From Membranipora membranacea (taxonomy: Eukaryota; Bryozoa; Gymnolaemata; Cheilostomatida; Membraniporidae), in the NCBI GenBank assembly GCA_914767715.1, contig OU612074.1, positions 10,016,062 to 10,080,061 on the forward strand: a DNA stretch of 64,000 nt, written 5' to 3'. Positions 1 to 64,000 of this stretch are shown here, in pieces. The position numbers and the translations under genes are program-made. Under the pieces are notes generated by a model. It was not told the DNA's origin and ran no database searches. It was given only the letters and a program-made list of their open reading frames with translations. Every line of letters starts with the position of its first letter. Positions within the stretch are counted from its first letter, which is position 1.

Positions 1-287
1 ATTCAAGGTTCGATTGTAGGTCTATGGGGGGAGGGGTTGATTCTATTGTACTGTACCATGGTGTACTTTAATTTAATTTGAATTAAAGAATATAAATATG
101 AGATTCTTCTTGATTTCTTGCTTACTCAGCCTCAAGATCCTGCAGCTTCTAATGTAAGAAGGCAGTTTCCCCCCCCGCATTGTGTATCTGAGTTATTAAG
201 ACGACTAGAAGTATATTAATTTTGACAAATTTGTACCCACAAGGTTCACAAGAAAAACTAGTACCTAGTAGTTTTAATATTCAGAGG

Positions 288-388
288 CCCCCCTAAATGC
301 CTTAGATATTAGCCACCCCTGGGCTGAGAGTGTTACACCCCCCCCTAAATGCCTTAGATATTAGCCACCCCTGGGCTGGGAGTATTAC
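288..388. repeat. Tandem duplication, two 52-bp units
   Basis: Two nearly identical units, each starting CCCCCCTAAATGCC, follow each other with a 52-base period (288 and 340) and end in GAGAGTGTTAC or GGGAGTATTAC. No open frame crosses them. The rest of 1-735 shows no gene or RNA that I recognise. Confidence 0.85.
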
Positions 389-729
389 CTTCATATTGTT
401 TAATATTGGTCACAATGTCAACACAATTACCATGTTACCGCTGATACGGCTTATCAGCTGATATTAAAGCCCTATAGCCGCAGATCACTTCAGTCAGTTT
501 CATGTATTTTCGGGCACTCATATGACGCCCTTAATACCAGTGCTTAATTTGAGAAGGTTACAGGCTATGAGCCGGAGATAAATGGTAAGGAATGCTTGTT
601 CAATATAGGTTAGCTAGAGAAGAACTCCACATACACTGTTGGGTCGCCGCCTCTGCTCACGTTGGATTTCTGCTGCTGCTCTCTAAATCACACAGGTAAG
701 ATACATTCTTATAAGATAAGATACGATTT

Positions 730-1190
730 TATTGAAACTCTCGCAGAAACCATGGGGTCTATAATGGAGCAGTTGTTAAATGAATAAAAGGAAAAAATTC
801 AAAAATGTAGTGTGACACAAAAACTACATTAATTGACAAAAAGCTGCTGGCATACTTTGCAGTGCAGCAATTGGGTACACATCCCTGTCGATTGTTGTGC
901 AGTGTTCGTGTGGAGCTGTTACGTTTGAATATACTGTTTAGACTTAGAGGACGTTTCTCATCCCTAAGAAATATTCTGGTAATAGACAGCGCTCCTATCA
1001 TGAAGAAGCAGAGATGGTACAGAAAACTCCCTAGTCTGAGCCCCCCAGACTTTTGCCCCTCACCCGACGGCCCACAAACTCTCCTCCTAGCAGTTGGTCG
1101 GACGGATAATATCGAGGGCATGTTTTTGGCTCCTTTCAAGTGTGCCTCTGTTTCGCTTAGTGCCAAACTATTCTGTAGATCGCTGGCAGT
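730..1190 (-). pseudogene. LINE-like relic, 3' end (copy 1)
   Basis: This stretch aligns by eye at DNA level with 27965-28338 and 44100-44487. Shared landmarks are a CTCTCGCAGAAA-type start, a TTTGCAGTG block, a GTACAC block and a TATCATGAAG-type block. Conceptual minus-strand translation of the other copies gives a LALERIQKQDIKIIHP-type segment, which looks like the weakly conserved region after the reverse transcriptase of non-LTR retrotransposons. Frames are broken here. Near 1031-1070 the relic carries a separate GC-rich motif, GTCTGAGCCCCCCAGAC, also present near 15400. The LINE assignment rests on general resemblance, so confidence is modest. Confidence 0.35.
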
Positions 1191-1873
1191 CAGGTAGATT
1201 TATAACAGCCCTTTTTGAGATCGGTTCTGAAGGTTTGTATCACCCTCGCTTGGGGTGATGGCATGCAGTCCTACCTTAGCCTTGTCACCCGGCCACTGGT
1301 TTTGATGGACGCTTGACAAGGATAGTCCGTCCTGAGTTCAGATCTATTCACTTTTTTTAAAAATCTCCATTCAATAAATCGACCTGGCTATTTAGTTACT
1401 CTGAAATGCTGACGCATGTCAGCTTGGATGCCCCCTAAAAGGTGGTGTAACCATAGAATTGCTGATTCGATATTGGGTGCCTTATTTAATTTAGTATGAA
1501 TACCATCACAAAGAATTTGGTGTGACGACCTGTGTTCAATTTTATTAATTAGGGGCTGCTACATGTGAGGTACTGATATTAAATTGCCTCTAAAGGTCAG
1601 AGATACACAAGATAATAGTGTAGTTTCGATGTCAGTGTGGTTTCAATCAGTTTCAGCAATGACATGACATTACAAATCAAGAGTTTTTGTCTGTGGCTTG
1701 AGCAGATGTTCACACTCAGGTTTAGCAGTCAGAATTTGTGTTGATATGGCTTCACAAATTCAATGTGAGGTAGCAATCTCAGGTGTGGAAGTTGATCTCA
1801 GGTGTAATGTTTTGTCAGAGTCTTTTCAATCATCCACTTTTTAATCTAAAGTTCACCTCAAACTCGTATCTTA

Positions 1874-4403
1874 CCCAGCGGGCAAATAGTTGTCTAAACT
1901 GAGTTGGAAAGAGGTTACCGGAAGAGGCTGAACACTGTTGCCAATAGTATGCCATATGGACCGGTGGAAGAGGTTGCCAAAAAGGGATTTTTAGCAACCT
2001 CTTCAAGAAGTTTAATAGAGGTTTTATATCCTTCTCAGGGAAGGATATATCAGGGATATTATTAACTGTCTCTATCCAATATTATCCGATATTAAGATTA
2101 TATCGTTAAATTATTTGTTATATTTATTTATTTTATAAAATTACCTAGAAGGCCTGTGGGAGAGGGAGTAAGAGGTACTAGCTGAGTGGGGTCTGTAGTG
2201 TGCTTCTGCCTTGCTAAGAGCATTTAGCATTTGGTATTTAGATACCTAGCAAGAATAATTGATTAATATTTTAACAAATGTATCACTTCCTGACCACCAC
2301 TTGTTGTGTTGCGTATTAAGTGGTGCCAGAAGCAATTGATTCAATCAATGGCCACGTCTTATTTGCCTATTTCACATTTCTTGGATGTGATACTGGTTCA
2401 CAGGAATTATTTGAGGATGCTCATGTCTTATTTGATTACTTGGTGTCTGGATGTAAAGCATTCTCAAAAACAAGCACTTCGCTAGGGGAGACAAATGCTA
2501 CATTGGTCTGCAAATTACATCGACCTCACCGTGACAACCATTTTTACACTCAGCCTAGACCTCTAGGATTGGTACTGCAGTAAATTTGTACCATCGAAAC
2601 CCAGGGCTCTCAACCTGGGAGGATTCGAAACCTGAGTTTTGATATTAGCATGTCATATAGTGGTATTTTAAAGGTGTAAAACACCCTGAGCATAAACAGC
2701 TGAGGGTACGCCTGAGATGGCACAGAAATATTGTCGGGTGAAACCCCTGATATTTGAAGATTATGTCCAAAGAATAGCTGGCAAAGCAAGTCAAAGGATG
2801 TATGTTGTTAAAAAAATGTTGCATCTAAGTTCAAAGCCATTAGCTTTCATGATGTTCAAAGGTTTTGTAGTTTCCCTCTTGATATACTGTCTGCCTGTTT
2901 TGCACATGAGCATATGTACCATAGACAAGAAATTACTAAGCAAAGTTTTTAATGTTGCCAAGAATTTGAGGCTTGACGTAGGCGACCTCGATATTATTGT
3001 GCTGTTTTGCTGATGAGCATCACATCAAACACAATTTTTTTAGAGCGATGCCCTCAAATGCAAGTTCCATACTCTAGCAACAAGCTCCTTTATTGACAAA
3101 GTATATGCATCCTTTTCTCGCAACATTTCATGTTTGTGATAGCAAGTAAATCAATAAAAACCTAGAGCATTTCTTGTAAACATAAAATCGTAAACAATTT
3201 TAGATTTGATCCAGATGAACCAATTCATATGGACTAACCAAGGCCGTCGCCACAGGCGAAAATGTATCCCCATGATGATAAAATATGATGGTTGTAGAAA
3301 TATTCATTTAAAGGCTGACGAGTCGAGGCGCCGTGGTTGAAAGCCATAATCAATGTAATTTGATGCTATTGAAATCATTGCCTGGATTTATCCGGTTCAC
3401 CTGCAAAATCACTTTTTTAACATGTCTAAACTTCTATTTAGACATAATAATCTATTTCGCAAATCACTGGGATTGGCAGTTCAATAAGAGCATAGCTTAT
3501 CACAAATGAAATAAAATACCTACAACAAATACCACACATTATTCTCATGCAAAAGTTTGATGTTATCTTTATTATTCATCTCAGTGGGGGTCTGGGTGTA
3601 ATGCGTCGATATTCTATAACGCTTAGAAACCATTGTTTTTAAACAATTTTATTAAGTGTTTCATAAATAGAATTTATTATTATTAGTGTATTCAAATTAG
3701 AGACTAGATTCATTCAATCATGTCAAGTTCGGTACAAGCTAAATTTAAAAAGCATTCTCAAATGCTAATTGGAATTTAGCCATATCGATTTCAAATAAAT
3801 GACTTGAATAGGCAGCGCAGTGAGAGTATTTATAATCTTTGGTATTATTAGTTTAGGCAGTGCAGTATTATTTACATAGCTTATCACAACTAGAATCTAA
3901 TACTTGATCATTCATTAATAATATGGCATAAATTATTGTAAGGCAACATTTAGCATTGTTTATATATTATTCATCTCTGCCAACGAGCAAAATCTGAGTT
4001 TTTAGCTTACATTCTCAAATCCCCTGAGTAGCCTGAGTTGAACCCAAAAATCTGAGTAACTCGGGCTAAACCTGAGTGGTTGAGAGCCCTGTCGAAAACA
4101 ATGGGGAGTAAACTGTTCTCATGCTGGAGCCATACTAATAGATGGTAAATACATTAATATTTGAGTGTTGGCTATGTGTTGTCAGTCCAGAAAGGTTATT
4201 TCTGCAACCGCCAATGGCAAGAAAATAGAGTATAAAAGCAGAAACATCTACAACCAATTATATCTGTTGCTGGGAAATTGAGATATCTGGCTCCCTCTGG
4301 CATACCTATCAAAGACAGGTGATGTCAGAGGATATTGGCCAACAATAAAGCTGCCCATTGGCAACCTCTACAAAAGGTTGCTGGCTAAATTTTGCCGGCT
4401 GGG
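1874..4403. mobile_element. Candidate 2.5-kb DNA transposon with 13-bp TIRs
   Basis: The left end reads CCCAGCGGGCAAA (1874-1886) and the right end TTTGCCGGCTGGG (4391-4403), inverted repeats with one mismatch. Both are flanked by TA (1872-1873 and 4404-4405), as in Tc1/mariner-like insertions. Internal sequence near both ends repeats GAGGTTGCC and CAACCTCT in opposite orientation. I find no transposase frame, so it would be non-autonomous or decayed. Alternative: two unrelated short ends that match by chance. Confidence 0.45.
2717..3013 (+). pseudogene. Non-LTR retrotransposon RT C-terminal fragment
   Basis: A 98-residue open stretch contains KASQRMYVVKKM, then FKGFVVSLLIYCLP, then IDKKLLSKVFNVAKNL. 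This order resembles the segment just after the catalytic reverse transcriptase of jockey/L2-like LINEs: a KAxQRLxxLRKL helix, then SxLxYCxPVW, then LxRVxxxA. The catalytic YxDD part is absent and no flanking frame continues it, so I read it as a dead fragment. It lies inside the candidate transposon at 1874-4403. Confidence 0.5.
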
Positions 4404-5820
4404 TAGGAACACAGGCTTTATAATGTGAGTTGCATCCCTTACCATTATATTTTGATCACAGTCAATATCCATTGATAGTTATCTTCCCTTCTGTAAACTA
4501 ATCGTATTCAAAATTTAACATCCATCAATCCTTCCCCATGTCCAATAAAGAAACAGCATGGTGGCCTTTATGTGTACCCTCCCCCTTCAGCTCTTGTGTG
4601 GGACTCAATCTAAGTCCTATTTTAACTCAATATTCCCATCTGTCCCTGCACTAAACAATCAATACAAAGGTAAACAATAAACATTTAATCAAGGCTTGAT
4701 GTGTACAGTCCTACAAATACATTCAATCATTGATGTGATGCCAACCTTTATACAGCAATGCTAATTGTGACATTCATAGTAAAAGCATTTACAGTTTATC
4801 ATTCTGAAAGAGAGGGTTTTACTAGAATGTAGACTATGTAAATTTATATTGTATTAAGAACTTGATTGAGGCTATTTGTAAACAATAATGTTAAGAAACT
4901 AAATTTGTCAACAAAAGAAGCTAGCATTTATAGAGCCGCTTTATTGAATTCTTAAAAGTTATTTGCTACAAATTTTACAATACAATGCTGCCTTAATAAT
5001 AGGAGTACTGGCAGCAGCAGAACGTAGCACATTAACTAGTATATTCAGTACGAGACATTACTGAGCAGCACAAAACTTTCTCTCAGGCGAACTTTTGATA
5101 TCTGAGTTACCTTTTTCTGTGAAGTTGTGTTATTGACAGTGCTGCCAACAGACAATACTACCACTAATATGGGAATCGCAAAGCATGAGGGTAAGTGTGT
5201 ATGGGTGGTAGGTACACCAGATGGTGCCGGGGGCTGGTCTATTTCACCATGAAAGCCCCCCGAGTAGGACTAAAACCCACGACTCCTGCGGCATCAATTA
5301 CATTGTGGTTAATAGAAAGCGTGCTTACTGATTTCACCATCTCACCATCCTCAAACCATTAACCTAGCTGCATATGGTATACTAGGAGAGTAAAGAGTTA
5401 CGTTGCCAAACATGCTTGAAATAGAGTTATTTATCACTAGCTAAAATTCGCACAATCTCTTTACTTCATATATAGGCTTTCACCTTAACTAGCCACAATT
5501 TGGTGCTAGCTATCATTAAGTCACCTGCAAGCTGGCTGAACTAGACTCTAGCTAATAATTAGTCCCCTAGGGTTGTTAGTTCAGACATTGCATTCAGAGG
5601 GCAAATAATTTTTATGAAAGTCATTCATACAAGCTGGTTCCAATAGCTCAGGTTTTAAGGCTGACTCAGGTTGGGGCGCTGTCCTACGTCCCTAGATAAC
5701 TGTGTATACATGCAAGCTGTTACATATATCAGGAGCGTGTAGGTATGCAGGTTACAGAGCTTTGATGAGTCCCATAGATACAGTCATAAAAACACCCTGA
5801 TTGGTTAAATATTAGCTAGA
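4404..5820. other. Stretch without recognisable gene
   Basis: No supported coding region. Around 4550-4610 there is a fragment (AACAGCATGGTGGCC followed by CCCCTTCAGCTC) shared with the SINE tails near 9030 and 25960. Around 5255-5300 a reversed tRNA-like B-box (GGGTTTTAGTCC on the minus strand) suggests another SINE fragment. Confidence 0.4.
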
Positions 5821-5821
5821 C

Positions 5822-5888
5822 TTTAATTTAGCTAGTAGGGGGCAACTTATTAATGTCAGCTAGCACTGGATTTACTAGCTAAATTAAA
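5822..5888. repeat. 67-bp inverted-repeat element (MITE-like)
   Basis: Perfect 16-bp arms, TTTAATTTAGCTAGTA (5822-5837) and its reverse complement (5873-5888), bound a 35-base centre. It could form a hairpin or be a very small MITE. Flanking target duplication is not clear. Confidence 0.6.
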
Positions 5889-6137
5889 AAGGGTGAGTAA
5901 ATACTTGGCATTTCAATATTTATCTTCGCCCAAAAATGCGTAGATCTCAACTTGTGAATATTTTATTACTCTGGTCGCCGGCTTCCTTAGTTACTCATAT
6001 AGATAATAAATCCACAGGTAGAGGCAGTTTGTCATGCGCTGTCTGCTGTGTTTTATCACAGTTTTTATGTTTGTATATTGGTTACGAGGGTGGGTTCTAT
6101 TTGCGTTGCTCACCAAAAGGTAATAAATTATGATAAG

Positions 6138-6640
6138 TTTAGCCTGGGTTCTTGACACATAGTCTGTAACCAATGCTATGTTCAATAGGGTTATATGTGG
6201 GGGTGGTGCATCAAAGCTTGGTTCTTGACACATAGTCTGTAACCAATGCTATGTTCAATAGGGTTATATGTGGGGGTGGAGCATCGAGTTAACCTCCAGC
6301 CATGATAAGACAGTGTAGCATGTGTTCTTGTCGCACATACAATGGGTTAGGATTTGTCACTATTCTGGTCTAAAGAGGGCTAACGCCATTTTGTTCATAA
6401 ATATTTCCTCAATGCCTGACCCTGGATGACGTTGGTTAGCTTTGAATGATAAATAGGGGTTTCGGGTGTGTATAGCCTGTGTTCTCGACACATAATCCAC
6501 CGTTATGGATTTAGAATTATTCTGTTTTCACGAGGGCTTACAACACTTCTTTTTAACTACATCCCAAAGCCAACCTGAATGGGAAGGGTTGTCCTCGAAT
6601 CTTGATAAATGTAGCCTGGGCTCCTAACACATTCCGTTGG
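6138..6640. repeat. Decaying tandem repeat with GTTCTTGACACATA motif
   Basis: Two nearly identical units of about 76 bp sit at roughly 6147-6213 and 6219-6289, both containing TTCTTGACACATAGTCTGTA and GGGTTATATGTGGGGGTG. Weaker copies of the AGCCTGNGTTCTNGACACAT heading recur near 6318, 6475 and 6612. The small open frames over this region are repeat artefacts. From 6640 to 8101 I see no gene. Confidence 0.65.
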
Positions 6641-8101
6641 TTCAGGTCGCAATAATACTTCACAAGTTGGTGAGTAGTATTATTGACTTGGTGAAGGTGC
6701 TGGCTGATGTTGCTTGAATCAAATACATTTTTGAACACAGGGTGGTGGATTTAATTATTTGATGGTTGGCTTGAAATGGCTTATTGGCTGGTTGGTTAGT
6801 TGGTAGGTTGATTTGCGCAACCACTGTGAGGCACTAGTTTATAACTTGTGACACATAATGGCTGCTCAGATCTCCGCCGAGAGCTACTTCTCTCCATCTG
6901 AGTGCTGAGACCTATCCCATACTGATAAGGAGCAGGGTGGGTGATAGCCAGGAATCGGTTATCAATTACATCCTTAAAATCGGTTTTTACCAACCATGTA
7001 TAGCCTTGTCACATGGTCACCTGGCTCTTTGATGATGTTTTTATTTTAATAATCTGAAAACTTAATTAAGGTCTGATAGCACAGATAGAGAAATATCCAT
7101 ACGTTTATCATTATTTTATCGAGCCTCCCAGTTTGTTTCCAACGCTTTGTTTGCTTTTTAGTTGGTAAAGTTCTGTCTAAATCACAGGGCCAGTTGATTA
7201 AATTTTCCACTGCCACAGAAGCATTGTCATCCAGTTTACTTGTATCAGAGAGTTTGGGACATAACCCTAACTCCCTGCTTGTATATAAACATTCAACTTT
7301 TCTACTTTGAAGTTGTCTGTTTCCTTTATTTCTGCTCCCTGACTCTGCGTAGTGCGCATACTCAGTGTGGAGTGAATGACCTGCGAGATAATGCCCTAGA
7401 TTCGGATAAAAGTAAATAATGATGTTAGACTAAAACAAAGGTACATAAGACTGGGAATATAAGCTCAACGAGCCAATAGAAAAAGTCATATAAGTAATAT
7501 ACCTGTAAAAAGATAAATCGGGATCCAAGTATCAATATGATAGGCTATACAGTACTGTATGGACGATAGGGTGTTATTCCTAGGTTGTTTAGGATCAAGA
7601 TAATAGTGGAATGATTTGGTCATTATTCCTGTAAATCACTAATGAGGAACATTGGAAATATGTAGGAGTTATTATTATTATACATCATAATAAATACATA
7701 AATGATACCTGTTACGTTGTGTGACAGGGCTCTCTACAGGGGTGGATGTAATATTGCCTTGCCAATAGGGGGTTAAAAGAGCACTGATTGCACATATATC
7801 ACAAATACTGGTTCTGGAATGGTCACAAATTAAAACAGTTTGAGAGTCATCTATACTCATGTATGTATTAATGAAACTTCTGCTGCCAACATCCGATTAC
7901 GATTACTTGAGGGTAACTTCAAATCCGATACACAATACGCCCCTGCAAAATAGGCGCTGCTAGATAGCCTCTTGCATCAACATTCTAGCATCCCCTGCAC
8001 AAGTTTGTAACCAGGATATCTCGCAGGCAGCTCTTTGTATCAAATGATCAGAACTTTTTGTTGAGCAAATTTATTAATAGTCTGAGTTTCCTAGTTGCAA
8101 C

Positions 8102-11100
8102 ATGGGTGGATGTATAACTAAGACAGCTGCCCCCCAACGGGGCAACCAACGGGGCAACAGTAGTAAGTTTTTTCACTACATGAAGTTTTCTGGTGTTGCG
8201 ATGAACTATTGTCCATTTCCATAGAGCTTTGTTGAGGGCTGTTCTCTACAGTTGTAAGTTGATTTTTTTGTTTTTCTGACGTTACCTGGCTTAGAATCTG
8301 CAGAAAGTCTTGCCAAGTCAAAGATCAACTCTTATTAAATTAATTAATAATAAGATACCGAGTGTGATTACTCTTGACAGTAATGACAAAAGTTTCTCTT
8401 TTTTCTTGCAGTCCCTGCTATGTCTGGTAACAAATTCGCTGCAGATTGTCTCGAAGCTCATAATGATAAAAGAAAGAAACATGGAGTATCCAAGCTGAAG
8501 CTGAACTCAGAGTTGTGTGTCCTCGCTCAAAACTATGCCCAGCAGTTACTCAGGTAATTATTTATGGACTCCGGAGATGCCCCCTTTGTCACACTAGCCA
8601 TGTGATTTACTAGTTCTTGTGTATGAGGTAAATGTACAAAGGGTAGTGGCCGACTACTCAGTTTGTTAGAGTGCCTGTCGTCCACCACTCTGCGCATGTG
8701 ACAACTGTTGAGGCATATGTTCGTCTCTGCAGCATAGGGCTTGAACTAATTCACCCAGTCTGAGTACACAAATTGGGAAAGCAATGGAAACCCATAATTC
8801 AGAAATATTTGAGCCTAGATGGAACACTGGCTTTGAGGTCTCATAACCTTGAACACTGGGAGGTGCCTTTCTTGATGGAAGGCAGCGCCACCACGCCTGT
8901 GCTGCAGAGATAGACTATGTCATAAGGCTATTCTGCAAGCACAGTGGTCCTCTACTGCAAGCGATGGAGATCCTGGGTAGAATCCCGCTGACTTCCTGGT
9001 TCGCTCGAGGTGTGCTCCGATTTAGAAACAGCATGGTGGCTTTTATATGCAGCCCCCTTCAGCTCATGTATGGTACTCAGTGTAAATAACTGGGATCAAG
9101 TTGACACCAAATATGACGACCTGCTGACCTATAATTCTCAGTCTTTGAACTGAGACAGAACTTGTGATTGCATCCAGCATTTAACCAACATCATCTCTGA
9201 CCGATGGAGTATGGATTAATTTATTCATTCATATGGCCTTAGTATAATTTGCAAGGAAAGGGGGGGTGGTGCTGCTCCTCAATAGAGAGGGGGGGCACAT
9301 ATAAAGTAAATAGGTTGAATTTACTCTTATGATAAGATATACTCATGCAGTGTGATCACCGTAGTCAGTGAGCTCCTCAACTGAAGACCAAAGAGTTGAC
9401 AGGTTATAATCAGCCCTCCGTTTCTCCTTGGTTACAACACAGAATACTCTTTATAAATATGGGGCTTGTGTGAAATTTGGCTGCATTTAACTTAGTCTCT
9501 CCTGTAAAGCCTTGTCAAGACATGTTTTGATAAGACAGTCTATCAAGCTCCATACAAAGAGACCTGAAGTAAAGTTGTATCATACAAACTATAAAATCCA
9601 GGCTGGCTTCAAATTTAGCAAATACCATAACAATTTGTAGATTGCTGTATCCTTTTTCTCTACGTACCTGTTGCTAAATTCAAAGTACCGGATTCATGCT
9701 AGCTCAGCTCGCGTCATATCACGGAAGTGGCGGTTTGTGTGTGAGTAGAAGGGCATGTGTACCCACAGAGATATTGCGTTGTAAGAACAGACGTATGAGC
9801 CAAACCTCATCCAGTTTGCTGAAAGGAACGGTTGGATGTAGGTCCATAGCTGTTGTGTGCGGGGAGGGGAATTCGGGTCTGGTCGATAGGCCGTATAGGT
9901 TTCAATTTCCACAAGCGCAATCTCTAAATGTCCCAAACTCCATGGGTGTGGTTATAGATAAAACTATGGGTGTGGTTATCACAAGCATCAGTTATACGCA
10001 AACTTGTAGTTGTCTTTCCTTTCTTCTGTTATAAATAACTCAAAGGGATTTATGTCCTGTGCATTGAAGTGCCTGTCTCGGACATCAAGTGGTACAATCA
10101 CAGACATAGACATAGAAATAGACATGAATTTTGAACTGACTAACTAGAGTCGGCCAACCTCCGTTGTATTGAATTGTGATTCTAAAACTCCGCCTTCCCT
10201 CTATGTCATTGGTCCAAATTCTTTCAACCCTACGATGCTACAATCACTCCCACATTTCATCTTTTTTTGCAACAAAAGTGGAACTGCCTGTGATGTGGTT
10301 ACTTCAATGCAGACCATTATTGCTTATTATTGGACTTTGGAATAGTGTCAAATATCATTTATCTTTGCCCATAGTTATGTAGCGTCCGGTGATCCTTGCT
10401 GGTATGTTAGAATATTAGGCAGCTGCTAAGGTTTGCACTTCAAGAAATGCGCTATAGTTTCTAGGAAACATCACTACTTCAGTACATTAAATGGACATCT
10501 CCAACTCTCTAATAATAGTCCTCCTCTTGACTCTTATAATTCATAATTTTTTACAAAGCACATTGCCTTTATATCAACAAGCAGTCATTAAACCTGCTTG
10601 CCCTGCGTTTGATTCACTGAATGAACATGTGATACTTTTCGAGCTATATAATTAATCCATCCATTGCTCATGGAATTCATGAGTCAATTACACGGAAGTT
10701 ACACTCAGCTCACAAAGTCTATCAAAGTGTCAAATAAGCTGTAATAAACAAACATCAAATATCAAATGAAGCAATGTCACACGATCACGGGATGATGAGG
10801 TTTATGACTGGTTCAGCTGAAAAGCTCTGCTTGTGAACTATAGTCCTGCCGTCTCCTCAGTATAATAGGATTACCTAATATTGAGACTACATGAGGGTAG
10901 TGTTATGTTAGCTTCTGACCACAGTGGACTAGTTTAATTACCTACATTGTCAGTTTGATACTTAGACCGTGCCTTGATAGACTGGTTATAATCTTGTCTC
11001 GGTCTCCACTTATTTGAGCTACACAGCTGTTGGTAGCCAAATCGTACAAAGGTTTGTCTACAATTTTGACATATGTGGCATTATACCAGTGTCGCCCTGT

Positions 11101-14100
11101 GCTCGGCTTATTTGCGCTGCTGAACTTCACTCCCGTCTCACCGCTATCGCACCACTGTCACACCGCTGTCACACTGCTGTCAAACTGCTGTCACATCACT
11201 TTATTCGTCTGGAAGCCAACAGTCAGCTATCAAAGGATTATAGATAATGGCCGGGAAGCTGAACATAAACACTCGGATGTATTCCTCTCACCAACAGAGA
11301 ACACAGATTACGATCAGGCAAAACCAGGCACAGACAACAGCTGTGCATACATCCAATGCACGGCAACCACCAATGGTGCACACAACCCACCAGTGGCCAC
11401 CACAAGTGGTGCATACGACCCACCAGTGGCCACCATAAGAGGTGCATACAACCAATCCACGGCAACCACCAATGGTGCACACAACCCACCAGCAAAAACA
11501 ACCAGCGGTATACTCAACTCCCCAGCGGAAATCACCAGTGGTGTACACTACCACTTGTACATTCAGGTATTCTCTGCCTCAGTTCAAGGCTCTCAGATTA
11601 TCCTGTCTTGTAGATCACAAGAAATAGATATTCAGGGGGGTCTTTTAATAAGAAAGAGTGATGCATTACTAAAGCAAGTTATCACTATCACATCGCTCAA
11701 AGTTATCACTCACTTGGTCTTTCAATGAGACAAAAAAGCTCCCAGATCGCTCACTCAGAATGTATATAGCTCTATCATTGAGTGAGCGATCTGAAAACGA
11801 GACCCCTAGCAGGCATTGCTCACACACTGAGTGAGCGATCAGATCGCGATTTTGGCTGTTTCTAATTGAAAGACCCCCCCAGTTGTCCACTCTTAATCGC
11901 TTAAAATAATTCACTTACAGATTTTTGCCTCAATGACTGTAACAAGTTGTTTTCAGTTTGACCTTTTGAAGATGCATGGGAGTAACGCAAATTTCTTGTA
12001 GGCAGTAAACCCCTGTTTGAATTTTTAGCTGAAGCCAGTTTACCAAGTTTCCGGCTCCATTTGGAATGAGAGATAAATTCTTTCAATTGATGTAACAGCT
12101 ATTCCTAGAGTAACACCATTGTAGCCCTCCTCAATCTAATGGATCATCGCGGTTTTGAGCTTATACAAGTTTTTTTGAGGTATCTATGCTTCACCGGCAC
12201 CCCGAAGATAAGAAAAGGTTTGGTTTGTCTAAATCCAGGTATAGGAAGTCAAAACCTTGTCACGTAGCTATTTTTTAGTGGCCTTCCAACAAGGCTCAGG
12301 AAGTTTGAAAAGAAATCATCCAGTCCTACAGTCCTAATGCTTAGATCACTGCTGGTAATGTTATAATCAAACAAAAGATTAACTTACAGGAGCCCGTCAC
12401 TCGCTGCCTTCTAACTGGCGTGTTTAATCCGGCGCTGTGAGTGTGGCGTTTAGTCCGACAGAATGCCAAACAATGAAGCTAAGGCTGATGTTGTGTCTAA
12501 ATGATTGTTGCCCCATAGTTCAATTTGAGTTTAAAATTGATAGTTCAGTTAGAAATAAGGCCGTCGGTGAATTTTTTGTGGTTGATGATGATGATTGATA
12601 TCAACTTTAACTTCTGTACTGGACTACAATAAATCAATAAATTTAATTTACACTTTATTTGTACTTTGTATCAATATGTCCCTTGTTTTTCCACCCTACT
12701 GGAGACGTCAGCGTCTTGACACTCCAAACGTAGACAGAACGATAATACTTGACCTTAATGGATACCATATTATAACACTGATTGTTGTCAATCTCGATAA
12801 TTGTCGTTTATTTATGGCAGGTCTGGTGAGTTGAAGCACAGCGGTCACCAGTACAAAGATGTTCCCCTTGGAGAGAACATTGCCAGCAAGACCTCATCCA
12901 ATATGGCCGCCGAATACACTGGTAGGCTAACTACACCATCAACGGATCATGTGTATCTATGAATTAACCTAAGTACCTAACAAGTAACATGTGTACCCAC
13001 CCCTGATCCTCTAAATTGCCTTCAAGTTGACACCAAATCCCTTTTGAGGACACTCGGGCTACATTTATAAATTATTGCTCTGGAGGTCAGGGACTTTCAT
13101 GGGTTAAAAGGTTTCCCTAAGAGTTTCTTATCCTGGCAATGAGTATACAAGTTGATTTGTTGGCTAACGCCTTCCATTCCATCCCTGCTTTAAGGGAAAG
13201 CTTTGATAATAGAAATGTTTGTGCCAGATGTCCTGGTCAGTGGTGACCTTAAAATTTGTACACAGACCATAAATTGGTTATCACAATTATTTTCAAAATT
13301 TACTGCCTTTAATTTCAAATTGGAATGTTACTTGATATGATATCATAGTTATGCTTCATTCTGGTCATTAAAAACAGGTAGCCTGACCTTGTTCATTGAT
13401 GGGGTCTGTGCTGGAGATTGCTTGTATGGTGTTATCGCCAGTACAGTGAATTTGCACATTTCAGAATACCTCATATGCAGGTGTTTTGCTCTGTTTAGTT
13501 GGCTGTATATACCATCGAGGTCAGTTTTTTTCAAAAGGGTGCCTTATAGCTGTGGGGTGCCTTATAACTTGAGCATTTTTATTTTTTCCAAGGGAGAAGC
13601 TTCACTTATAAGGCCGGTGCCTTATAAGTGAGGTATTACAGTATATTTGATTCTTGTTTGTCAGGTTCTGAGTGTGTAGATCAGTGGTACAGTGAGATTA
13701 AGGATTATGACTTCCGATCCCACAACACTGGTCTCAAAACAGGTAAGCTATTTCCTTAAGGGAGGAAAATATTGGCAGTAGGATGTATGTGCTGACTTTA
13801 ACTTAAACTTAAAACTTTAAAATTTACTCTACTTCTTTACATTACATTGAATCGCACCTCATGCAACCAAATCATTGTGCTTGGTTAAATAAAGTTACCT
13901 CTGAGTTTGCGTAACTGAAGGGGGCCGAAATTTAACTCTTCTCATGCAGTTTATTTCATGTAACACTCATAAATTGAACATTTATATCTTAAGCATTCTT
14001 TCATATATTTCTTATTTTCCCAACCGTTTATTCTGCGGCTAATCAGCTCCCTAACTTCAACACTATTATCCGATCTTATTATTCTCCAATACTTTTTTAC

Positions 14101-17100
14101 TTCATAACTCATAACCAGTATTGTCACATGTTATTAACTATAATTAACTCTGTGTTTAACTTTGGTAGTAAGCGTGATATGTTCTTTTTGCTGTTTTCAG
14201 AGGTCAACAAGTTACCTATAATAGAATAATTTTTAGCTATCTGTACACTTCTAAGAAAACCTCTATAAGTAAATTAATAATAATGTGATCGATTCTTGTT
14301 TGGAGTTGTCACCTACTGACCAATAAGAAGACGACTCCTATAATTTAAATTGAAAAAATAAATAATGTTGATTATTGTGCCTCAGTAATAGGTATTCTAC
14401 CTAGCCATAAGCAATATTGTTTTCCTTTCAAGACACAACTTTTCAAATGCTAAGCTTGCGTCACATTACAATTGAATCGCCAATCTTAAACTTGTGTACA
14501 AAAATTACTGTATATCCGAATATATTATTTTAATACCGATTAATACCGATTAAGGAGGCAAAAAAAAACAAAACAAACATACATATTCTTGTATATTATT
14601 CCTGGCCAATAGAAATATTTAGCGGGATACTTCTCATTATGTCTGAAGCTTGAACATAATGTGAGTTTGAATTAGGTGACATTAGAATGCATTGAGATCT
14701 TGCTGAAGGGAACACTTTTGTCTGAATTGACAGGAGTTCTGAATTATAAAGTCTGAATTAAGAGTAGAACACTGTATATCTTATTTCTCTCTCTTTGTGT
14801 ATATATACTATTGACTTATATCACTTGATGTTATATCGGATCTGTTATTTCTCACCTCACAGGACATTTTAGTCAGGTGGTGTGGAAGGATAGTAAGGAG
14901 CTCGGAGTAGGAATGGCAGCTAAAGACGGAAAGTGTATCGTAGTGGCAAACTACCATCCTGCAGGAAACTATAAGGGTATGTGTTTGTAGAGCGCATAAA
15001 AAAATCTCAAGGAAGTATACTCACCTGAGGGTGCTGGGTCTTAGGGCCGTAGTTTAGAAAAAATGGCAGGGGAGGCAAAAGTCAGAGGCTTATCCGAAGC
15101 ATCAGTAGGAAGGGTGCTGTAAGCTCCTCCCCAAGCAATTTACGGCAAATAATTAGCAAATGGAGCTGATTCTGACATGGATTACTCAATTATAGTGTTT
15201 TATGCCACTGTATTTAGATTTCTAGGGAGGCAGTGCCTCTCTGCCTCTCCTAGAACTACTGGCCTGCTATGACTTATGTGGCACCACTTGCCTGGCAATG
15301 AATGGCAAGAGTGGAAACCGATTGCTAAACTCGCCATCACTGAACACAAAATGGGTTGATGGTGCTAATTATGTATGCCACAATTAACTTATCAGTGTTT
15401 AGTCTGAGCCCCCCAGACTTTTGCCCACCGCCCGACGGCATTGTTATGCACTCACATCCCACAATCCTTTCACTATTTCAAACCTTTTCAAATCACAATG
15501 TATGTATCAGCTTTACTGGACCTTACATCGTTCAATAACACTAGGCTTAATCCTAGAAGATATCACTGTTTGAAAAAACTCAGGGTGCTTGGTGTTAAGG
15601 AGGAATGGAGAGAGCTAGAGACTTTATGTTACCGAAATTATCTTCGAGTTATTATGAACCATAGTGTAAGATATAGGACCCCCTCCAATCCCACTGTTTG
15701 CGGGATTTTATAACCCATATTTCAGATCGCTTGATTTAACCACAGCCAGCCCTTAAAAGCGTTCGGGATGGCGATCGCGTACGGCCGCGATCGCCATCCC
15801 GAACGCTTTTAAGGGCTGGCTGTGGATTTAACCGCAAGAAGTTACCTTAGGTGCAAAACAGTAAATAATTTTACTACAACCAGTAACGCTTCATCCATAT
15901 TTTCGAATTATTTTCATCTGACTGATGGTAAAGGGTGCGGACTTGTGATCTGTGAGGTCCAGGTTTGATTGCCAGCGCCCGCATTCGTTTCTGATTTGGT
16001 ACTGGTACGCCATTCATCCTTGCCAGGTCCTTGCGGAACGGGACTAAAAAACACCGGAGGTCCACTGTGTGTTTGTACACCCCAAATGCAGTAAAAAAGT
16101 ACCCCCCCCCTCTGGCTCTTTGATAAGAAGGGTAGCCGGAATTTGGCGGGCAAGGGTATAGGGTGCGGCTTGAGTACCATGGGCCCCGGTACCTGTACTC
16201 TAGAGGGATAACCCTCTCCGCAATGATAACTTAAAATTAGAAACTTGACTCTCCTTTCCATATTGTCATATTCTCATTATTTCACCTGCCTCTCCTTAAT
16301 ACAGGGATGTACAAAGACAACGTATCCCCAGCTGACGGTAAAAGTGCTGGGTCAAAGGTCAAATCACTGATTGGAGGACTGAGTAAGAAGGCTGATGACT
16401 CATCATCATCTAGTGATGAGGAGAAAACTCCGGGCGGAGGTGAGTCTGTCTGTGTGTATTAATAATATGTAGTCTGTTTGTCCTTTGGATAAATGGAAGG
16501 CAAAGGAGCGATTGAGGACGAGGTCATGATATTTGTGCCAATAAACTCTTAGTTTAAGGAAATCATACAGGATGCCATAAAATTAAGACCGAGATATTTT
16601 TATGTAGTTTTATACCTACCAGTATCAAAGTTTTAAATGATATGCCATTACAATCACAAAGCCTTTTAAAACGATTGTAAACTGTCTTTGGCGGATTTAC
16701 CAATAAACTGCTCTCTAAGTTTGTTGGCAGTTTGGAGTACACTTGCGGGCCTAAAGCCAGTAGATAGTAAACTGCAGTGGGATATGAACCCAGGACCTTC
16801 ATAACTTTTAAAGTCTGAAGTCACCTCCTGTTGTTAGTCCATCGCTTAGACTGTTGTCGAACATAGAAAAAAATGTGTTATTTTTCAATCACTATGGTCC
16901 CATGCTTAAAATGGTTTGTCCACTCCCGAATTGAATGAAGAATTCTTACGACTTCCATGATGGTAAAACTTCAAAAAAGAATTGCCGCAGCCAGGATTCG
17001 AATCAGTCAGTTAGTGCAGAGTTTTCCAATTTTCGTCATGATCACTGATCCTGATCCTGATCCTGATCCTGATCCTGATACTGATCCACGGACAACTTTT

Positions 17101-20100
17101 TTTACAGGCTCATACAAATAAGATGATCGTGACTAGACACAGATGATTTCGTGATGACATTGTGACTTTTAATAGGTTTTCAGTTATTTGATCTTGAATG
17201 CGTTGCATATGGAAACTTGCCATCAGGCCATCACGCCGCCAATCCCAGCCCTACCATCAAGATTGCTCATACTTCATGTTAATGTTCATCATTCATCCTC
17301 ACATTATAATAACATTGTTATTATAATGTTTTTAATTTTGCAGCGAGCCGAAGCCCGAGAACCACTACAACAAGTACAGGAAAAACTAAAGTAAGACACA
17401 TCTTTAATTTTTTTAACTTTTTGGAGCTGTCTTTCTCTTTAATTGATCCGCCGCTAAATACAACTCTAGTTAGAATTTTCATTGCGAAGTTTGAATATGA
17501 GTTCCCAGATTGCGGATAGTGACATTTTATTGCCAGTTGCAGGCGGTCAATAATGGAATGGCACTATCAGCAGTCGGATCAGAGTTTAGATATTCTAACC
17601 TTCACATCAGGGAGAATGGAAGGGGGAGGAGCCTGCACTTGGTAGGCCACACCCCCTTCCATTCCCCTGTTCACATCTAGTAGGCTGATCGTGATACGCT
17701 TCTCTTTTACGAAGAATCCTATCTTTTTCCGACAAGCAAAATGTCTCCCAAAGTCTTTTTGATTTTAATAGGTGACAATCACGAAAACAATCACAAAGCC
17801 TGATGGTACCGTGGAGGCAATATATCACTATGATCCACTATGATCCCAATTTTCAAACTTTTCAGCAGTTTTACTGCAATTAGGTTCACAGGCTGTTTTA
17901 TTTCATATGCCCTAATGACTTTATAGCCTGAGATCTTTAAAACCTTACCGAACATGACCTGGTAGGACTGTCACTTTAACATACGTACATGGTGGCTTTT
18001 ACCTGCAGGAATCAGCTGACATTTAACTTTGTTTTTGGTAAAAACTGCAGGCAAAAGTATTTAATTTTTGACTACCTATTAAACTGTTCGGTAAAACCTA
18101 CAGGAAACAACATTTCTACTCGTCTCCTTTTGAAGGTCCCGGCTAGCAGTGGAGCAGTGAAAGTCAAAACTAAACAGTCAACAAGTGAATTCAGAAAAGA
18201 CGCCCTGGACACACACAACAAACTTAGGTAACTTAGTCCAAGTACCACTGTTCATATCACTGTCAGGCTATTGTTGACGAAACATAAAGTTTTTAGTAGC
18301 TGGTTAAGAATCTGCTAGCTTTTAAAGCTTTCTTTCAATGCTTAAAATATATCATAGAGTAACAAAAAATACAAAATGAACCTCAACTTCCTGTCAAGAG
18401 GAAGCGTATTTGGTTAGAGTTGCCCCCCCCCCATCTGCATGTCACGCCAACCAATTCAAGTCAAATGGATCAAAGTTGATCTAGGTTAAATTACCTGCCC
18501 TTCAAACCTGCAAGTTTTAGAATCTCTGAGTGTGAATACTGATGCCATCTATAGACTTCTATCCTTGTTGGCATCAAAATATGTTTTGATCCGAGAGCGA
18601 ATTGCTGTCTTACTCTTAACCCATCATTATCTCTATCTTTAGTGTATATGAACACCATTGATGCCAATATCTGTACAAGTGTTTTAGAATCACTTGTTTG
18701 GCAGAGGGGTGGTCTCCGGGTAGCCACAGCCAATCAGAGCCATCACCTTGGCTAAGTGCCGCCCAAGTTGATAAACAGTAGTAATATGAGTTAATTTCTT
18801 ATAGAGCTAAGCACAGAGCAGGAAAGTTGAAGCTGAATTCGGAGTTGTGTACCATCGCTCAGAAGTGGGCGGAGCATCTGTCTACCATCAGTACCTCACA
18901 GCACAGCAGTGGTAACCATAAGGGCCAGCCTCTGGGAGAGAATATAGCCTCCAAGTGGGGGTCAAATGGAGCCGATTACACAGGTATGAATAGAATATAT
19001 GATTTAAAGATGATTTTATATTTTATCAAATTTTATAAAATATGTAATAATTTATTCGTAATTATATTTATCATATATAATGATGTATTATATATCATTA
19101 TTATATGATGCATTATATTCCACTATCTACAAACCCAGTCGAACAGGAGGTATCTCAGTTCGTTAGAGAGCCGGCCCTCTAAGGCTCAAATGTTGGAGGT
19201 CTCGGGTTTGTATCCTGCTGCAGACTACTGGGCTCAACTGACGCTCAAGGTGTGCTGCGACCTGCCTGCAAACTGAGGGCAACTTTGTGCCGAATATGGC
19301 AGCCGCGCCCTTAAGGCACTTTTATTCATCTGTCTTCAGACAAAGACAGACTTGCGATTGTAACCCTTTATTGTTCACCTTTGTCCACCTTTCACCGCCA
19401 TGTCCTGATCGGGTGGACCTTTATTTCTATGGCTTCTGTGCTCCCAGTGTTTGTCCTGACTTGGGTCGAACAGTTCTCACACATGTCTTGGATGGTATTG
19501 ATGTATCCTTCAGGCACTCCTCCCCTCCTGAGGCAGTACCAGATCAACTGATGAACGGTTTGGAAATTGGTGATTGCAGTATCTCACGTGTATCACATAG
19601 CCTCAAAATCCTGATGTGATACAATTTTGTAAATTGCACCGATCGTTTTGCCCAAAATTTGCTTGCAAAACCCCACTCTCAGTCTTTACTTGGATTTTTT
19701 TAGTAATTTATTAGCGTAATTTTCATTCTCAAAGAAATTTTGACAATATTAGCCATGAAAAGAAAAAGAAATACATTAATATTAGATTGACAGAAAAACT
19801 ATTATCATGTTATCTGTAGTATTTTTTATTATTTATTTTTAATTATTTATAGGAGAGGAGGCGGTACAGCTGTGGTACAGTGAGGAATCAGACTATGATT
19901 ACTCTGGTAAATCTAACGCTGGAGCTTCTGGTACGTCAATGATTCCGTTTTCCTTCTTTTTATTACTTTTTTTTACTTTTTTTTTCTTTTTACTTTTTTT
20001 CTTTTTTTTGTTCTTCTTTCGGCATATCTCTACAAAAATATCAGCATCTTTTGTAGTATTATATCAGCATCATCTTGATCTAAAAATGTGCCATTTGTAA

Positions 20101-21207
20101 ATTTAGTCAAATATTATCTCACGAGAAGCATGCCTGTGTAGCCATCTGAGTCGGTTGAATTTGCTATCATTAAATATTAGCATGAACCCTAGAGTAAGTT
20201 TCCATGCACAGTGGAGAGATTTGGAGCTTCAATTTTTACAGTTCACCATAATGAGCAACCTTGTTCAGGGCAGTAGTTAAGGGAAATTGCAGGGGAGGCG
20301 AAAATCCTTGTGGGTGTCAATTAAAACCAGGTTTGGTATTGTCCCAGTCCCCTGTCCCCAGCTTCCAAAGCATTTAAATGATATAAATGGAAAATGGAAG
20401 TCCCAAATGGGCTGACTCTGACAAGGACTATTTAATTATAGCTTTTTTAGGGCACTCTATTGAGCATTCTAGGGGAGGCAGAGTGTCCCTGCCTCCCCTA
20501 GAACTGCGGGCCTGTTGTTTTAAAGGGTAGGGCTCGTACAGCCCATTACAGCTTATATTCCCATAAACTAAGCAACTACCACCAACTATGCAAAATCCAC
20601 AATCAGTAAGATGGTATGTGCTTTTGTGCAGCCTTGAGGTTGACTGACTTTCACAGACAGGTAACCCAGGGCCGTAGTTTTGAAAAAAGGTAGGGGAGGC
20701 AAGTCTGAAGTGTCAACAGGAGGAGTGCTGTAAGCTCCTCCCCAAATAAAAAAGTGAAATATTAATCCCAGTGGAGCCAACTCTGGCATAGATTATTCAA
20801 TATAGTGTTTTTAGGCCACTGTATTTAGCTTTCTAGGGGAGGCAGTGCCTCCCTGCCTCCCCTAGAACTACGGACCTGTAACCATGGACAGTTGTAATTG
20901 TATAATTATATTATTTTGTAGTTATTTGTATGATTGTATGATCAATGAACTTAGTTCATTGGTATGATTGTATGATTGTAATGATTATTGCCATATTTCG
21001 TTTGTGTTTCGTACTGTAGTTGTATTATTTTATCATCATATGTATTTGTATTTGACAGGACACTTCACACAGGTTGTATGGAAGGGCAGCGAGGAGTTAG
21101 GTATCGGTAAAGCAGCAGATAGTAAAGGTCATGTGTATGTCGTCGCTAACTACTTGCCAGCTGGTAACTATATCGGTAACTTCGCCGCAAACGTCAGCCG
21201 ACCCTAA
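8102..21207 (+). CDS. GAPR-1-like CAP protein, two CAP domains (long isoform)
   Basis: Exons: 8102-8162, 8412-8553, 12821-12921, 13665-13742, 14863-14976, 16305-16439, 17344-17390, 18136-18227, 18805-18983, 19853-19930, 21059-21207. All introns are GT-AG and all phases join, giving 391 residues. The start MGGCITK is a strong N-myristoylation plus palmitoyl-Cys context; mammalian GAPR-1 (GLIPR2) is myristoylated, so a cytosolic protein on Golgi or other membranes is likely. CAP1 (about residues 25-175) has [33 protein letters not shown] and [12 protein letters not shown]2 has [28 protein letters not shown] and ANYLPAGNY. The His and Glu positions of the CAP cleft are kept in both. A Ser-rich acidic linker and a [10 protein letters not shown] stretch separate them. 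The second and third CAP introns match in position and phase between the domains, indicating internal duplication; the first does not. Exact ligand is unknown. Confidence 0.88.
8640..9175 (+). repeat. tRNA-derived SINE-like sequences in CAP intron 2
   Basis: An A-box-like CTCAGTTTGTTAGAGTGCC lies at about 8660. A second unit from about 8895 has a B-box-like GGGTAGAATCCC and then a tail (GCTCGAGGTGTGCTCCG, CCCCCTTCAGCTC, ACTTGTGATTGCA) shared with 19141-19363 and 25918-25995. The members are old and degraded. Confidence 0.45.
11342..11539. repeat. 33-bp minisatellite, six units
   Basis: Six 33-base units start at 11342, 11375, 11408, 11441, 11474 and 11507, each beginning with a form of GGTGCACACAACCCACCAGT. 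Because 33 is divisible by 3, several frames stay open on both strands; one plus frame reads as 11-residue units of the [11 protein letters not shown] type. It lies in intron 2 of the CAP gene (8554-12820) with no fitting splice sites, so I treat it as non-coding. Confidence 0.85.
11635..11880. mobile_element. MITE with GGGGGGTCTTT terminal repeats
   Basis: The left end GGGGGGTCTTTTAAT and right end ATTGAAAGACCCCCC are inverted. Internally, AGATCGCTCACTCA and TGAGTGAGCGATCT repeat in both orientations, and a short CACTTGGTCTTTCAATGAG segment echoes the ends. It is an intronic, non-coding element of about 245 bp. Confidence 0.6.
15043..15265 (+). mobile_element. GGCCGTAGTT MITE family, copy 1
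   Basis: This begins AGGGCCGTAGTTTAG and ends AACTACTGGCCT, imperfect terminal inverted repeats. The internal landmarks GGTGCTGTAAGCTCCTCCCC and GGAGGCAGTGCCTCTCTGCC are shared with copies at 20267, 20668 and 23141. It lies in the CAP intron after the exon ending at 14976 and has no coding capacity. Confidence 0.8.
15740..15825. mobile_element. 86-bp palindrome flanked by 9-bp direct repeats
   Basis: Two 40-base arms (15740-15779 and 15786-15825) are exact reverse complements around a 6-base centre. The arms contain GGCGATCGCG and are more GC-rich than their surroundings. Direct repeats GATTTAACC occur at 15733-15741 and 15825-15833, partly overlapping the arm ends, and look like a target-site duplication. 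A recent fold-back MITE (hAT- or Mutator-like target size) is the simplest reading; a replication-made hairpin is the alternative. Confidence 0.85.
15916..16255 (+). repeat. tRNA-derived SINE-like element
   Basis: A tRNA-like head reads TGGTAAAGGGTGCGGACTTG for the A-box region, then GAGGTCCAGGTTTGATTGCC for the B-box. A GC-richer body follows (ACGGGACTAAAAAACACCGG). It lies in the CAP intron before the exon at 16305. No intact cloverleaf could be made, so it is not a tRNA gene. Confidence 0.4.
17042..17091. repeat. (GATCCT)n microsatellite
   Basis: Seven or so consecutive TGATCC hexamers with one TGATAC interruption, intronic in the CAP gene. Confidence 0.9.
17772..17843 (+). CDS. Alternative last exon, single-CAP isoform
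   Basis: After a TTTTAATAG acceptor, this exon opens in phase 0, exactly matching the phase 0 end of the exon at 17344-17390. It encodes [20 protein letters not shown] followed by DPL and TGA. Using it gives a 249-residue protein with one CAP domain; skipping it joins 17390 to 18136, also phase 0, and adds CAP2. No good donor lies inside it in a compatible phase, so it works as a terminal exon. Alternatively there are two adjacent genes and the second starts at an exon I have not found. Confidence 0.65.
   Translation: MTITKTITKPDGTVEAIYHYDPL
19141..19363 (+). repeat. tRNA-derived SINE, best-preserved copy
   Basis: The head has an A-box GTATCTCAGTTCGTTAGAGA and B-box GGTCTCGGGTTTGTATCC at tRNA-like spacing (about 45 bases). 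The body has CAAGGTGTGCTGCGACC and the tail ends ACTTGCGATTGTAACC. Tail motifs recur near 9040-9170 and 25918-25995. It lies in the intron between CAP exons 18805-18983 and 19853-19930. Confidence 0.65.
20267..20513 (+). mobile_element. GGCCGTAGTT MITE family, copy 2 (divergent)
   Basis: This begins AGGGCAGTAGTTAAG and ends GAACTGCGGGCCT. It shares the GGAGGCAGAGTGTCCCTGCC hairpin at its right end with the other copies, but the middle (CTTGTGGGTGTCAATTAAAA) differs, so it belongs to a second subfamily together with the inverted fragment at 21369. Confidence 0.75.
20668..20877 (+). mobile_element. GGCCGTAGTT MITE family, copy 3
   Basis: This begins AGGGCCGTAGTTTTG, ends AGAACTACGGACCT, and carries GAGTGCTGTAAGCTCCTCCCC. 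It is separated from copy 2 by only about 155 bases in the last CAP intron. Confidence 0.8.
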
Positions 21208-21313
21208 ATATGTCACTATGTCATATTGACAAGATAACTCCAAATCTGTCACTATGTCACATCGACAAGATAACTCTGAGTCTGCCACTACGTCACATCG
21301 ATAAGATAACTCC
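21206..21313. repeat. Three 36-bp tandem units at the CAP stop codon
   Basis: Units at 21206-21241, 21242-21277 and 21278-21313 share TGTCACTATGTCACATCGAC then AAGATAACTC. The array starts inside the TAA stop of the CAP gene, so it forms the start of the 3' UTR. Confidence 0.9.
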
Positions 21314-21368
21314 GCACATATAACTTCCAATTGCTATTTATATCCTGAAAATGCTTATGGGATTGGGA

Positions 21369-21459
21369 TCAGGAGGAGCTTACAATACCAAGCCAGTGTG
21401 TTAATTCCCACTCTCAAGGATTTTTGCCTCCCTACAATTTTTCCTGAACTACAGCCCTA
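21369..21459 (-). mobile_element. GGCCGTAGTT MITE family, inverted half copy
   Basis: On the minus strand this reads AGGGCTGTAGTTCAGG then TTGTAGGGAGGCAAAAATCC, matching the left half of copy 2. The right half is missing. It lies in the presumed 3' UTR of the CAP gene. Confidence 0.65.
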
Positions 21460-21495
21460 TGCCTCCAAAGCATATCCAATAATTACATCAGGTTA

Positions 21496-21546
21496 TGTCA
21501 AGGTCAAGGTCGTCAAGGTCAAGGGTCTAAGGTCAAGGGTCAAGTT
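21496..21546 (+). repeat. Cluster of AAGGTCA direct repeats
   Basis: Five or so TCAAGGTCA / AAGGTCAAG units occur in about 50 bases. TCAAGGTCA matches the extended nuclear-receptor half-site known from ERR/NR5-type receptors, but a simple 7-mer repeat in a 3' UTR is the less demanding reading. Confidence 0.5.
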
Positions 21547-21874
21547 TTCCAATCTGCTAGATGACAAAATTCATCATGTCAATGAGTTGCCTTTTTATCT
21601 TAACTACTGTATAAAAGACTCCTCTTTTCATGACATTGAAATTTAATTTTTTACCTGCTTGTTTAACGAATATGTTAACCTATTCAGTTTTAATGGTATT
21701 ATATTATTAACAAATATATTAAAAGTCACCATCTTTTGCCAACTACTGTGCTTGGCAGATGTACTATTGCTATTTCTATATACTCTGCGATCTCTTTGCC
21801 CTATAATTCTTTGCCCTATAGTTCTTTGCCCTTTTAGTCCTATAATGTACCGTTATGATATTTTCAGATGTCCC

Positions 21875-21880
21875 AATAAA
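21875..21880 (+). terminator. Poly(A) signal AATAAA, CAP gene candidate
   Basis: A canonical AATAAA about 670 bases after the CAP stop. It would give a 3' UTR holding the 36-bp repeats and the half MITE. Confidence 0.4.
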
Positions 21881-21988
21881 TGATATTACTATGAGATAAC
21901 CAATTTTTCTAGGCTAGATTGTTTTACTACATTTTCTTGCTCATATTTATTCAAAATACAGTGTGATATGAAATCAAATATCTAGTTT

Positions 21989-22218
21989 AGGTGGATGGAT
22001 TTATAACAATCACTGAGAAAAAAACTGAGAAATTTGTCGTAGACAATGGCACTGGTAAAAGACATAAAATAAACATTGATAAATCAGGTCTCAATTCGGC
22101 TACGATTGAAGAAAGGTTAAAACTAGAACTGATACGATCAGAAACCCCACCGAAAAGTAAAAATATAGTTAGAGCAATACATCAGAATACCTTCACATAT
22201 TTGGGAAAGCTTATTTAA
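21989..22218 (+). CDS. Unrecognised possible exon, about 75 residues
   Basis: After an AG acceptor (CTAGTTTAG), an open stretch reads VDGFITITEKKTEKFVVDNG, then GTGKRHKI and SATIEERLKLELIRSE, and stops at 22218. The mix of alternating beta-like and helical charged segments looks more protein-like than its surroundings. It might be a terminal exon of a CAP isoform or of an unknown gene. I recognise no family and see no partner exon. Confidence 0.25.
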
Positions 22219-23140
22219 ACATGTGGCTAAATAATTTTTTTAGACTGACATGTGAGCGTTAGACCTTCTTAGTAATGATCAGTGGACTTTTTTCTTTGTG
22301 GGACTCTACTATCTGGGCCGACTGCAGCCAAATTGGCTGCAATGCAGCCGCAGGGAACTTTTTTGCAATATCTATGTCAAATTATGCAAATCCATGCTGT
22401 TGAGCTTAAAATTTATGCAGGAATATAGATCTGTAATAGTATGATTGATAATGTGATTGAAATCTGGTCAAAAAGAAACATTTTCACACTGTTTTAAAGT
22501 GTCTAGTGCGCAGAATTCAATGGGAACTTTGTTCTAAGAGTTCCCCCTAAATATTTCTTTGTGGAAATTCCGCTCCAGAATTTCACAACAACTGTTATTT
22601 AAACAAACTAACCCTACATAAAATGATCATATGAATTATATTTACCTTTTTGACACCCTTGGTTTATTTAAGAAACACCTTTGCCCAGTAGAATGGAATA
22701 TTAATTATAAACGCCAAATAGTACGGTGGAGCATGAATACTTTAGTGAAATTGTATGACACAACACGTAAAGCTCCTATGGGATTTATCCACACAAACAC
22801 AGTAAGATAGTGCAGCTAATTTGGCATGAAAGCATATATAGCCTGACACAACTCAGGCCACACAATGTCAATACAATTAGCGAAAACTCCCAGTGAATGG
22901 TGGGGGCCACGGTGCAGCGCACCGCAGCTACAATTACTATCATTGCATAATACCAGGCCTGAAAATTGTTTGCTATAAAATGTATGAGGACATATGTGAA
23001 CCTCAGTTTGTGCTTTGGAGGCTAATTCGCCCGATACATGGGGACGAATAGTTACCATCGCACAATTGTATTGAGCCATAATAATGAATCCTCAGAGGCC
23101 GTACATGATGTATCATCATAAAAAAAAAACATTTTTATTG

Positions 23141-23319
23141 TATCAGTAGGATGGGTGCTGTAAGCTCCTCCCCAAGCATTTTAAGGCATATAATTAGCAA
23201 ATGGAATTCCCAGAGGAGCCGATTCTGACATGTATTACTCAATTAGTGTGTTTTATCCCATTTTATTTAGCTTTTTAGGGGAGGCAGTGCCTCTCTGCCT
23301 CCCCTAGAACTATGGGCCT
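23141..23319 (+). mobile_element. GGCCGTAGTT MITE family, copy 4 (5' truncated)
   Basis: This lacks the first 60 or so bases but keeps GGGTGCTGTAAGCTCCTCCC, GGAGGCAGTGCCTCTCTGCC and the AGAACTATGGGCCT end. Confidence 0.75.
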
Positions 23320-23570
23320 GTATCTTACAGATGATTCTCCTAGCCCTTTGCCTGGTAGAACTGTTGAATCGGACAGCTGGCGTTCAGTGAGTTTAATTGG
23401 CTAAAATATTAACAATACCCTAACATTGTAAATATTTATTAATTTATTTATTGAGGTTTTCTAAAAATTTATAATTAAAGCAAATTAAAAATAACTTTTT
23501 GTTCTCACACACATTAAAATAGATATAAAAAATGACTTGAATACAAAGATATAAGTGGTAGGGTGTTACA

Positions 23571-23610
<40 letters not shown>

Positions 23611-26600
23611 TATATATATATACTTTATACTAAATATCATATGAACAAAGCGTAATGTGGTATCATGTTCATTTGTCATAAGAATCAGACAACACTACAC
23701 CAAAATTATGGTGCTGAGTGGGCAATTCAATGTAGTCCGGTGGCAGACTTTGCAAATGTGGCTAGAAATGAAACTTCATTCATGATTTTCGGTGGAAAGG
23801 GTTTGACAGTTGTTTCCTGTAGAGTTTTTCATGCTGATCGCAATGGTAATATTGTACCTTACACTATGTCGCACAATTTCAAAAAATTCTGCCGGCAAAT
23901 GGGAGAGTGATCAAAAAATGATGATATGGTTTCAAAACCTTCAAAATCTTAAAGAGCATGTAGGTCATGATGATGTGGCCAACAACAGTTGCAATACGCC
24001 CTTATATCACCTTTATATACCCTCCATTAAAGCGAGACTACTTTTTCAATTCTGCTGTAGCCATGAACACTGGCTCAGAATGTTCAACTAGATCTGACTT
24101 TTTTATTGTGGGTTTGTTTTGTCACCATTGATGATCAGAAATATTTCTGTCAGCGCTAAGCACTCTTTTGATGATGCTTCACAGAGTTAATCTTTGCTTT
24201 ACATGCTATATAACCTTATGAAAAGTATTTTAATGAATGGAAACTTAAAAATACGTACCATTTGAGCAACCAAATACACAGAGCATTGAAAAATTAAATC
24301 TCTAAGGACGTCCGAAGCCAAAATACACCACACTGAGTCAGCACAGATTTAATGATCATATCTACAACACTTAGTAAGTAGTTAGTAAGTAAATAAGTAA
24401 GTAAACGCAGTGTCCCAATTAAATATAAATATATATGTACAATATTTCAATGGTCTATGTTTTGCACCCGAATTCATTCACGAAATAAATTTTATTAGCA
24501 GTGCTTCCTAAACTGGTCTCTGTTACAATAATCTTAATTAGTATATACTATTACCACTTCTATAATTATCAATATAATAACGTTCAACATTTTAATTTGA
24601 CATATCATGGTGATTAAACAATTACACCTTCATTGGAGTTCACATTATGTAATCTGAGAATACTCTGTTGACCAATGAGTGTTCTGAGTTGTATCTTTGT
24701 GCTTTTGTAATATTATGTTGCGCTCATTAGAATTATATATTATTATATTATATAATATGTTAGTATTATTATTAGGATATATAAACAGATGTTTGGTTTT
24801 GCGCTGAGCCTTCCACAAATGAAACAAGTTTTATCGATTGTAGTTATTTGATCAAATTATGCTTTAAGCTATTTTTGTATTATTAAACAATATAAAGTTT
24901 TTCCTAGCTAAACAGAATAAGCGATACATTTGTTGAATTATATCACAGCCTGGTTTGTAACTTGACTTTGAGTTACTGCATGAATGACTGGTCTTATAAG
25001 TAGGCGGAAAATTGTAAAGAACAAATCTTCTCTTATTCAATTGTTTTGAGGAAAAAATTCATATTTTCACGAGTTTGCTATAGACTCTCAAATAAATAGT
25101 CGAAGAAAAAATAATAAATACAAGGACACGGACCTCCAAGAAATGTTATTTATCCTCTTCGAATGATGAACTCGTAAGGGGTTTGTTACATGGAGTATTT
25201 AAACATTGCAGAGGGGTTTCACATTACTCAAACAAAATATGACAGTTTGTATATATATTTACTGTTTAATGTTAACTTCTAAGTGGTGGACACTGGATTA
25301 TTACCACACGGCGGCTAGTTCCTGGCATTCCATTGTCAGCTCTGGCTAATAGGTACCTGCATCTCATACCGGTCGAGTACTCATTTGAACACAATATTGT
25401 ATGGTGCCCTAGAATCTGCCCTGTCTTATTGATTTTAGAATTCTGAGTTGTCCTCTTAGAATTTGAGAGAGGATAAATTCAACCCTCATGTTTATATTAT
25501 AGCTTACACCCAGAGCTTTATAAGGCACAGGCTATTACTTTCTTCCACAAAACCGTTTATATATCAGAGTAAATATATAATCTGATATATATATATATAT
25601 ATATATATGATTAGCACGATAACCACAATTATTTTGTGTTTCACATAAGTTTTATTGTGTGAGAGCATAATCCAAAACTCAGTTGTACTCGTATCTAAGA
25701 CCCAGTTAGGATAATCGGATATATGTGTGAGGTGATGGGAATTGAAAGGTTAAAGCCTTGGTAGCCTGACATGCTCCTGTATCACATTGATTTTGCCATA
25801 CTTTGGTCTATCATGTGACCAAGTTTCAGCATTAGAATCCAAGTAGTGAAGAATTTTGGGCTCACAGATGTAATGGTATTGGTCGTATTAATGTATCACT
25901 TCTAAAAAACTGAGAGCTGATGCCTGCAAACTAAGAGCAACTTGGTTCCAAATAAGCGGCAGCCCCCTTCAACTGAGACTGTACCTTGTGATTTTAACTG
26001 AAATTTTTTGCAACCATAAACAATTATCAAAATACATGTTGCAAACAGGGCTAAAACCCAGAAATTAAGTACAGTTATCATGAAGGACGTATAATGTATT
26101 TACTAAATTCTTGACATCTGACGACATGGTAAAGCGGTTGTTTTTACGAACTCTTGTTTGCAGTGATGCACAATCAAGTGAATATATTTGTTCTAGTTAC
26201 TGTTAAATACAACCTAAATATTCAGGTTCTGCTTTTTTTCTGCCTCCTGTTGGTGGTTTAACTTTACATTGGTGGGTGGGATGAGTGATGGTAAAAAATA
26301 ATGTATGTTTTTTGTACTTTTGTGCTTTCGATTATTTGTTTTTATTTCAGGTACCAAAAGTCTTATCTGAACTGATCAGATATTCATGGTACATTGATTT
26401 TCATCATATTTAGTTTCGCTCCCGTTCCTCGGAATAACTAGATTGTAAGACCTCTCAGCAGGGCTAAGTATTCTTTTGGATATGTTTTGCCCTACTTAGT
26501 GAATGTTGGTCATGCCACTATCACTTCTTGGTAGTGCTATCTTACATCATACTTTAGATTCTGGAAAATTGGAAGATGCTTGAAGATCTACGGACATATT

Positions 26601-27047
26601 TTGTTGCCAAAATATCAAAGTTTCATATAATTTCTTAATTTTTTTAATTTTTTAATTGAGATTGTCATTCATAAAAAGGGTCTTATAATGTTGGACGAAA
26701 GGATTCCCAACTTTCTCTGTGGAGCATAAATGCCTCATTGACATCTGTAAAAGAAAAAATTAGAAAAAAGGATATTTGGATTGCAATGTCTATTCTCATA
26801 CCCCACTCATTCAAAACTGTCAATCACCCTCACACTGAATATGAGCGATGACATGACGAATATTGCTTTAAATTCAGGCAGAGGGAACGTTCCACAGTCA
26901 TTTATTCAACGGTTCAATCCTTATATTCTTCTTACAGACAAATATGTCCTTATTGTCATTTCCGTTCATGACTACTCAAGGGAATTTATATTAGAATGTG
27001 CATAAGATATATGTCATACCTTTAATAGTCGATTGTCTCTTGTTTTG
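23320..27047. other. Stretch without recognisable gene
   Basis: I see (TA)n runs near 23576-23625 and 25588-25610, AAGT-type repeats near 24370-24400, and a SINE tail fragment at about 25918-25995. An 81-residue plus frame at 23665-23910 has no recognisable domain. Confidence 0.4.
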
Positions 27048-27352
27048 TTAACCTGGAATCTTTTCGTAAACATTCCCAACTACTGTCAAAACTTTTTGAG
27101 CAGTGTCACTATTCACTATTTTGTTGATTGCTGATATAAGATCAGCTTCAGTTTGAGTGACAGCTGGAAATGAAGATCAGAATGAATATTAAGGCAAAGC
27201 TTAAATGTTGGCCAGTTTGTATGGAATGATTGGTACGAAATAATTTAACAAAGATTTTATGCACAAAGGGGAAGAATGATTAGTAAATGTAAGAGGAGCT
27301 TTAACTTACTGAATAAAGCTACGAGGAGTGAGATAAGTGCAAGTACCTTCAT
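27048..27352 (-). CDS. Small secreted peptide C (52 residues)
   Basis: Minus strand: coding exon 1 is 27352-27310 (ATG to phase 1 donor GTAAGT), exon 2 is 27163-27048 ending TAA. The signal peptide starts MKVLALISLLVALF; the mature part is about 35 residues with EADL, NKIVNSD and VVGNVYEKIPG, predicted by eye to be an amphipathic helix. Homology to copies A and B covers both exons, the intron, the upstream intron and the noncoding first exon (ending about 27728 at a GTATGT donor). The segment that carries the TATA box in A and B is missing here: homology jumps from the 5' UTR straight to the palindrome arm near 27770-27790. The gene may be silent or use another promoter. Compared with A, both hydrophobic and polar positions have changed conservatively and the frame is intact. 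Confidence 0.75.
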
Positions 27353-27787
27353 CTTAATCTGAAAGAATTGAGAGATAGGATTAAAAGAGGAACACTCTAG
27401 AAACAGTGAAAATGTACGCCTAGCAGCTCTCTGTCAATTTACTCACAAGCTAATAGCACTTTATTCCTTCACCGGTGAGAACCAACTTATTAGTTTTCTA
27501 TGATAGGAATGCGTCATACTTCTGCAGGTCACTGATACACTTAAAAGTCAGAACCCCTTCCTGACATCCTTCAACACAGATATGCAGATATAGTTGATAG
27601 GATAATGTTTCAATTTAGCCGGAGTCTTTTTTCGGAGAGGTTCAAATCAATGTGTTCTTATTAATAGATGACATTCAACCTTTTTCTGAATGGGAACACA
27701 GTTAGCTCTATAAAATGGTATACATACTTATTTTGGAGGTCTATTAGGAGTGCTGTGAATGAGAAGATTGATGACTAATCTTAGTTG

Positions 27788-30175
27788 AAAGTTATGTTTT
27801 TCTGTTGAGAAAAATGCAAGACTATTCGGTATCATTAGCTTGAGAGGAAAAGGATGAAGAAAGTATCAAACGTATTTAATAAAAATATCAATACCATCTA
27901 ACAATGATATTCCTGCCAAAATATGTTACTTCCAATGTAGAAGGTACATAGATCAGATATTATTGCAACTCTCAAAGAAATCATGGGGCTCATGATGAAG
28001 AAATATTTTTATATGAATAAAAAACAATTTTAAAATATAGTGCATGCAGATAGACTAGATAGCCTTTATTTAACAAAAAAGCTATTGGTGTGCTTTGCAG
28101 TGTAACACAAAGGTACACCGCTCATTTGTTGCGGTGTGTGGAGCGGTTTGGTTTGATGGTAAAGTTCCAAGGATGCCACTAATCCCCAAGAATCTTCTGA
28201 ATATATACAGCACTCCTGTCATGAAATAGCAGAGAATGTTTGCTACAGCAAACACTGACAAACTCTCCTGTTGGTATAGGATGGATAATCTTAATATCTT
28301 GCTTTTGAATCCTTTCAAGTGCCTTCAAGTTTTTCTTTGTACTCGAAAAAATTTTCAAAGAACCTGCTGAGAAACTGAATGTGATTACCAGGATCAGACC
28401 AGGTTGTGTTGATATTCTCTTACACAGGCCTGGGTAGTCATAGCAGTTGTACAACCAATTACTAGTTACATGTGCTACTAGTTTGTCAAAAGGGTCACCC
28501 ACCATGGAATGAGCCGAGGTCCGCGGGATCAGCAGTCCTGAATTTTACCACAAGACAACCCATCTGATGTATTTTCAATGAAAATTCCAACTAAATCATA
28601 ATATCAGATTCTCATTAGAATTAGGGAAAACAGAACTCTTCATATGGTTCAGTCTGCTGTTTTGCTTTTGCAGTCATGACTTGAAAAGCTGTATCCTTTT
28701 AGAGTATAAAACGGTTTTACCAGAGTTCAGCTGAAATCAGGTTAAGTAGTGTTGTCTCACATGTACCCATTCTATTTTTGCTTAGCAATTCAGATGTGCC
28801 AGCAATGTCACCATCAACATCAAAACCCTTACAACCAGTTACCAAACCATATTTATCACTTTTATTAAAAATGTATTGATACTAATAATGGAGATTTCAT
28901 TGATCAGGATTCTGGCAGAATTATTAACATGGCACTATGAAGCATTTGTGATTAGTGTCCATTTCCACTATTGCAAGCCAAGTAAAGTTCCGCTTTGTGA
29001 CTGATTGCAAATAATATGAAGATTTAATAAATGCAAATCAGTACAAACTTTGCTTGGGTTGCAAGTGGAAATGGGGACTAAACATAAATGCTTCATAGTG
29101 CCTTGTTAATGATTCTGCCAAAATCCTGATCAATAAAATCAGTAACAATTAGTATATCATATAATCATAAAAACCTTAAATGATAGCGATAAATGAGTTG
29201 GTAAATGGTTGGAGTGCTGGAAGTGGTTATTATTGAGGATGACTGCAATACATCATAACTGCTCAGCAAAATTGCTGGTAGGTGAAAATATTAAGAATTC
29301 ATCTGGATAGCTAGGGGTGGAATGTATAGGTGAAAACAAGTATCAGTACATGTGAAACAGCACTACTAAACCTGATTTTCGCTGAACTCTGGTAAATCCG
29401 GTCATGACTGCAAAAGCAAAACACCAGACTGTAGGATCCATATTGAACCTAATCGATGCCAAATCCGATAATTATTTCTGATATGAAAATAACATCAAAA
29501 GTTGTCTTTACAAAGATCTATAACACACCTAAATCTGTTTTCCTAACTCTACCATGAGAATGATTTAGTTGGTCTTTCCATTGCAAGCGTTTAAAATGGG
29601 TTGTCTTGGGGTAAAATTCAGTAACAGTAAATCCCGAGGACTTAGGCTCAATCTATTGGGGGTGGGGGAGTGGGTTGTTTTGACCAGCTAGCAGTACAGG
29701 TGACAAGTAAAGGGTTGTACAACTGCTATGCCTTACTGCGCCTAGTTGAGAGCCTGGTTTTCACATTCAGTTTCTCAGCAGGTGGTTTGAAAAAATTTTG
29801 AGTACACAGAAATGACTGTCTCACTATCCAACCATATTTTGCGATTCAGTTACAATAAAATGCCAGAAGGTGTACACTTGATAGAAGAGAAATGGATATA
29901 AGGGCCATAGATGTTGGCATTTTTGAGTGTCAATCAAATTACTGTCACATCTCGCATTTCCATCCTGAAGAAGCTTAGTCACTATTAGTAAATAATCAAC
30001 AATATTCACAGTCTCATCTACATTGGAACAAGGAGCTAGACATGATTGGAAGAAACATAATCCGGCAGGATATCATTGTATAGACAGTATTAACCATTTT
30101 TATTAAATACATCTAAACTTACTTCCTCTTTTTCCGTCCAAGCTAATGATCCCGGATTCAACAGAAATACCATAA
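27788..30175. repeat. Large palindrome between peptide genes C and A
   Basis: Left (27788-29008) and right (29032-30175) arms are imperfect reverse complements around a centre near 29020. Matching points: AGTTATGTTTTTCTGTTGAG (27790) with its complement near 30160; ATTAGCTTGAGAGGAAAAGG (27838) with its complement near 30140; CAACCTGG and GCTGAGAAACTGAATGTG (28365) with its complement near 29775; and GGCACTATGAAGCATTTGTG (28931) with its complement near 29095. The left arm also holds the LINE-like segment 27965-28338, which is absent on the right. Both arms contain a tRNA-like stretch (GGGTTGTCTTG...GGTAAAATTCAG). Peptide genes C and A lie outside it, reading away from each other. Confidence 0.85.
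27965..28338 (-). pseudogene. LINE-like relic, 3' end (copy 2)
   Basis: Minus translation gives LKALERIQKQDIKIIHPIP then DRSAVYIQKIL, then HPWN and STHRNK, separated by stops. This order resembles the end of LINE ORF2 proteins after the reverse transcriptase domain. The same sequence occurs at 44100-44487 (duplicate) and, more diverged, at 730-1190. Confidence 0.4.
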
Positions 30176-30317
30176 CTTTGTGTCTATTGGCCTCACTTGC
30201 ACTTCCAAGTGTTTCTCATAGAGTGTCTAATGCAGTCATAGATTCTAGTGGCTACTTAAGGAATATAGGAACTTTCAATAGCTTCCAGCTTATTGAATGC
30301 TCTACATATTTTGTTGT

Positions 30318-30325
30318 ATATAAAG
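30318..30325 (+). promoter_or_regulatory. TATA box of peptide gene A
   Basis: TATATAAA, followed about 30 bases later by the presumed start and a noncoding exon ending 30390 at a GTAAGT donor. The same arrangement recurs at 46489-46496 for gene B. Confidence 0.75.
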
Positions 30326-30786
30326 AGGCATCAACTTAGATAAGTTATCAGTCTTCTCAGTTCACATACTCCTATTGATCTCCAAATAAAGTAAGTTAAG
30401 TATACTGTAATATAGAGCTAACTGTGGTAACCTTTTGGAAAAAAAGTTCAATGTGTTCTATTGATTAATTACACATTGACTTGAACTTCTCCAACAAAAT
30501 ACATAGGTGCTTGGTACATTATCCTATTACCTATATCTGCAAGGGGTGGAATGATGTCAGGGAGGGAAACTGACTTTTAAAGTTTATCAATGAACTGTGC
30601 AACACATTCTGATCACTGAACACTAATATATTGGTTCTCATGTATATTTGTTCTCACGAGTGTAGGATGAAGTGATATTTGCCTGTGAATATGTCGACAA
30701 AGAGCTGCTAAAAATAGATTTTACTGTTTTTCACTGTGTTTCTTCTATAATCTTATCTCTCCAATCATCCTTTCTTTCAGATAATA

Positions 30787-31100
30787 ATGAAGGTACTCGT
30801 ACTCATCTCACTGCTCATTGCTGTGTTCGGTAAGTTAAAACTTTACACAAATATTACCCATCTCTAACCTTCAAATCATTCTCCCCTGAGTGGATAAAAT
30901 TTGATAAATTATTTTTTTTCGTTCCATAGAAATTTGCCAACATTCACACTTTGCCTTAATAGATAATCTGATCTATATTTTCAGCTGTTACTCAAACTGA
31001 AGCTGATCTTAAATCAACCATCAGCAAAATAGTGAATAGTGATGCTGGTCAAAAAGTAATATCTGTAGTTGGGAATGTTTATGATAAGATTAAAGGATAA
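30787..31100 (+). CDS. Small secreted peptide A (52 residues)
   Basis: Coding exons are 30787-30829 and 30985-31100. The first is preceded by a pyrimidine-rich CTTTCTTTCAG acceptor and ends in phase 1. The protein begins MKVLVLISLLIAVFA (signal peptide) and continues VTQTEADLKSTISKIV, NSDAGQKVISVVGNV, YDKIKG. The mature part of about 36 residues has no cysteine, is rich in K, S, V and I, and plots as an amphipathic helix, so membrane-active, structural or signalling roles are all possible; I recognise no family. A noncoding exon (about 30345-30390) lies upstream behind a TATA box. After the stop, a donor at 31128 leads to a 3' UTR exon from 31322 with AATAAA at 31414-31419. The protein is identical to copy B; only two synonymous sites differ. 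Confidence 0.8.
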
Positions 31101-31413
31101 CAAAACAAGTGGCAGCCTACTATCAAGGTATGTAATATATCTTATGAATATTGTAATATAAATGCCCTTGTGCTGTCATGAACAGAAATGACAATGAGGA
31201 CATATTTGACTACGAGGCATACGATTTTTAGTAAAAATATTACGATCATTAGTAATATGTGTGTCGAGTAAGAATGTAAAAATTTAATCTCAATGACCTA
31301 TGTTCCTTTTTCCTTTTATAGATGTCAATGACGCATATATGAGCCATATAGAAAGCAGGGAATCCTTTCATCCAGCATTATAAGATCCATTTTCATGCTT
31401 GACATTGCTAATT

Positions 31414-31419
31414 AATAAA
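31414..31419 (+). terminator. Poly(A) signal, peptide gene A
   Basis: AATAAA in the 3' UTR exon (from 31322), with a second overlapping AATAAA-type site about 15 bases later. The equivalent in gene B is at 47646-47651. Confidence 0.65.
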
Positions 31420-31859
31420 CAAATAAGTAAATAAATTATACGACACCAAAGATCTTTTTCAACAAAAAATTGTTAGTAGATATTCAAGCAACTTCTAGTT
31501 TCCCGAGATCTACAGTATTAAGTAAGGTAGCACCATCAAGAAGTGATAGTAATGCGACTAAAATTAAAGAACTATGGTAAAAAAATCCAAAAAAAACTTA
31601 ACGCGTAGAGGTTTTGCAATCTAGTTATTTCAAAGTATGTAAGAGAAACTAAATATGATGACAGTCAGTGTACCGTGAATCTGATCAGTCAGATCAGTTA
31701 TCAACAAAAATTTTAATCATTAACTCACAACAAATGGAAAGTTGAACCAATAACAGGATTCAGAAAAGAAGCAGAACCTGAATCTGTAATTGTTTTAACA
31801 GCAACAAGCACTAGCAAACAAAAGTATAAATTTAACTGTCTGTGCATCACTAAGTTTGT

Positions 31860-32089
31860 CTATTCCTTGTATGGGTCCTTGTTTTCAAAAGCGTTATCAT
31901 CAAAGTGTTTTGAACATAGCTTCGACTTTGATGTGAGCTTGTTCGACGGCCTTGTCAGCGTTACATTTGCTATCCACATGTTGAGCATAGCACAGTCCTT
32001 TGGGAAGGAAAAAGTGTGACAGCTTTCTCCCAATCTGATGAACTAACAGGGGTGTTGTCACAACCTGCTGCAATGCATCTGTTTGGCAT
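31860..32089 (-). pseudogene. THAP-domain pseudogene
   Basis: This is homologous to the intact reading frames at 33251-33481 and 48093-48323. A one-base deletion in an A-run (near 32007) shifts the frame, and the splice acceptor in front of the ATG has changed from AG to GG (near 32092). It sits at the end of segmental block A. Confidence 0.75.
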
Positions 32090-32376
32090 ACCCGTAAAAC
32101 AAGACACAAAGATGGATGAAAAATAATTAAGGACCAATGGATGCTGTTTGCTTTACCATTATTTGGTGTTCCACCGATCCAAAACTAAACAGCTTCTTTT
32201 ACTGATCATATTGGCATTTTTTACTGGTTTAATTGCAGTGCAGCACCCATCATATCATGAACACGATACCAATGAGCAATACTTCTCGACTAGACAAAAA
32301 TAATTTAATCTACACCGTATCAAACATTATTTGCATCACTTACTTAGAGTATAGGGTGGTTTCTGCTCTGTCAATG

Positions 32377-33059
32377 TGTTTATCCTTATGGAGAAATAAG
32401 AGTGTATTACAGATCCAGAATGAAGCCTAATTATCATGAGTATAATATCCTTCTATGAATGTTGACAGCTTTTAGTTTTATCGTACCTGGGCTTGAATGA
32501 GCCGTTTCATTTATGTGATCAATTACCGGATTGAAAGTAGTGCATCATTCCATGCTGGCTGACTATTTGTTGTCTACCTATAGCCTTTGAAAATGTACTT
32601 GAGAAATTTGCCTGCCCATCGATAAATATAGTGTCCAGTTTACTATCTGATACCTTTCATTACCTAAGCAGACTACAAAGCTGCGTATCCATAGACAAAC
32701 ACAAAATACTAACATGTCATTGGCTAATCCAAAGACCATGCTGTGAAAGCAAACGAATTACCTAGTATCTCAATGAGCAATACCAAAACAATGTTCCATT
32801 AACTCACTCAAAAAATGGAATTTAGAAAAAAAAATTTCTTCCAGATGATAGACAATGTTTCAATTAGTGGACACAGAAAATCATTTGGATAAATCCCATT
32901 TAGTTTGCGAGATTTGACAATTTGTATGAATTCAATAACATCACTATAATGCATGAATAGCCTTTGTTATTACTGCCTTGAGTCATAAGCAATATTATAA
33001 GGACCCTCCTACGTCACAGGGTCATTAACCAGACACATCACTTGGGTTAAATACGTGAA
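32377..33059. other. Stretch without recognisable gene
   Basis: No supported feature. It separates two copies of a THAP-containing local duplication (31670-32360 and 33060-33770). Confidence 0.4.
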
Positions 33060-33250
33060 TACCGTGAATCTGATCAGTCAGATCAGTAATGAACAAATAT
33101 TTTAATCAATCAACTCACAACAAATGGAAAGTTGAACCAATAACAGGATTCAGAAAAGAAGCAGAACCTGAATCTGTAAATTGCTTTAACAGTAACAAGC
33201 ACTAGCAAACCAAAGTATACATTTAACTGTCTGTGCATCACTAAGTTTGT

Positions 33251-33481
33251 CTATTCCTTGTATGGGTCCTTGTTTTCAAAAGCTTTATCATCAAAGTGTT
33301 TTGAACATAGCTTCGACTTTGATGTGAGCTTGTTCGACGGCCTTGTCAGCTTTACATTTGCTAACCACTTGTTGAGCATAGCACAGTCCTTTGGGAAGGA
33401 ATAAAGTGTGACAGCTTTCTCCCAATCTGATGAACTAACAGGGGTGTTGTCACAACCTGCTGCAATGCATCTGTTTGGCAT
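33251..33481 (-). CDS. THAP zinc-finger protein, short (76 residues)
   Basis: The start MPNRCIAAGC follows an AG acceptor (TTTCACAG, exon from 33483) and TAG ends the frame at 33251. THAP fingers are C2CH DNA-binding domains. Seen here: CX4C at residues 5-10, a Trp in DWEKAV, FPKD, a second Trp in LNKWLANVK, and CSKHF giving the last C and H. The usual AVPTIF-like segment after the finger is absent and the protein stops about 15 residues later, so it is shorter than most THAP proteins. An unseen upstream noncoding or coding exon is expected. A nearly identical copy is at 48093-48323 and a dead one at 31860-32089. Confidence 0.65.
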   Translation of the reverse strand: MPNRCIAAGCDNTPVSSSDWEKAVTLYSFPKDCAMLNKWLANVKLTRPSNKLTSKSKLCSKHFDDKAFENKDPYKE

Positions 33482-33830
33482 ACCTGTGAAACAAGACACA
33501 AAGATGGATTAAAAATAATTAAGGTCCAACTTTTTGACACAGGGATGTTGTTTGCTTTACCATTATTTGTTGTTTCACCGATCCAAAACTAAACAGCTTC
33601 TTTTACTGGTTATATTGGCATTTTTTACTGGTTTAATTGCAGTGCAGCACCCATCGTATCATGAACACGATACCAATGAGCAATACTTCTCGACTAGAGA
33701 AAAATAATTTAATCTACACCGTATCAAACATTATTTGCAATATTTACTTAGAGTATAGGGTGACATTTGGTTACTTAATAAACTAGTCTGAGCCCCCCTT
33801 CCTCCGGCGACCCCCAGCCAGGGGAGGAAG

Positions 33831-34076
33831 TGTAGAATATGACAAACTGAGTTATATGTAAGATACTGAATGTTGTATTCTCATGAACTGCAAAGCCTAA
33901 CTAAGGCAGTAGAAAAATCCTCTCCACACTACAATTGCAAAACAACAACTGAAACTTTATGAAAGAAACTGAAACTACATGTCACATGACTTGAGCATGG
34001 GATTATGGGATATCTCAACATAAAATAAAAGGGAACATAACTACAATTTACTAACAGCATATTAGCACAGATCACA
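33831..34076 (-). repeat. 3' LTR of Ty3/gypsy element
   Basis: The 246-base LTR begins TG and ends CA. It differs from the partner LTR at 37785-38027 by five substitutions and one 3-base indel. Flanked by GGAAG at 33826-33830, matching GGAAG at 38028-38032 (5-bp target duplication). On the minus strand a purine tract (ATGGGGAAG) precedes it. Confidence 0.95.
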
Positions 34077-34107
34077 CTTCCCCATGATCTCAAGATCATA
34101 CTTCGGA

Positions 34108-34914
34108 TCAGGTGTCATAAATATTGTTACCGAATCGCTGAGGGGGATTACGGGCCCTGGCTTGGTGATCTTGCTCTCCGACACTCTCATTGTCACTGGC
34201 ATCACTAACACTTCCATGTTGTCCCGCATCGTCATCAGATGCATCCTCCCCACCAAGGTCACCTAGCTCATAGTCAATAGCGCCTTGAATTGATTGTCCA
34301 TTCTCTTCATTGGTTGGAGGGAAATGCTGGCGTAGCCTTAGGTCACTGACATGTCTTGGTGTGCTACCAACCTTAACAGCAGTGTTTGAGATGATAGCGG
34401 TTACCTCCCCAGTTGGCCATGTAGTCGTGCAGCGGGCACCAGGAGGTTTTACATACACACTGTCTCCAACACTGAATGGATTGAGATGAGTGTCTCTCTG
34501 TCGACGGAACGAGTTCCCTGTCACATCTGGCAATGACTGACCGCCGTATTGGTAGATAGATTCCGCCGGCGTGCTACCATCAACTTTTGCTGAAAAGTTG
34601 TACCAGTACACCATATCCTGTACTGAGCCACAGGAGCGAGCAACCATTCTCTTGATTGTTCTATGTTGCCGTTCTACTATGCCGTTTCCTTGCTTCTTGT
34701 AGGCACAACTGAATATATGGTCCACGTTCCACTTAGCCATAAATCCACGGAACCTCTCGCTCACATAACATGGTCCATTATCAGTTAACAGTTCTCTAGG
34801 AGGTCCACGCTCATTGAAGATTTGTCCTAGTAGTTTTATGACAGCTTCGGTCGTCTCATTGGTGAGCTGTTGCCATATAGAGAATCTGCTAGGTCCACAG
34901 TCTATTAGGGTCAA
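34108..34914 (-). pseudogene. Gypsy integrase core and C-terminal region
   Basis: This 268-residue frame has the DDE integrase pattern: LIDCGPSRF for the first Asp, LLTDNGPCYVSERF for the second and GIVERQHRTIKRM for the Glu. A chromodomain is not obvious; the tail is acidic. An in-frame TAA lies just upstream at 34945-34947 and separates it from the zinc-binding part. Confidence 0.85.
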
Positions 34915-35085
34915 GTAAGGACTGCCTCCATAATGAGTGATGTCTTATGCTAGTCTGAACCATGTCTCATCAACCGAAAGCTCACCATTTTCCCATCTTA
35001 CTGGTGCTGGATCAACACGTCTGCAGACTTCGCATTCCTTCAACGCTTGGACCACATCATCTTTTTGTACTGCATCGCCCCACTT

Positions 35086-35922
35086 TCACCTGGAAAGATA
35101 AAAGGTCCTTTCCACCCCCAGGTGGTTAGTATCATGAAGGTCACGCACAGCCTCAATAGAGTATCGGCCAACACAGCCAACTGATACAACCTGAGCTAGA
35201 GGTTTGAGCCATTTCTTAGGAACCCTTGTAAGTGCATCAGCTAGATTAGCCTCTGACTTGACCAATACCATCTCAACATGTAAGTCATACAACTCGATTA
35301 GTTCAGCGATCATACTCAACCTCCTCCTAGTAAGCAGCTCACCAAGACCTCCGACCTTAGGACGCTTGCTGTCATTTATGACCGATTTCACCCAGCCATA
35401 CACAGTAGCAGAATCTGTCATAACTTTCATAGACTTCAACTCCCATTTTATACCACAGCTCAAACCTCTGACTACTGCCTCTAACTCAGCAACATTGATA
35501 TGATTGCCATCATCTTTCCTCAACCAACAGCCATCCTCTACCATCACACCACCTATCTCAACTATCACTCCAACAGCTAGGCTGCTTGCATCACACCATA
35601 TCACTCCTTCCTCAGTACAAGGCACAGACCATACTCCACAAACAGGGTCTCTTTTGGCTAGCATTGCCTGAGTTTCAAGCAGCATCTCCTTTACGCGAGT
35701 GGGAACCTTGACATCCCAGTCACAATCACTTGCCTGTCTCTTCATAAAGCTGCATGCTACTCGTAGCCATCCACCTAAAGGATAATGCCCAGTGAGGCGA
35801 CCACACACCGAGAACAACTCTCGTTTAGTCACTACATCAGCTATGTCACCGTACTCATTGTTCCTACCCCAGACCAACTCATCACTCTCAGTAAGCTTTA
35901 CACGCAAGCACCCTAGCATCAC
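35086..35922 (-). pseudogene. Gypsy RNase H and integrase zinc-binding start
   Basis: A 278-residue frame. The RNase H part shows VIWCDASSLAVGV, HINVAELEAV and MTDSATVYGW; the end (LHDTNHLGVER) begins the integrase HHCC domain and then loses frame near 35086. Residues CEVC, the second half of the zinc site, are readable in another frame near 35020. Confidence 0.8.
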
Positions 35923-36943
35923 ACATTCTCTCAGGTTCCTTTGTCACCAAGCCATACTTTCGAAGATGGGCTCTCACACAATCCACTGATACTCTATCCT
36001 CATCCACTATGATATCATCTATGTAGTGATCAGTACCGTGTTCAACTGCACTATCCATTGACAGAACCTTACCAAGAACCTTTGACATGATTTTCGGTGC
36101 AACATTCAAACCGAAACCCATCCGTGTCATGACATACATTTTGTTCTTATAGCGAACCGCCTGGAACTTCAGCAGCTCATCATCAACATACAACTGCAGG
36201 TATGCCTTTTTGAGATCAAGCATAGAACAGTTTGAGCCAAAACTGCGCCATTTGCACAACTTATCCTGACATACAGCAACATCAACGCCTGGGTTGCTAC
36301 TGATATACTGATTCAACTCTTTCCCATAGTCCATAACAGGCCTTATCTCACTATCTTTGTTAGGCTGAAATGCAGCCAACATAGGTATCACACCCTTCAC
36401 TTCACTATGTTTTGAAACATCATGCTCTACTAACCACCCACACTCAATCCATGACTCAACCTCTCTCTCATAACCTGCCCTACATTAGGCACTGATATTG
36501 TACTCGCCTCTTTGATTTCTCAAAGTAGGCTCTTCATCCTTCCATTTCCAAGAGACCTTCCATTGATTTCTATCATAAATCGCTCTAAAATCAGTGTCTT
36601 CGACCTCAAGAGAAGGAACCACCGAAACTCCTAAAGCAGCAACCAAGGACATATGCACACCTTCATCAACATTGCCGAAATGAGGAACACTCCTCGAGCT
36701 CACAGTTACACCACCTAAACCTCTGACAGCATCCATACCTATTATTGCGGAAAATCCACATACCAGAGATGACGCGACAAAGCATCGTAATTTCACTAAG
36801 TCACGACATGTATATAACACCAAGTCAACTTCTCCTGCACACTGAGTAGTTTTGTCATCGAGCATTGTCACAACACTAGGCTTAGAGTTGTGCTTAGCAC
36901 CTACACTTTGATCACATGAGATGTTACAACGGTCCGCTGACAA
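35888..36943 (-). pseudogene. Gypsy reverse transcriptase region
   Basis: The frame reads from 36943 through a TAA at 36485-36487 to 35888. RT motifs are IRPVMDYGKELNQ, MLDLKKAYLQL, RMGFGLNVAP and YIDDIIV (catalytic DD). The wording RMGFGLNVAP/YIDDI is typical of a Ty3/gypsy branch found in several invertebrates. It overlaps the RNase H frame at 35888-35922, indicating a frameshift. Confidence 0.85.
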
Positions 36944-37801
36944 CCTGTGTCAACCAACGATCTACACTGAACGCCATTGATCAAAATGTTTATCACAGGT
37001 AATGGCGCCTCTATTGCTGCGATGCGGGGCGAGTATCCTACGCAGATACTGCCCCGGTCCCATTTCCCGATCGGTTTGGGCATTTGTTTGCCAGGTGATC
37101 GGGTGAATCACATAATATATAGCATCTTCGATCACGCTGAGATCGACCACTAACATACCGCTCCTTTTTCCTGTTAGGACATACCCGAGCTACATGCCCA
37201 TTACCAGAGCAGACGAAGCACTGTAGAGCTTTTACATTTGACTTTACACCTGCACAAGCAAAAGCAGAATTGCCTCCCCTTGATGCAAGCATTGCACGCG
37301 CTTTCCCTACTAACTCTGCGAGCCCCAACCTCTCAACATCAACAGTAGATTTTAACTGCATAGCTACATCAGAAGGTAGGCCTGATACAAATGCACACCT
37401 GACCAGAGGCTCACCATGATGTCCATGACCCATCAATACCACCAACCGCCATATATCAGCTAAATACACATCAACCGACTCATTCTCGATTAATACTCTG
37501 CTCTTCAACTCATCATACGCTGTAAATGGATCAATGCTGAAAGCAGTGGATAACTCAACTAATCATTCTTAGTTTCATCACTCAACTGTTGATACACAGA
37601 AAAGGCAGGACCTGACAAGAACAATGGCACAAACTTAGGCAGATCTGTCAACCCTTGCAACTGTGCTACCAGCTCTAGCTTCTCTGTCCAAACAAAGAAC
37701 TCACCACTTGTCTTCTGGTCCTCATAGCTCTTGATGATATCAGAACACCTTATAGCCTTGGATACCATGATGGCCGAAATAGCTTGTAGAATATGACACA
37801 C
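36901..37801 (-). pseudogene. Gypsy gag and protease region
   Basis: Gag runs from about 37771 (MVSKAIRCSD, just inside the LTR) to about 37038 across a frameshift. A CCHC knuckle reads CFVCSGNGHVARVC; a second, CYILCDSPDHLANKC, has an extra residue between its first two cysteines. A retropepsin site SLVDTGCQRTVV follows in another frame (36901-37083). Confidence 0.8.
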
Positions 37802-38027
37802 TGAGTTATATGTAAGATACTGAATGTTGTATTCTCATGAACTGCAAAGCCTAACTAAGGCAGTAGAAAAATCCTGTCCACACTACAATTGCAAAACAAC
37901 AACTGAAACTTTATGCAAGAAACTGAAACTACTTGTCACATGACTTGACCATGGGATTATGGGATATCTCAACATAAAATAAAAGGGAACATAACTACAA
38001 TTTACTAGCATATTAGCACAGATCACA
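37785..38027 (-). repeat. 5' LTR of Ty3/gypsy element
   Basis: 243 bases, TG...CA, partner of 33831-34076. Followed by GGAAG (38028-38032). Confidence 0.95.
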
Positions 38028-39378
38028 GGAAGATGATTGTAGACTGACGATATAAGTATATATATATATATATATATATAACTTCAAATAAAATGTATGT
38101 ACAGGAAGCAATGGCACAAGAATTACCCACCAACATTCCCTTTTGTGTATGCTAGAGTTTTTAGTCAGCTGTTCTACTCAAATTGATATACAAACCTATT
38201 GAAATCTGTGGAAAATCCGACCATTCATGATATTTATCCTTCAATTATCATAGCATAGTGTATTTCACAATACTTCATAAGCTGACCTGCTAGTTCCTGT
38301 ATGTTACCATGGAACCTTCCTCCTGCATGTAAAGGCTTGCTACTAAGAACCATTATCATAAAAAAAAATTTTTTGGAGACTACTTAGTGCAATCCTGGCT
38401 TGACATGAATAAATTGTTTTGAGGTACCTAATCCAGATGGTCCCAGCTATTGGCAGCTCCATAGGCGTATTTAACTATCTCGAACTCTCGAATGTTAGAG
38501 GCAAGGATGGTTAGAGTGTTGGGAAAAATGTTCCACCCTCGAATCAAGTAATGAGGAATTGTCTTCTTTTTCTGTTATTATTATTAGTTGTCCTCTCTTT
38601 ATCACTGGACATAAAAGTAAAATTTTGATATGAAACCAGTAGACTTTTTGTTGTCTATTGACATTCCAAGGTCATCTTAATTAATACTTTGGGATGCAAC
38701 GAAGTTACAGGAAAATACAGATTGAGCAAATCTTTTCTCCCTAAAAACTTCCTCATGCTACCCTAATGCTACCCAAATCTCTGGAGTATTGCTCTGTATA
38801 TATTGTTACCCAGAAAGTCCCTTGACTTTTATCCCTCCAATCCTCTCATCAATATGCATATTTAGCAACAAAGCAAAGCAAGCACACCTGTCTGTTTTTG
38901 TTTTTTTTTCATCATCATCATCATGATCATCATTTCATTATTGATGATGATGGTTGGTGGTTGATTGATTGCTTGTTGTTGATTCATTGATTTTATTGTT
39001 GTGTTGATTGATTGAGACTGTCAACAGAACCCCACAGAACCACCACTTGGCCATCATAGTCATAGCTATCAATCATGGTCACAACACAGCCTCAGAGTCA
39101 GACCCACTGCAGTCATCATGGGCACCTGCTGGACTGGATCAGACATAGTACACAACATAATGCAAAAGCCTACTATCAACCGGTATACGGACACTTCGAA
39201 AATGTTCATTTCAAAAATGGTGTTTATGCTGAAATAGCTGAGGCCAAAACCACCACCACAAGCCTCCGATCCACTCACAAGCTTCACTGAAAAATCCTTG
39301 AGTGGATCTGAGGCTTGGGGTGGTTAGATATTCTTGAGAATAGATGAGGTTATGTTAATATTCTCTACTCTAACAATT
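38028..39378. other. Stretch without recognisable gene
   Basis: Holds a (TA)n run near 38056-38080 and CAT/GAT triplet repeats near 38910-38960. No supported coding region. Confidence 0.4.
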
Positions 39379-39416
39379 TGTTAGAGACTCTAACAAATTT
39401 GTTAGAGTCTCTAACA
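39379..39416. repeat. 38-bp perfect palindrome
   Basis: TGTTAGAGACTCTAACAAA (39379-39397) is followed directly by its exact reverse complement. A further imperfect CTCTAACAATTTG lies just left of it. Downstream, 39640-39720 and 40500-40650 contain fragments resembling the palindrome arms at 28712 and 29430. Confidence 0.85.
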
Positions 39417-40658
39417 GATGCTTGTCTCCTGAAAAAAATGTTTCCGCTGCGCGGGGCTTTTTTTTTTAGAGAGTTGACCAGACAGATTAAATACGCCTAT
39501 GGGCAGCTCCTATTCATTTGCATCTGCACCAATGGATTAATTTTTTTAAAATTGCAGTCACAATCATGGCGGACACTCTGTATGATTCTTAGCTTGAGTT
39601 GCTTGATTTACTGTAATCTTTGTCGAGCGAAAGATTGTTTTACCAGAATTCAGCAAAAATCAGGTTCTGTATTGCTGTTACACGGGTACTCGTACCCTAG
39701 CCAAATTTTTGAAATACTCGATATCCATTCTAGTTTTCGCCTACCTATTCAACCCCTATCCATGCAGATGCATTATGATTTTTTGTCTAATCTCTATGAA
39801 ATGTTTTTTTTCATTTATTTCACTCAACAGGAAACAAATTTTACTGAACATTTCAGATGTTTTGGTATGTCACCCTCCGCAATAATAAATAATAACCTCC
39901 ATTCTGATTTTTTGTATATATAGAGGTTTAACCTATGATCAGACATCAGTGTTTTATATCATATCCTTACAAAGAATCACCAAAATGATAATAACTGTTA
40001 TATATCAAGATTCCTACCAAATATTCAAGTGGAGTCTCCGAAAACAGGATCTAATAGTAATTCGGTCATGCAAGAGCAGGGTATGAGTTTTCTTGCTATT
40101 ATTTAATAAGTCTTAATATTGTTTCCGTTCGTTACAACGTGAAACTCTGCTTGACTTTCAAGTGGAATGATGACTTGGTAGTTCATCTTAATTTTTGATG
40201 GTCATTTGCGAACGTGCATTGTTAACACTTCTGCGAGAATGCTGCTCAATAATACCTCATCTGATGAGTCATTTCCACAAACTTTCTAAATATAACTCAA
40301 GTAAAAGCACTTATTTTTCTGATTTCTGATTCTGTTTTTGAAAGGATTGGGAGTTATTATTTTACAGGGGACTGAAGCTGAAAATTGTCATAGTTACCGA
40401 GATAAGACAGGAATTTTGAATGCATATGTATGACTAGAGGCGGAACAAGTAGGCTTAAATGAGCACAGGTATATTATGTTGTAGTCTGGAAAAAAAAAAT
40501 TCCATACTCAAAGAAGAATATAGAAAATCCAATACATAAGCAGTTCAAGTAATAACTGAAAATCGAAGAACCATCCTGTAGGAACCATACTCCAAATCAA
40601 AAAACTATTTCTGATGTGACACACATGAATAGTTCTCTTCGCAAAGATATATAAAACA

Positions 40659-40697
<39 letters not shown>

Positions 40698-40750
40698 AGA
40701 TATACCAACTTAAGCTGCCCTGTAACCTTGTTTCACCAGGTCGCTGTAAA

Positions 40751-41049
40751 CATATGGTGGAGGGAGACCAACATCACAGCTGGATAGCCCAGCCAGTCAT
40801 AGAAACAAGAGAGGGACAGCAGGACCAAGACCAGCATCCAAGCAGGATCATCAAGATGGGCATAGAAACAAAAGAGCAATGAAACCGCTTACTCTGAGGT
40901 TTGACCCAGCGAGTTATAGCAACAAGAGAGCAATAAAATCAATGCCTGATATGATTCTGCCGCTGGTTATAGGAGCAATCAGCCACTGGGCTACAGAAAC
41001 AAGAGAGGAACAGAAGGAGCAATATTAGCATACAATAAGGAGCAACCAC
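40751..41049 (+). pseudogene. Frameshifted copy of furin-site peptide precursor
   Basis: This aligns with 42374-42600. It keeps YGGGRPTSQLDSP, then HRNKR, then GHRNKRAMKPLTLRFDPASY and SNKRAIK, before a one-base deletion (CCGCTGG versus CCGCCGGG, near 40961) shifts the frame to a stop at 41026. It has no signal-peptide exon. The order of repeat units differs from the intact gene, so unit number and order have been changing. The TA run at about 40663-40694 lies just upstream. Confidence 0.75.
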
Positions 41050-41052
41050 ATA

Positions 41053-41270
41053 CCTAAGATCAAAGTGCCAATGGCCGATTAGTGCCAGTTCAGTTTTGGC
41101 AGCTCGCTGCACACCTACGATTAGCAGGTCCACCATGGCTTTACCTCTAGGATGCATTCTAGTTTTCTAGGATCTATCACATTCTCAGTATGAGGATTTA
41201 GGGCACCTTGCATCTCTCTTTAGTGGCAGCCCACTCCTCTGATTCTTACTGAACAGCAAGATGGTGGTGA
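41053..41270 (+). repeat. Interspersed repeat R2, copy 1
   Basis: Starts CTAAGATCAAAGTG and contains GGCCGATTAGTGCCAGTTCA and TCTAGTTTTCTAGGAT. Shared with 55694-55810 and 59930-60140, all in the same orientation. Function unknown; possibly a solo LTR or MITE. Confidence 0.7.
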
Positions 41271-41755
41271 TAAAATATTAATTTAGATATTTATTTGAAG
41301 GATTTACAAATCTCCCAGGACCTATGAGACTCTTGACCTTTACAAAGACTATAAATAAACTAAAATTGGCTAGTCTGTGAAAATAGTCATTTCCATTTTG
41401 CTTCCCCTTGACACATACTTTGTGTGACTTCCTGTTGGTTTAACCCAGTTTGCCAATCGATAAAGGGTTTCCCTCTATTTCAATTATCAACAGGACCAGT
41501 AGATTCACACTAAAAGAAGGAAAACTAAAATTAGCTTGTCTGTGAAAAAGATCAGTTAGGCCATATTTATCTTGCTTCCCTTTCACAAACGTGATGAGCA
41601 GGATATCAATCTCAAAAACTGCTGTTCCCCATAAGGTTCATCTTCATCAATAACATATAATCATTATATGCATCCAATCTGGATGGGCATCATAAAAACA
41701 ACTTAAGTAAATCATTTTGTCTCTAAAAGGATGTCCTGTATGGGAACTTGAGATG

Positions 41756-41763
41756 TATAAAAA
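41756..41763 (+). promoter_or_regulatory. TATA box of peptide precursor gene
   Basis: TATAAAAA, followed by a noncoding exon (about 41788-41849) ending at a GTAAGT donor. Confidence 0.7.
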
Positions 41764-42053
41764 GCATGGGAGGGTTTTGGAGAAAGCTCACATCTCTGTA
41801 TAGTGAAACAGCAACACAGAGCACAACTTCATCTTTGATACACAAGTAGGTAAGTTTTAAGATAGCACTGAAAACTCAATCTAATCGACTTGCCTGTATG
41901 TATATCAGCTCAAAAAGTGAAACTACCTCCTTGGCATATCATGAACACTGGCATCTATTATTGTAATGGATATGGCATGTTGTATTCTCAACGCAATTCT
42001 CTGATCTCTCAGGTTCTGCCGTTCATAACATAAATATTGTCCCACTTTTTAGA

Positions 42054-42789
42054 ATGAACAAGGTTATACTTATCACTCTTCTTTTCGCCATCCTTGGTGC
42101 AAGTAAGTAATAAAGCGTTTTATAGAACACAGCTCAATTTGAATTATGCTAAGAATATATGAAAAGAACCCAGTAGCTGCGTTTAGTGACTGTTTTTTAC
42201 AGGTTGAGAAGCTAAATTAATAAAATAGAGTTAGAGAGTTATACAATATAGACAGTATGAATTGAATCTGTGTTTAACAAAAATCTGTGTAATATACTGG
42301 CAGTTCAAAATTATACCATTTCGTGTTTTAGGCGCAGTACATGGTGGAAAGAAGAAAACAGTTAACATTGTAGCATATGGTGGAGGGAGACCAACATCTC
42401 AGCTGGATAGCCCAAATGGTCATAGAAACAAGAGAACTCTGAGGTTTAACCCGGCACTGAGTTATAGCAACAAGGGAGCAATAAAACCTATGCCGAATAT
42501 GATTCTGCCGCCGGGTTATAGGAGCAATCAGCCACTGGGCTACAGAAACAAGAGCGGAACAGAAGGAGCAACATTAGCATCCAATCAGGAGCAACCAGAT
42601 GGTCATAGAAACAAGAGAGCAATAAAACCACTCAATTTGAGGTTTAAGCCACTGAGTTATAGAAACAAGAGAGCAATAAAACCACTTACTCTGAGGTTGC
42701 AGCCACTAGGTAATAGAAACAGGAGAGCATCAGTCGTCAGTTCACTGGAGGCCTGTAAGAAATCTAAGTTTTGTGCTGTACTCTTTTAG
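42054..42789 (+). CDS. Secreted multi-peptide precursor with furin sites
   Basis: Coding exons 42054-42102 and 42332-42789 join in phase 1, giving 168 residues. Exon 1 plus the junction encodes the signal peptide MNKVILITLLFAILGASA. The rest is basic and built of repeats ending in furin-type sites: HRNKR after residue about 50, GHRNKR, SYRNKR and NRNRR (R-X-K/R-R). Two neighbouring units are AIKPLNLRFKPLSYRNKR and AIKPLTLRLQPLGNRNRR; older degenerate ones contain SYSNKG and GYRNKS. After the last site comes ASVVSSLEACKKSKFCAVLF, whose CKKSKFC could form a disulfide ring. Processing would release several IKPL-type peptides and one cyclic peptide. Roles could be hormone-like, antimicrobial or matrix-related; I recognise no family. 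TATA at 41756, AATAAA at 42882-42887. Confidence 0.8.
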
Positions 42790-42881
42790 CAGACAATGAT
42801 AAATCCATCTAACATGTTAAGAGTGTTAAAGACATCATAGCATTCCATTCCATGTTATCCACCAGTTTTACTTTATTAACT

Positions 42882-42887
42882 AATAAA
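42882..42887 (+). terminator. Poly(A) signal of peptide precursor gene
   Basis: AATAAA 93 bases after the TAG stop. Confidence 0.65.
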
Positions 42888-43764
42888 CCTCGCAGCAAAC
42901 GGAAATTAATTTCAGATAGCAGCCTATTGAATACATTCTAAAACTGTTGACTGTATAATTTTTTATAGCAGTATTACTGTGTAAGCACAGATTTGAGGAT
43001 GGTAAAAATGTCAATATTGGGCGACCAATAAATGAATGAAGAAATACAAATTTGATCGACAGAAATGTAACTTTGGCCATTTAAATGATACCAGAAGATT
43101 GCTTGGACCTTTGATCGGCTGTGAAATGGTCCCAAATGCCTTCAACTTTATTTTCTAATTAAGCCTGACTGTTTCATACTGGGCTTTAATATTGTCATCA
43201 CCTGACAAGTCATATTATTAACATTAACAAAACCAATACTTATAGTTGATATGATAGTAACATGAAAAGCTGTCTTCACGGTGATATAAAACACACCTTA
43301 ACTTGAGTCATGTCCCCTTTCCCTATACAATGAGCGTAAATACAAATACTAATTTTAGACATGGTGGCGTGGCCTAGTTGGAAATCCCAGGACTACTGAT
43401 CAAGTGGATCCCGTTTCTCTCCTGGATGGGGCAGTTGTTTGACAGATAAGTATTACAATATGAGAGCGGTTGGTTGTACAAAAAAACATCAGTGTTAGGG
43501 TATTCTGACCTGGTTCTGACACAAGGAGGCAATACCCGCAAGTCAAGAACCAGGTTCAATACCTGTTCCAACCTCACGGCTAGACAAATTGAATTACATT
43601 TTGGTTATATCAAGCATGCGAAATTTAAGAAATATGAATGATGAGTATAACATGACGAGTTACATTGAACAAATCACAGCTTGACAAGTGGACAAGATGA
43701 ACCAATTGAAATACAATAAATGACATCTATAAAGTATAAAAATAAATCAATTAAAAAAAATTTT

Positions 43765-43960
43765 AGGTTTAGTTGAATCTCTTTATATACAATAAAATAT
43801 GTACACCACTCAATTAACTGGAAGTTCCTATATTCCCTAAAAAGCTGCTATTGGGTATAATCTATGACTGCATTAGCAGTCATCAATAATTGTCATAAGT
43901 AGTTAGTAATAAAGTAATAAACACCCGGAAGTGCAAGTAGGCCCATAGACACAAAGTTAT
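43765..43960 (-). promoter_or_regulatory. Mirror-image peptide promoter without a gene
   Basis: On the minus strand this matches the promoter of genes A and B: CACAAAGTTATGG, GGAAGTGCAAG, TATGACTGCATTAG, TAACTGGAAG and the TATA box TATATAAAG (TATATAAA at 43782-43789, minus). Homology stops shortly after the TATA box, and no signal-peptide exon follows on the minus strand. It forms the left end of palindrome B. Confidence 0.75.
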
Positions 43961-44099
43961 GGTTTTTCTGTTGAGAAAATTGCAAGACTATTCAGGATCA
44001 TTAGCTTGAGAGGAAAAGGATGAAGAAAGTATCAAACGTATTTAATAAAAATATCAATACCATCTAACAATGACATTCCTGCCCAATTATGTTACTTCC

Positions 44100-44487
44100 A
44101 ATGTAATTTATTGCAACTCTCACAGAAATCATGGGGTTCATGATGAAGAAGTATTTTTATATGAATAAAAAAACAATTTTAAAATATAGTGCATGCAGAT
44201 AGACTAGATAGCCTTTCTTTAACAAAAATGCTATTGGTGTACTTTGCAGTGTAACAAAAAGGTACACCGCTCATTTGTTGCGGTGTGTGGAGCGGTTTGG
44301 TTTGATGGTACAGTTCCAAGGATGCCACTGATCCCCAAAAATCTTCTGAATATATACAGCACTCCTGTCATGAAGTAGCAGAGAATGTTTACTACTGCAA
44401 ACACTGACAAACTCTCCTGTCGGTATAGGATGGATAATCTTAATATCTTGCTTTTGAATCCTTTCAAGTGCCTTCAAGTTATTCTGT
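44100..44487 (-). pseudogene. LINE-like relic, 3' end (copy 3)
   Basis: Duplicate of 27965-28338, with LKALERIQ-type and DRSAVYIQKIF-type segments on the minus strand. Not functional. Confidence 0.4.
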
Positions 44488-46488
44488 GTACTCGAAAAAA
44501 AATTTCAAAGAACCTGCTGAGAAACTGAATGTGATTACCAGGATCAGACCAGGTTGTGCTGATATTCTCCCACACAGGCCTGGGTAGTCATAGCATTTGT
44601 ACAACCAGTTACTAGCTACATATGCTGCTAGTTGGTCAAAACGGTCACCCACCATGGAATGAGCCCAGGTCCTCGGGATCAGCAGTCCTGAATTTTACCA
44701 CAAGACAACCCATCTTATGTATTTTCAATGAAAATTCCAACTAAATCATAATATCAGATTCTCATTAGAATTAGGGAAAACAGAACTCTTCATATGGTTC
44801 AGTCTGCTGTTTTGCTTTTGCAGTCATGACCTGAAAAGCTGTATCCTTTTAGAGTATAAAACGGTTTTACCAGAGTTTAGCTGAAATCAGGTTAAGTAGT
44901 GTTGTCTCACATGTACCCATTCTATTTTTGCTTAGCAATTCAGATGTGCCAGCAATGTCACCATCAACATCAAAAGCCTTACAACCAATTACCAAACCAT
45001 ATTTATCACTATTATTAAAAATGTATTGATACTAATAATCGAGATTTTATTGATCAGGATTCTGGCAGAATCATTAACATGGCACTATGAAGCATTTGTG
45101 ATTAGTCTCCATTTCCACTATTGCAAGCCAAGTAAAGTTCCGCTTTGTGACTGATTGCAAATAATATGAAGATTTAATAAATGTAAATCAGTACAAACTT
45201 TGCTTTGGTTGCAAGTGGAAATGGGGACTAAACATAAATGCTTCATAGTGCCTTGTTAATTATTCTGCCAGAATCCTGATCAATAAAATCAGTAGCAATT
45301 TATATATCATATAATCATAAAAACCTTAAATGATAGCGATAAATGGGTTGGTAAATGGTTAGAGCGCTGGAAGTGGTTATTATTGAGGATGACTGCAATA
45401 CATCAGAACTGCTCAGCAAAATTGCTGGTAGGTGAAAATATTAAGAATTCATCTGGATAGCTAGGGGTGGAATGTATAGGTGAAAACCAGTATCAGTACA
45501 TGTGAAACAGCACTACTAAACCTGATTTTCGCTGAACGCTGGTAAATCCGGTCATGACTGCAAAAGCAAAACACCAGACTGTAGGATCCATATTGAACCT
45601 AATCAATGCCAAATCCGATAATTATTTCTGATATGAAAATAACATCAAAAGTTGTCTTTACAAAGATCTATAACACACCTAAATCTGTTTTCCTAACTCT
45701 ACCATGAGAATGATTTAGTTGGTCTTTCCATTGCAAGCGTTTAAAATGGGTTGTCTTGGGGTGAAATTCAGTAACAGTAAATCCCGAGGACTTAGGCTCA
45801 ATCTATTGGGGGTGGGGGAGTGGGATGTTTTGACCAGCTAGCAGTACAGGTAACAAGTAATTGGTTGTACAACTGCTATGCCTTACTGCGCCTAGTTGAG
45901 AGCCTGGTTTTCACATTCAGTTTCTCAGCAGGTGCTTTGAAAATATTTTGAGTACACAGAAATGACTGTCTCACTATCCAACCATATTTTGCGATTCAGT
46001 TACAATAAAATGCCAGAAGGTGTACACTTGATAGAAGAGAAATGGATATAAGGGCCATAGATGCTGGCATTTTTGAGTGTCAATCAAATTACTGTCACAT
46101 CTCACATTTCCATCCTGAAGAAGCTTAGTCACCATTAGTAAATAATCAACAATATTTACAGTCTCATCTACATTGGAACAAGGAGCTAGACATGATTGGA
46201 AGAAACATAATCCGGCAGGATATCATTGTATAGACAGTATTAACCATTTTATTGAATACATCTAAACTTACTTCCTCTTTTTCCGTCCAAGCTAATGATC
46301 CCGGATTCAACAGAAATACCATAACTTTGTGTCTATTGGCCTCACTTGCACTTCCAAGTGTATCTCACAGATAATTATGTTATGATTATTGATGATGGCT
46401 AATGCAGTCATAGATTTTAGTGGCTACTTAAGGAAAATAGGAACTTTTAATAGCTTCCAGCTAATTGAATGCTTTACATATTTTGTTG

Positions 46489-46496
46489 TATATAAA
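46489..46496 (+). promoter_or_regulatory. TATA box of peptide gene B
   Basis: TATATAAA, with a noncoding exon ending 46562 at a GTAAGT donor. Confidence 0.75.
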
Positions 46497-46959
46497 GAGG
46501 CATCAACTTAGATAAGTTATCAGTCTTCTCAGTTCACATACTCCTATTGATCTCCAAATAAAGTAAGTTAAGTATACTGTAATATAGAGCTAACTGTGGT
46601 AACCCTTTGGAAAAAAAGTTCAATGTGTTCTATTGATTAATTACACATTGACTTGAACTTCTCCAACAAAATACTTAGGCGCTTGGTACATTATCCTATT
46701 ACCTATATCTGCAAGGGGTGGAATGATGTCAGGGAGGGATTCTGACTTTTAAAGTTTATCAATGAACTGTGCAACACATTCTGATCACTGAACACTAATA
46801 TATTGGTTCTCATGTATATTTGTTCTCACGAGTGTAGGAATGAAATGATATTTGCCTGTGAATAAATCGACAGAGAGCTGCTAAAAATAGATTTTACTGT
46901 TTTTCACTGTGTTTCTCCTATAATCTTATCTCTCCAATCATCCTTTCTTTCAGATAATA

Positions 46960-47275
46960 ATGAAGGTACTCGTACTCATCTCACTGCTCATTGCTGTGTT
47001 TGGTAAGTTAATACTTTACACAAATATTATCCATCTCTAACCTTTGCAAATCATTCTTCCCTGAGTGGATAAAATTTGATAAATTATTTTGTTTCGTTCC
47101 ATAGAAATTTGCCAACATTCACACTTTGCCTTAATAGATAATCTGATCTATATTTTCAGCTGTTACTCAAACTGAAGCTGATCTTAAATCAACCATCAGC
47201 AAAATAGTGAATAGTGATGCTGGTCAAAAAGTAATATCGGTAGTTGGGAATGTTTATGATAAGATTAAAGGATAA
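46960..47275 (+). CDS. Small secreted peptide B (52 residues)
   Basis: Coding exons 46960-47002 and 47160-47275 encode exactly the same protein as gene A, MKVLVLISLLIAVFA plus a 37-residue remainder ending YDKIKG. The only coding differences are two synonymous changes (TTC/TTT before the first intron, TCT/TCG in the second exon). A donor at 47303 leads to a 3' UTR exon starting 47554, with AATAAA at 47646-47651. The intron of the 3' UTR has about 80 bases not present in A. TATA promoter and noncoding exon are preserved, so both A and B look expressible. Confidence 0.8.
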
Positions 47276-48092
47276 CAAAATAAGACGCAGCCTACTATCA
47301 AGGTATGTAATATATCTTATGAATATTGTAATATAAATGCCCTTGTGCTGTCATGAACAGAAATGACAATGAGGACATATTTGACTACGAGGCATACGAT
47401 TTTTGAGATTGCACATAAAATTTATTGAAAAGAGACTATGGGAAGTTATCTCTGTCTGTATTTTAGTCAGTATTAGACACATCATTATTAGTAATATGTG
47501 TGTCGAGTAAAAACGTAAAAATTTAATCTCATTGTTCCTTTTTCCTTTTATAGATGTCAATGACGCATATATGAGCCATATAGAAAGCCGGGAATCCTTT
47601 CATCCAGCATTATAAGATCCATTTTCATGCATGACATTGCTAATTAATAAACAAATAAGTAAATAAATTATACGACACCAAAGATCTTTTTCAACAAAAA
47701 ATTTCAGTAGATATTCAAGCAACTTCTAGTTTCCTGAGATCTACAGTATTAAGTAAGGTAGCACCATCAAGAGGTGATAGTAATACAACTAAAAACAAAA
47801 AACTATGGTAAAAAAATCCAAAAAAAACTTAACGCCTAGAGGTTTTGCAATCTAGTTATTTCGAAGTGCGTAAGAGAAACTAAATATGATGACAGTCAGT
47901 GTACCGTGAATTTGATCAGTCAGATCGGTTATCAAAAAAAAATTTAATCAATCAACTCACAACAAATGGAAAGTTGAACCAATAACAGGATTCAGAAAAG
48001 AAGCAGAACCTGAATCTGTAAATTGCTTTAACAGTAACAAGCACTAGCGAACCAAAGTATACATTTAACTGTCTGTGCATCACTAAGTTTGT

Positions 48093-48323
48093 CTATTCCT
48101 TGTATAGGTCTTCGTTTTCCAAAGCGTTATCATCAAAGTGTTTTGAACATAGCTTCGACTTTGATGTGAGCTTGTTCGACGGCCTTGTCAGCTTTACATT
48201 TGCTAACCATTTGTTGAGCATAGCACAGTCCTTTGGGAAGGAAAAAAGTGTGACAGCTTTCTCCCAATCTGATGAACTAACAGGGGTGTTGTCACAACCT
48301 GCCGCAATGCATCTGTTTGGCAT
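48093..48323 (-). CDS. THAP zinc-finger protein, short (76 residues)
   Basis: Duplicate of 33251-33481 with the acceptor AG and frame intact. CX4C (CIAAGC) and CSKHF zinc ligands are kept. Differences from the other copy cluster at the end (DDNALENEDLYKE). The AVPTIF-like motif is missing. It lies at the right end of block B. Confidence 0.65.
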   Translation of the reverse strand: MPNRCIAAGCDNTPVSSSDWEKAVTLFSFPKDCAMLNKWLANVKLTRPSNKLTSKSKLCSKHFDDNALENEDLYKE

Positions 48324-50035
48324 ACCTGTAAAACAAGACACAAAGATGGATGAAAAATAATTAAGGACCAACTTTTTGACTCAGGGATGTTGTTTGCTTT
48401 ACCATTATTTGTTGTTCCATCGATCCAAAACTAAACAGCTTCTTTTACTGGTCATATTGGCATTTTTTGCTGGTTTAATTGCACTGCAGCACCCATTGTA
48501 TCATGAACACGATACCAATGAGCAATACTTCTCGACTAGACAAAAATAATTTAATCTACACCGTATCAAACATTATTTGCAATACTTACTTAGAGTATAG
48601 GGTGGTTTCAGCTCTCTCAATGTGTGGCTGCTTCACGGCGGCTTAGATCCTTTGCCATTCACTGGGAGTTGTGCCTAATTGGCCATAGCTGCATGTCTTT
48701 GTGCGGTACCGGGCTATTGTGTTTTGTGTCCAATTATCTGCTCTGATGGATTGATTTGGCGAGCAAATTCCTCAAGCCTTTAGTTGCCCTGTGAGCCTTG
48801 GTGTTCGAGGTTTTCTTCACAGGCTCAGTAAACTTGAGTTGTATAAACTTGAACTATATTTATCTATTTTTTCTGGGCAAAGGTAATATTTGGGGATTTA
48901 CTAAAGGAGCAAAAAGGTATGTTATAAATTAAATTCTGTTTTCTGTAGGTTTAAATAATTCGACTCCAAGTTCACTTGACTCAATATCTCTTTTATTTCT
49001 CGGTACATTCAAAATTAATTAATAGGGTTTAGATTTGTGTTTATTTGATCTTTAAGTATATTGTTCCTTATAGTTTGCGTTAAATTGAATAGTTAATTAT
49101 TGACGGCATTTTTATTGAACGAGGCACATTTTTATGCACCACATTAATTGCACCATTTTCTATTCAAGTTTCACGGAACCTTCGGGGATTAAAATAAACC
49201 TGTGATCCTGTGATACCATCAGTAATCTCTAAAATCTAATGTAAAATAATCAAGAAGCCTTGTGGTCCAGAACAGTGAAACTTTATTTCTGGATAATGTC
49301 TAGTGCTAGAAGCTGACTCAACACTCTCGCCAACCCACACACCAACCACAGAGTAACTCACTCCAGCGTCTACACTATCTTGACGCCTACTCTACCAGTC
49401 AGCTTGTGATGCTGTACAGTTATACCTCAGCTAGCAGAGCATTCAGCTCCCTCAACATACTCTGTACGTCAACATCAGAGAGCCACAGGATTCGTACCGC
49501 TATACCACCTAAATCCTGTACTGCTAGCACAGCACACCTAAGCACTAGTCTCTAGATACAGCTGTCGTTATACCCCGCTGTATCCTCTTGTCTTGTGTGT
49601 CGACTAACCCCTTCTCGTCGTGTCGTTATTAACGTCTACGCCACGTTACTCTACTGCCGGTGATCTCGCTGCTGATGCTTGCTAAACACTAACTGTAACT
49701 GTATACGATAACCTCTTCGATTATTTATTAATCCACCCTGTTGCTGACGGAGAGCTGCTGGAGATACTTTTTACACTTCACTGATACCAGGTGCGTGCCT
49801 CGTTAATTTTTACAGCCGTCAATTTTTTGTACTAGGACTAGGTTAGGGCTTTTTGTACAAGCTCGCCTTTTTCATCCAATAGTGCAGATTTTTTGGCTCA
49901 TGCACTCTAGTTGCTGGGCTGTACTCGGTTGTGTGGTCTTGGTTGTTGGGTATTGCTTTCAGTGTGTGTCTTGGTATCTTGCCTCTGTGGAGCAGTTGTG
50001 TTTCTTGCCAATAATCTTTGTAGGTTTGTCTCAGC

Positions 50036-52237
50036 ATGGAGGGCTTTAGTATCTCAAGGTCAGAGCTCGATAGGTTGGGGGCAAAGGCGCTCAGGGATAT
50101 TTTGAAATCAAAGAATTTACCGGGTGGCGGCAGAAAGAAAGTGCTTATTGATAGAATTATTCAAAACTCCTCACCGTTTCAAATCGATTCAACAGGAGGT
50201 GATTTTGAAATGGCATCTCAATCTAGATTTTTTGCTGCTGCTCATAGCACTGACCAACGAGCCAAAGTATTTTCATCAGGCATTGTACAAGTAAATCAAG
50301 GTTCAATAGGCGGTGCTGAAATTCAGCAACCAGCATCACAACATGATGTTAGGGGTCGGCAGCAATCTGATAATGGTTGCAAAGACCAACAGATGCCTGG
50401 TCGTAATGATTATAATGATCAACATGTGCAACAAGGTCAAAATCATAGGCCGCCCAATGGTAGTGTAAATGGCGAACAGCAGCAAAATCAAGTAGGATCA
50501 AATCAATCTGCCGCGCCCATGGATTTTACATGCCAGCAAGATGGTAGGATAAGCATGCATATTTTTCCATCCAATGCTATTCATCAAAACAATGGAAACA
50601 ATGGATGGCTTTTGAATGGTCAAGCTGTGTCATTGGGACACTCGTTTCAGGCTAATCAACCCAGACCAGCTTTAGCTTTCACCAGTAACAATGAATGGCT
50701 TATTCGTGACTCAAGTAATTTAGCTTCAGCTATTCATGATGGACCAGTAAATAACAATGGGTGGCTATCCAATAGACAAGCTCAATCTAGGAGTAACATG
50801 CATGGTCGTAATAATGCTGCTCATGATACACAGACTGTAGCTTCCACTGCTGTTGCAGCAGCAGTCAATAGTAACCCATGGTTGTCACATGTTAGTATTG
50901 CTGTACCTTCGCATGGTGTTCACTTTAGCTCACCTCCACATGACATTCGCAGACCCCCATCCCCTATCATGGACTTGCATCAAAGTCGTATATCACCCCA
51001 GTTAACAGAACCAAACTGGCATTCTAGTACATATGTAGTAGGGGACACAACTCCAAATATAGAATCAGATTATGCTATGTCAAGTAGACAAGAGTTGGAT
51101 TATGCCATCGCAGAGTCAATAGAGGCTAGTAAAATGCCTCTGGAGGAGCCATCAGTATTTCAGGGTGATTTGCTCAAGTACAATCGCTGGGCCAAGTCAT
51201 TTGATGATTTTATATCTAAGCGAAAATGGCCAACAGCCAGTTCTAAGCTTTTCTACCTGGAAAAGTATACTGATGGTGATGCTAGAGAGCTAATCGAGCA
51301 TTATCTAACCAGAAATTCTGAGCAAGCATATATCGAGGCATGGAAAGACCTCAATCAGACATACGGTAATTCTTATCTAATTGCACAGGCATACAAGAAA
51401 AAACTGTTTACCTGGACAAAAATCACAAACAGAGATAATGTCGGTATCAAAAAGCTGGCAAATTTTCTCAAGCAATGCCTAGCAATGAGAGAGGAAAACC
51501 CAAACTTTGGATTTTTGGAGGAGTGTGATCGTAATCAGGACATAGTCAAGAATCTTCCTGATTATATGGCATTACGGTGGAACAATAAAGTAACAGGGTA
51601 TCAACTATCTCATGATCAGGTGTTCCCACCGTTCTCTCAGTTTGTTGAGTTCATGGTTTTTGAATCCCACTCAGCAAACAATCCAGTTACTTCCCAGAAT
51701 GCTTTGAAGGGTGTGGGTAATGTGGTTTCATCAGCTAAGAGTGATCAATTGAAACCTAAATCAAAATCTAACCAAAGTGCCGTCAGTCATAAGACAGATG
51801 CTGAATATGATTCGCCTAAGAAAAAATGCTGTCCTTACTGTAATTCTGATAATCACATGTATATGTCTAAGTGTGCAGATTTTAAGTCACTCTCTGTGAA
51901 GCAACGCTTTTCTACAGTGAAAACTCTCAAGGCATGTAATCGCTGTTTGTTAGCCGATCACTTCTTAGCTAAGTGTACCAGGGACTGGAAATGTGGAGTT
52001 TGTAAAAGCTCGTCACATCATACTCTGTTGCACAGAGCTAAGGGTGGTCCAAGTGGAGAGACAACTCCGCCTAAAGCAGTGTCTCAGCTTCTCAATAGCA
52101 CTTGTACTGATACCATTACTGATGCTCAATCTCGACTGTTTTGTAAAACTGTACCAGTGTGGATATCCACTAGTCATAATACACGCAAGGAGTATTTGAC
52201 ATATGCTCTGCTGGACGATCAATCCAACAAAACATAA
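50036..52237 (+). CDS. BEL/Pao gag with start of protease
   Basis: A 733-residue frame. It opens with a SAP-like helix-loop (LDRLGAKALRDILKSKNLPG, residues about 9-28), then a long Q/N-rich region, a gag core with FQGDLLKYNRWAKSF (about residue 375), and a cysteine cluster CCPYCNSDNHMYMSKC ... CNRCLLADHFLAKC ... CGVCKSSSHHTLLH typical of BEL/Pao gag. It ends inside the protease motif YALLDDQSN at a TAA; the protease continues in another frame from 52252. Confidence 0.85.
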   Translation: MEGFSISRSELDRLGAKALRDILKSKNLPGGGRKKVLIDRIIQNSSPFQIDSTGGDFEMASQSRFFAAAHSTDQRAKVFSSGIVQVNQGSIGGAEIQQPASQHDVRGRQQSDNGCKDQQMPGRNDYNDQHVQQGQNHRPPNGSVNGEQQQNQVGSNQSAAPMDFTCQQDGRISMHIFPSNAIHQNNGNNGWLLNGQAVSLGHSFQANQPRPALAFTSNNEWLIRDSSNLASAIHDGPVNNNGWLSNRQAQSRSNMHGRNNAAHDTQTVASTAVAAAVNSNPWLSHVSIAVPSHGVHFSSPPHDIRRPPSPIMDLHQSRISPQLTEPNWHSSTYVVGDTTPNIESDYAMSSRQELDYAIAESIEASKMPLEEPSVFQGDLLKYNRWAKSFDDFISKRKWPTASSKLFYLEKYTDGDARELIEHYLTRNSEQAYIEAWKDLNQTYGNSYLIAQAYKKKLFTWTKITNRDNVGIKKLANFLKQCLAMREENPNFGFLEECDRNQDIVKNLPDYMALRWNNKVTGYQLSHDQVFPPFSQFVEFMVFESHSANNPVTSQNALKGVGNVVSSAKSDQLKPKSKSNQSAVSHKTDAEYDSPKKKCCPYCNSDNHMYMSKCADFKSLSVKQRFSTVKTLKACNRCLLADHFLAKCTRDWKCGVCKSSSHHTLLHRAKGGPSGETTPPKAVSQLLNSTCTDTITDAQSRLFCKTVPVWISTSHNTRKEYLTYALLDDQSNKT

Positions 52238-52251
52238 ATGTCACTAGTAGA

Positions 52252-54609
52252 ATGCTAAATAAAATCGGCGTGGAGAAAGAAAAATCAACGCTGAAAATCT
52301 CAACAATAAGGTCAGTTGATAAGAAAGTGCATTGTGATAGTACTCCTTCTCTGAGAATTAGGGGTTTTTACAGTAGTGACCGTATACAGCTACCCAGGAC
52401 ATATGCTAGAAGTCCAATACCATGTGCTATTTCAGACATACCCACATATGAAAATGTTTTTGGTATTCAGCAATTATCATGCATATCTAAATATATTCCA
52501 CCACAGCAGAAATGCGAGGTAGGATTACTCGTAGGTCGTGATTGTTTTGATGCTATGGCTCCTGTAGGAGATGTTATTCCTGCCCCTCTGGGTGGTGCTT
52601 GTGCCATGAAAACCAAGCTCGGATGGTGCGTTATTGGCCCTGACAGCAGACAAGCCAGCAACACATCAGATGAGATTGGTTACAGTCACAACATTTATAC
52701 TCTCGAAGATGCTCTGAACTCTGTAAGTAATATTCAGTCGCCAAAACAAGCTATATCGTGTAAAACTGAGGTATCAGACATCACTCTATATGAACTCATG
52801 AACATGATTGATGGTTGTGAATTTGTCGATCATGCCGACAGTCAATCAATTTCACAGGATGATCTGAAATTTCTCAAAATTCTAGATGATGGTAATCACC
52901 AAGACAGCTCAGGTTACTATGTCATGCCTTTACCGTTTAAACATGGTGAGACAACTCTCACATCTAGTAAACAACCAGTCTTGAAGAGATTTTATGGTCT
53001 TTTATCACAGTTCAAAAGGCGAAATGCAGAATTCAGACAGAAATATACTGAGTTCGTAGAAGGTATAATATCTAGGGGTGAGGCTGAACTAGTACCAAAA
53101 TCAAAACTCGAAAGCCGGGAGGGTTGGTTTTTACCTCATCACGGTGTTTATCATAAAAAGACCGGAAAAATCAGAGTCGTATTTGACTGTGGTGCGCAGG
53201 CTAATGGTGTCAACCTGAATGATGAGTTATTACAAGGCCCTGACCTAAACAATTCTCTGCTGGGAGTGATATTGAGATTTCGGCAAAAACCAGTAGCTTT
53301 ATCTTGTGACATAGAGAAGATGTATCATCGCTTCAGGGTAGTAAACGAGCACCGTGATTATCTTCGGTTCTTTTGGCTTGATGATCAGGGTAATCCAGCT
53401 GTATATAGAATGTGCGTCCATATTTTTGGCGCTAGATCGTCTCCCAACTGTGCTAAATATGGTCTCAATAGGCTAGCAATAGACTATGGTGAAAATTACC
53501 CACTAGCTCAGGAGTTTATTCAGCGTAATTTCTATGTTGACGATGGTTTATGTAGTGTAAATACCAGTGATGAAGCCATCGAACTTCTGAAGCAAACTAG
53601 GTCATTGTGTAAAAATTGCAATCTTCATGTACACAAGCTTCTATCCAATCAACCTCAGGTACTGGAAGCCTTCCCTCAAGAGGATACAAATCTCAAACCA
53701 CAGAACAATATTCAGCTGCTCGACTCAACAGAGCGAGCTCTAGGCATGCTATGGGCCTTGGACTCGGATTCATTCACTTATAAATATCAGCCTGTACCTG
53801 CTAAGAAAATTACTAGGAGGTCTGTGTTAGCTAATGTAGCTTCGGTATACGATCCTATGGGTCTCATAAGTCCTCTTATTCTGCCAGCTAGAGTAACGAT
53901 ACAAAACTCATGTAAAGACGGTTTGAGTTGGGACCAGGAACTTGATCAAAACATGTGTGATAAGTGGAAAATCTGGGACTTCGAAATCGCCAAAATCTCC
54001 AGTCTGTCCATTCCCAGGTGTATTCACCCACACTCATTCATGCCAGTCAAACAAGAAATCCATACATTCGCAGATGCTAGCGAGCTAGGGTATGGAGCAT
54101 GCTCATATGTTAGGACATTTGATGAAAATAATGCTGTACATTGTAGCCTAATGCTAGGAAAAACTCGTGTAGCTCCGTTAAAGAAGCGTATTACCATTCC
54201 TAGGCTAGAGTTACAAGCAGCATTACTGGCTTCTAAGCAATGTAATTCTCTCAAAACTGAACTAGGCATACAGTGTGATAGTTATCTCTGGTCAGACTCA
54301 AAAATCGTCTTAGGCTATATCAATAATGACCCGAAACGGTTCCAAACATTTGCTGCGAATCGTGTGACTCAAATCAATGAAATCTCGTCGAAATCCCAAT
54401 GGGATTATGTGAATACTAGTTTGAATCCTGCAGATATTGCATCCCGTGGATTAAGCACGGTAGAATTCCTGAACAATTCTATGTGGTTTCATGGACCCAA
54501 CTTCCTGTGGGAGACCGATCCATTACCTAGCTCAAACTGTTCATTTACTGTTGATCCTGATTACTTGGAGCTGATACTGGAGCTGGTACTTATACCATGT
54601 CAGCTGTGA
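52252..54609 (+). CDS. BEL/Pao pol: protease end, RT, RNase H
   Basis: A 785-residue frame. First comes the protease-to-RT region (LLVGRDCFD, KTKLGWCVIGP), then RT with VVFDCGAQANGVNLND, LSCDIEKMYHRF, FGARSSPNCA and NFYVDDGL (catalytic YVDD near 53532-53543), then RNase H (HTFADASELGYGA, RLELQAALLA, LWSDSKIVLGYI, NPADIASRGLS). The open frame is long and conserved, so damage seems young. It stops where the integrase should begin. Confidence 0.85.
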   Translation: MLNKIGVEKEKSTLKISTIRSVDKKVHCDSTPSLRIRGFYSSDRIQLPRTYARSPIPCAISDIPTYENVFGIQQLSCISKYIPPQQKCEVGLLVGRDCFDAMAPVGDVIPAPLGGACAMKTKLGWCVIGPDSRQASNTSDEIGYSHNIYTLEDALNSVSNIQSPKQAISCKTEVSDITLYELMNMIDGCEFVDHADSQSISQDDLKFLKILDDGNHQDSSGYYVMPLPFKHGETTLTSSKQPVLKRFYGLLSQFKRRNAEFRQKYTEFVEGIISRGEAELVPKSKLESREGWFLPHHGVYHKKTGKIRVVFDCGAQANGVNLNDELLQGPDLNNSLLGVILRFRQKPVALSCDIEKMYHRFRVVNEHRDYLRFFWLDDQGNPAVYRMCVHIFGARSSPNCAKYGLNRLAIDYGENYPLAQEFIQRNFYVDDGLCSVNTSDEAIELLKQTRSLCKNCNLHVHKLLSNQPQVLEAFPQEDTNLKPQNNIQLLDSTERALGMLWALDSDSFTYKYQPVPAKKITRRSVLANVASVYDPMGLISPLILPARVTIQNSCKDGLSWDQELDQNMCDKWKIWDFEIAKISSLSIPRCIHPHSFMPVKQEIHTFADASELGYGACSYVRTFDENNAVHCSLMLGKTRVAPLKKRITIPRLELQAALLASKQCNSLKTELGIQCDSYLWSDSKIVLGYINNDPKRFQTFAANRVTQINEISSKSQWDYVNTSLNPADIASRGLSTVEFLNNSMWFHGPNFLWETDPLPSSNCSFTVDPDYLELILELVLIPCQL

Positions 54610-55640
54610 GGTCTGCTGGATTTTGGGTGGTTGGTTTGAGTAATGCGGTCTCATCTCTGATTTACGCATGCTCATTTTGTCGTCGACTCAGGAGGCCAGT
54701 AGAATGTCAGAAAATGGCAGACCTCCCACCTGAGCGTGTTGAAGTCGCTACCCCATTCACACATGTAGGATGTGATGTTTTTGGCCCCTTTCCCATAAAA
54801 GATGGTCGAAAACACATGAAGAAGTATGGGCTAATAATCACATGCTTGTCCAGTAGAGCTGTACATATTGAAACTCTAGACGATGTCTCTACTGACTGCT
54901 TCTTGCAGAGCTGGCGCTGCTTTGTGGCCCTAAGAGGCAATGTCAGTTCTGTGCGTTGTGACAATGGCACTAATTTTGTTGGTGCAAACAACGAAATTCT
55001 GAAACTCTATGATGAAATGTCTCAAGATAGTTCATTCAGTAAATATCTACAGGAACACCACTGCGAGTTTACTTTCAATACCCCTCACGCTAGTCATATG
55101 GGCGGGTGTTGGGAAAGAATGATTAGGACAATACGCTCTATGTTCAATGGTTTGACACCACATATGCATAACTTCAGTAGTACATCACTGCGTACTCGAC
55201 TATATGAATGTATGGCAATCATTAACAGTCGCCCTCTGACGGTTGTCAGCTCAGATTGTAAACCTTTATCACCGAATGATTTACTTCATATGAAGTCCTC
55301 TGTTATTCTACCTATGCCTGGTAATTTTGATGATGGCGACATCTATGCCAGAAAGAGATGGCGTGCAGTACAGCTGCTAGCCAACAAATTCTGGAATAGA
55401 TGGCGTAAGGAATATGTGCAAAATCTTCAGCAGAGACAGAAATGGGTACAATCCAGAAGAAATCTCGCAATCAATGACATCGTTATTCTCAGTGATAACT
55501 GTGGTCGACGTTTTTGGAAACTAGGAAGAATAACCGAAGTTTTATCTAGTGAATATAATCTAGTCAGATCTGTCAAAGTTCTGTGTTATGATGTAATCAG
55601 TAACAATCACTCACACTTTAAGGCAGTCACAATTATGTAA
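54597..55640 (+). CDS. BEL/Pao integrase, N-terminally deleted
   Basis: A 347-residue frame overlapping the previous one in a different phase. It has CSFCRR and MADLPPERV, then the DDE core: HVGCDVFGPF, VRCDNGTNFVGA and GGCWERMIR, then the C-terminal KRWRAVQLLANKFWNRW and the small barrel (NDIVILSDN). The histidine part of the HHCC zinc site is missing at the junction, so the element should not integrate on its own. Confidence 0.85.
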   Translation: MSAVRSAGFWVVGLSNAVSSLIYACSFCRRLRRPVECQKMADLPPERVEVATPFTHVGCDVFGPFPIKDGRKHMKKYGLIITCLSSRAVHIETLDDVSTDCFLQSWRCFVALRGNVSSVRCDNGTNFVGANNEILKLYDEMSQDSSFSKYLQEHHCEFTFNTPHASHMGGCWERMIRTIRSMFNGLTPHMHNFSSTSLRTRLYECMAIINSRPLTVVSSDCKPLSPNDLLHMKSSVILPMPGNFDDGDIYARKRWRAVQLLANKFWNRWRKEYVQNLQQRQKWVQSRRNLAINDIVILSDNCGRRFWKLGRITEVLSSEYNLVRSVKVLCYDVISNNHSHFKAVTIM

Positions 55641-55693
55641 TGGATAAAGATATCTGATTGCACAGATGTACACTAATTATACTTTTTACGTAT

Positions 55694-55810
55694 TGGCTAA
55701 GATCAAAGTGTCACTGCCAATGGCCGATTAGTGCCAGTTCAGTTTTGGCAGCCCGCTGCACACCCACGATTAGGAGGTCCACCATGGCCTCACCTCTAGG
55801 ATGTATTCTA
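55694..55810 (+). repeat. Interspersed repeat R2, copy 2
   Basis: Same TTAGTGCCAGTTCAGTTTTG and GGTCCACCATGGC landmarks as 41053-41270. Diverges after TCTAGTTG. Confidence 0.7.
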
Positions 55811-56040
55811 GTTGAGGTGGAGAAGGAGACTATGCCAAAGAGCGTGATAGATCCATAAACAGACGGTACGCAGCCAAACACAGACACAGACTAAGCGAAG
55901 AACAGAAGCCCATGACAGTGACTGACACAGAAAAGACTATCAGAATAAGATAAGTTGATTTCCGATGACTAGTAGTACTAATTGTAAACCTTTACCCATT
56001 TGAAAATCTTCACTGAATAGCGCATATCAGATCATAAAAG

Positions 56041-56295
56041 ATGAGTCTAGATATAGGACGCCCAGGTAATTTTGAGGTAGAAGGTGAGGCAAGTGTAGTA
56101 GCTACAGCTTGGTTGGTATGGATCGAGTTCGATTGCTATGCTGATTGTAAGGGCTTGTTCAACCCCAGTGGAACTTCTGCTAAGGAAACATCGCTTAGGA
56201 GACAACGCCAGGCATTGTTGTTGTTCTGTGGTGGACCACGTGTTCGGGAGGTGCTTAAGAATGATAACGATTTAATCGAGGAGGTTACTGAATAA
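56041..56295 (+). pseudogene. Gypsy-type gag N-terminal fragment
   Basis: The 84-residue frame MSLDIGRPGNFEVEGEAS then WLVWIEFDCYADCKGL and RRQRQALLLFCGGPRVREVL resembles the start of Ty3/gypsy gag proteins (WxxWxxxFxxYxxAxGL then KRAxLLHxAGxxVQEIF). Nothing after it continues gag, and the frame stops at 56295, so this is a fragment. It may belong with the R2 sequence upstream. Confidence 0.4.
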
Positions 56296-56564
56296 GCCCC
56301 CAACCTTGGAGTGGAACAAGCCACCATAGATGTAGGGATAAAGGGATCTAAATAAATTGATACAAAATGAAATGATTTATATTTTGAAAGGAGGCTGGTA
56401 GGTTGTTGGTAATGTGTGATAGTCAACATCAGTGCCACGCATTTTAAAACTACTTGGAGTTATCTCACTGTGATTATGTTATAATTAATCTGGTAGAACT
56501 AGGTAGATGATATAGATAACATGTGAGTGTGTTTGTAATTGAGTATCGAAATGTTGCAGATACA

Positions 56565-59500
56565 TCAATTTAGTTTCAGCTTCATCTCTGTTGTCTTTAG
56601 AGCTACCATTCCAGCAAATGGATGGTGCACTATTGCTGACCATGTGCGTACAGCAGAGCTCCTCCACAGTCCGCAAGTGAGACATACTCTATAGCAAGAA
56701 CCAAACCACCATCCACCCCCATATAAAGCTGCAGTGAGAGAAGATACAAAGCAAATAAATACAGTGGGCACGCTCAAAAAATACTGAACACAAGCAAAAT
56801 AAATGGAAATTCACTAAGACTTTAGAATTGCAATGCAAGACGCAATAATCCCATGTCTTATTGCAAATAGCACAAGATTTAATACAATACAATGTGTTTA
56901 AAATGATGGGTTCTTGTGATAAACTCTTGATTGGTTTTGTATTTTAAAGACATAATGGTATAACAATGACAATAACACACAGTGAGTAGGAACTGGGTTA
57001 TTAAAGCTCAAATATTGTGTGAGTGACGGAAAAGAAATTTTGTAAATGACTCTTTTTTGAACATTTCTGAAGAATATATTTTGTTGTTAACATGTGCCTT
57101 TTTACGATATTTACCCCTTTCACACATCATGATGAGGACTTTATAAAGCCTCTAAGGCTCTCATTTTGCAAAACTCAAGTATTAATCCAATCAATATGAT
57201 GATCATCAAAATAATACTTTTCATGACAAAACCATTTCTGTTGATACATATTCAAATCAAAAGATAATATAAGAAATTATTGAAACTCTCGCAGAAACAA
57301 TATCATTGTATTTTTTACACCTAAAACTTAATGGGTTAATGCAAGTGAGACCTAATACCTACAAGGTAAAAATTCTTGATTGGTATGAAGTCCGACAAAA
57401 GCTCATGATTCAAGTTTTAAGATGGAGATTGATGTAAAGTTGTTTTGAAAGCAATGTGGGAGGGGGTTTCCCATTTGTTGACAAAACAAATTCCTACCAA
57501 TACACATACATTACTAATGCCTTATAAGGCTGTTCAAATGAGAATTTCCAATTGTATAATAAACACACAAATTGTTCACAAGAGGGCAATTACCTCAGTT
57601 TTACATAATCCCAATTAATATGCTAGGCCAGTGCAAATCTTGTGGCTCGATAGAAAGTGTGCAGATTTTTCTAAGAGGCCGCAAGCTTATTTCAATTATT
57701 TCCCTGTTGTAATTGAGTGTTGGCACTGTACTGCTATATTGAAACTATTGGCACTGTACTGCTATATAATTAAAGTATTAATCAAATGAATTCTATAGTA
57801 TTTCAGCAGCTGAATAGCTTTTTTGCTACAGGAAAAATTTGAAGTGATGAACAATATTAACAATTGGGTGAATGACAGGCAAGTTAACAACGCAAGTTAA
57901 GATTGAATAAGCAGATAACATCATTGACTAATTTTGCCTCAGCTTTGGAACACATCACAAGTTTGTGACATTTCTAAAGTGAATATCGTATACATGCTAT
58001 CTAAAAATTCATTTAAAATAATTGGATTGAATTGTTGCCAAAGATTACCGCAAATTATATATATTTTTCAGAAATGGTCAAACTAAACAGAAGCTTGCTG
58101 AGTGTTCAGAGGTCATAGCTGAACCTATGACACCACCACCCACTTGTTATATGATACGGAACTGCTGCAAATATATACAGAAGTTTCCATTTGTCAGCAA
58201 TTACACTCCAGGCATACTGCAGCACAATGCAAAGAGTTGATCATCTCTTTTACAAGCACTCTCATCATTAAATCGATTGATCAAGGCTATCATAATGTAT
58301 AAGGTATATAAGGTATATATCATTAATTTAGCACTGTGCTGACTTGAGAAATCTGTCCTGTCAATCTGAAAACTAGTGTTGGTTTGAAGGATGGCGAAAA
58401 TCAATTTACTGCCGGACAATAATAGACAAAGCCTAGTTTACGTTCTCAAACTTGCCAGGGTTCAAAGTATTGGTATTCCATGATTATACACATTCCTTCC
58501 ATAGTTTGAAGATTATACCAGATTGAGAGCTATTGCGGGGAAGGCAATTTCTAATTGATTCATGATCTGTACAACTCACCATGGTAAAATTTATTATTTG
58601 TGATTCTTGAATACTCTCAGCATTGAATGAGAGTGATGACCATGGTTGATGCTTATATTTAACAAAGCACTATCAAGATAGGGAACATTTTACTATCAAA
58701 ATAAAAAATTCTGCCTTTTAGTTTTTCTCTGTTGCTGATCATAGTCCCTAAGTAAGAGCTTGCAGGTAAATATTGAAAGGATTCATTTTGGTAAAATGAG
58801 AGTGGATAAGTTCAGATTTGTACAGTCCATTTTTGTGTAATTGAGTTTGAATCAGCAGATTAACTATATGAAAGTGGTGCACGATTGTGAATGGTACCCA
58901 AATGAGTTCGTGGAATCTGTTTTACGACCGATGAAATAAACTTCATTAAGTCAAATGATTTAAAGTTTGATATAAACCATTTTCCAATCATTTGATCGCA
59001 AACAGTTGTGTTGTTGACTGCTGGTTCTGATCCAATACATTAATTATCTTTACTATATTTGGTGTATTGTATACCTAGCTGGGAAAAAGTATCACTATCA
59101 GCTCCATCAAAGTTTTCTTATGGAGTGCCATCTGTAAAATAATTGGTCAAAGAATAGATGGGTACATTTTTACTATACAGACTATAATCTTTACATGGTG
59201 GATTTTCATGTTTGCCATGTTAACTTTTATGTTTGTATGGTGAATAATGGTGTTTACCTGGTGGATTTTGATGTTCAGTATGCCAACTTTCATGTTTGTT
59301 AGGTAGACTGTCATGTTGAGTGTGTGAATTCCCATGTTTAGTAGGTGAACTTTCATGTTTAGTAGGTGAATTAAACTGTTTTGCTGGTCAACTGTAAATG
59401 CTTTTGTGCATCATGTTTGATAGGTGGACTTCCATTTTTACTGGGTGGACTTTCATTTGTTGGGTGATCTCTGTTATAGGACATTACGAGGAAATAGCAT

Positions 59501-62500
59501 CAATGGTGTTGTGTTCTCAATGCAGTAGCCTGTGATCATCATAAAATAAAGCTAATATTGAGATACTTGACTCCTGTCAAAGCTTATTTAGGCTTTCAAT
59601 CATCACAATGGAAGTGGTTTCGGTTCAACGCATCAACACATAGATGGGAATTATGCCCCCTGAATAAGATCTCTCACCCAAAATTGTACCCCAAAACATG
59701 CATAATGTTGTACTTGGTAATTAATCATGTTGATGGCATTAGGCTTTAAGCAGGACAACCATATCTTAGCAAGATCAAACCTTCAATACAGGTCCATTAG
59801 ATGAACTTTGTATTGCACACTGTCTGAGTGTGAACTTCATTAGGGTACTGTGTTATTCACCGCACTGTAAGCAATTCAAAACTTCAGAAGCACTATATAC
59901 GGTTACTGCCTCTTGGCCATTTGGCTAAGATTGAAGTGTCACTGTCAATGGCCAATTAGTGCCAGTTCAGATTTGGCAGCTCTGTTCACACATGATTAGG
60001 AGGTGTTCTATGGCCTCATCTCTAGGCTGCATTCTAGTTTTCTAGGATGTATCACATTCTCAGTATAAGGATTTAAGGCACCTTGCATCCCTCTTTGGGA
60101 TAAGCCCATTCTTCTGTTTCTTACCAAACAGCTGTTACCTATGTTGGTTGGCTTCTGGCTTACATCAAGGTGTGCATCAGGATTGTGCAGCAAGCTGCCA
60201 GAAACTGAAACAGGCACTACTTGCCCATTGGGAGTGAAACTTTGATCTTAGCCAGTAGGGCTAAAACAGTATTTAATGTGCTACATGAAGTTTCATGGTA
60301 TCTGTGTGGTGTATTATACTGTTCCCTACTAAAGTTCACACTCAGACAGTGTGCAATACTAAGTTCATCTAATAAACCTGTATTGAAGGTTTGATCTTGC
60401 TAAAATAAATGGTTGTCTTGTTTGAAGCCTTATGCCATCAACATAATTAATTACCAAATACAATATTATGCATGTTTTGGAGTTCGATTTTGGGTGAGAG
60501 ATTTTATTCAGGGGGCATAATTCCCATTTATGGGATGCAATTAACCGAAACCAATATCATTACTACTATTGAAAGCCTAAATCTAAGCTTTGACAGTGGT
60601 CAAGTATCTCAATATTAACTTTTTTATGAGGATCACAGGCTACTGCATTGGGAACACAACTCCATTTATGCTATTTCCTCGTAATGTCCTATAACAGAGA
60701 TCACCCAAAAAATGAAAGTCTACCCAGTAAAAATGAAAGTCCACCTATAAAACATGATGCACAAAAGCATTTACAGTTGACCAGCAAAACAGTATAATTC
60801 ACCTACTAAACATGAAAGTTCACCTACTAAACATGAAAGTTCACCTACTAAACATGGAAGTTCACCTACTAAACATAGGAATTCACACACTAAACATGAA
60901 AGTCTACCTAACAAACATGAAAATTGGCATACTGAACATCAAAATCCACCAGGTAAACACCATTATTCACCATTTAAACATAAAAGTTGACATGGCAAAA
61001 ATGGAACTCCACCATGCAAAGATTAAAGTCCGCATAGTCAAAATGTACCCATCTATTCTTTGACCAATTATTTTACAGATGGCACTCCATATTTTCCTCC
61101 AAATTTTTCTTCACACTAGGTCTTTATTTGCCCGCCCTATTTAACAAGCCCCCTTAAACCCAGCTGGCTTGTTTGGGGTTGTGACCCTGTATCCTTACTC
61201 CCCGTTGCTGGTAACTCTTTTTGTTTCATGCAAGAAAAATAAGAATCCTCAATACATTTACAAATATGTTACAAATATTGAAAAGAAGAAAAGCTCGCTC
61301 ATACATGAATCTAGTTCTGTGAAGTTATTTTTTGGTACCCATCCCAACTTCCCACGCATGCAAAAAAAGAGCAGATAATATATAGCATAGCCAACCTACA
61401 CCATCCAAAGGGATAATTGTCTCTAAGTTTCTCGAAATAGTTTTCTGCGTTTGCATTTGAATATGTTATGAGAATTTTGCAGTTTTTTTATATTTCCACA
61501 ATTCGACTTGGTACTCTGTTTGACTTGAGTTCGACCTAGTATTTTCAATTTTTTAAACCTTGAAAAAACATATAAAAGATGTCAATTGTTATGTGTTGCA
61601 ATATTGAAATAGTTTTAAACTACACAGCATGTCAAAGTTTCTGCATGTTAAACAGACCGTGACTAAAAAAATATTAACATACCTGCACAAGACCCTCTGC
61701 TCAAATCTAAGTCTCTATCTATTGTGCTGAACTTCTGTCCGCTTAGGGTAACGCCGGAACCGTCTGGTACATCCCCTGCATTCCCTAATAAATGATTAAA
61801 ACTAATAATGATGATGAAATGAAGGCAATTATCATTAAAATAATGCATATAAATTGGCTGTAACAAGACAAAATTTAGGGGAACAGGATGATATTGAACT
61901 TTGTCAGAGCCCAACTACGATTGCAAAGAATATTTCCATGCATGTTGAATATGCTTGTTGGTTTCTCTGTGAACCTTTAATATTCAATCTCACCACTATA
62001 TCCATTGAGCTCCAAAGTGAAGTCAGATGATGCATCTCCAACGACAAAGGTATCATACAAAGCAAATGCAGTTAAGCCTTTTCCACTCGGTGCTGAATAA
62101 GCAGTCACGTCGATACGTAGCATTGCACCATGGTCCCTTGTCAAAGCATGTAAGTTATTGAGACCTAAAAAATGAGTTTAATTTTATTGTTCCATTATAG
62201 GTCTATATATCTATCAATAGGTGCGAAATTGTTTCTTTAAAGGCACATGCAGAGGAATTTGGTGACATAAGAATAAGCTAGATTGAATGCGAGAGCAAGA
62301 AACTGATTAGTTATGTATTTTCTTGCTAGGTGATTGGTGTTGCATGTTTTGTTTGCTCGAGTCCCAAGGATGATCATATTCAAGAAAATGATGAATAGCT
62401 CAGAAAATTATTAGGTCTGTATCGTCGTATGAACATTATAGACCTACCGAGCCAGTATTCACCATTAAAATCTCCAAATCCAAACTTATAATCAGCGAGA

Positions 62501-63892
62501 GTCCTGTTAAAGTCTACCGATCCATCAAACCTCTTTAAAAATACTATCCACGGTCCATCAGGAGCTTCTAAGTCACACCATACCTTAAAAATACAACAGG
62601 AAACATAGTAATGGGTGGGTGGGTTGGTGGAGTTATTACCTGGATCCTATCTGGCATGTTTGAAGGTTGCCTGATAAAAGCTAAGCAGGACATATTGTGA
62701 TCTTGCAAGGTCAGAAATATCTGAAATTTCGGAGGTTCCAGGTCAACCCAGCTCAAAGAAAAACCTTCACCTTAATTTACAAATATTGTCACCTTGTCAT
62801 GGAACAAATTGAGGTTTATCAGGGCAAAAAACTAAGCAGCTTTATCTGATTCTTTAAGTATGGTTGAGTTTAACGCTTCAAAATGACAAGCAAAATCAAC
62901 TATATCATTATGTAGAATCAAGGTCATTTCCACTGATGCTATTTCTTCACAAAATCTAACCGTGATAACACCGCTCAGAAATATACTGAATTATTATGTG
63001 CAAACCTAGCCTGTCTTAACAAGCTTTAATTGGTGAGGAGGGGGGAACAAGGCTTGCACTGCTCGATGTCGACCTGTTTAGATTAAATATTGTCTATTCT
63101 TGCGATTAGGTAGATAACTTCATTATCACACTTATCAATTTGTAGAGGAAAACAGAGTTATCTTTTCGGGAACACAACTTCGTCTTCCTATACAAATTGA
63201 TTAGTGTGATGGAGAAGTTATCTACCTGAACACAAGAGTAGACAATATATAGTCTAAACAGCTCGATATATAGCAGTTCAAGAGTTGACAAGCTTGTTCC
63301 CCCCCTCACCTTACAAGGCTTTTTAAGATGGGCTAGTGCAAACCTTGATCCTTTCAAAAGAGGTAGGTGAATTGATGAATGCCACTCCACTTGTTTTTCT
63401 CCGTTCACAACCATTGCTCTCAAGATCTGTAATTAATTGTAGGTATGAGAAAACATTTTGTACCTTTCTCAAAATGATTGACAGCCATGATGTCACAGCT
63501 AATGTTTATCTGTTAGAATATCAACTTGATGATAATCAAATCAAAGTAGAGCATCCCTATTTTGGAAAAGAGTGAGCAATTATAAGCCGTGAATCATATC
63601 ATTGTGAAAGTGAAAAGTTGTCCTTCAACAATCCTGGTACCACATCATAAGATTATGAATCCCACAATGATTACTAATGCTGCTCTGCCTACCTGTGGGA
63701 TATTGCTCTTTCATCTCAGTGAACTCTTTCTTCAATGATGAAACTTCAATGACAGCTACTGCGATTGCCGCTGCGGCTGAGAGTAGAGCCAATATGGTCA
63801 AGATTATTAAACAGAATACGATCCGTTTACCATTAGCGGGTTTAGAGGGCAATGGTTCCTGTGAACTTGACTCATGTCCGCTTTCTGGAAAC
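56565..63892 (-). CDS. Type II membrane protein with fibrinogen C domain (5' partial)
   Basis: Minus-strand exons: 63892-63693, 63426-63344, 62583-62448, 62164-61994, 61784-61683 and 56728-56565; all GT-AG with matching phases, 284 residues visible. The first exon follows an AG acceptor and has no in-frame ATG, so the start lies past 64000. Order: cytoplasmic Ser/Glu stretch, basic GKR, membrane helix (IVFCLIILTILALLSAAAAI), short stalk, then a full fibrinogen-related domain: TSGVAFINSP, VWCDLEAPDGPWIVFLKRFD, GSVDFNRTLADYKFGFGDFN, GEYWLG, FVVGDASSDFTLELNGYSG, KFSTIDRDLD, CAALYGGGWWFGSC, and the end AGMVALKTTEMKLKLN. The architecture resembles FIBCD1, a membrane lectin-like receptor for acetylated ligands. 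The final exon is 4.95 kb from the one before. The NLNG-type site is unusual (CLTCG). Confidence 0.85.
59119..61091. repeat. Long inverted repeat in fibrinogen-domain gene intron
   Basis: Arms 59119-59871 and 60302-61091 are imperfect reverse complements; the outer ends are TATGGAGTGCCATC and GATGGCACTCCATA. Each arm holds about a dozen 21-bp units of the ATGAAAGTTCACCTACTAAAC type (60700-61030, complement at 59180-59480). The spacer carries R2 copy 3. Open frames of repeated KVHLLNM are repeat artefacts. Probably a fold-back transposon. Confidence 0.8.
59930..60140 (+). repeat. Interspersed repeat R2, copy 3
   Basis: Full-length relative of 41053-41270: AATTAGTGCCAGTTCAG, CATTCTAGTTTTCTAGGATG, ATCACATTCTCAGTAT, AAGGCACCTTGCATC. 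Sits in the spacer of the inverted repeat. Confidence 0.7.
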
Positions 63893-64000
63893 CTAAGATT
63901 TGCAAAAACTTCAAGTAAAAATTTGAATTCAAAAGTAAAAATTGATGCGAAAAGTGATCTAAGATCTAAGTTTATGGCTCATTTACATTCAATAATTGTC

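Follow-up and report, generated by a model that had tools for sequence, protein, structure and literature searches.

Rana-box peptides of frog skin carry a cationic two-cysteine ring near the end of a processed peptide. Other secreted peptides are released several at a time from one precursor. In excerpts of its description, Baramicin A of Drosophila is processed at RXRR furin sites, which gives tandem peptides and a C-terminal peptide of a different kind (PMC8423362). In apidaecin precursors, one peptide is present several times over, according to part of another report (PMC11678341), and neuropeptide precursors are portrayed, in passages of two papers, as having a signal peptide, repeats, and basic cleavage sites (PMC9004410, PMC9525235). 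Here we describe a gene of comparable layout, its family, and a second peptide family interleaved with it. The gene lies in a window of 64,000 nucleotides, which is the whole stretch of DNA that was analyzed and to which the positions below refer unless a contig is named.

Results

Positions 42054 to 42789 of the window encode a predicted secreted precursor of 168 residues, and its start, stop, and splice phase were verified (Table 1). The initial annotation of this locus had proposed a two-exon gene for a protein with a clean signal peptide, repeated units closed by RNKR or RNRR, two adjacent 18-residue IKPL-type units, and a last segment containing CKKSKFC. These protein features were borne out. 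The hydrophobic stretch of the signal peptide is coded by a separate exon and has a predicted helix at residues 2 to 16, there are four R-X-K/R-R sites (residues 48, 109, 127, and 145), the two IKPL-type units occupy residues 113 to 130 and 131 to 148, and CKKSKFC is present as described. The proposed coding frame and splice phases were also exact, but the gene has three exons and not two, as a non-coding 5' exon precedes the coding ones. That exon and the TATA box had been overlooked, as had two decayed boxes (SNKG at residue 62 and RNKS at residue 88), a truncated paralogue upstream, the 14 other places of the family (this upstream fragment included), and the second, interleaved peptide family. 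Two kinds of unit recur in the precursor, namely, a spacer kind that mostly ends in GH-RNKR and a kind of the form IKPLxLRxxPL, and the protein contains 31 K/R against 5 D/E. An AlphaFold2 model made from the single sequence without an alignment has no folded domain (mean pLDDT, 54); its helices are that of the signal peptide and a short one of 4 residues close to the end. This model would fit a precursor, as weak evidence.

Table 1. Features of the precursor gene, of its neighbors, and of the remainder of the window
Feature	Positions	Strand	Remarks
Truncated tandem paralogue fragment	40751-41051	+	No signal exon found; one frameshift
TATA box of precursor gene	41756-41761	+	Transcription start placed ~30 bases downstream (predicted)
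Non-coding first exon, without ATG	41786-41849	+	5' end predicted; donor GTAAGT at 41850
Signal-peptide exon	42054-42102	+	MNKVILITLLFAILGA and first base of Ser; donor GTAAGT at 42103
Phase-1 intron	42103-42331	+	229 bases
Exon for all predicted processed peptides	42332-42789	+	Stop TAG at 42787-42789
Unit 1, N-terminal, spacer-type	42337-42435	+	VHGGKKK...SPNGH-RNKR
Units 2 and 3	42436-42555	+	TLRFNPALSY-SNKG and AIKPMPNMILPPGYRSNQPLGY-RNKS; cleavage boxes decayed in window copy
Unit 4, spacer	42556-42618	+	GTEGATLASNQEQPDGH-RNKR
Unit 5	42619-42672	+	AIKPLNLRFKPLSY-RNKR
Unit 6	42673-42726	+	AIKPLTLRLQPLGN-RNRR
C-terminal peptide	42727-42786	+	ASVVSSLEACKKSKFCAVLF; two cysteines five residues apart
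Polyadenylation-like signal	42882-42887	+	AATAAA
Family B copy	30787-31100	+	Exons 30787-30829 and 30985-31100
Family B second copy	46960-47275	+	Exons 46960-47002 and 47160-47275
Family B divergent copy	27048-27352	-	Exons 27352-27310 and 27163-27048
33-nt tandem repeat	11310-11540	+	Within a 236-codon stop-to-stop frame
CAP-superfamily secreted protein pieces	17980-21207	+	One over Pfam cut-off, one just below
Second LTR-type element	34108-37562	-	Integrase core, zinc knuckle, weak reverse transcriptase; flanked by 226-nt direct repeats at 33831 and 37785 (97% identical)
BEL/Pao-type retrotransposon frames	50024-55640	+	SAP, DUF1759, Pao peptidase A17, DUF5641; reverse transcriptase below cut-off
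Fibrinogen-related domain protein pieces	61977-63978	-	Two over cut-off; perhaps N-terminal membrane anchor

Further members of the precursor family were sought in the genome from which the window comes, 339 Mb in 18 contigs. One of the 24 rows obtained (E = 0.686) was set aside, and the other 23 represent 15 family places, all within 263 kb of one contig (C10, 9.940 to 10.204 Mb). The signal exon is found in 10 of the 15. Nine of these loci have an open frame of 141 to 204 residues; L003 has an open frame but GG at the expected acceptor, and L013 is frameshifted near its end, leaving eight of the ten without a visible coding or splice defect. The remaining five places are fragments: L007, in which a stop is present and the pattern used found no signal exon, and the partial copies L011, L012, L014, and the one upstream of the window gene. 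The 3' end of this last fragment adjoins a dispersed repeat with further copies at 55693 and 59921, and exactly 78 bases (26 codons) of it are absent from the window gene. Counts of IKPL-type units downstream of the final spacer differ among the nine open models: L009 has one, L008 has four, and each of the seven others has two.

When the promoters and splice sites of the ten loci with a signal exon were aligned and compared by eye, the GTAAGT donor of the non-coding first exon was kept in all of them. The acceptor AG of the signal-peptide exon ends at 42052 or at 42012; the former is present in 10 of 10 loci, and the latter is absent from L010 and L013. TATAAA is found in nine of the ten loci (shifted by two bases in one) and is missing from L008, and L004 is without part of the non-coding first exon. 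A scan for signal exons (acceptor, ATG, hydrophobic stretch, and donor, criteria that were set after these genes were known) returned 4 places in the window and 0.15 on average in 40 simulated windows; when the acceptor condition was dropped, the corresponding figures were 6 and 5. Run with the same criteria on 264 kb, the scan yielded 23 places, of which 9 belong to the precursor family and 14 to the neighbor family, with no others.

This neighbor family, here called family B, encodes a predicted secreted peptide of 52 residues, MKVLVLISLLIAVF-AVTQTEADLKSTISKIVNSDAGQKVISVVGNVYDKIKG, and resembles the precursor in having a signal exon and an intron of phase 1. A genome search returned 20 rows, 17 of which lie in the precursor array, at 17 places interleaved with those of the precursor family. 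Three weak matches on contig C1 (G000:C1:39529974-39725581; frames of 77 to 79 codons; E, 0.04 to 0.94) were set aside and possibly represent a distant relative. Family B is intact in all 14 copies of the 264 kb, and its 11 distinct sequences give a dN/dS of 0.35 (p = 0.018, with the neutral silent fraction borrowed from the precursor family). A duplicated block that contains family B (43953-47404, equivalent to 27788-31229) is 96% identical between its two copies; the precursor gene ends about 1.2 kb to the left of the second one. The upstream DNA of the precursor and that of family B have no shared match at E 1e-4. The resemblance between the two families is limited to the plan of the gene and the signal peptide.

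The cleavage boxes of the precursor were compared with chance and among copies. In 100,000 shuffles of the mature protein, four or more R-X-K/R-R sites appeared 4 times, and four RN[KR]R sites never did. Both figures make the pattern look more improbable than it is, since the boxes have codons in common (AGAAACAAGAGA recurs) and thus arose by DNA duplication; they show no more than that it is not a random string. Among the nine open models, R-X-K/R-R is kept in 42 of 52 aligned boxes, or in 39 of 43 without the often-lost third box (the tally was made from the alignment table, and two further boxes of L008 fall outside the 52-box numbering). The second box, at residue 62, has the motif in seven of nine models, the exceptions being the window copy and L002, which is nearly its twin; the third, at residue 88, has it in three and has lost it in six. 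The window copy has thus lost two of its six boxes. At the 18 key residues of the six boxes, 8 distinct replacement changes were counted, compared with 36 at the 126 other residues; the box residues change no less often than the remainder, which argues against strict conservation. The boxes sit at joints between unlike units. No amidation Gly precedes any of the 52 aligned boxes in the nine models, so amidated products are not expected. The genome contains 17 convertase-type P-domain matches (proprotein convertase family) over the cut-off, counted exon by exon.

For the nine models, the pooled dN/dS is 0.56, with values of 0.23 for the signal peptide, 0.59 for unit 1, 0.73 for units 2 and 3, 1.05 for the spacer, 0.58 for the last two units, and 0.60 for the C-terminal peptide. 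Counted as distinct changes, there are 26 silent and 53 replacement changes where 27% silent is expected under neutrality, and purifying selection was not significant (p = 0.15). Sets of units gathered by patterns that fix some residues gave dN/dS values of 0.68 for 16 distinct AIKPL-type units (8 silent, 18 replacement; p = 0.41) and 1.48 for 11 spacer units (4 silent, 19 replacement; p = 0.91). The window gene compared with the upstream fragment alone gave 0.5, again not significant (p = 0.22). There is no in-frame stop among the 79 changes of the nine models, which has a neutral probability of about 0.05; this value is subject to the reservation that the models had been selected as open ones. 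Gaps in exons are whole codons and gaps in introns are 1, 2, and 4 bases, a pattern that is partly built in, as only open models were aligned. Constraint on the precursor family is suggested by these sequence comparisons, with the selection test itself not significant.

A Pfam search of the precursor gave one CBM32 match, below the cut-off, an NCBIfam search gave nothing, and PDB sequences gave one weak match (E = 1.7). There were no confirmed relatives in prokaryote contigs or viral contigs, and probing with the Pao-type integrase frame and the dispersed repeat revealed no contaminating host DNA. In the literature, peptide strings returned matches through "aikpl" alone, apparently unrelated by title, and nothing for five other strings. 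Searches for Rfam families and for tRNAs found none. The initial annotation had called the precursor undescribed, which is compatible with all of the searches of protein families, PDB sequences, contigs, and literature.

It had also raised the case of an animal without a nervous system. This is contradicted by at least 146 matches in the genome to the Cys-loop receptor ligand-binding domain and by one match to a vasopressin-type neurophysin, in a frame of 141 residues. The Cys-loop matches lie on contigs C1, C4, C5, C6, and others; the strongest are mostly single frames of about 440 to 540 codons, and they form local clusters. We know of no oxytocin/vasopressin peptides outside Bilateria. In excerpts of one paper, such peptides are described as common to Protostomia and Deuterostomia (PMC9545775), and Cys-loop receptors are, in the sections seen of another, not reported in Placozoa, Porifera, or Ctenophora (PMC4795631). 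Because of the Cys-loop receptors and the neurophysin match, the genome is most likely that of a bilaterian. The 18 contigs agree in number with the 18 chromosomes of three demosponges, an agreement without value as proof. The Cys-loop and neurophysin matches led us to reject a sponge or another nerveless animal, on which the precursor family has no bearing; the parts seen of the sponge papers (PMC9004410, PMC9525235, PMC6850559, PMC13418204) are without bearing here once that reading is dropped.

Discussion

The multi-peptide precursor that was proposed from the first reading of this gene is backed by its anatomy and by the multigene family to which it belongs. We consider it moderately probable that it is a furin-processed precursor in an array shared with family B and that it yields effector peptides from a gland, epithelium, or blood cell, with a role in defense, mucus, or another exocrine function. 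A furin-type convertase would cut the precursor after the R-X-K/R-R boxes, and a carboxypeptidase would then take off the basic pair. The products would be short, cationic, and non-amidated: two 16-residue AIKPL peptides, the Cys-containing C-terminal peptide, and longer spacer pieces. The calculated net charge of the trimmed peptides is +4 for AIKPLNLRFKPLSYRN and +3 for AIKPLTLRLQPLGNRN, and that of the 20-residue Cys-containing peptide is +2. Transcription, cleavage, trimming, the disulfide bond, and the role of the precursor are what we infer from the gene and its family. By composition, a reading of the AIKPL units as proline-rich antimicrobial peptides is not supported, with 2 Pro in 16 residues, and their amphipathicity compared with shuffles is not significant (0.057 at best).

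The initial annotation had placed a prohormone among its suggestions. A multi-copy neuropeptide or peptide-hormone precursor classically has similar peptides repeated amid basic sites and spacers, and in this reading the AIKPL peptides would be one ligand and the Cys-ring peptide a second. The neurophysin match, the many neurotransmitter-receptor matches in the genome, and the few residues at which the last two units and the C-terminal peptide vary among the nine models also speak for it. We nevertheless find such a precursor unlikely, given that an amidation Gly is found at 0 of 52 boxes and that the boxes are of a four-residue furin type and not plain KR. Because of this lack of amidation, the array with its ten loci, five fragments, and decaying copies, the varying unit number, and the interleaved family B, we infer a secreted effector set more than a hormone.

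Some of this variation could be read in other ways. A structural, mucus, egg-coat, or biomineral protein, in which the basic boxes are binding motifs and the chain is uncut or cut once, would be consistent with the varying unit number, a spacer dN/dS of at least 1, the few acidic residues, and box residues that are no more conserved than the remainder. The position of the boxes at joints of unlike units and the persistence of R-X-K/R-R in 42 of 52 make this quite improbable in our view. The five fragments, a frameshifted copy, another that is without its acceptor, and a selection test that is not significant could instead indicate a decaying, little-used family, whose copies are turning into pseudogenes and whose frames are open by recency. 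We regard this as also quite improbable, because all ten loci retain both donors and the acceptor that precedes the ATG and the nine models are without an in-frame stop, a point on which the choice of open models has to be kept in mind.

A bolder possibility, which we hold only tentatively and think rather doubtful, is that the array is a lineage-specific combinatorial peptide arsenal. Two unrelated-looking families would have been co-amplified and interleaved, and with units and boxes varying from copy to copy, the loci would release different peptide sets that act together with family B. The array offers a compact system for studying the gain and loss of units and cutting sites in multi-peptide precursors, as ten neighboring loci with one to four units and with intact or decayed boxes lie beside a family that evolves under constraint. 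It would also add an unrecognized secreted-peptide family to a bilaterian lineage.

Judged from Pfam, NCBIfam, PDB sequences, and prokaryote and viral contigs, the precursor family is probably new, and its layout is of a known kind. With neuropeptide precursors it has the signal peptide, repeats, and basic sites in common; it differs in its many-locus array, its furin-type boxes, and the lack of an amidation signal. The ring of Rana-box peptides resembles in layout the putative one of the C-terminal peptide, but here a hydrophobic tail follows the ring. In layout, apidaecin and other multi-copy insect proline-rich antimicrobial peptides are alike in their short, cationic, proline-containing copies, spacers, and variable copy number, whereas the present units have only the two prolines and no Pro-Arg-Pro motif. 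Baramicin A is similar, also by layout, in being a secreted precursor with furin-type sites, related tandem peptides, a distinct C-terminal peptide, and a duplicated locus; compared with it, the present family has a larger array, a C-terminal peptide that contains cysteines, and a second peptide family interleaved with it.
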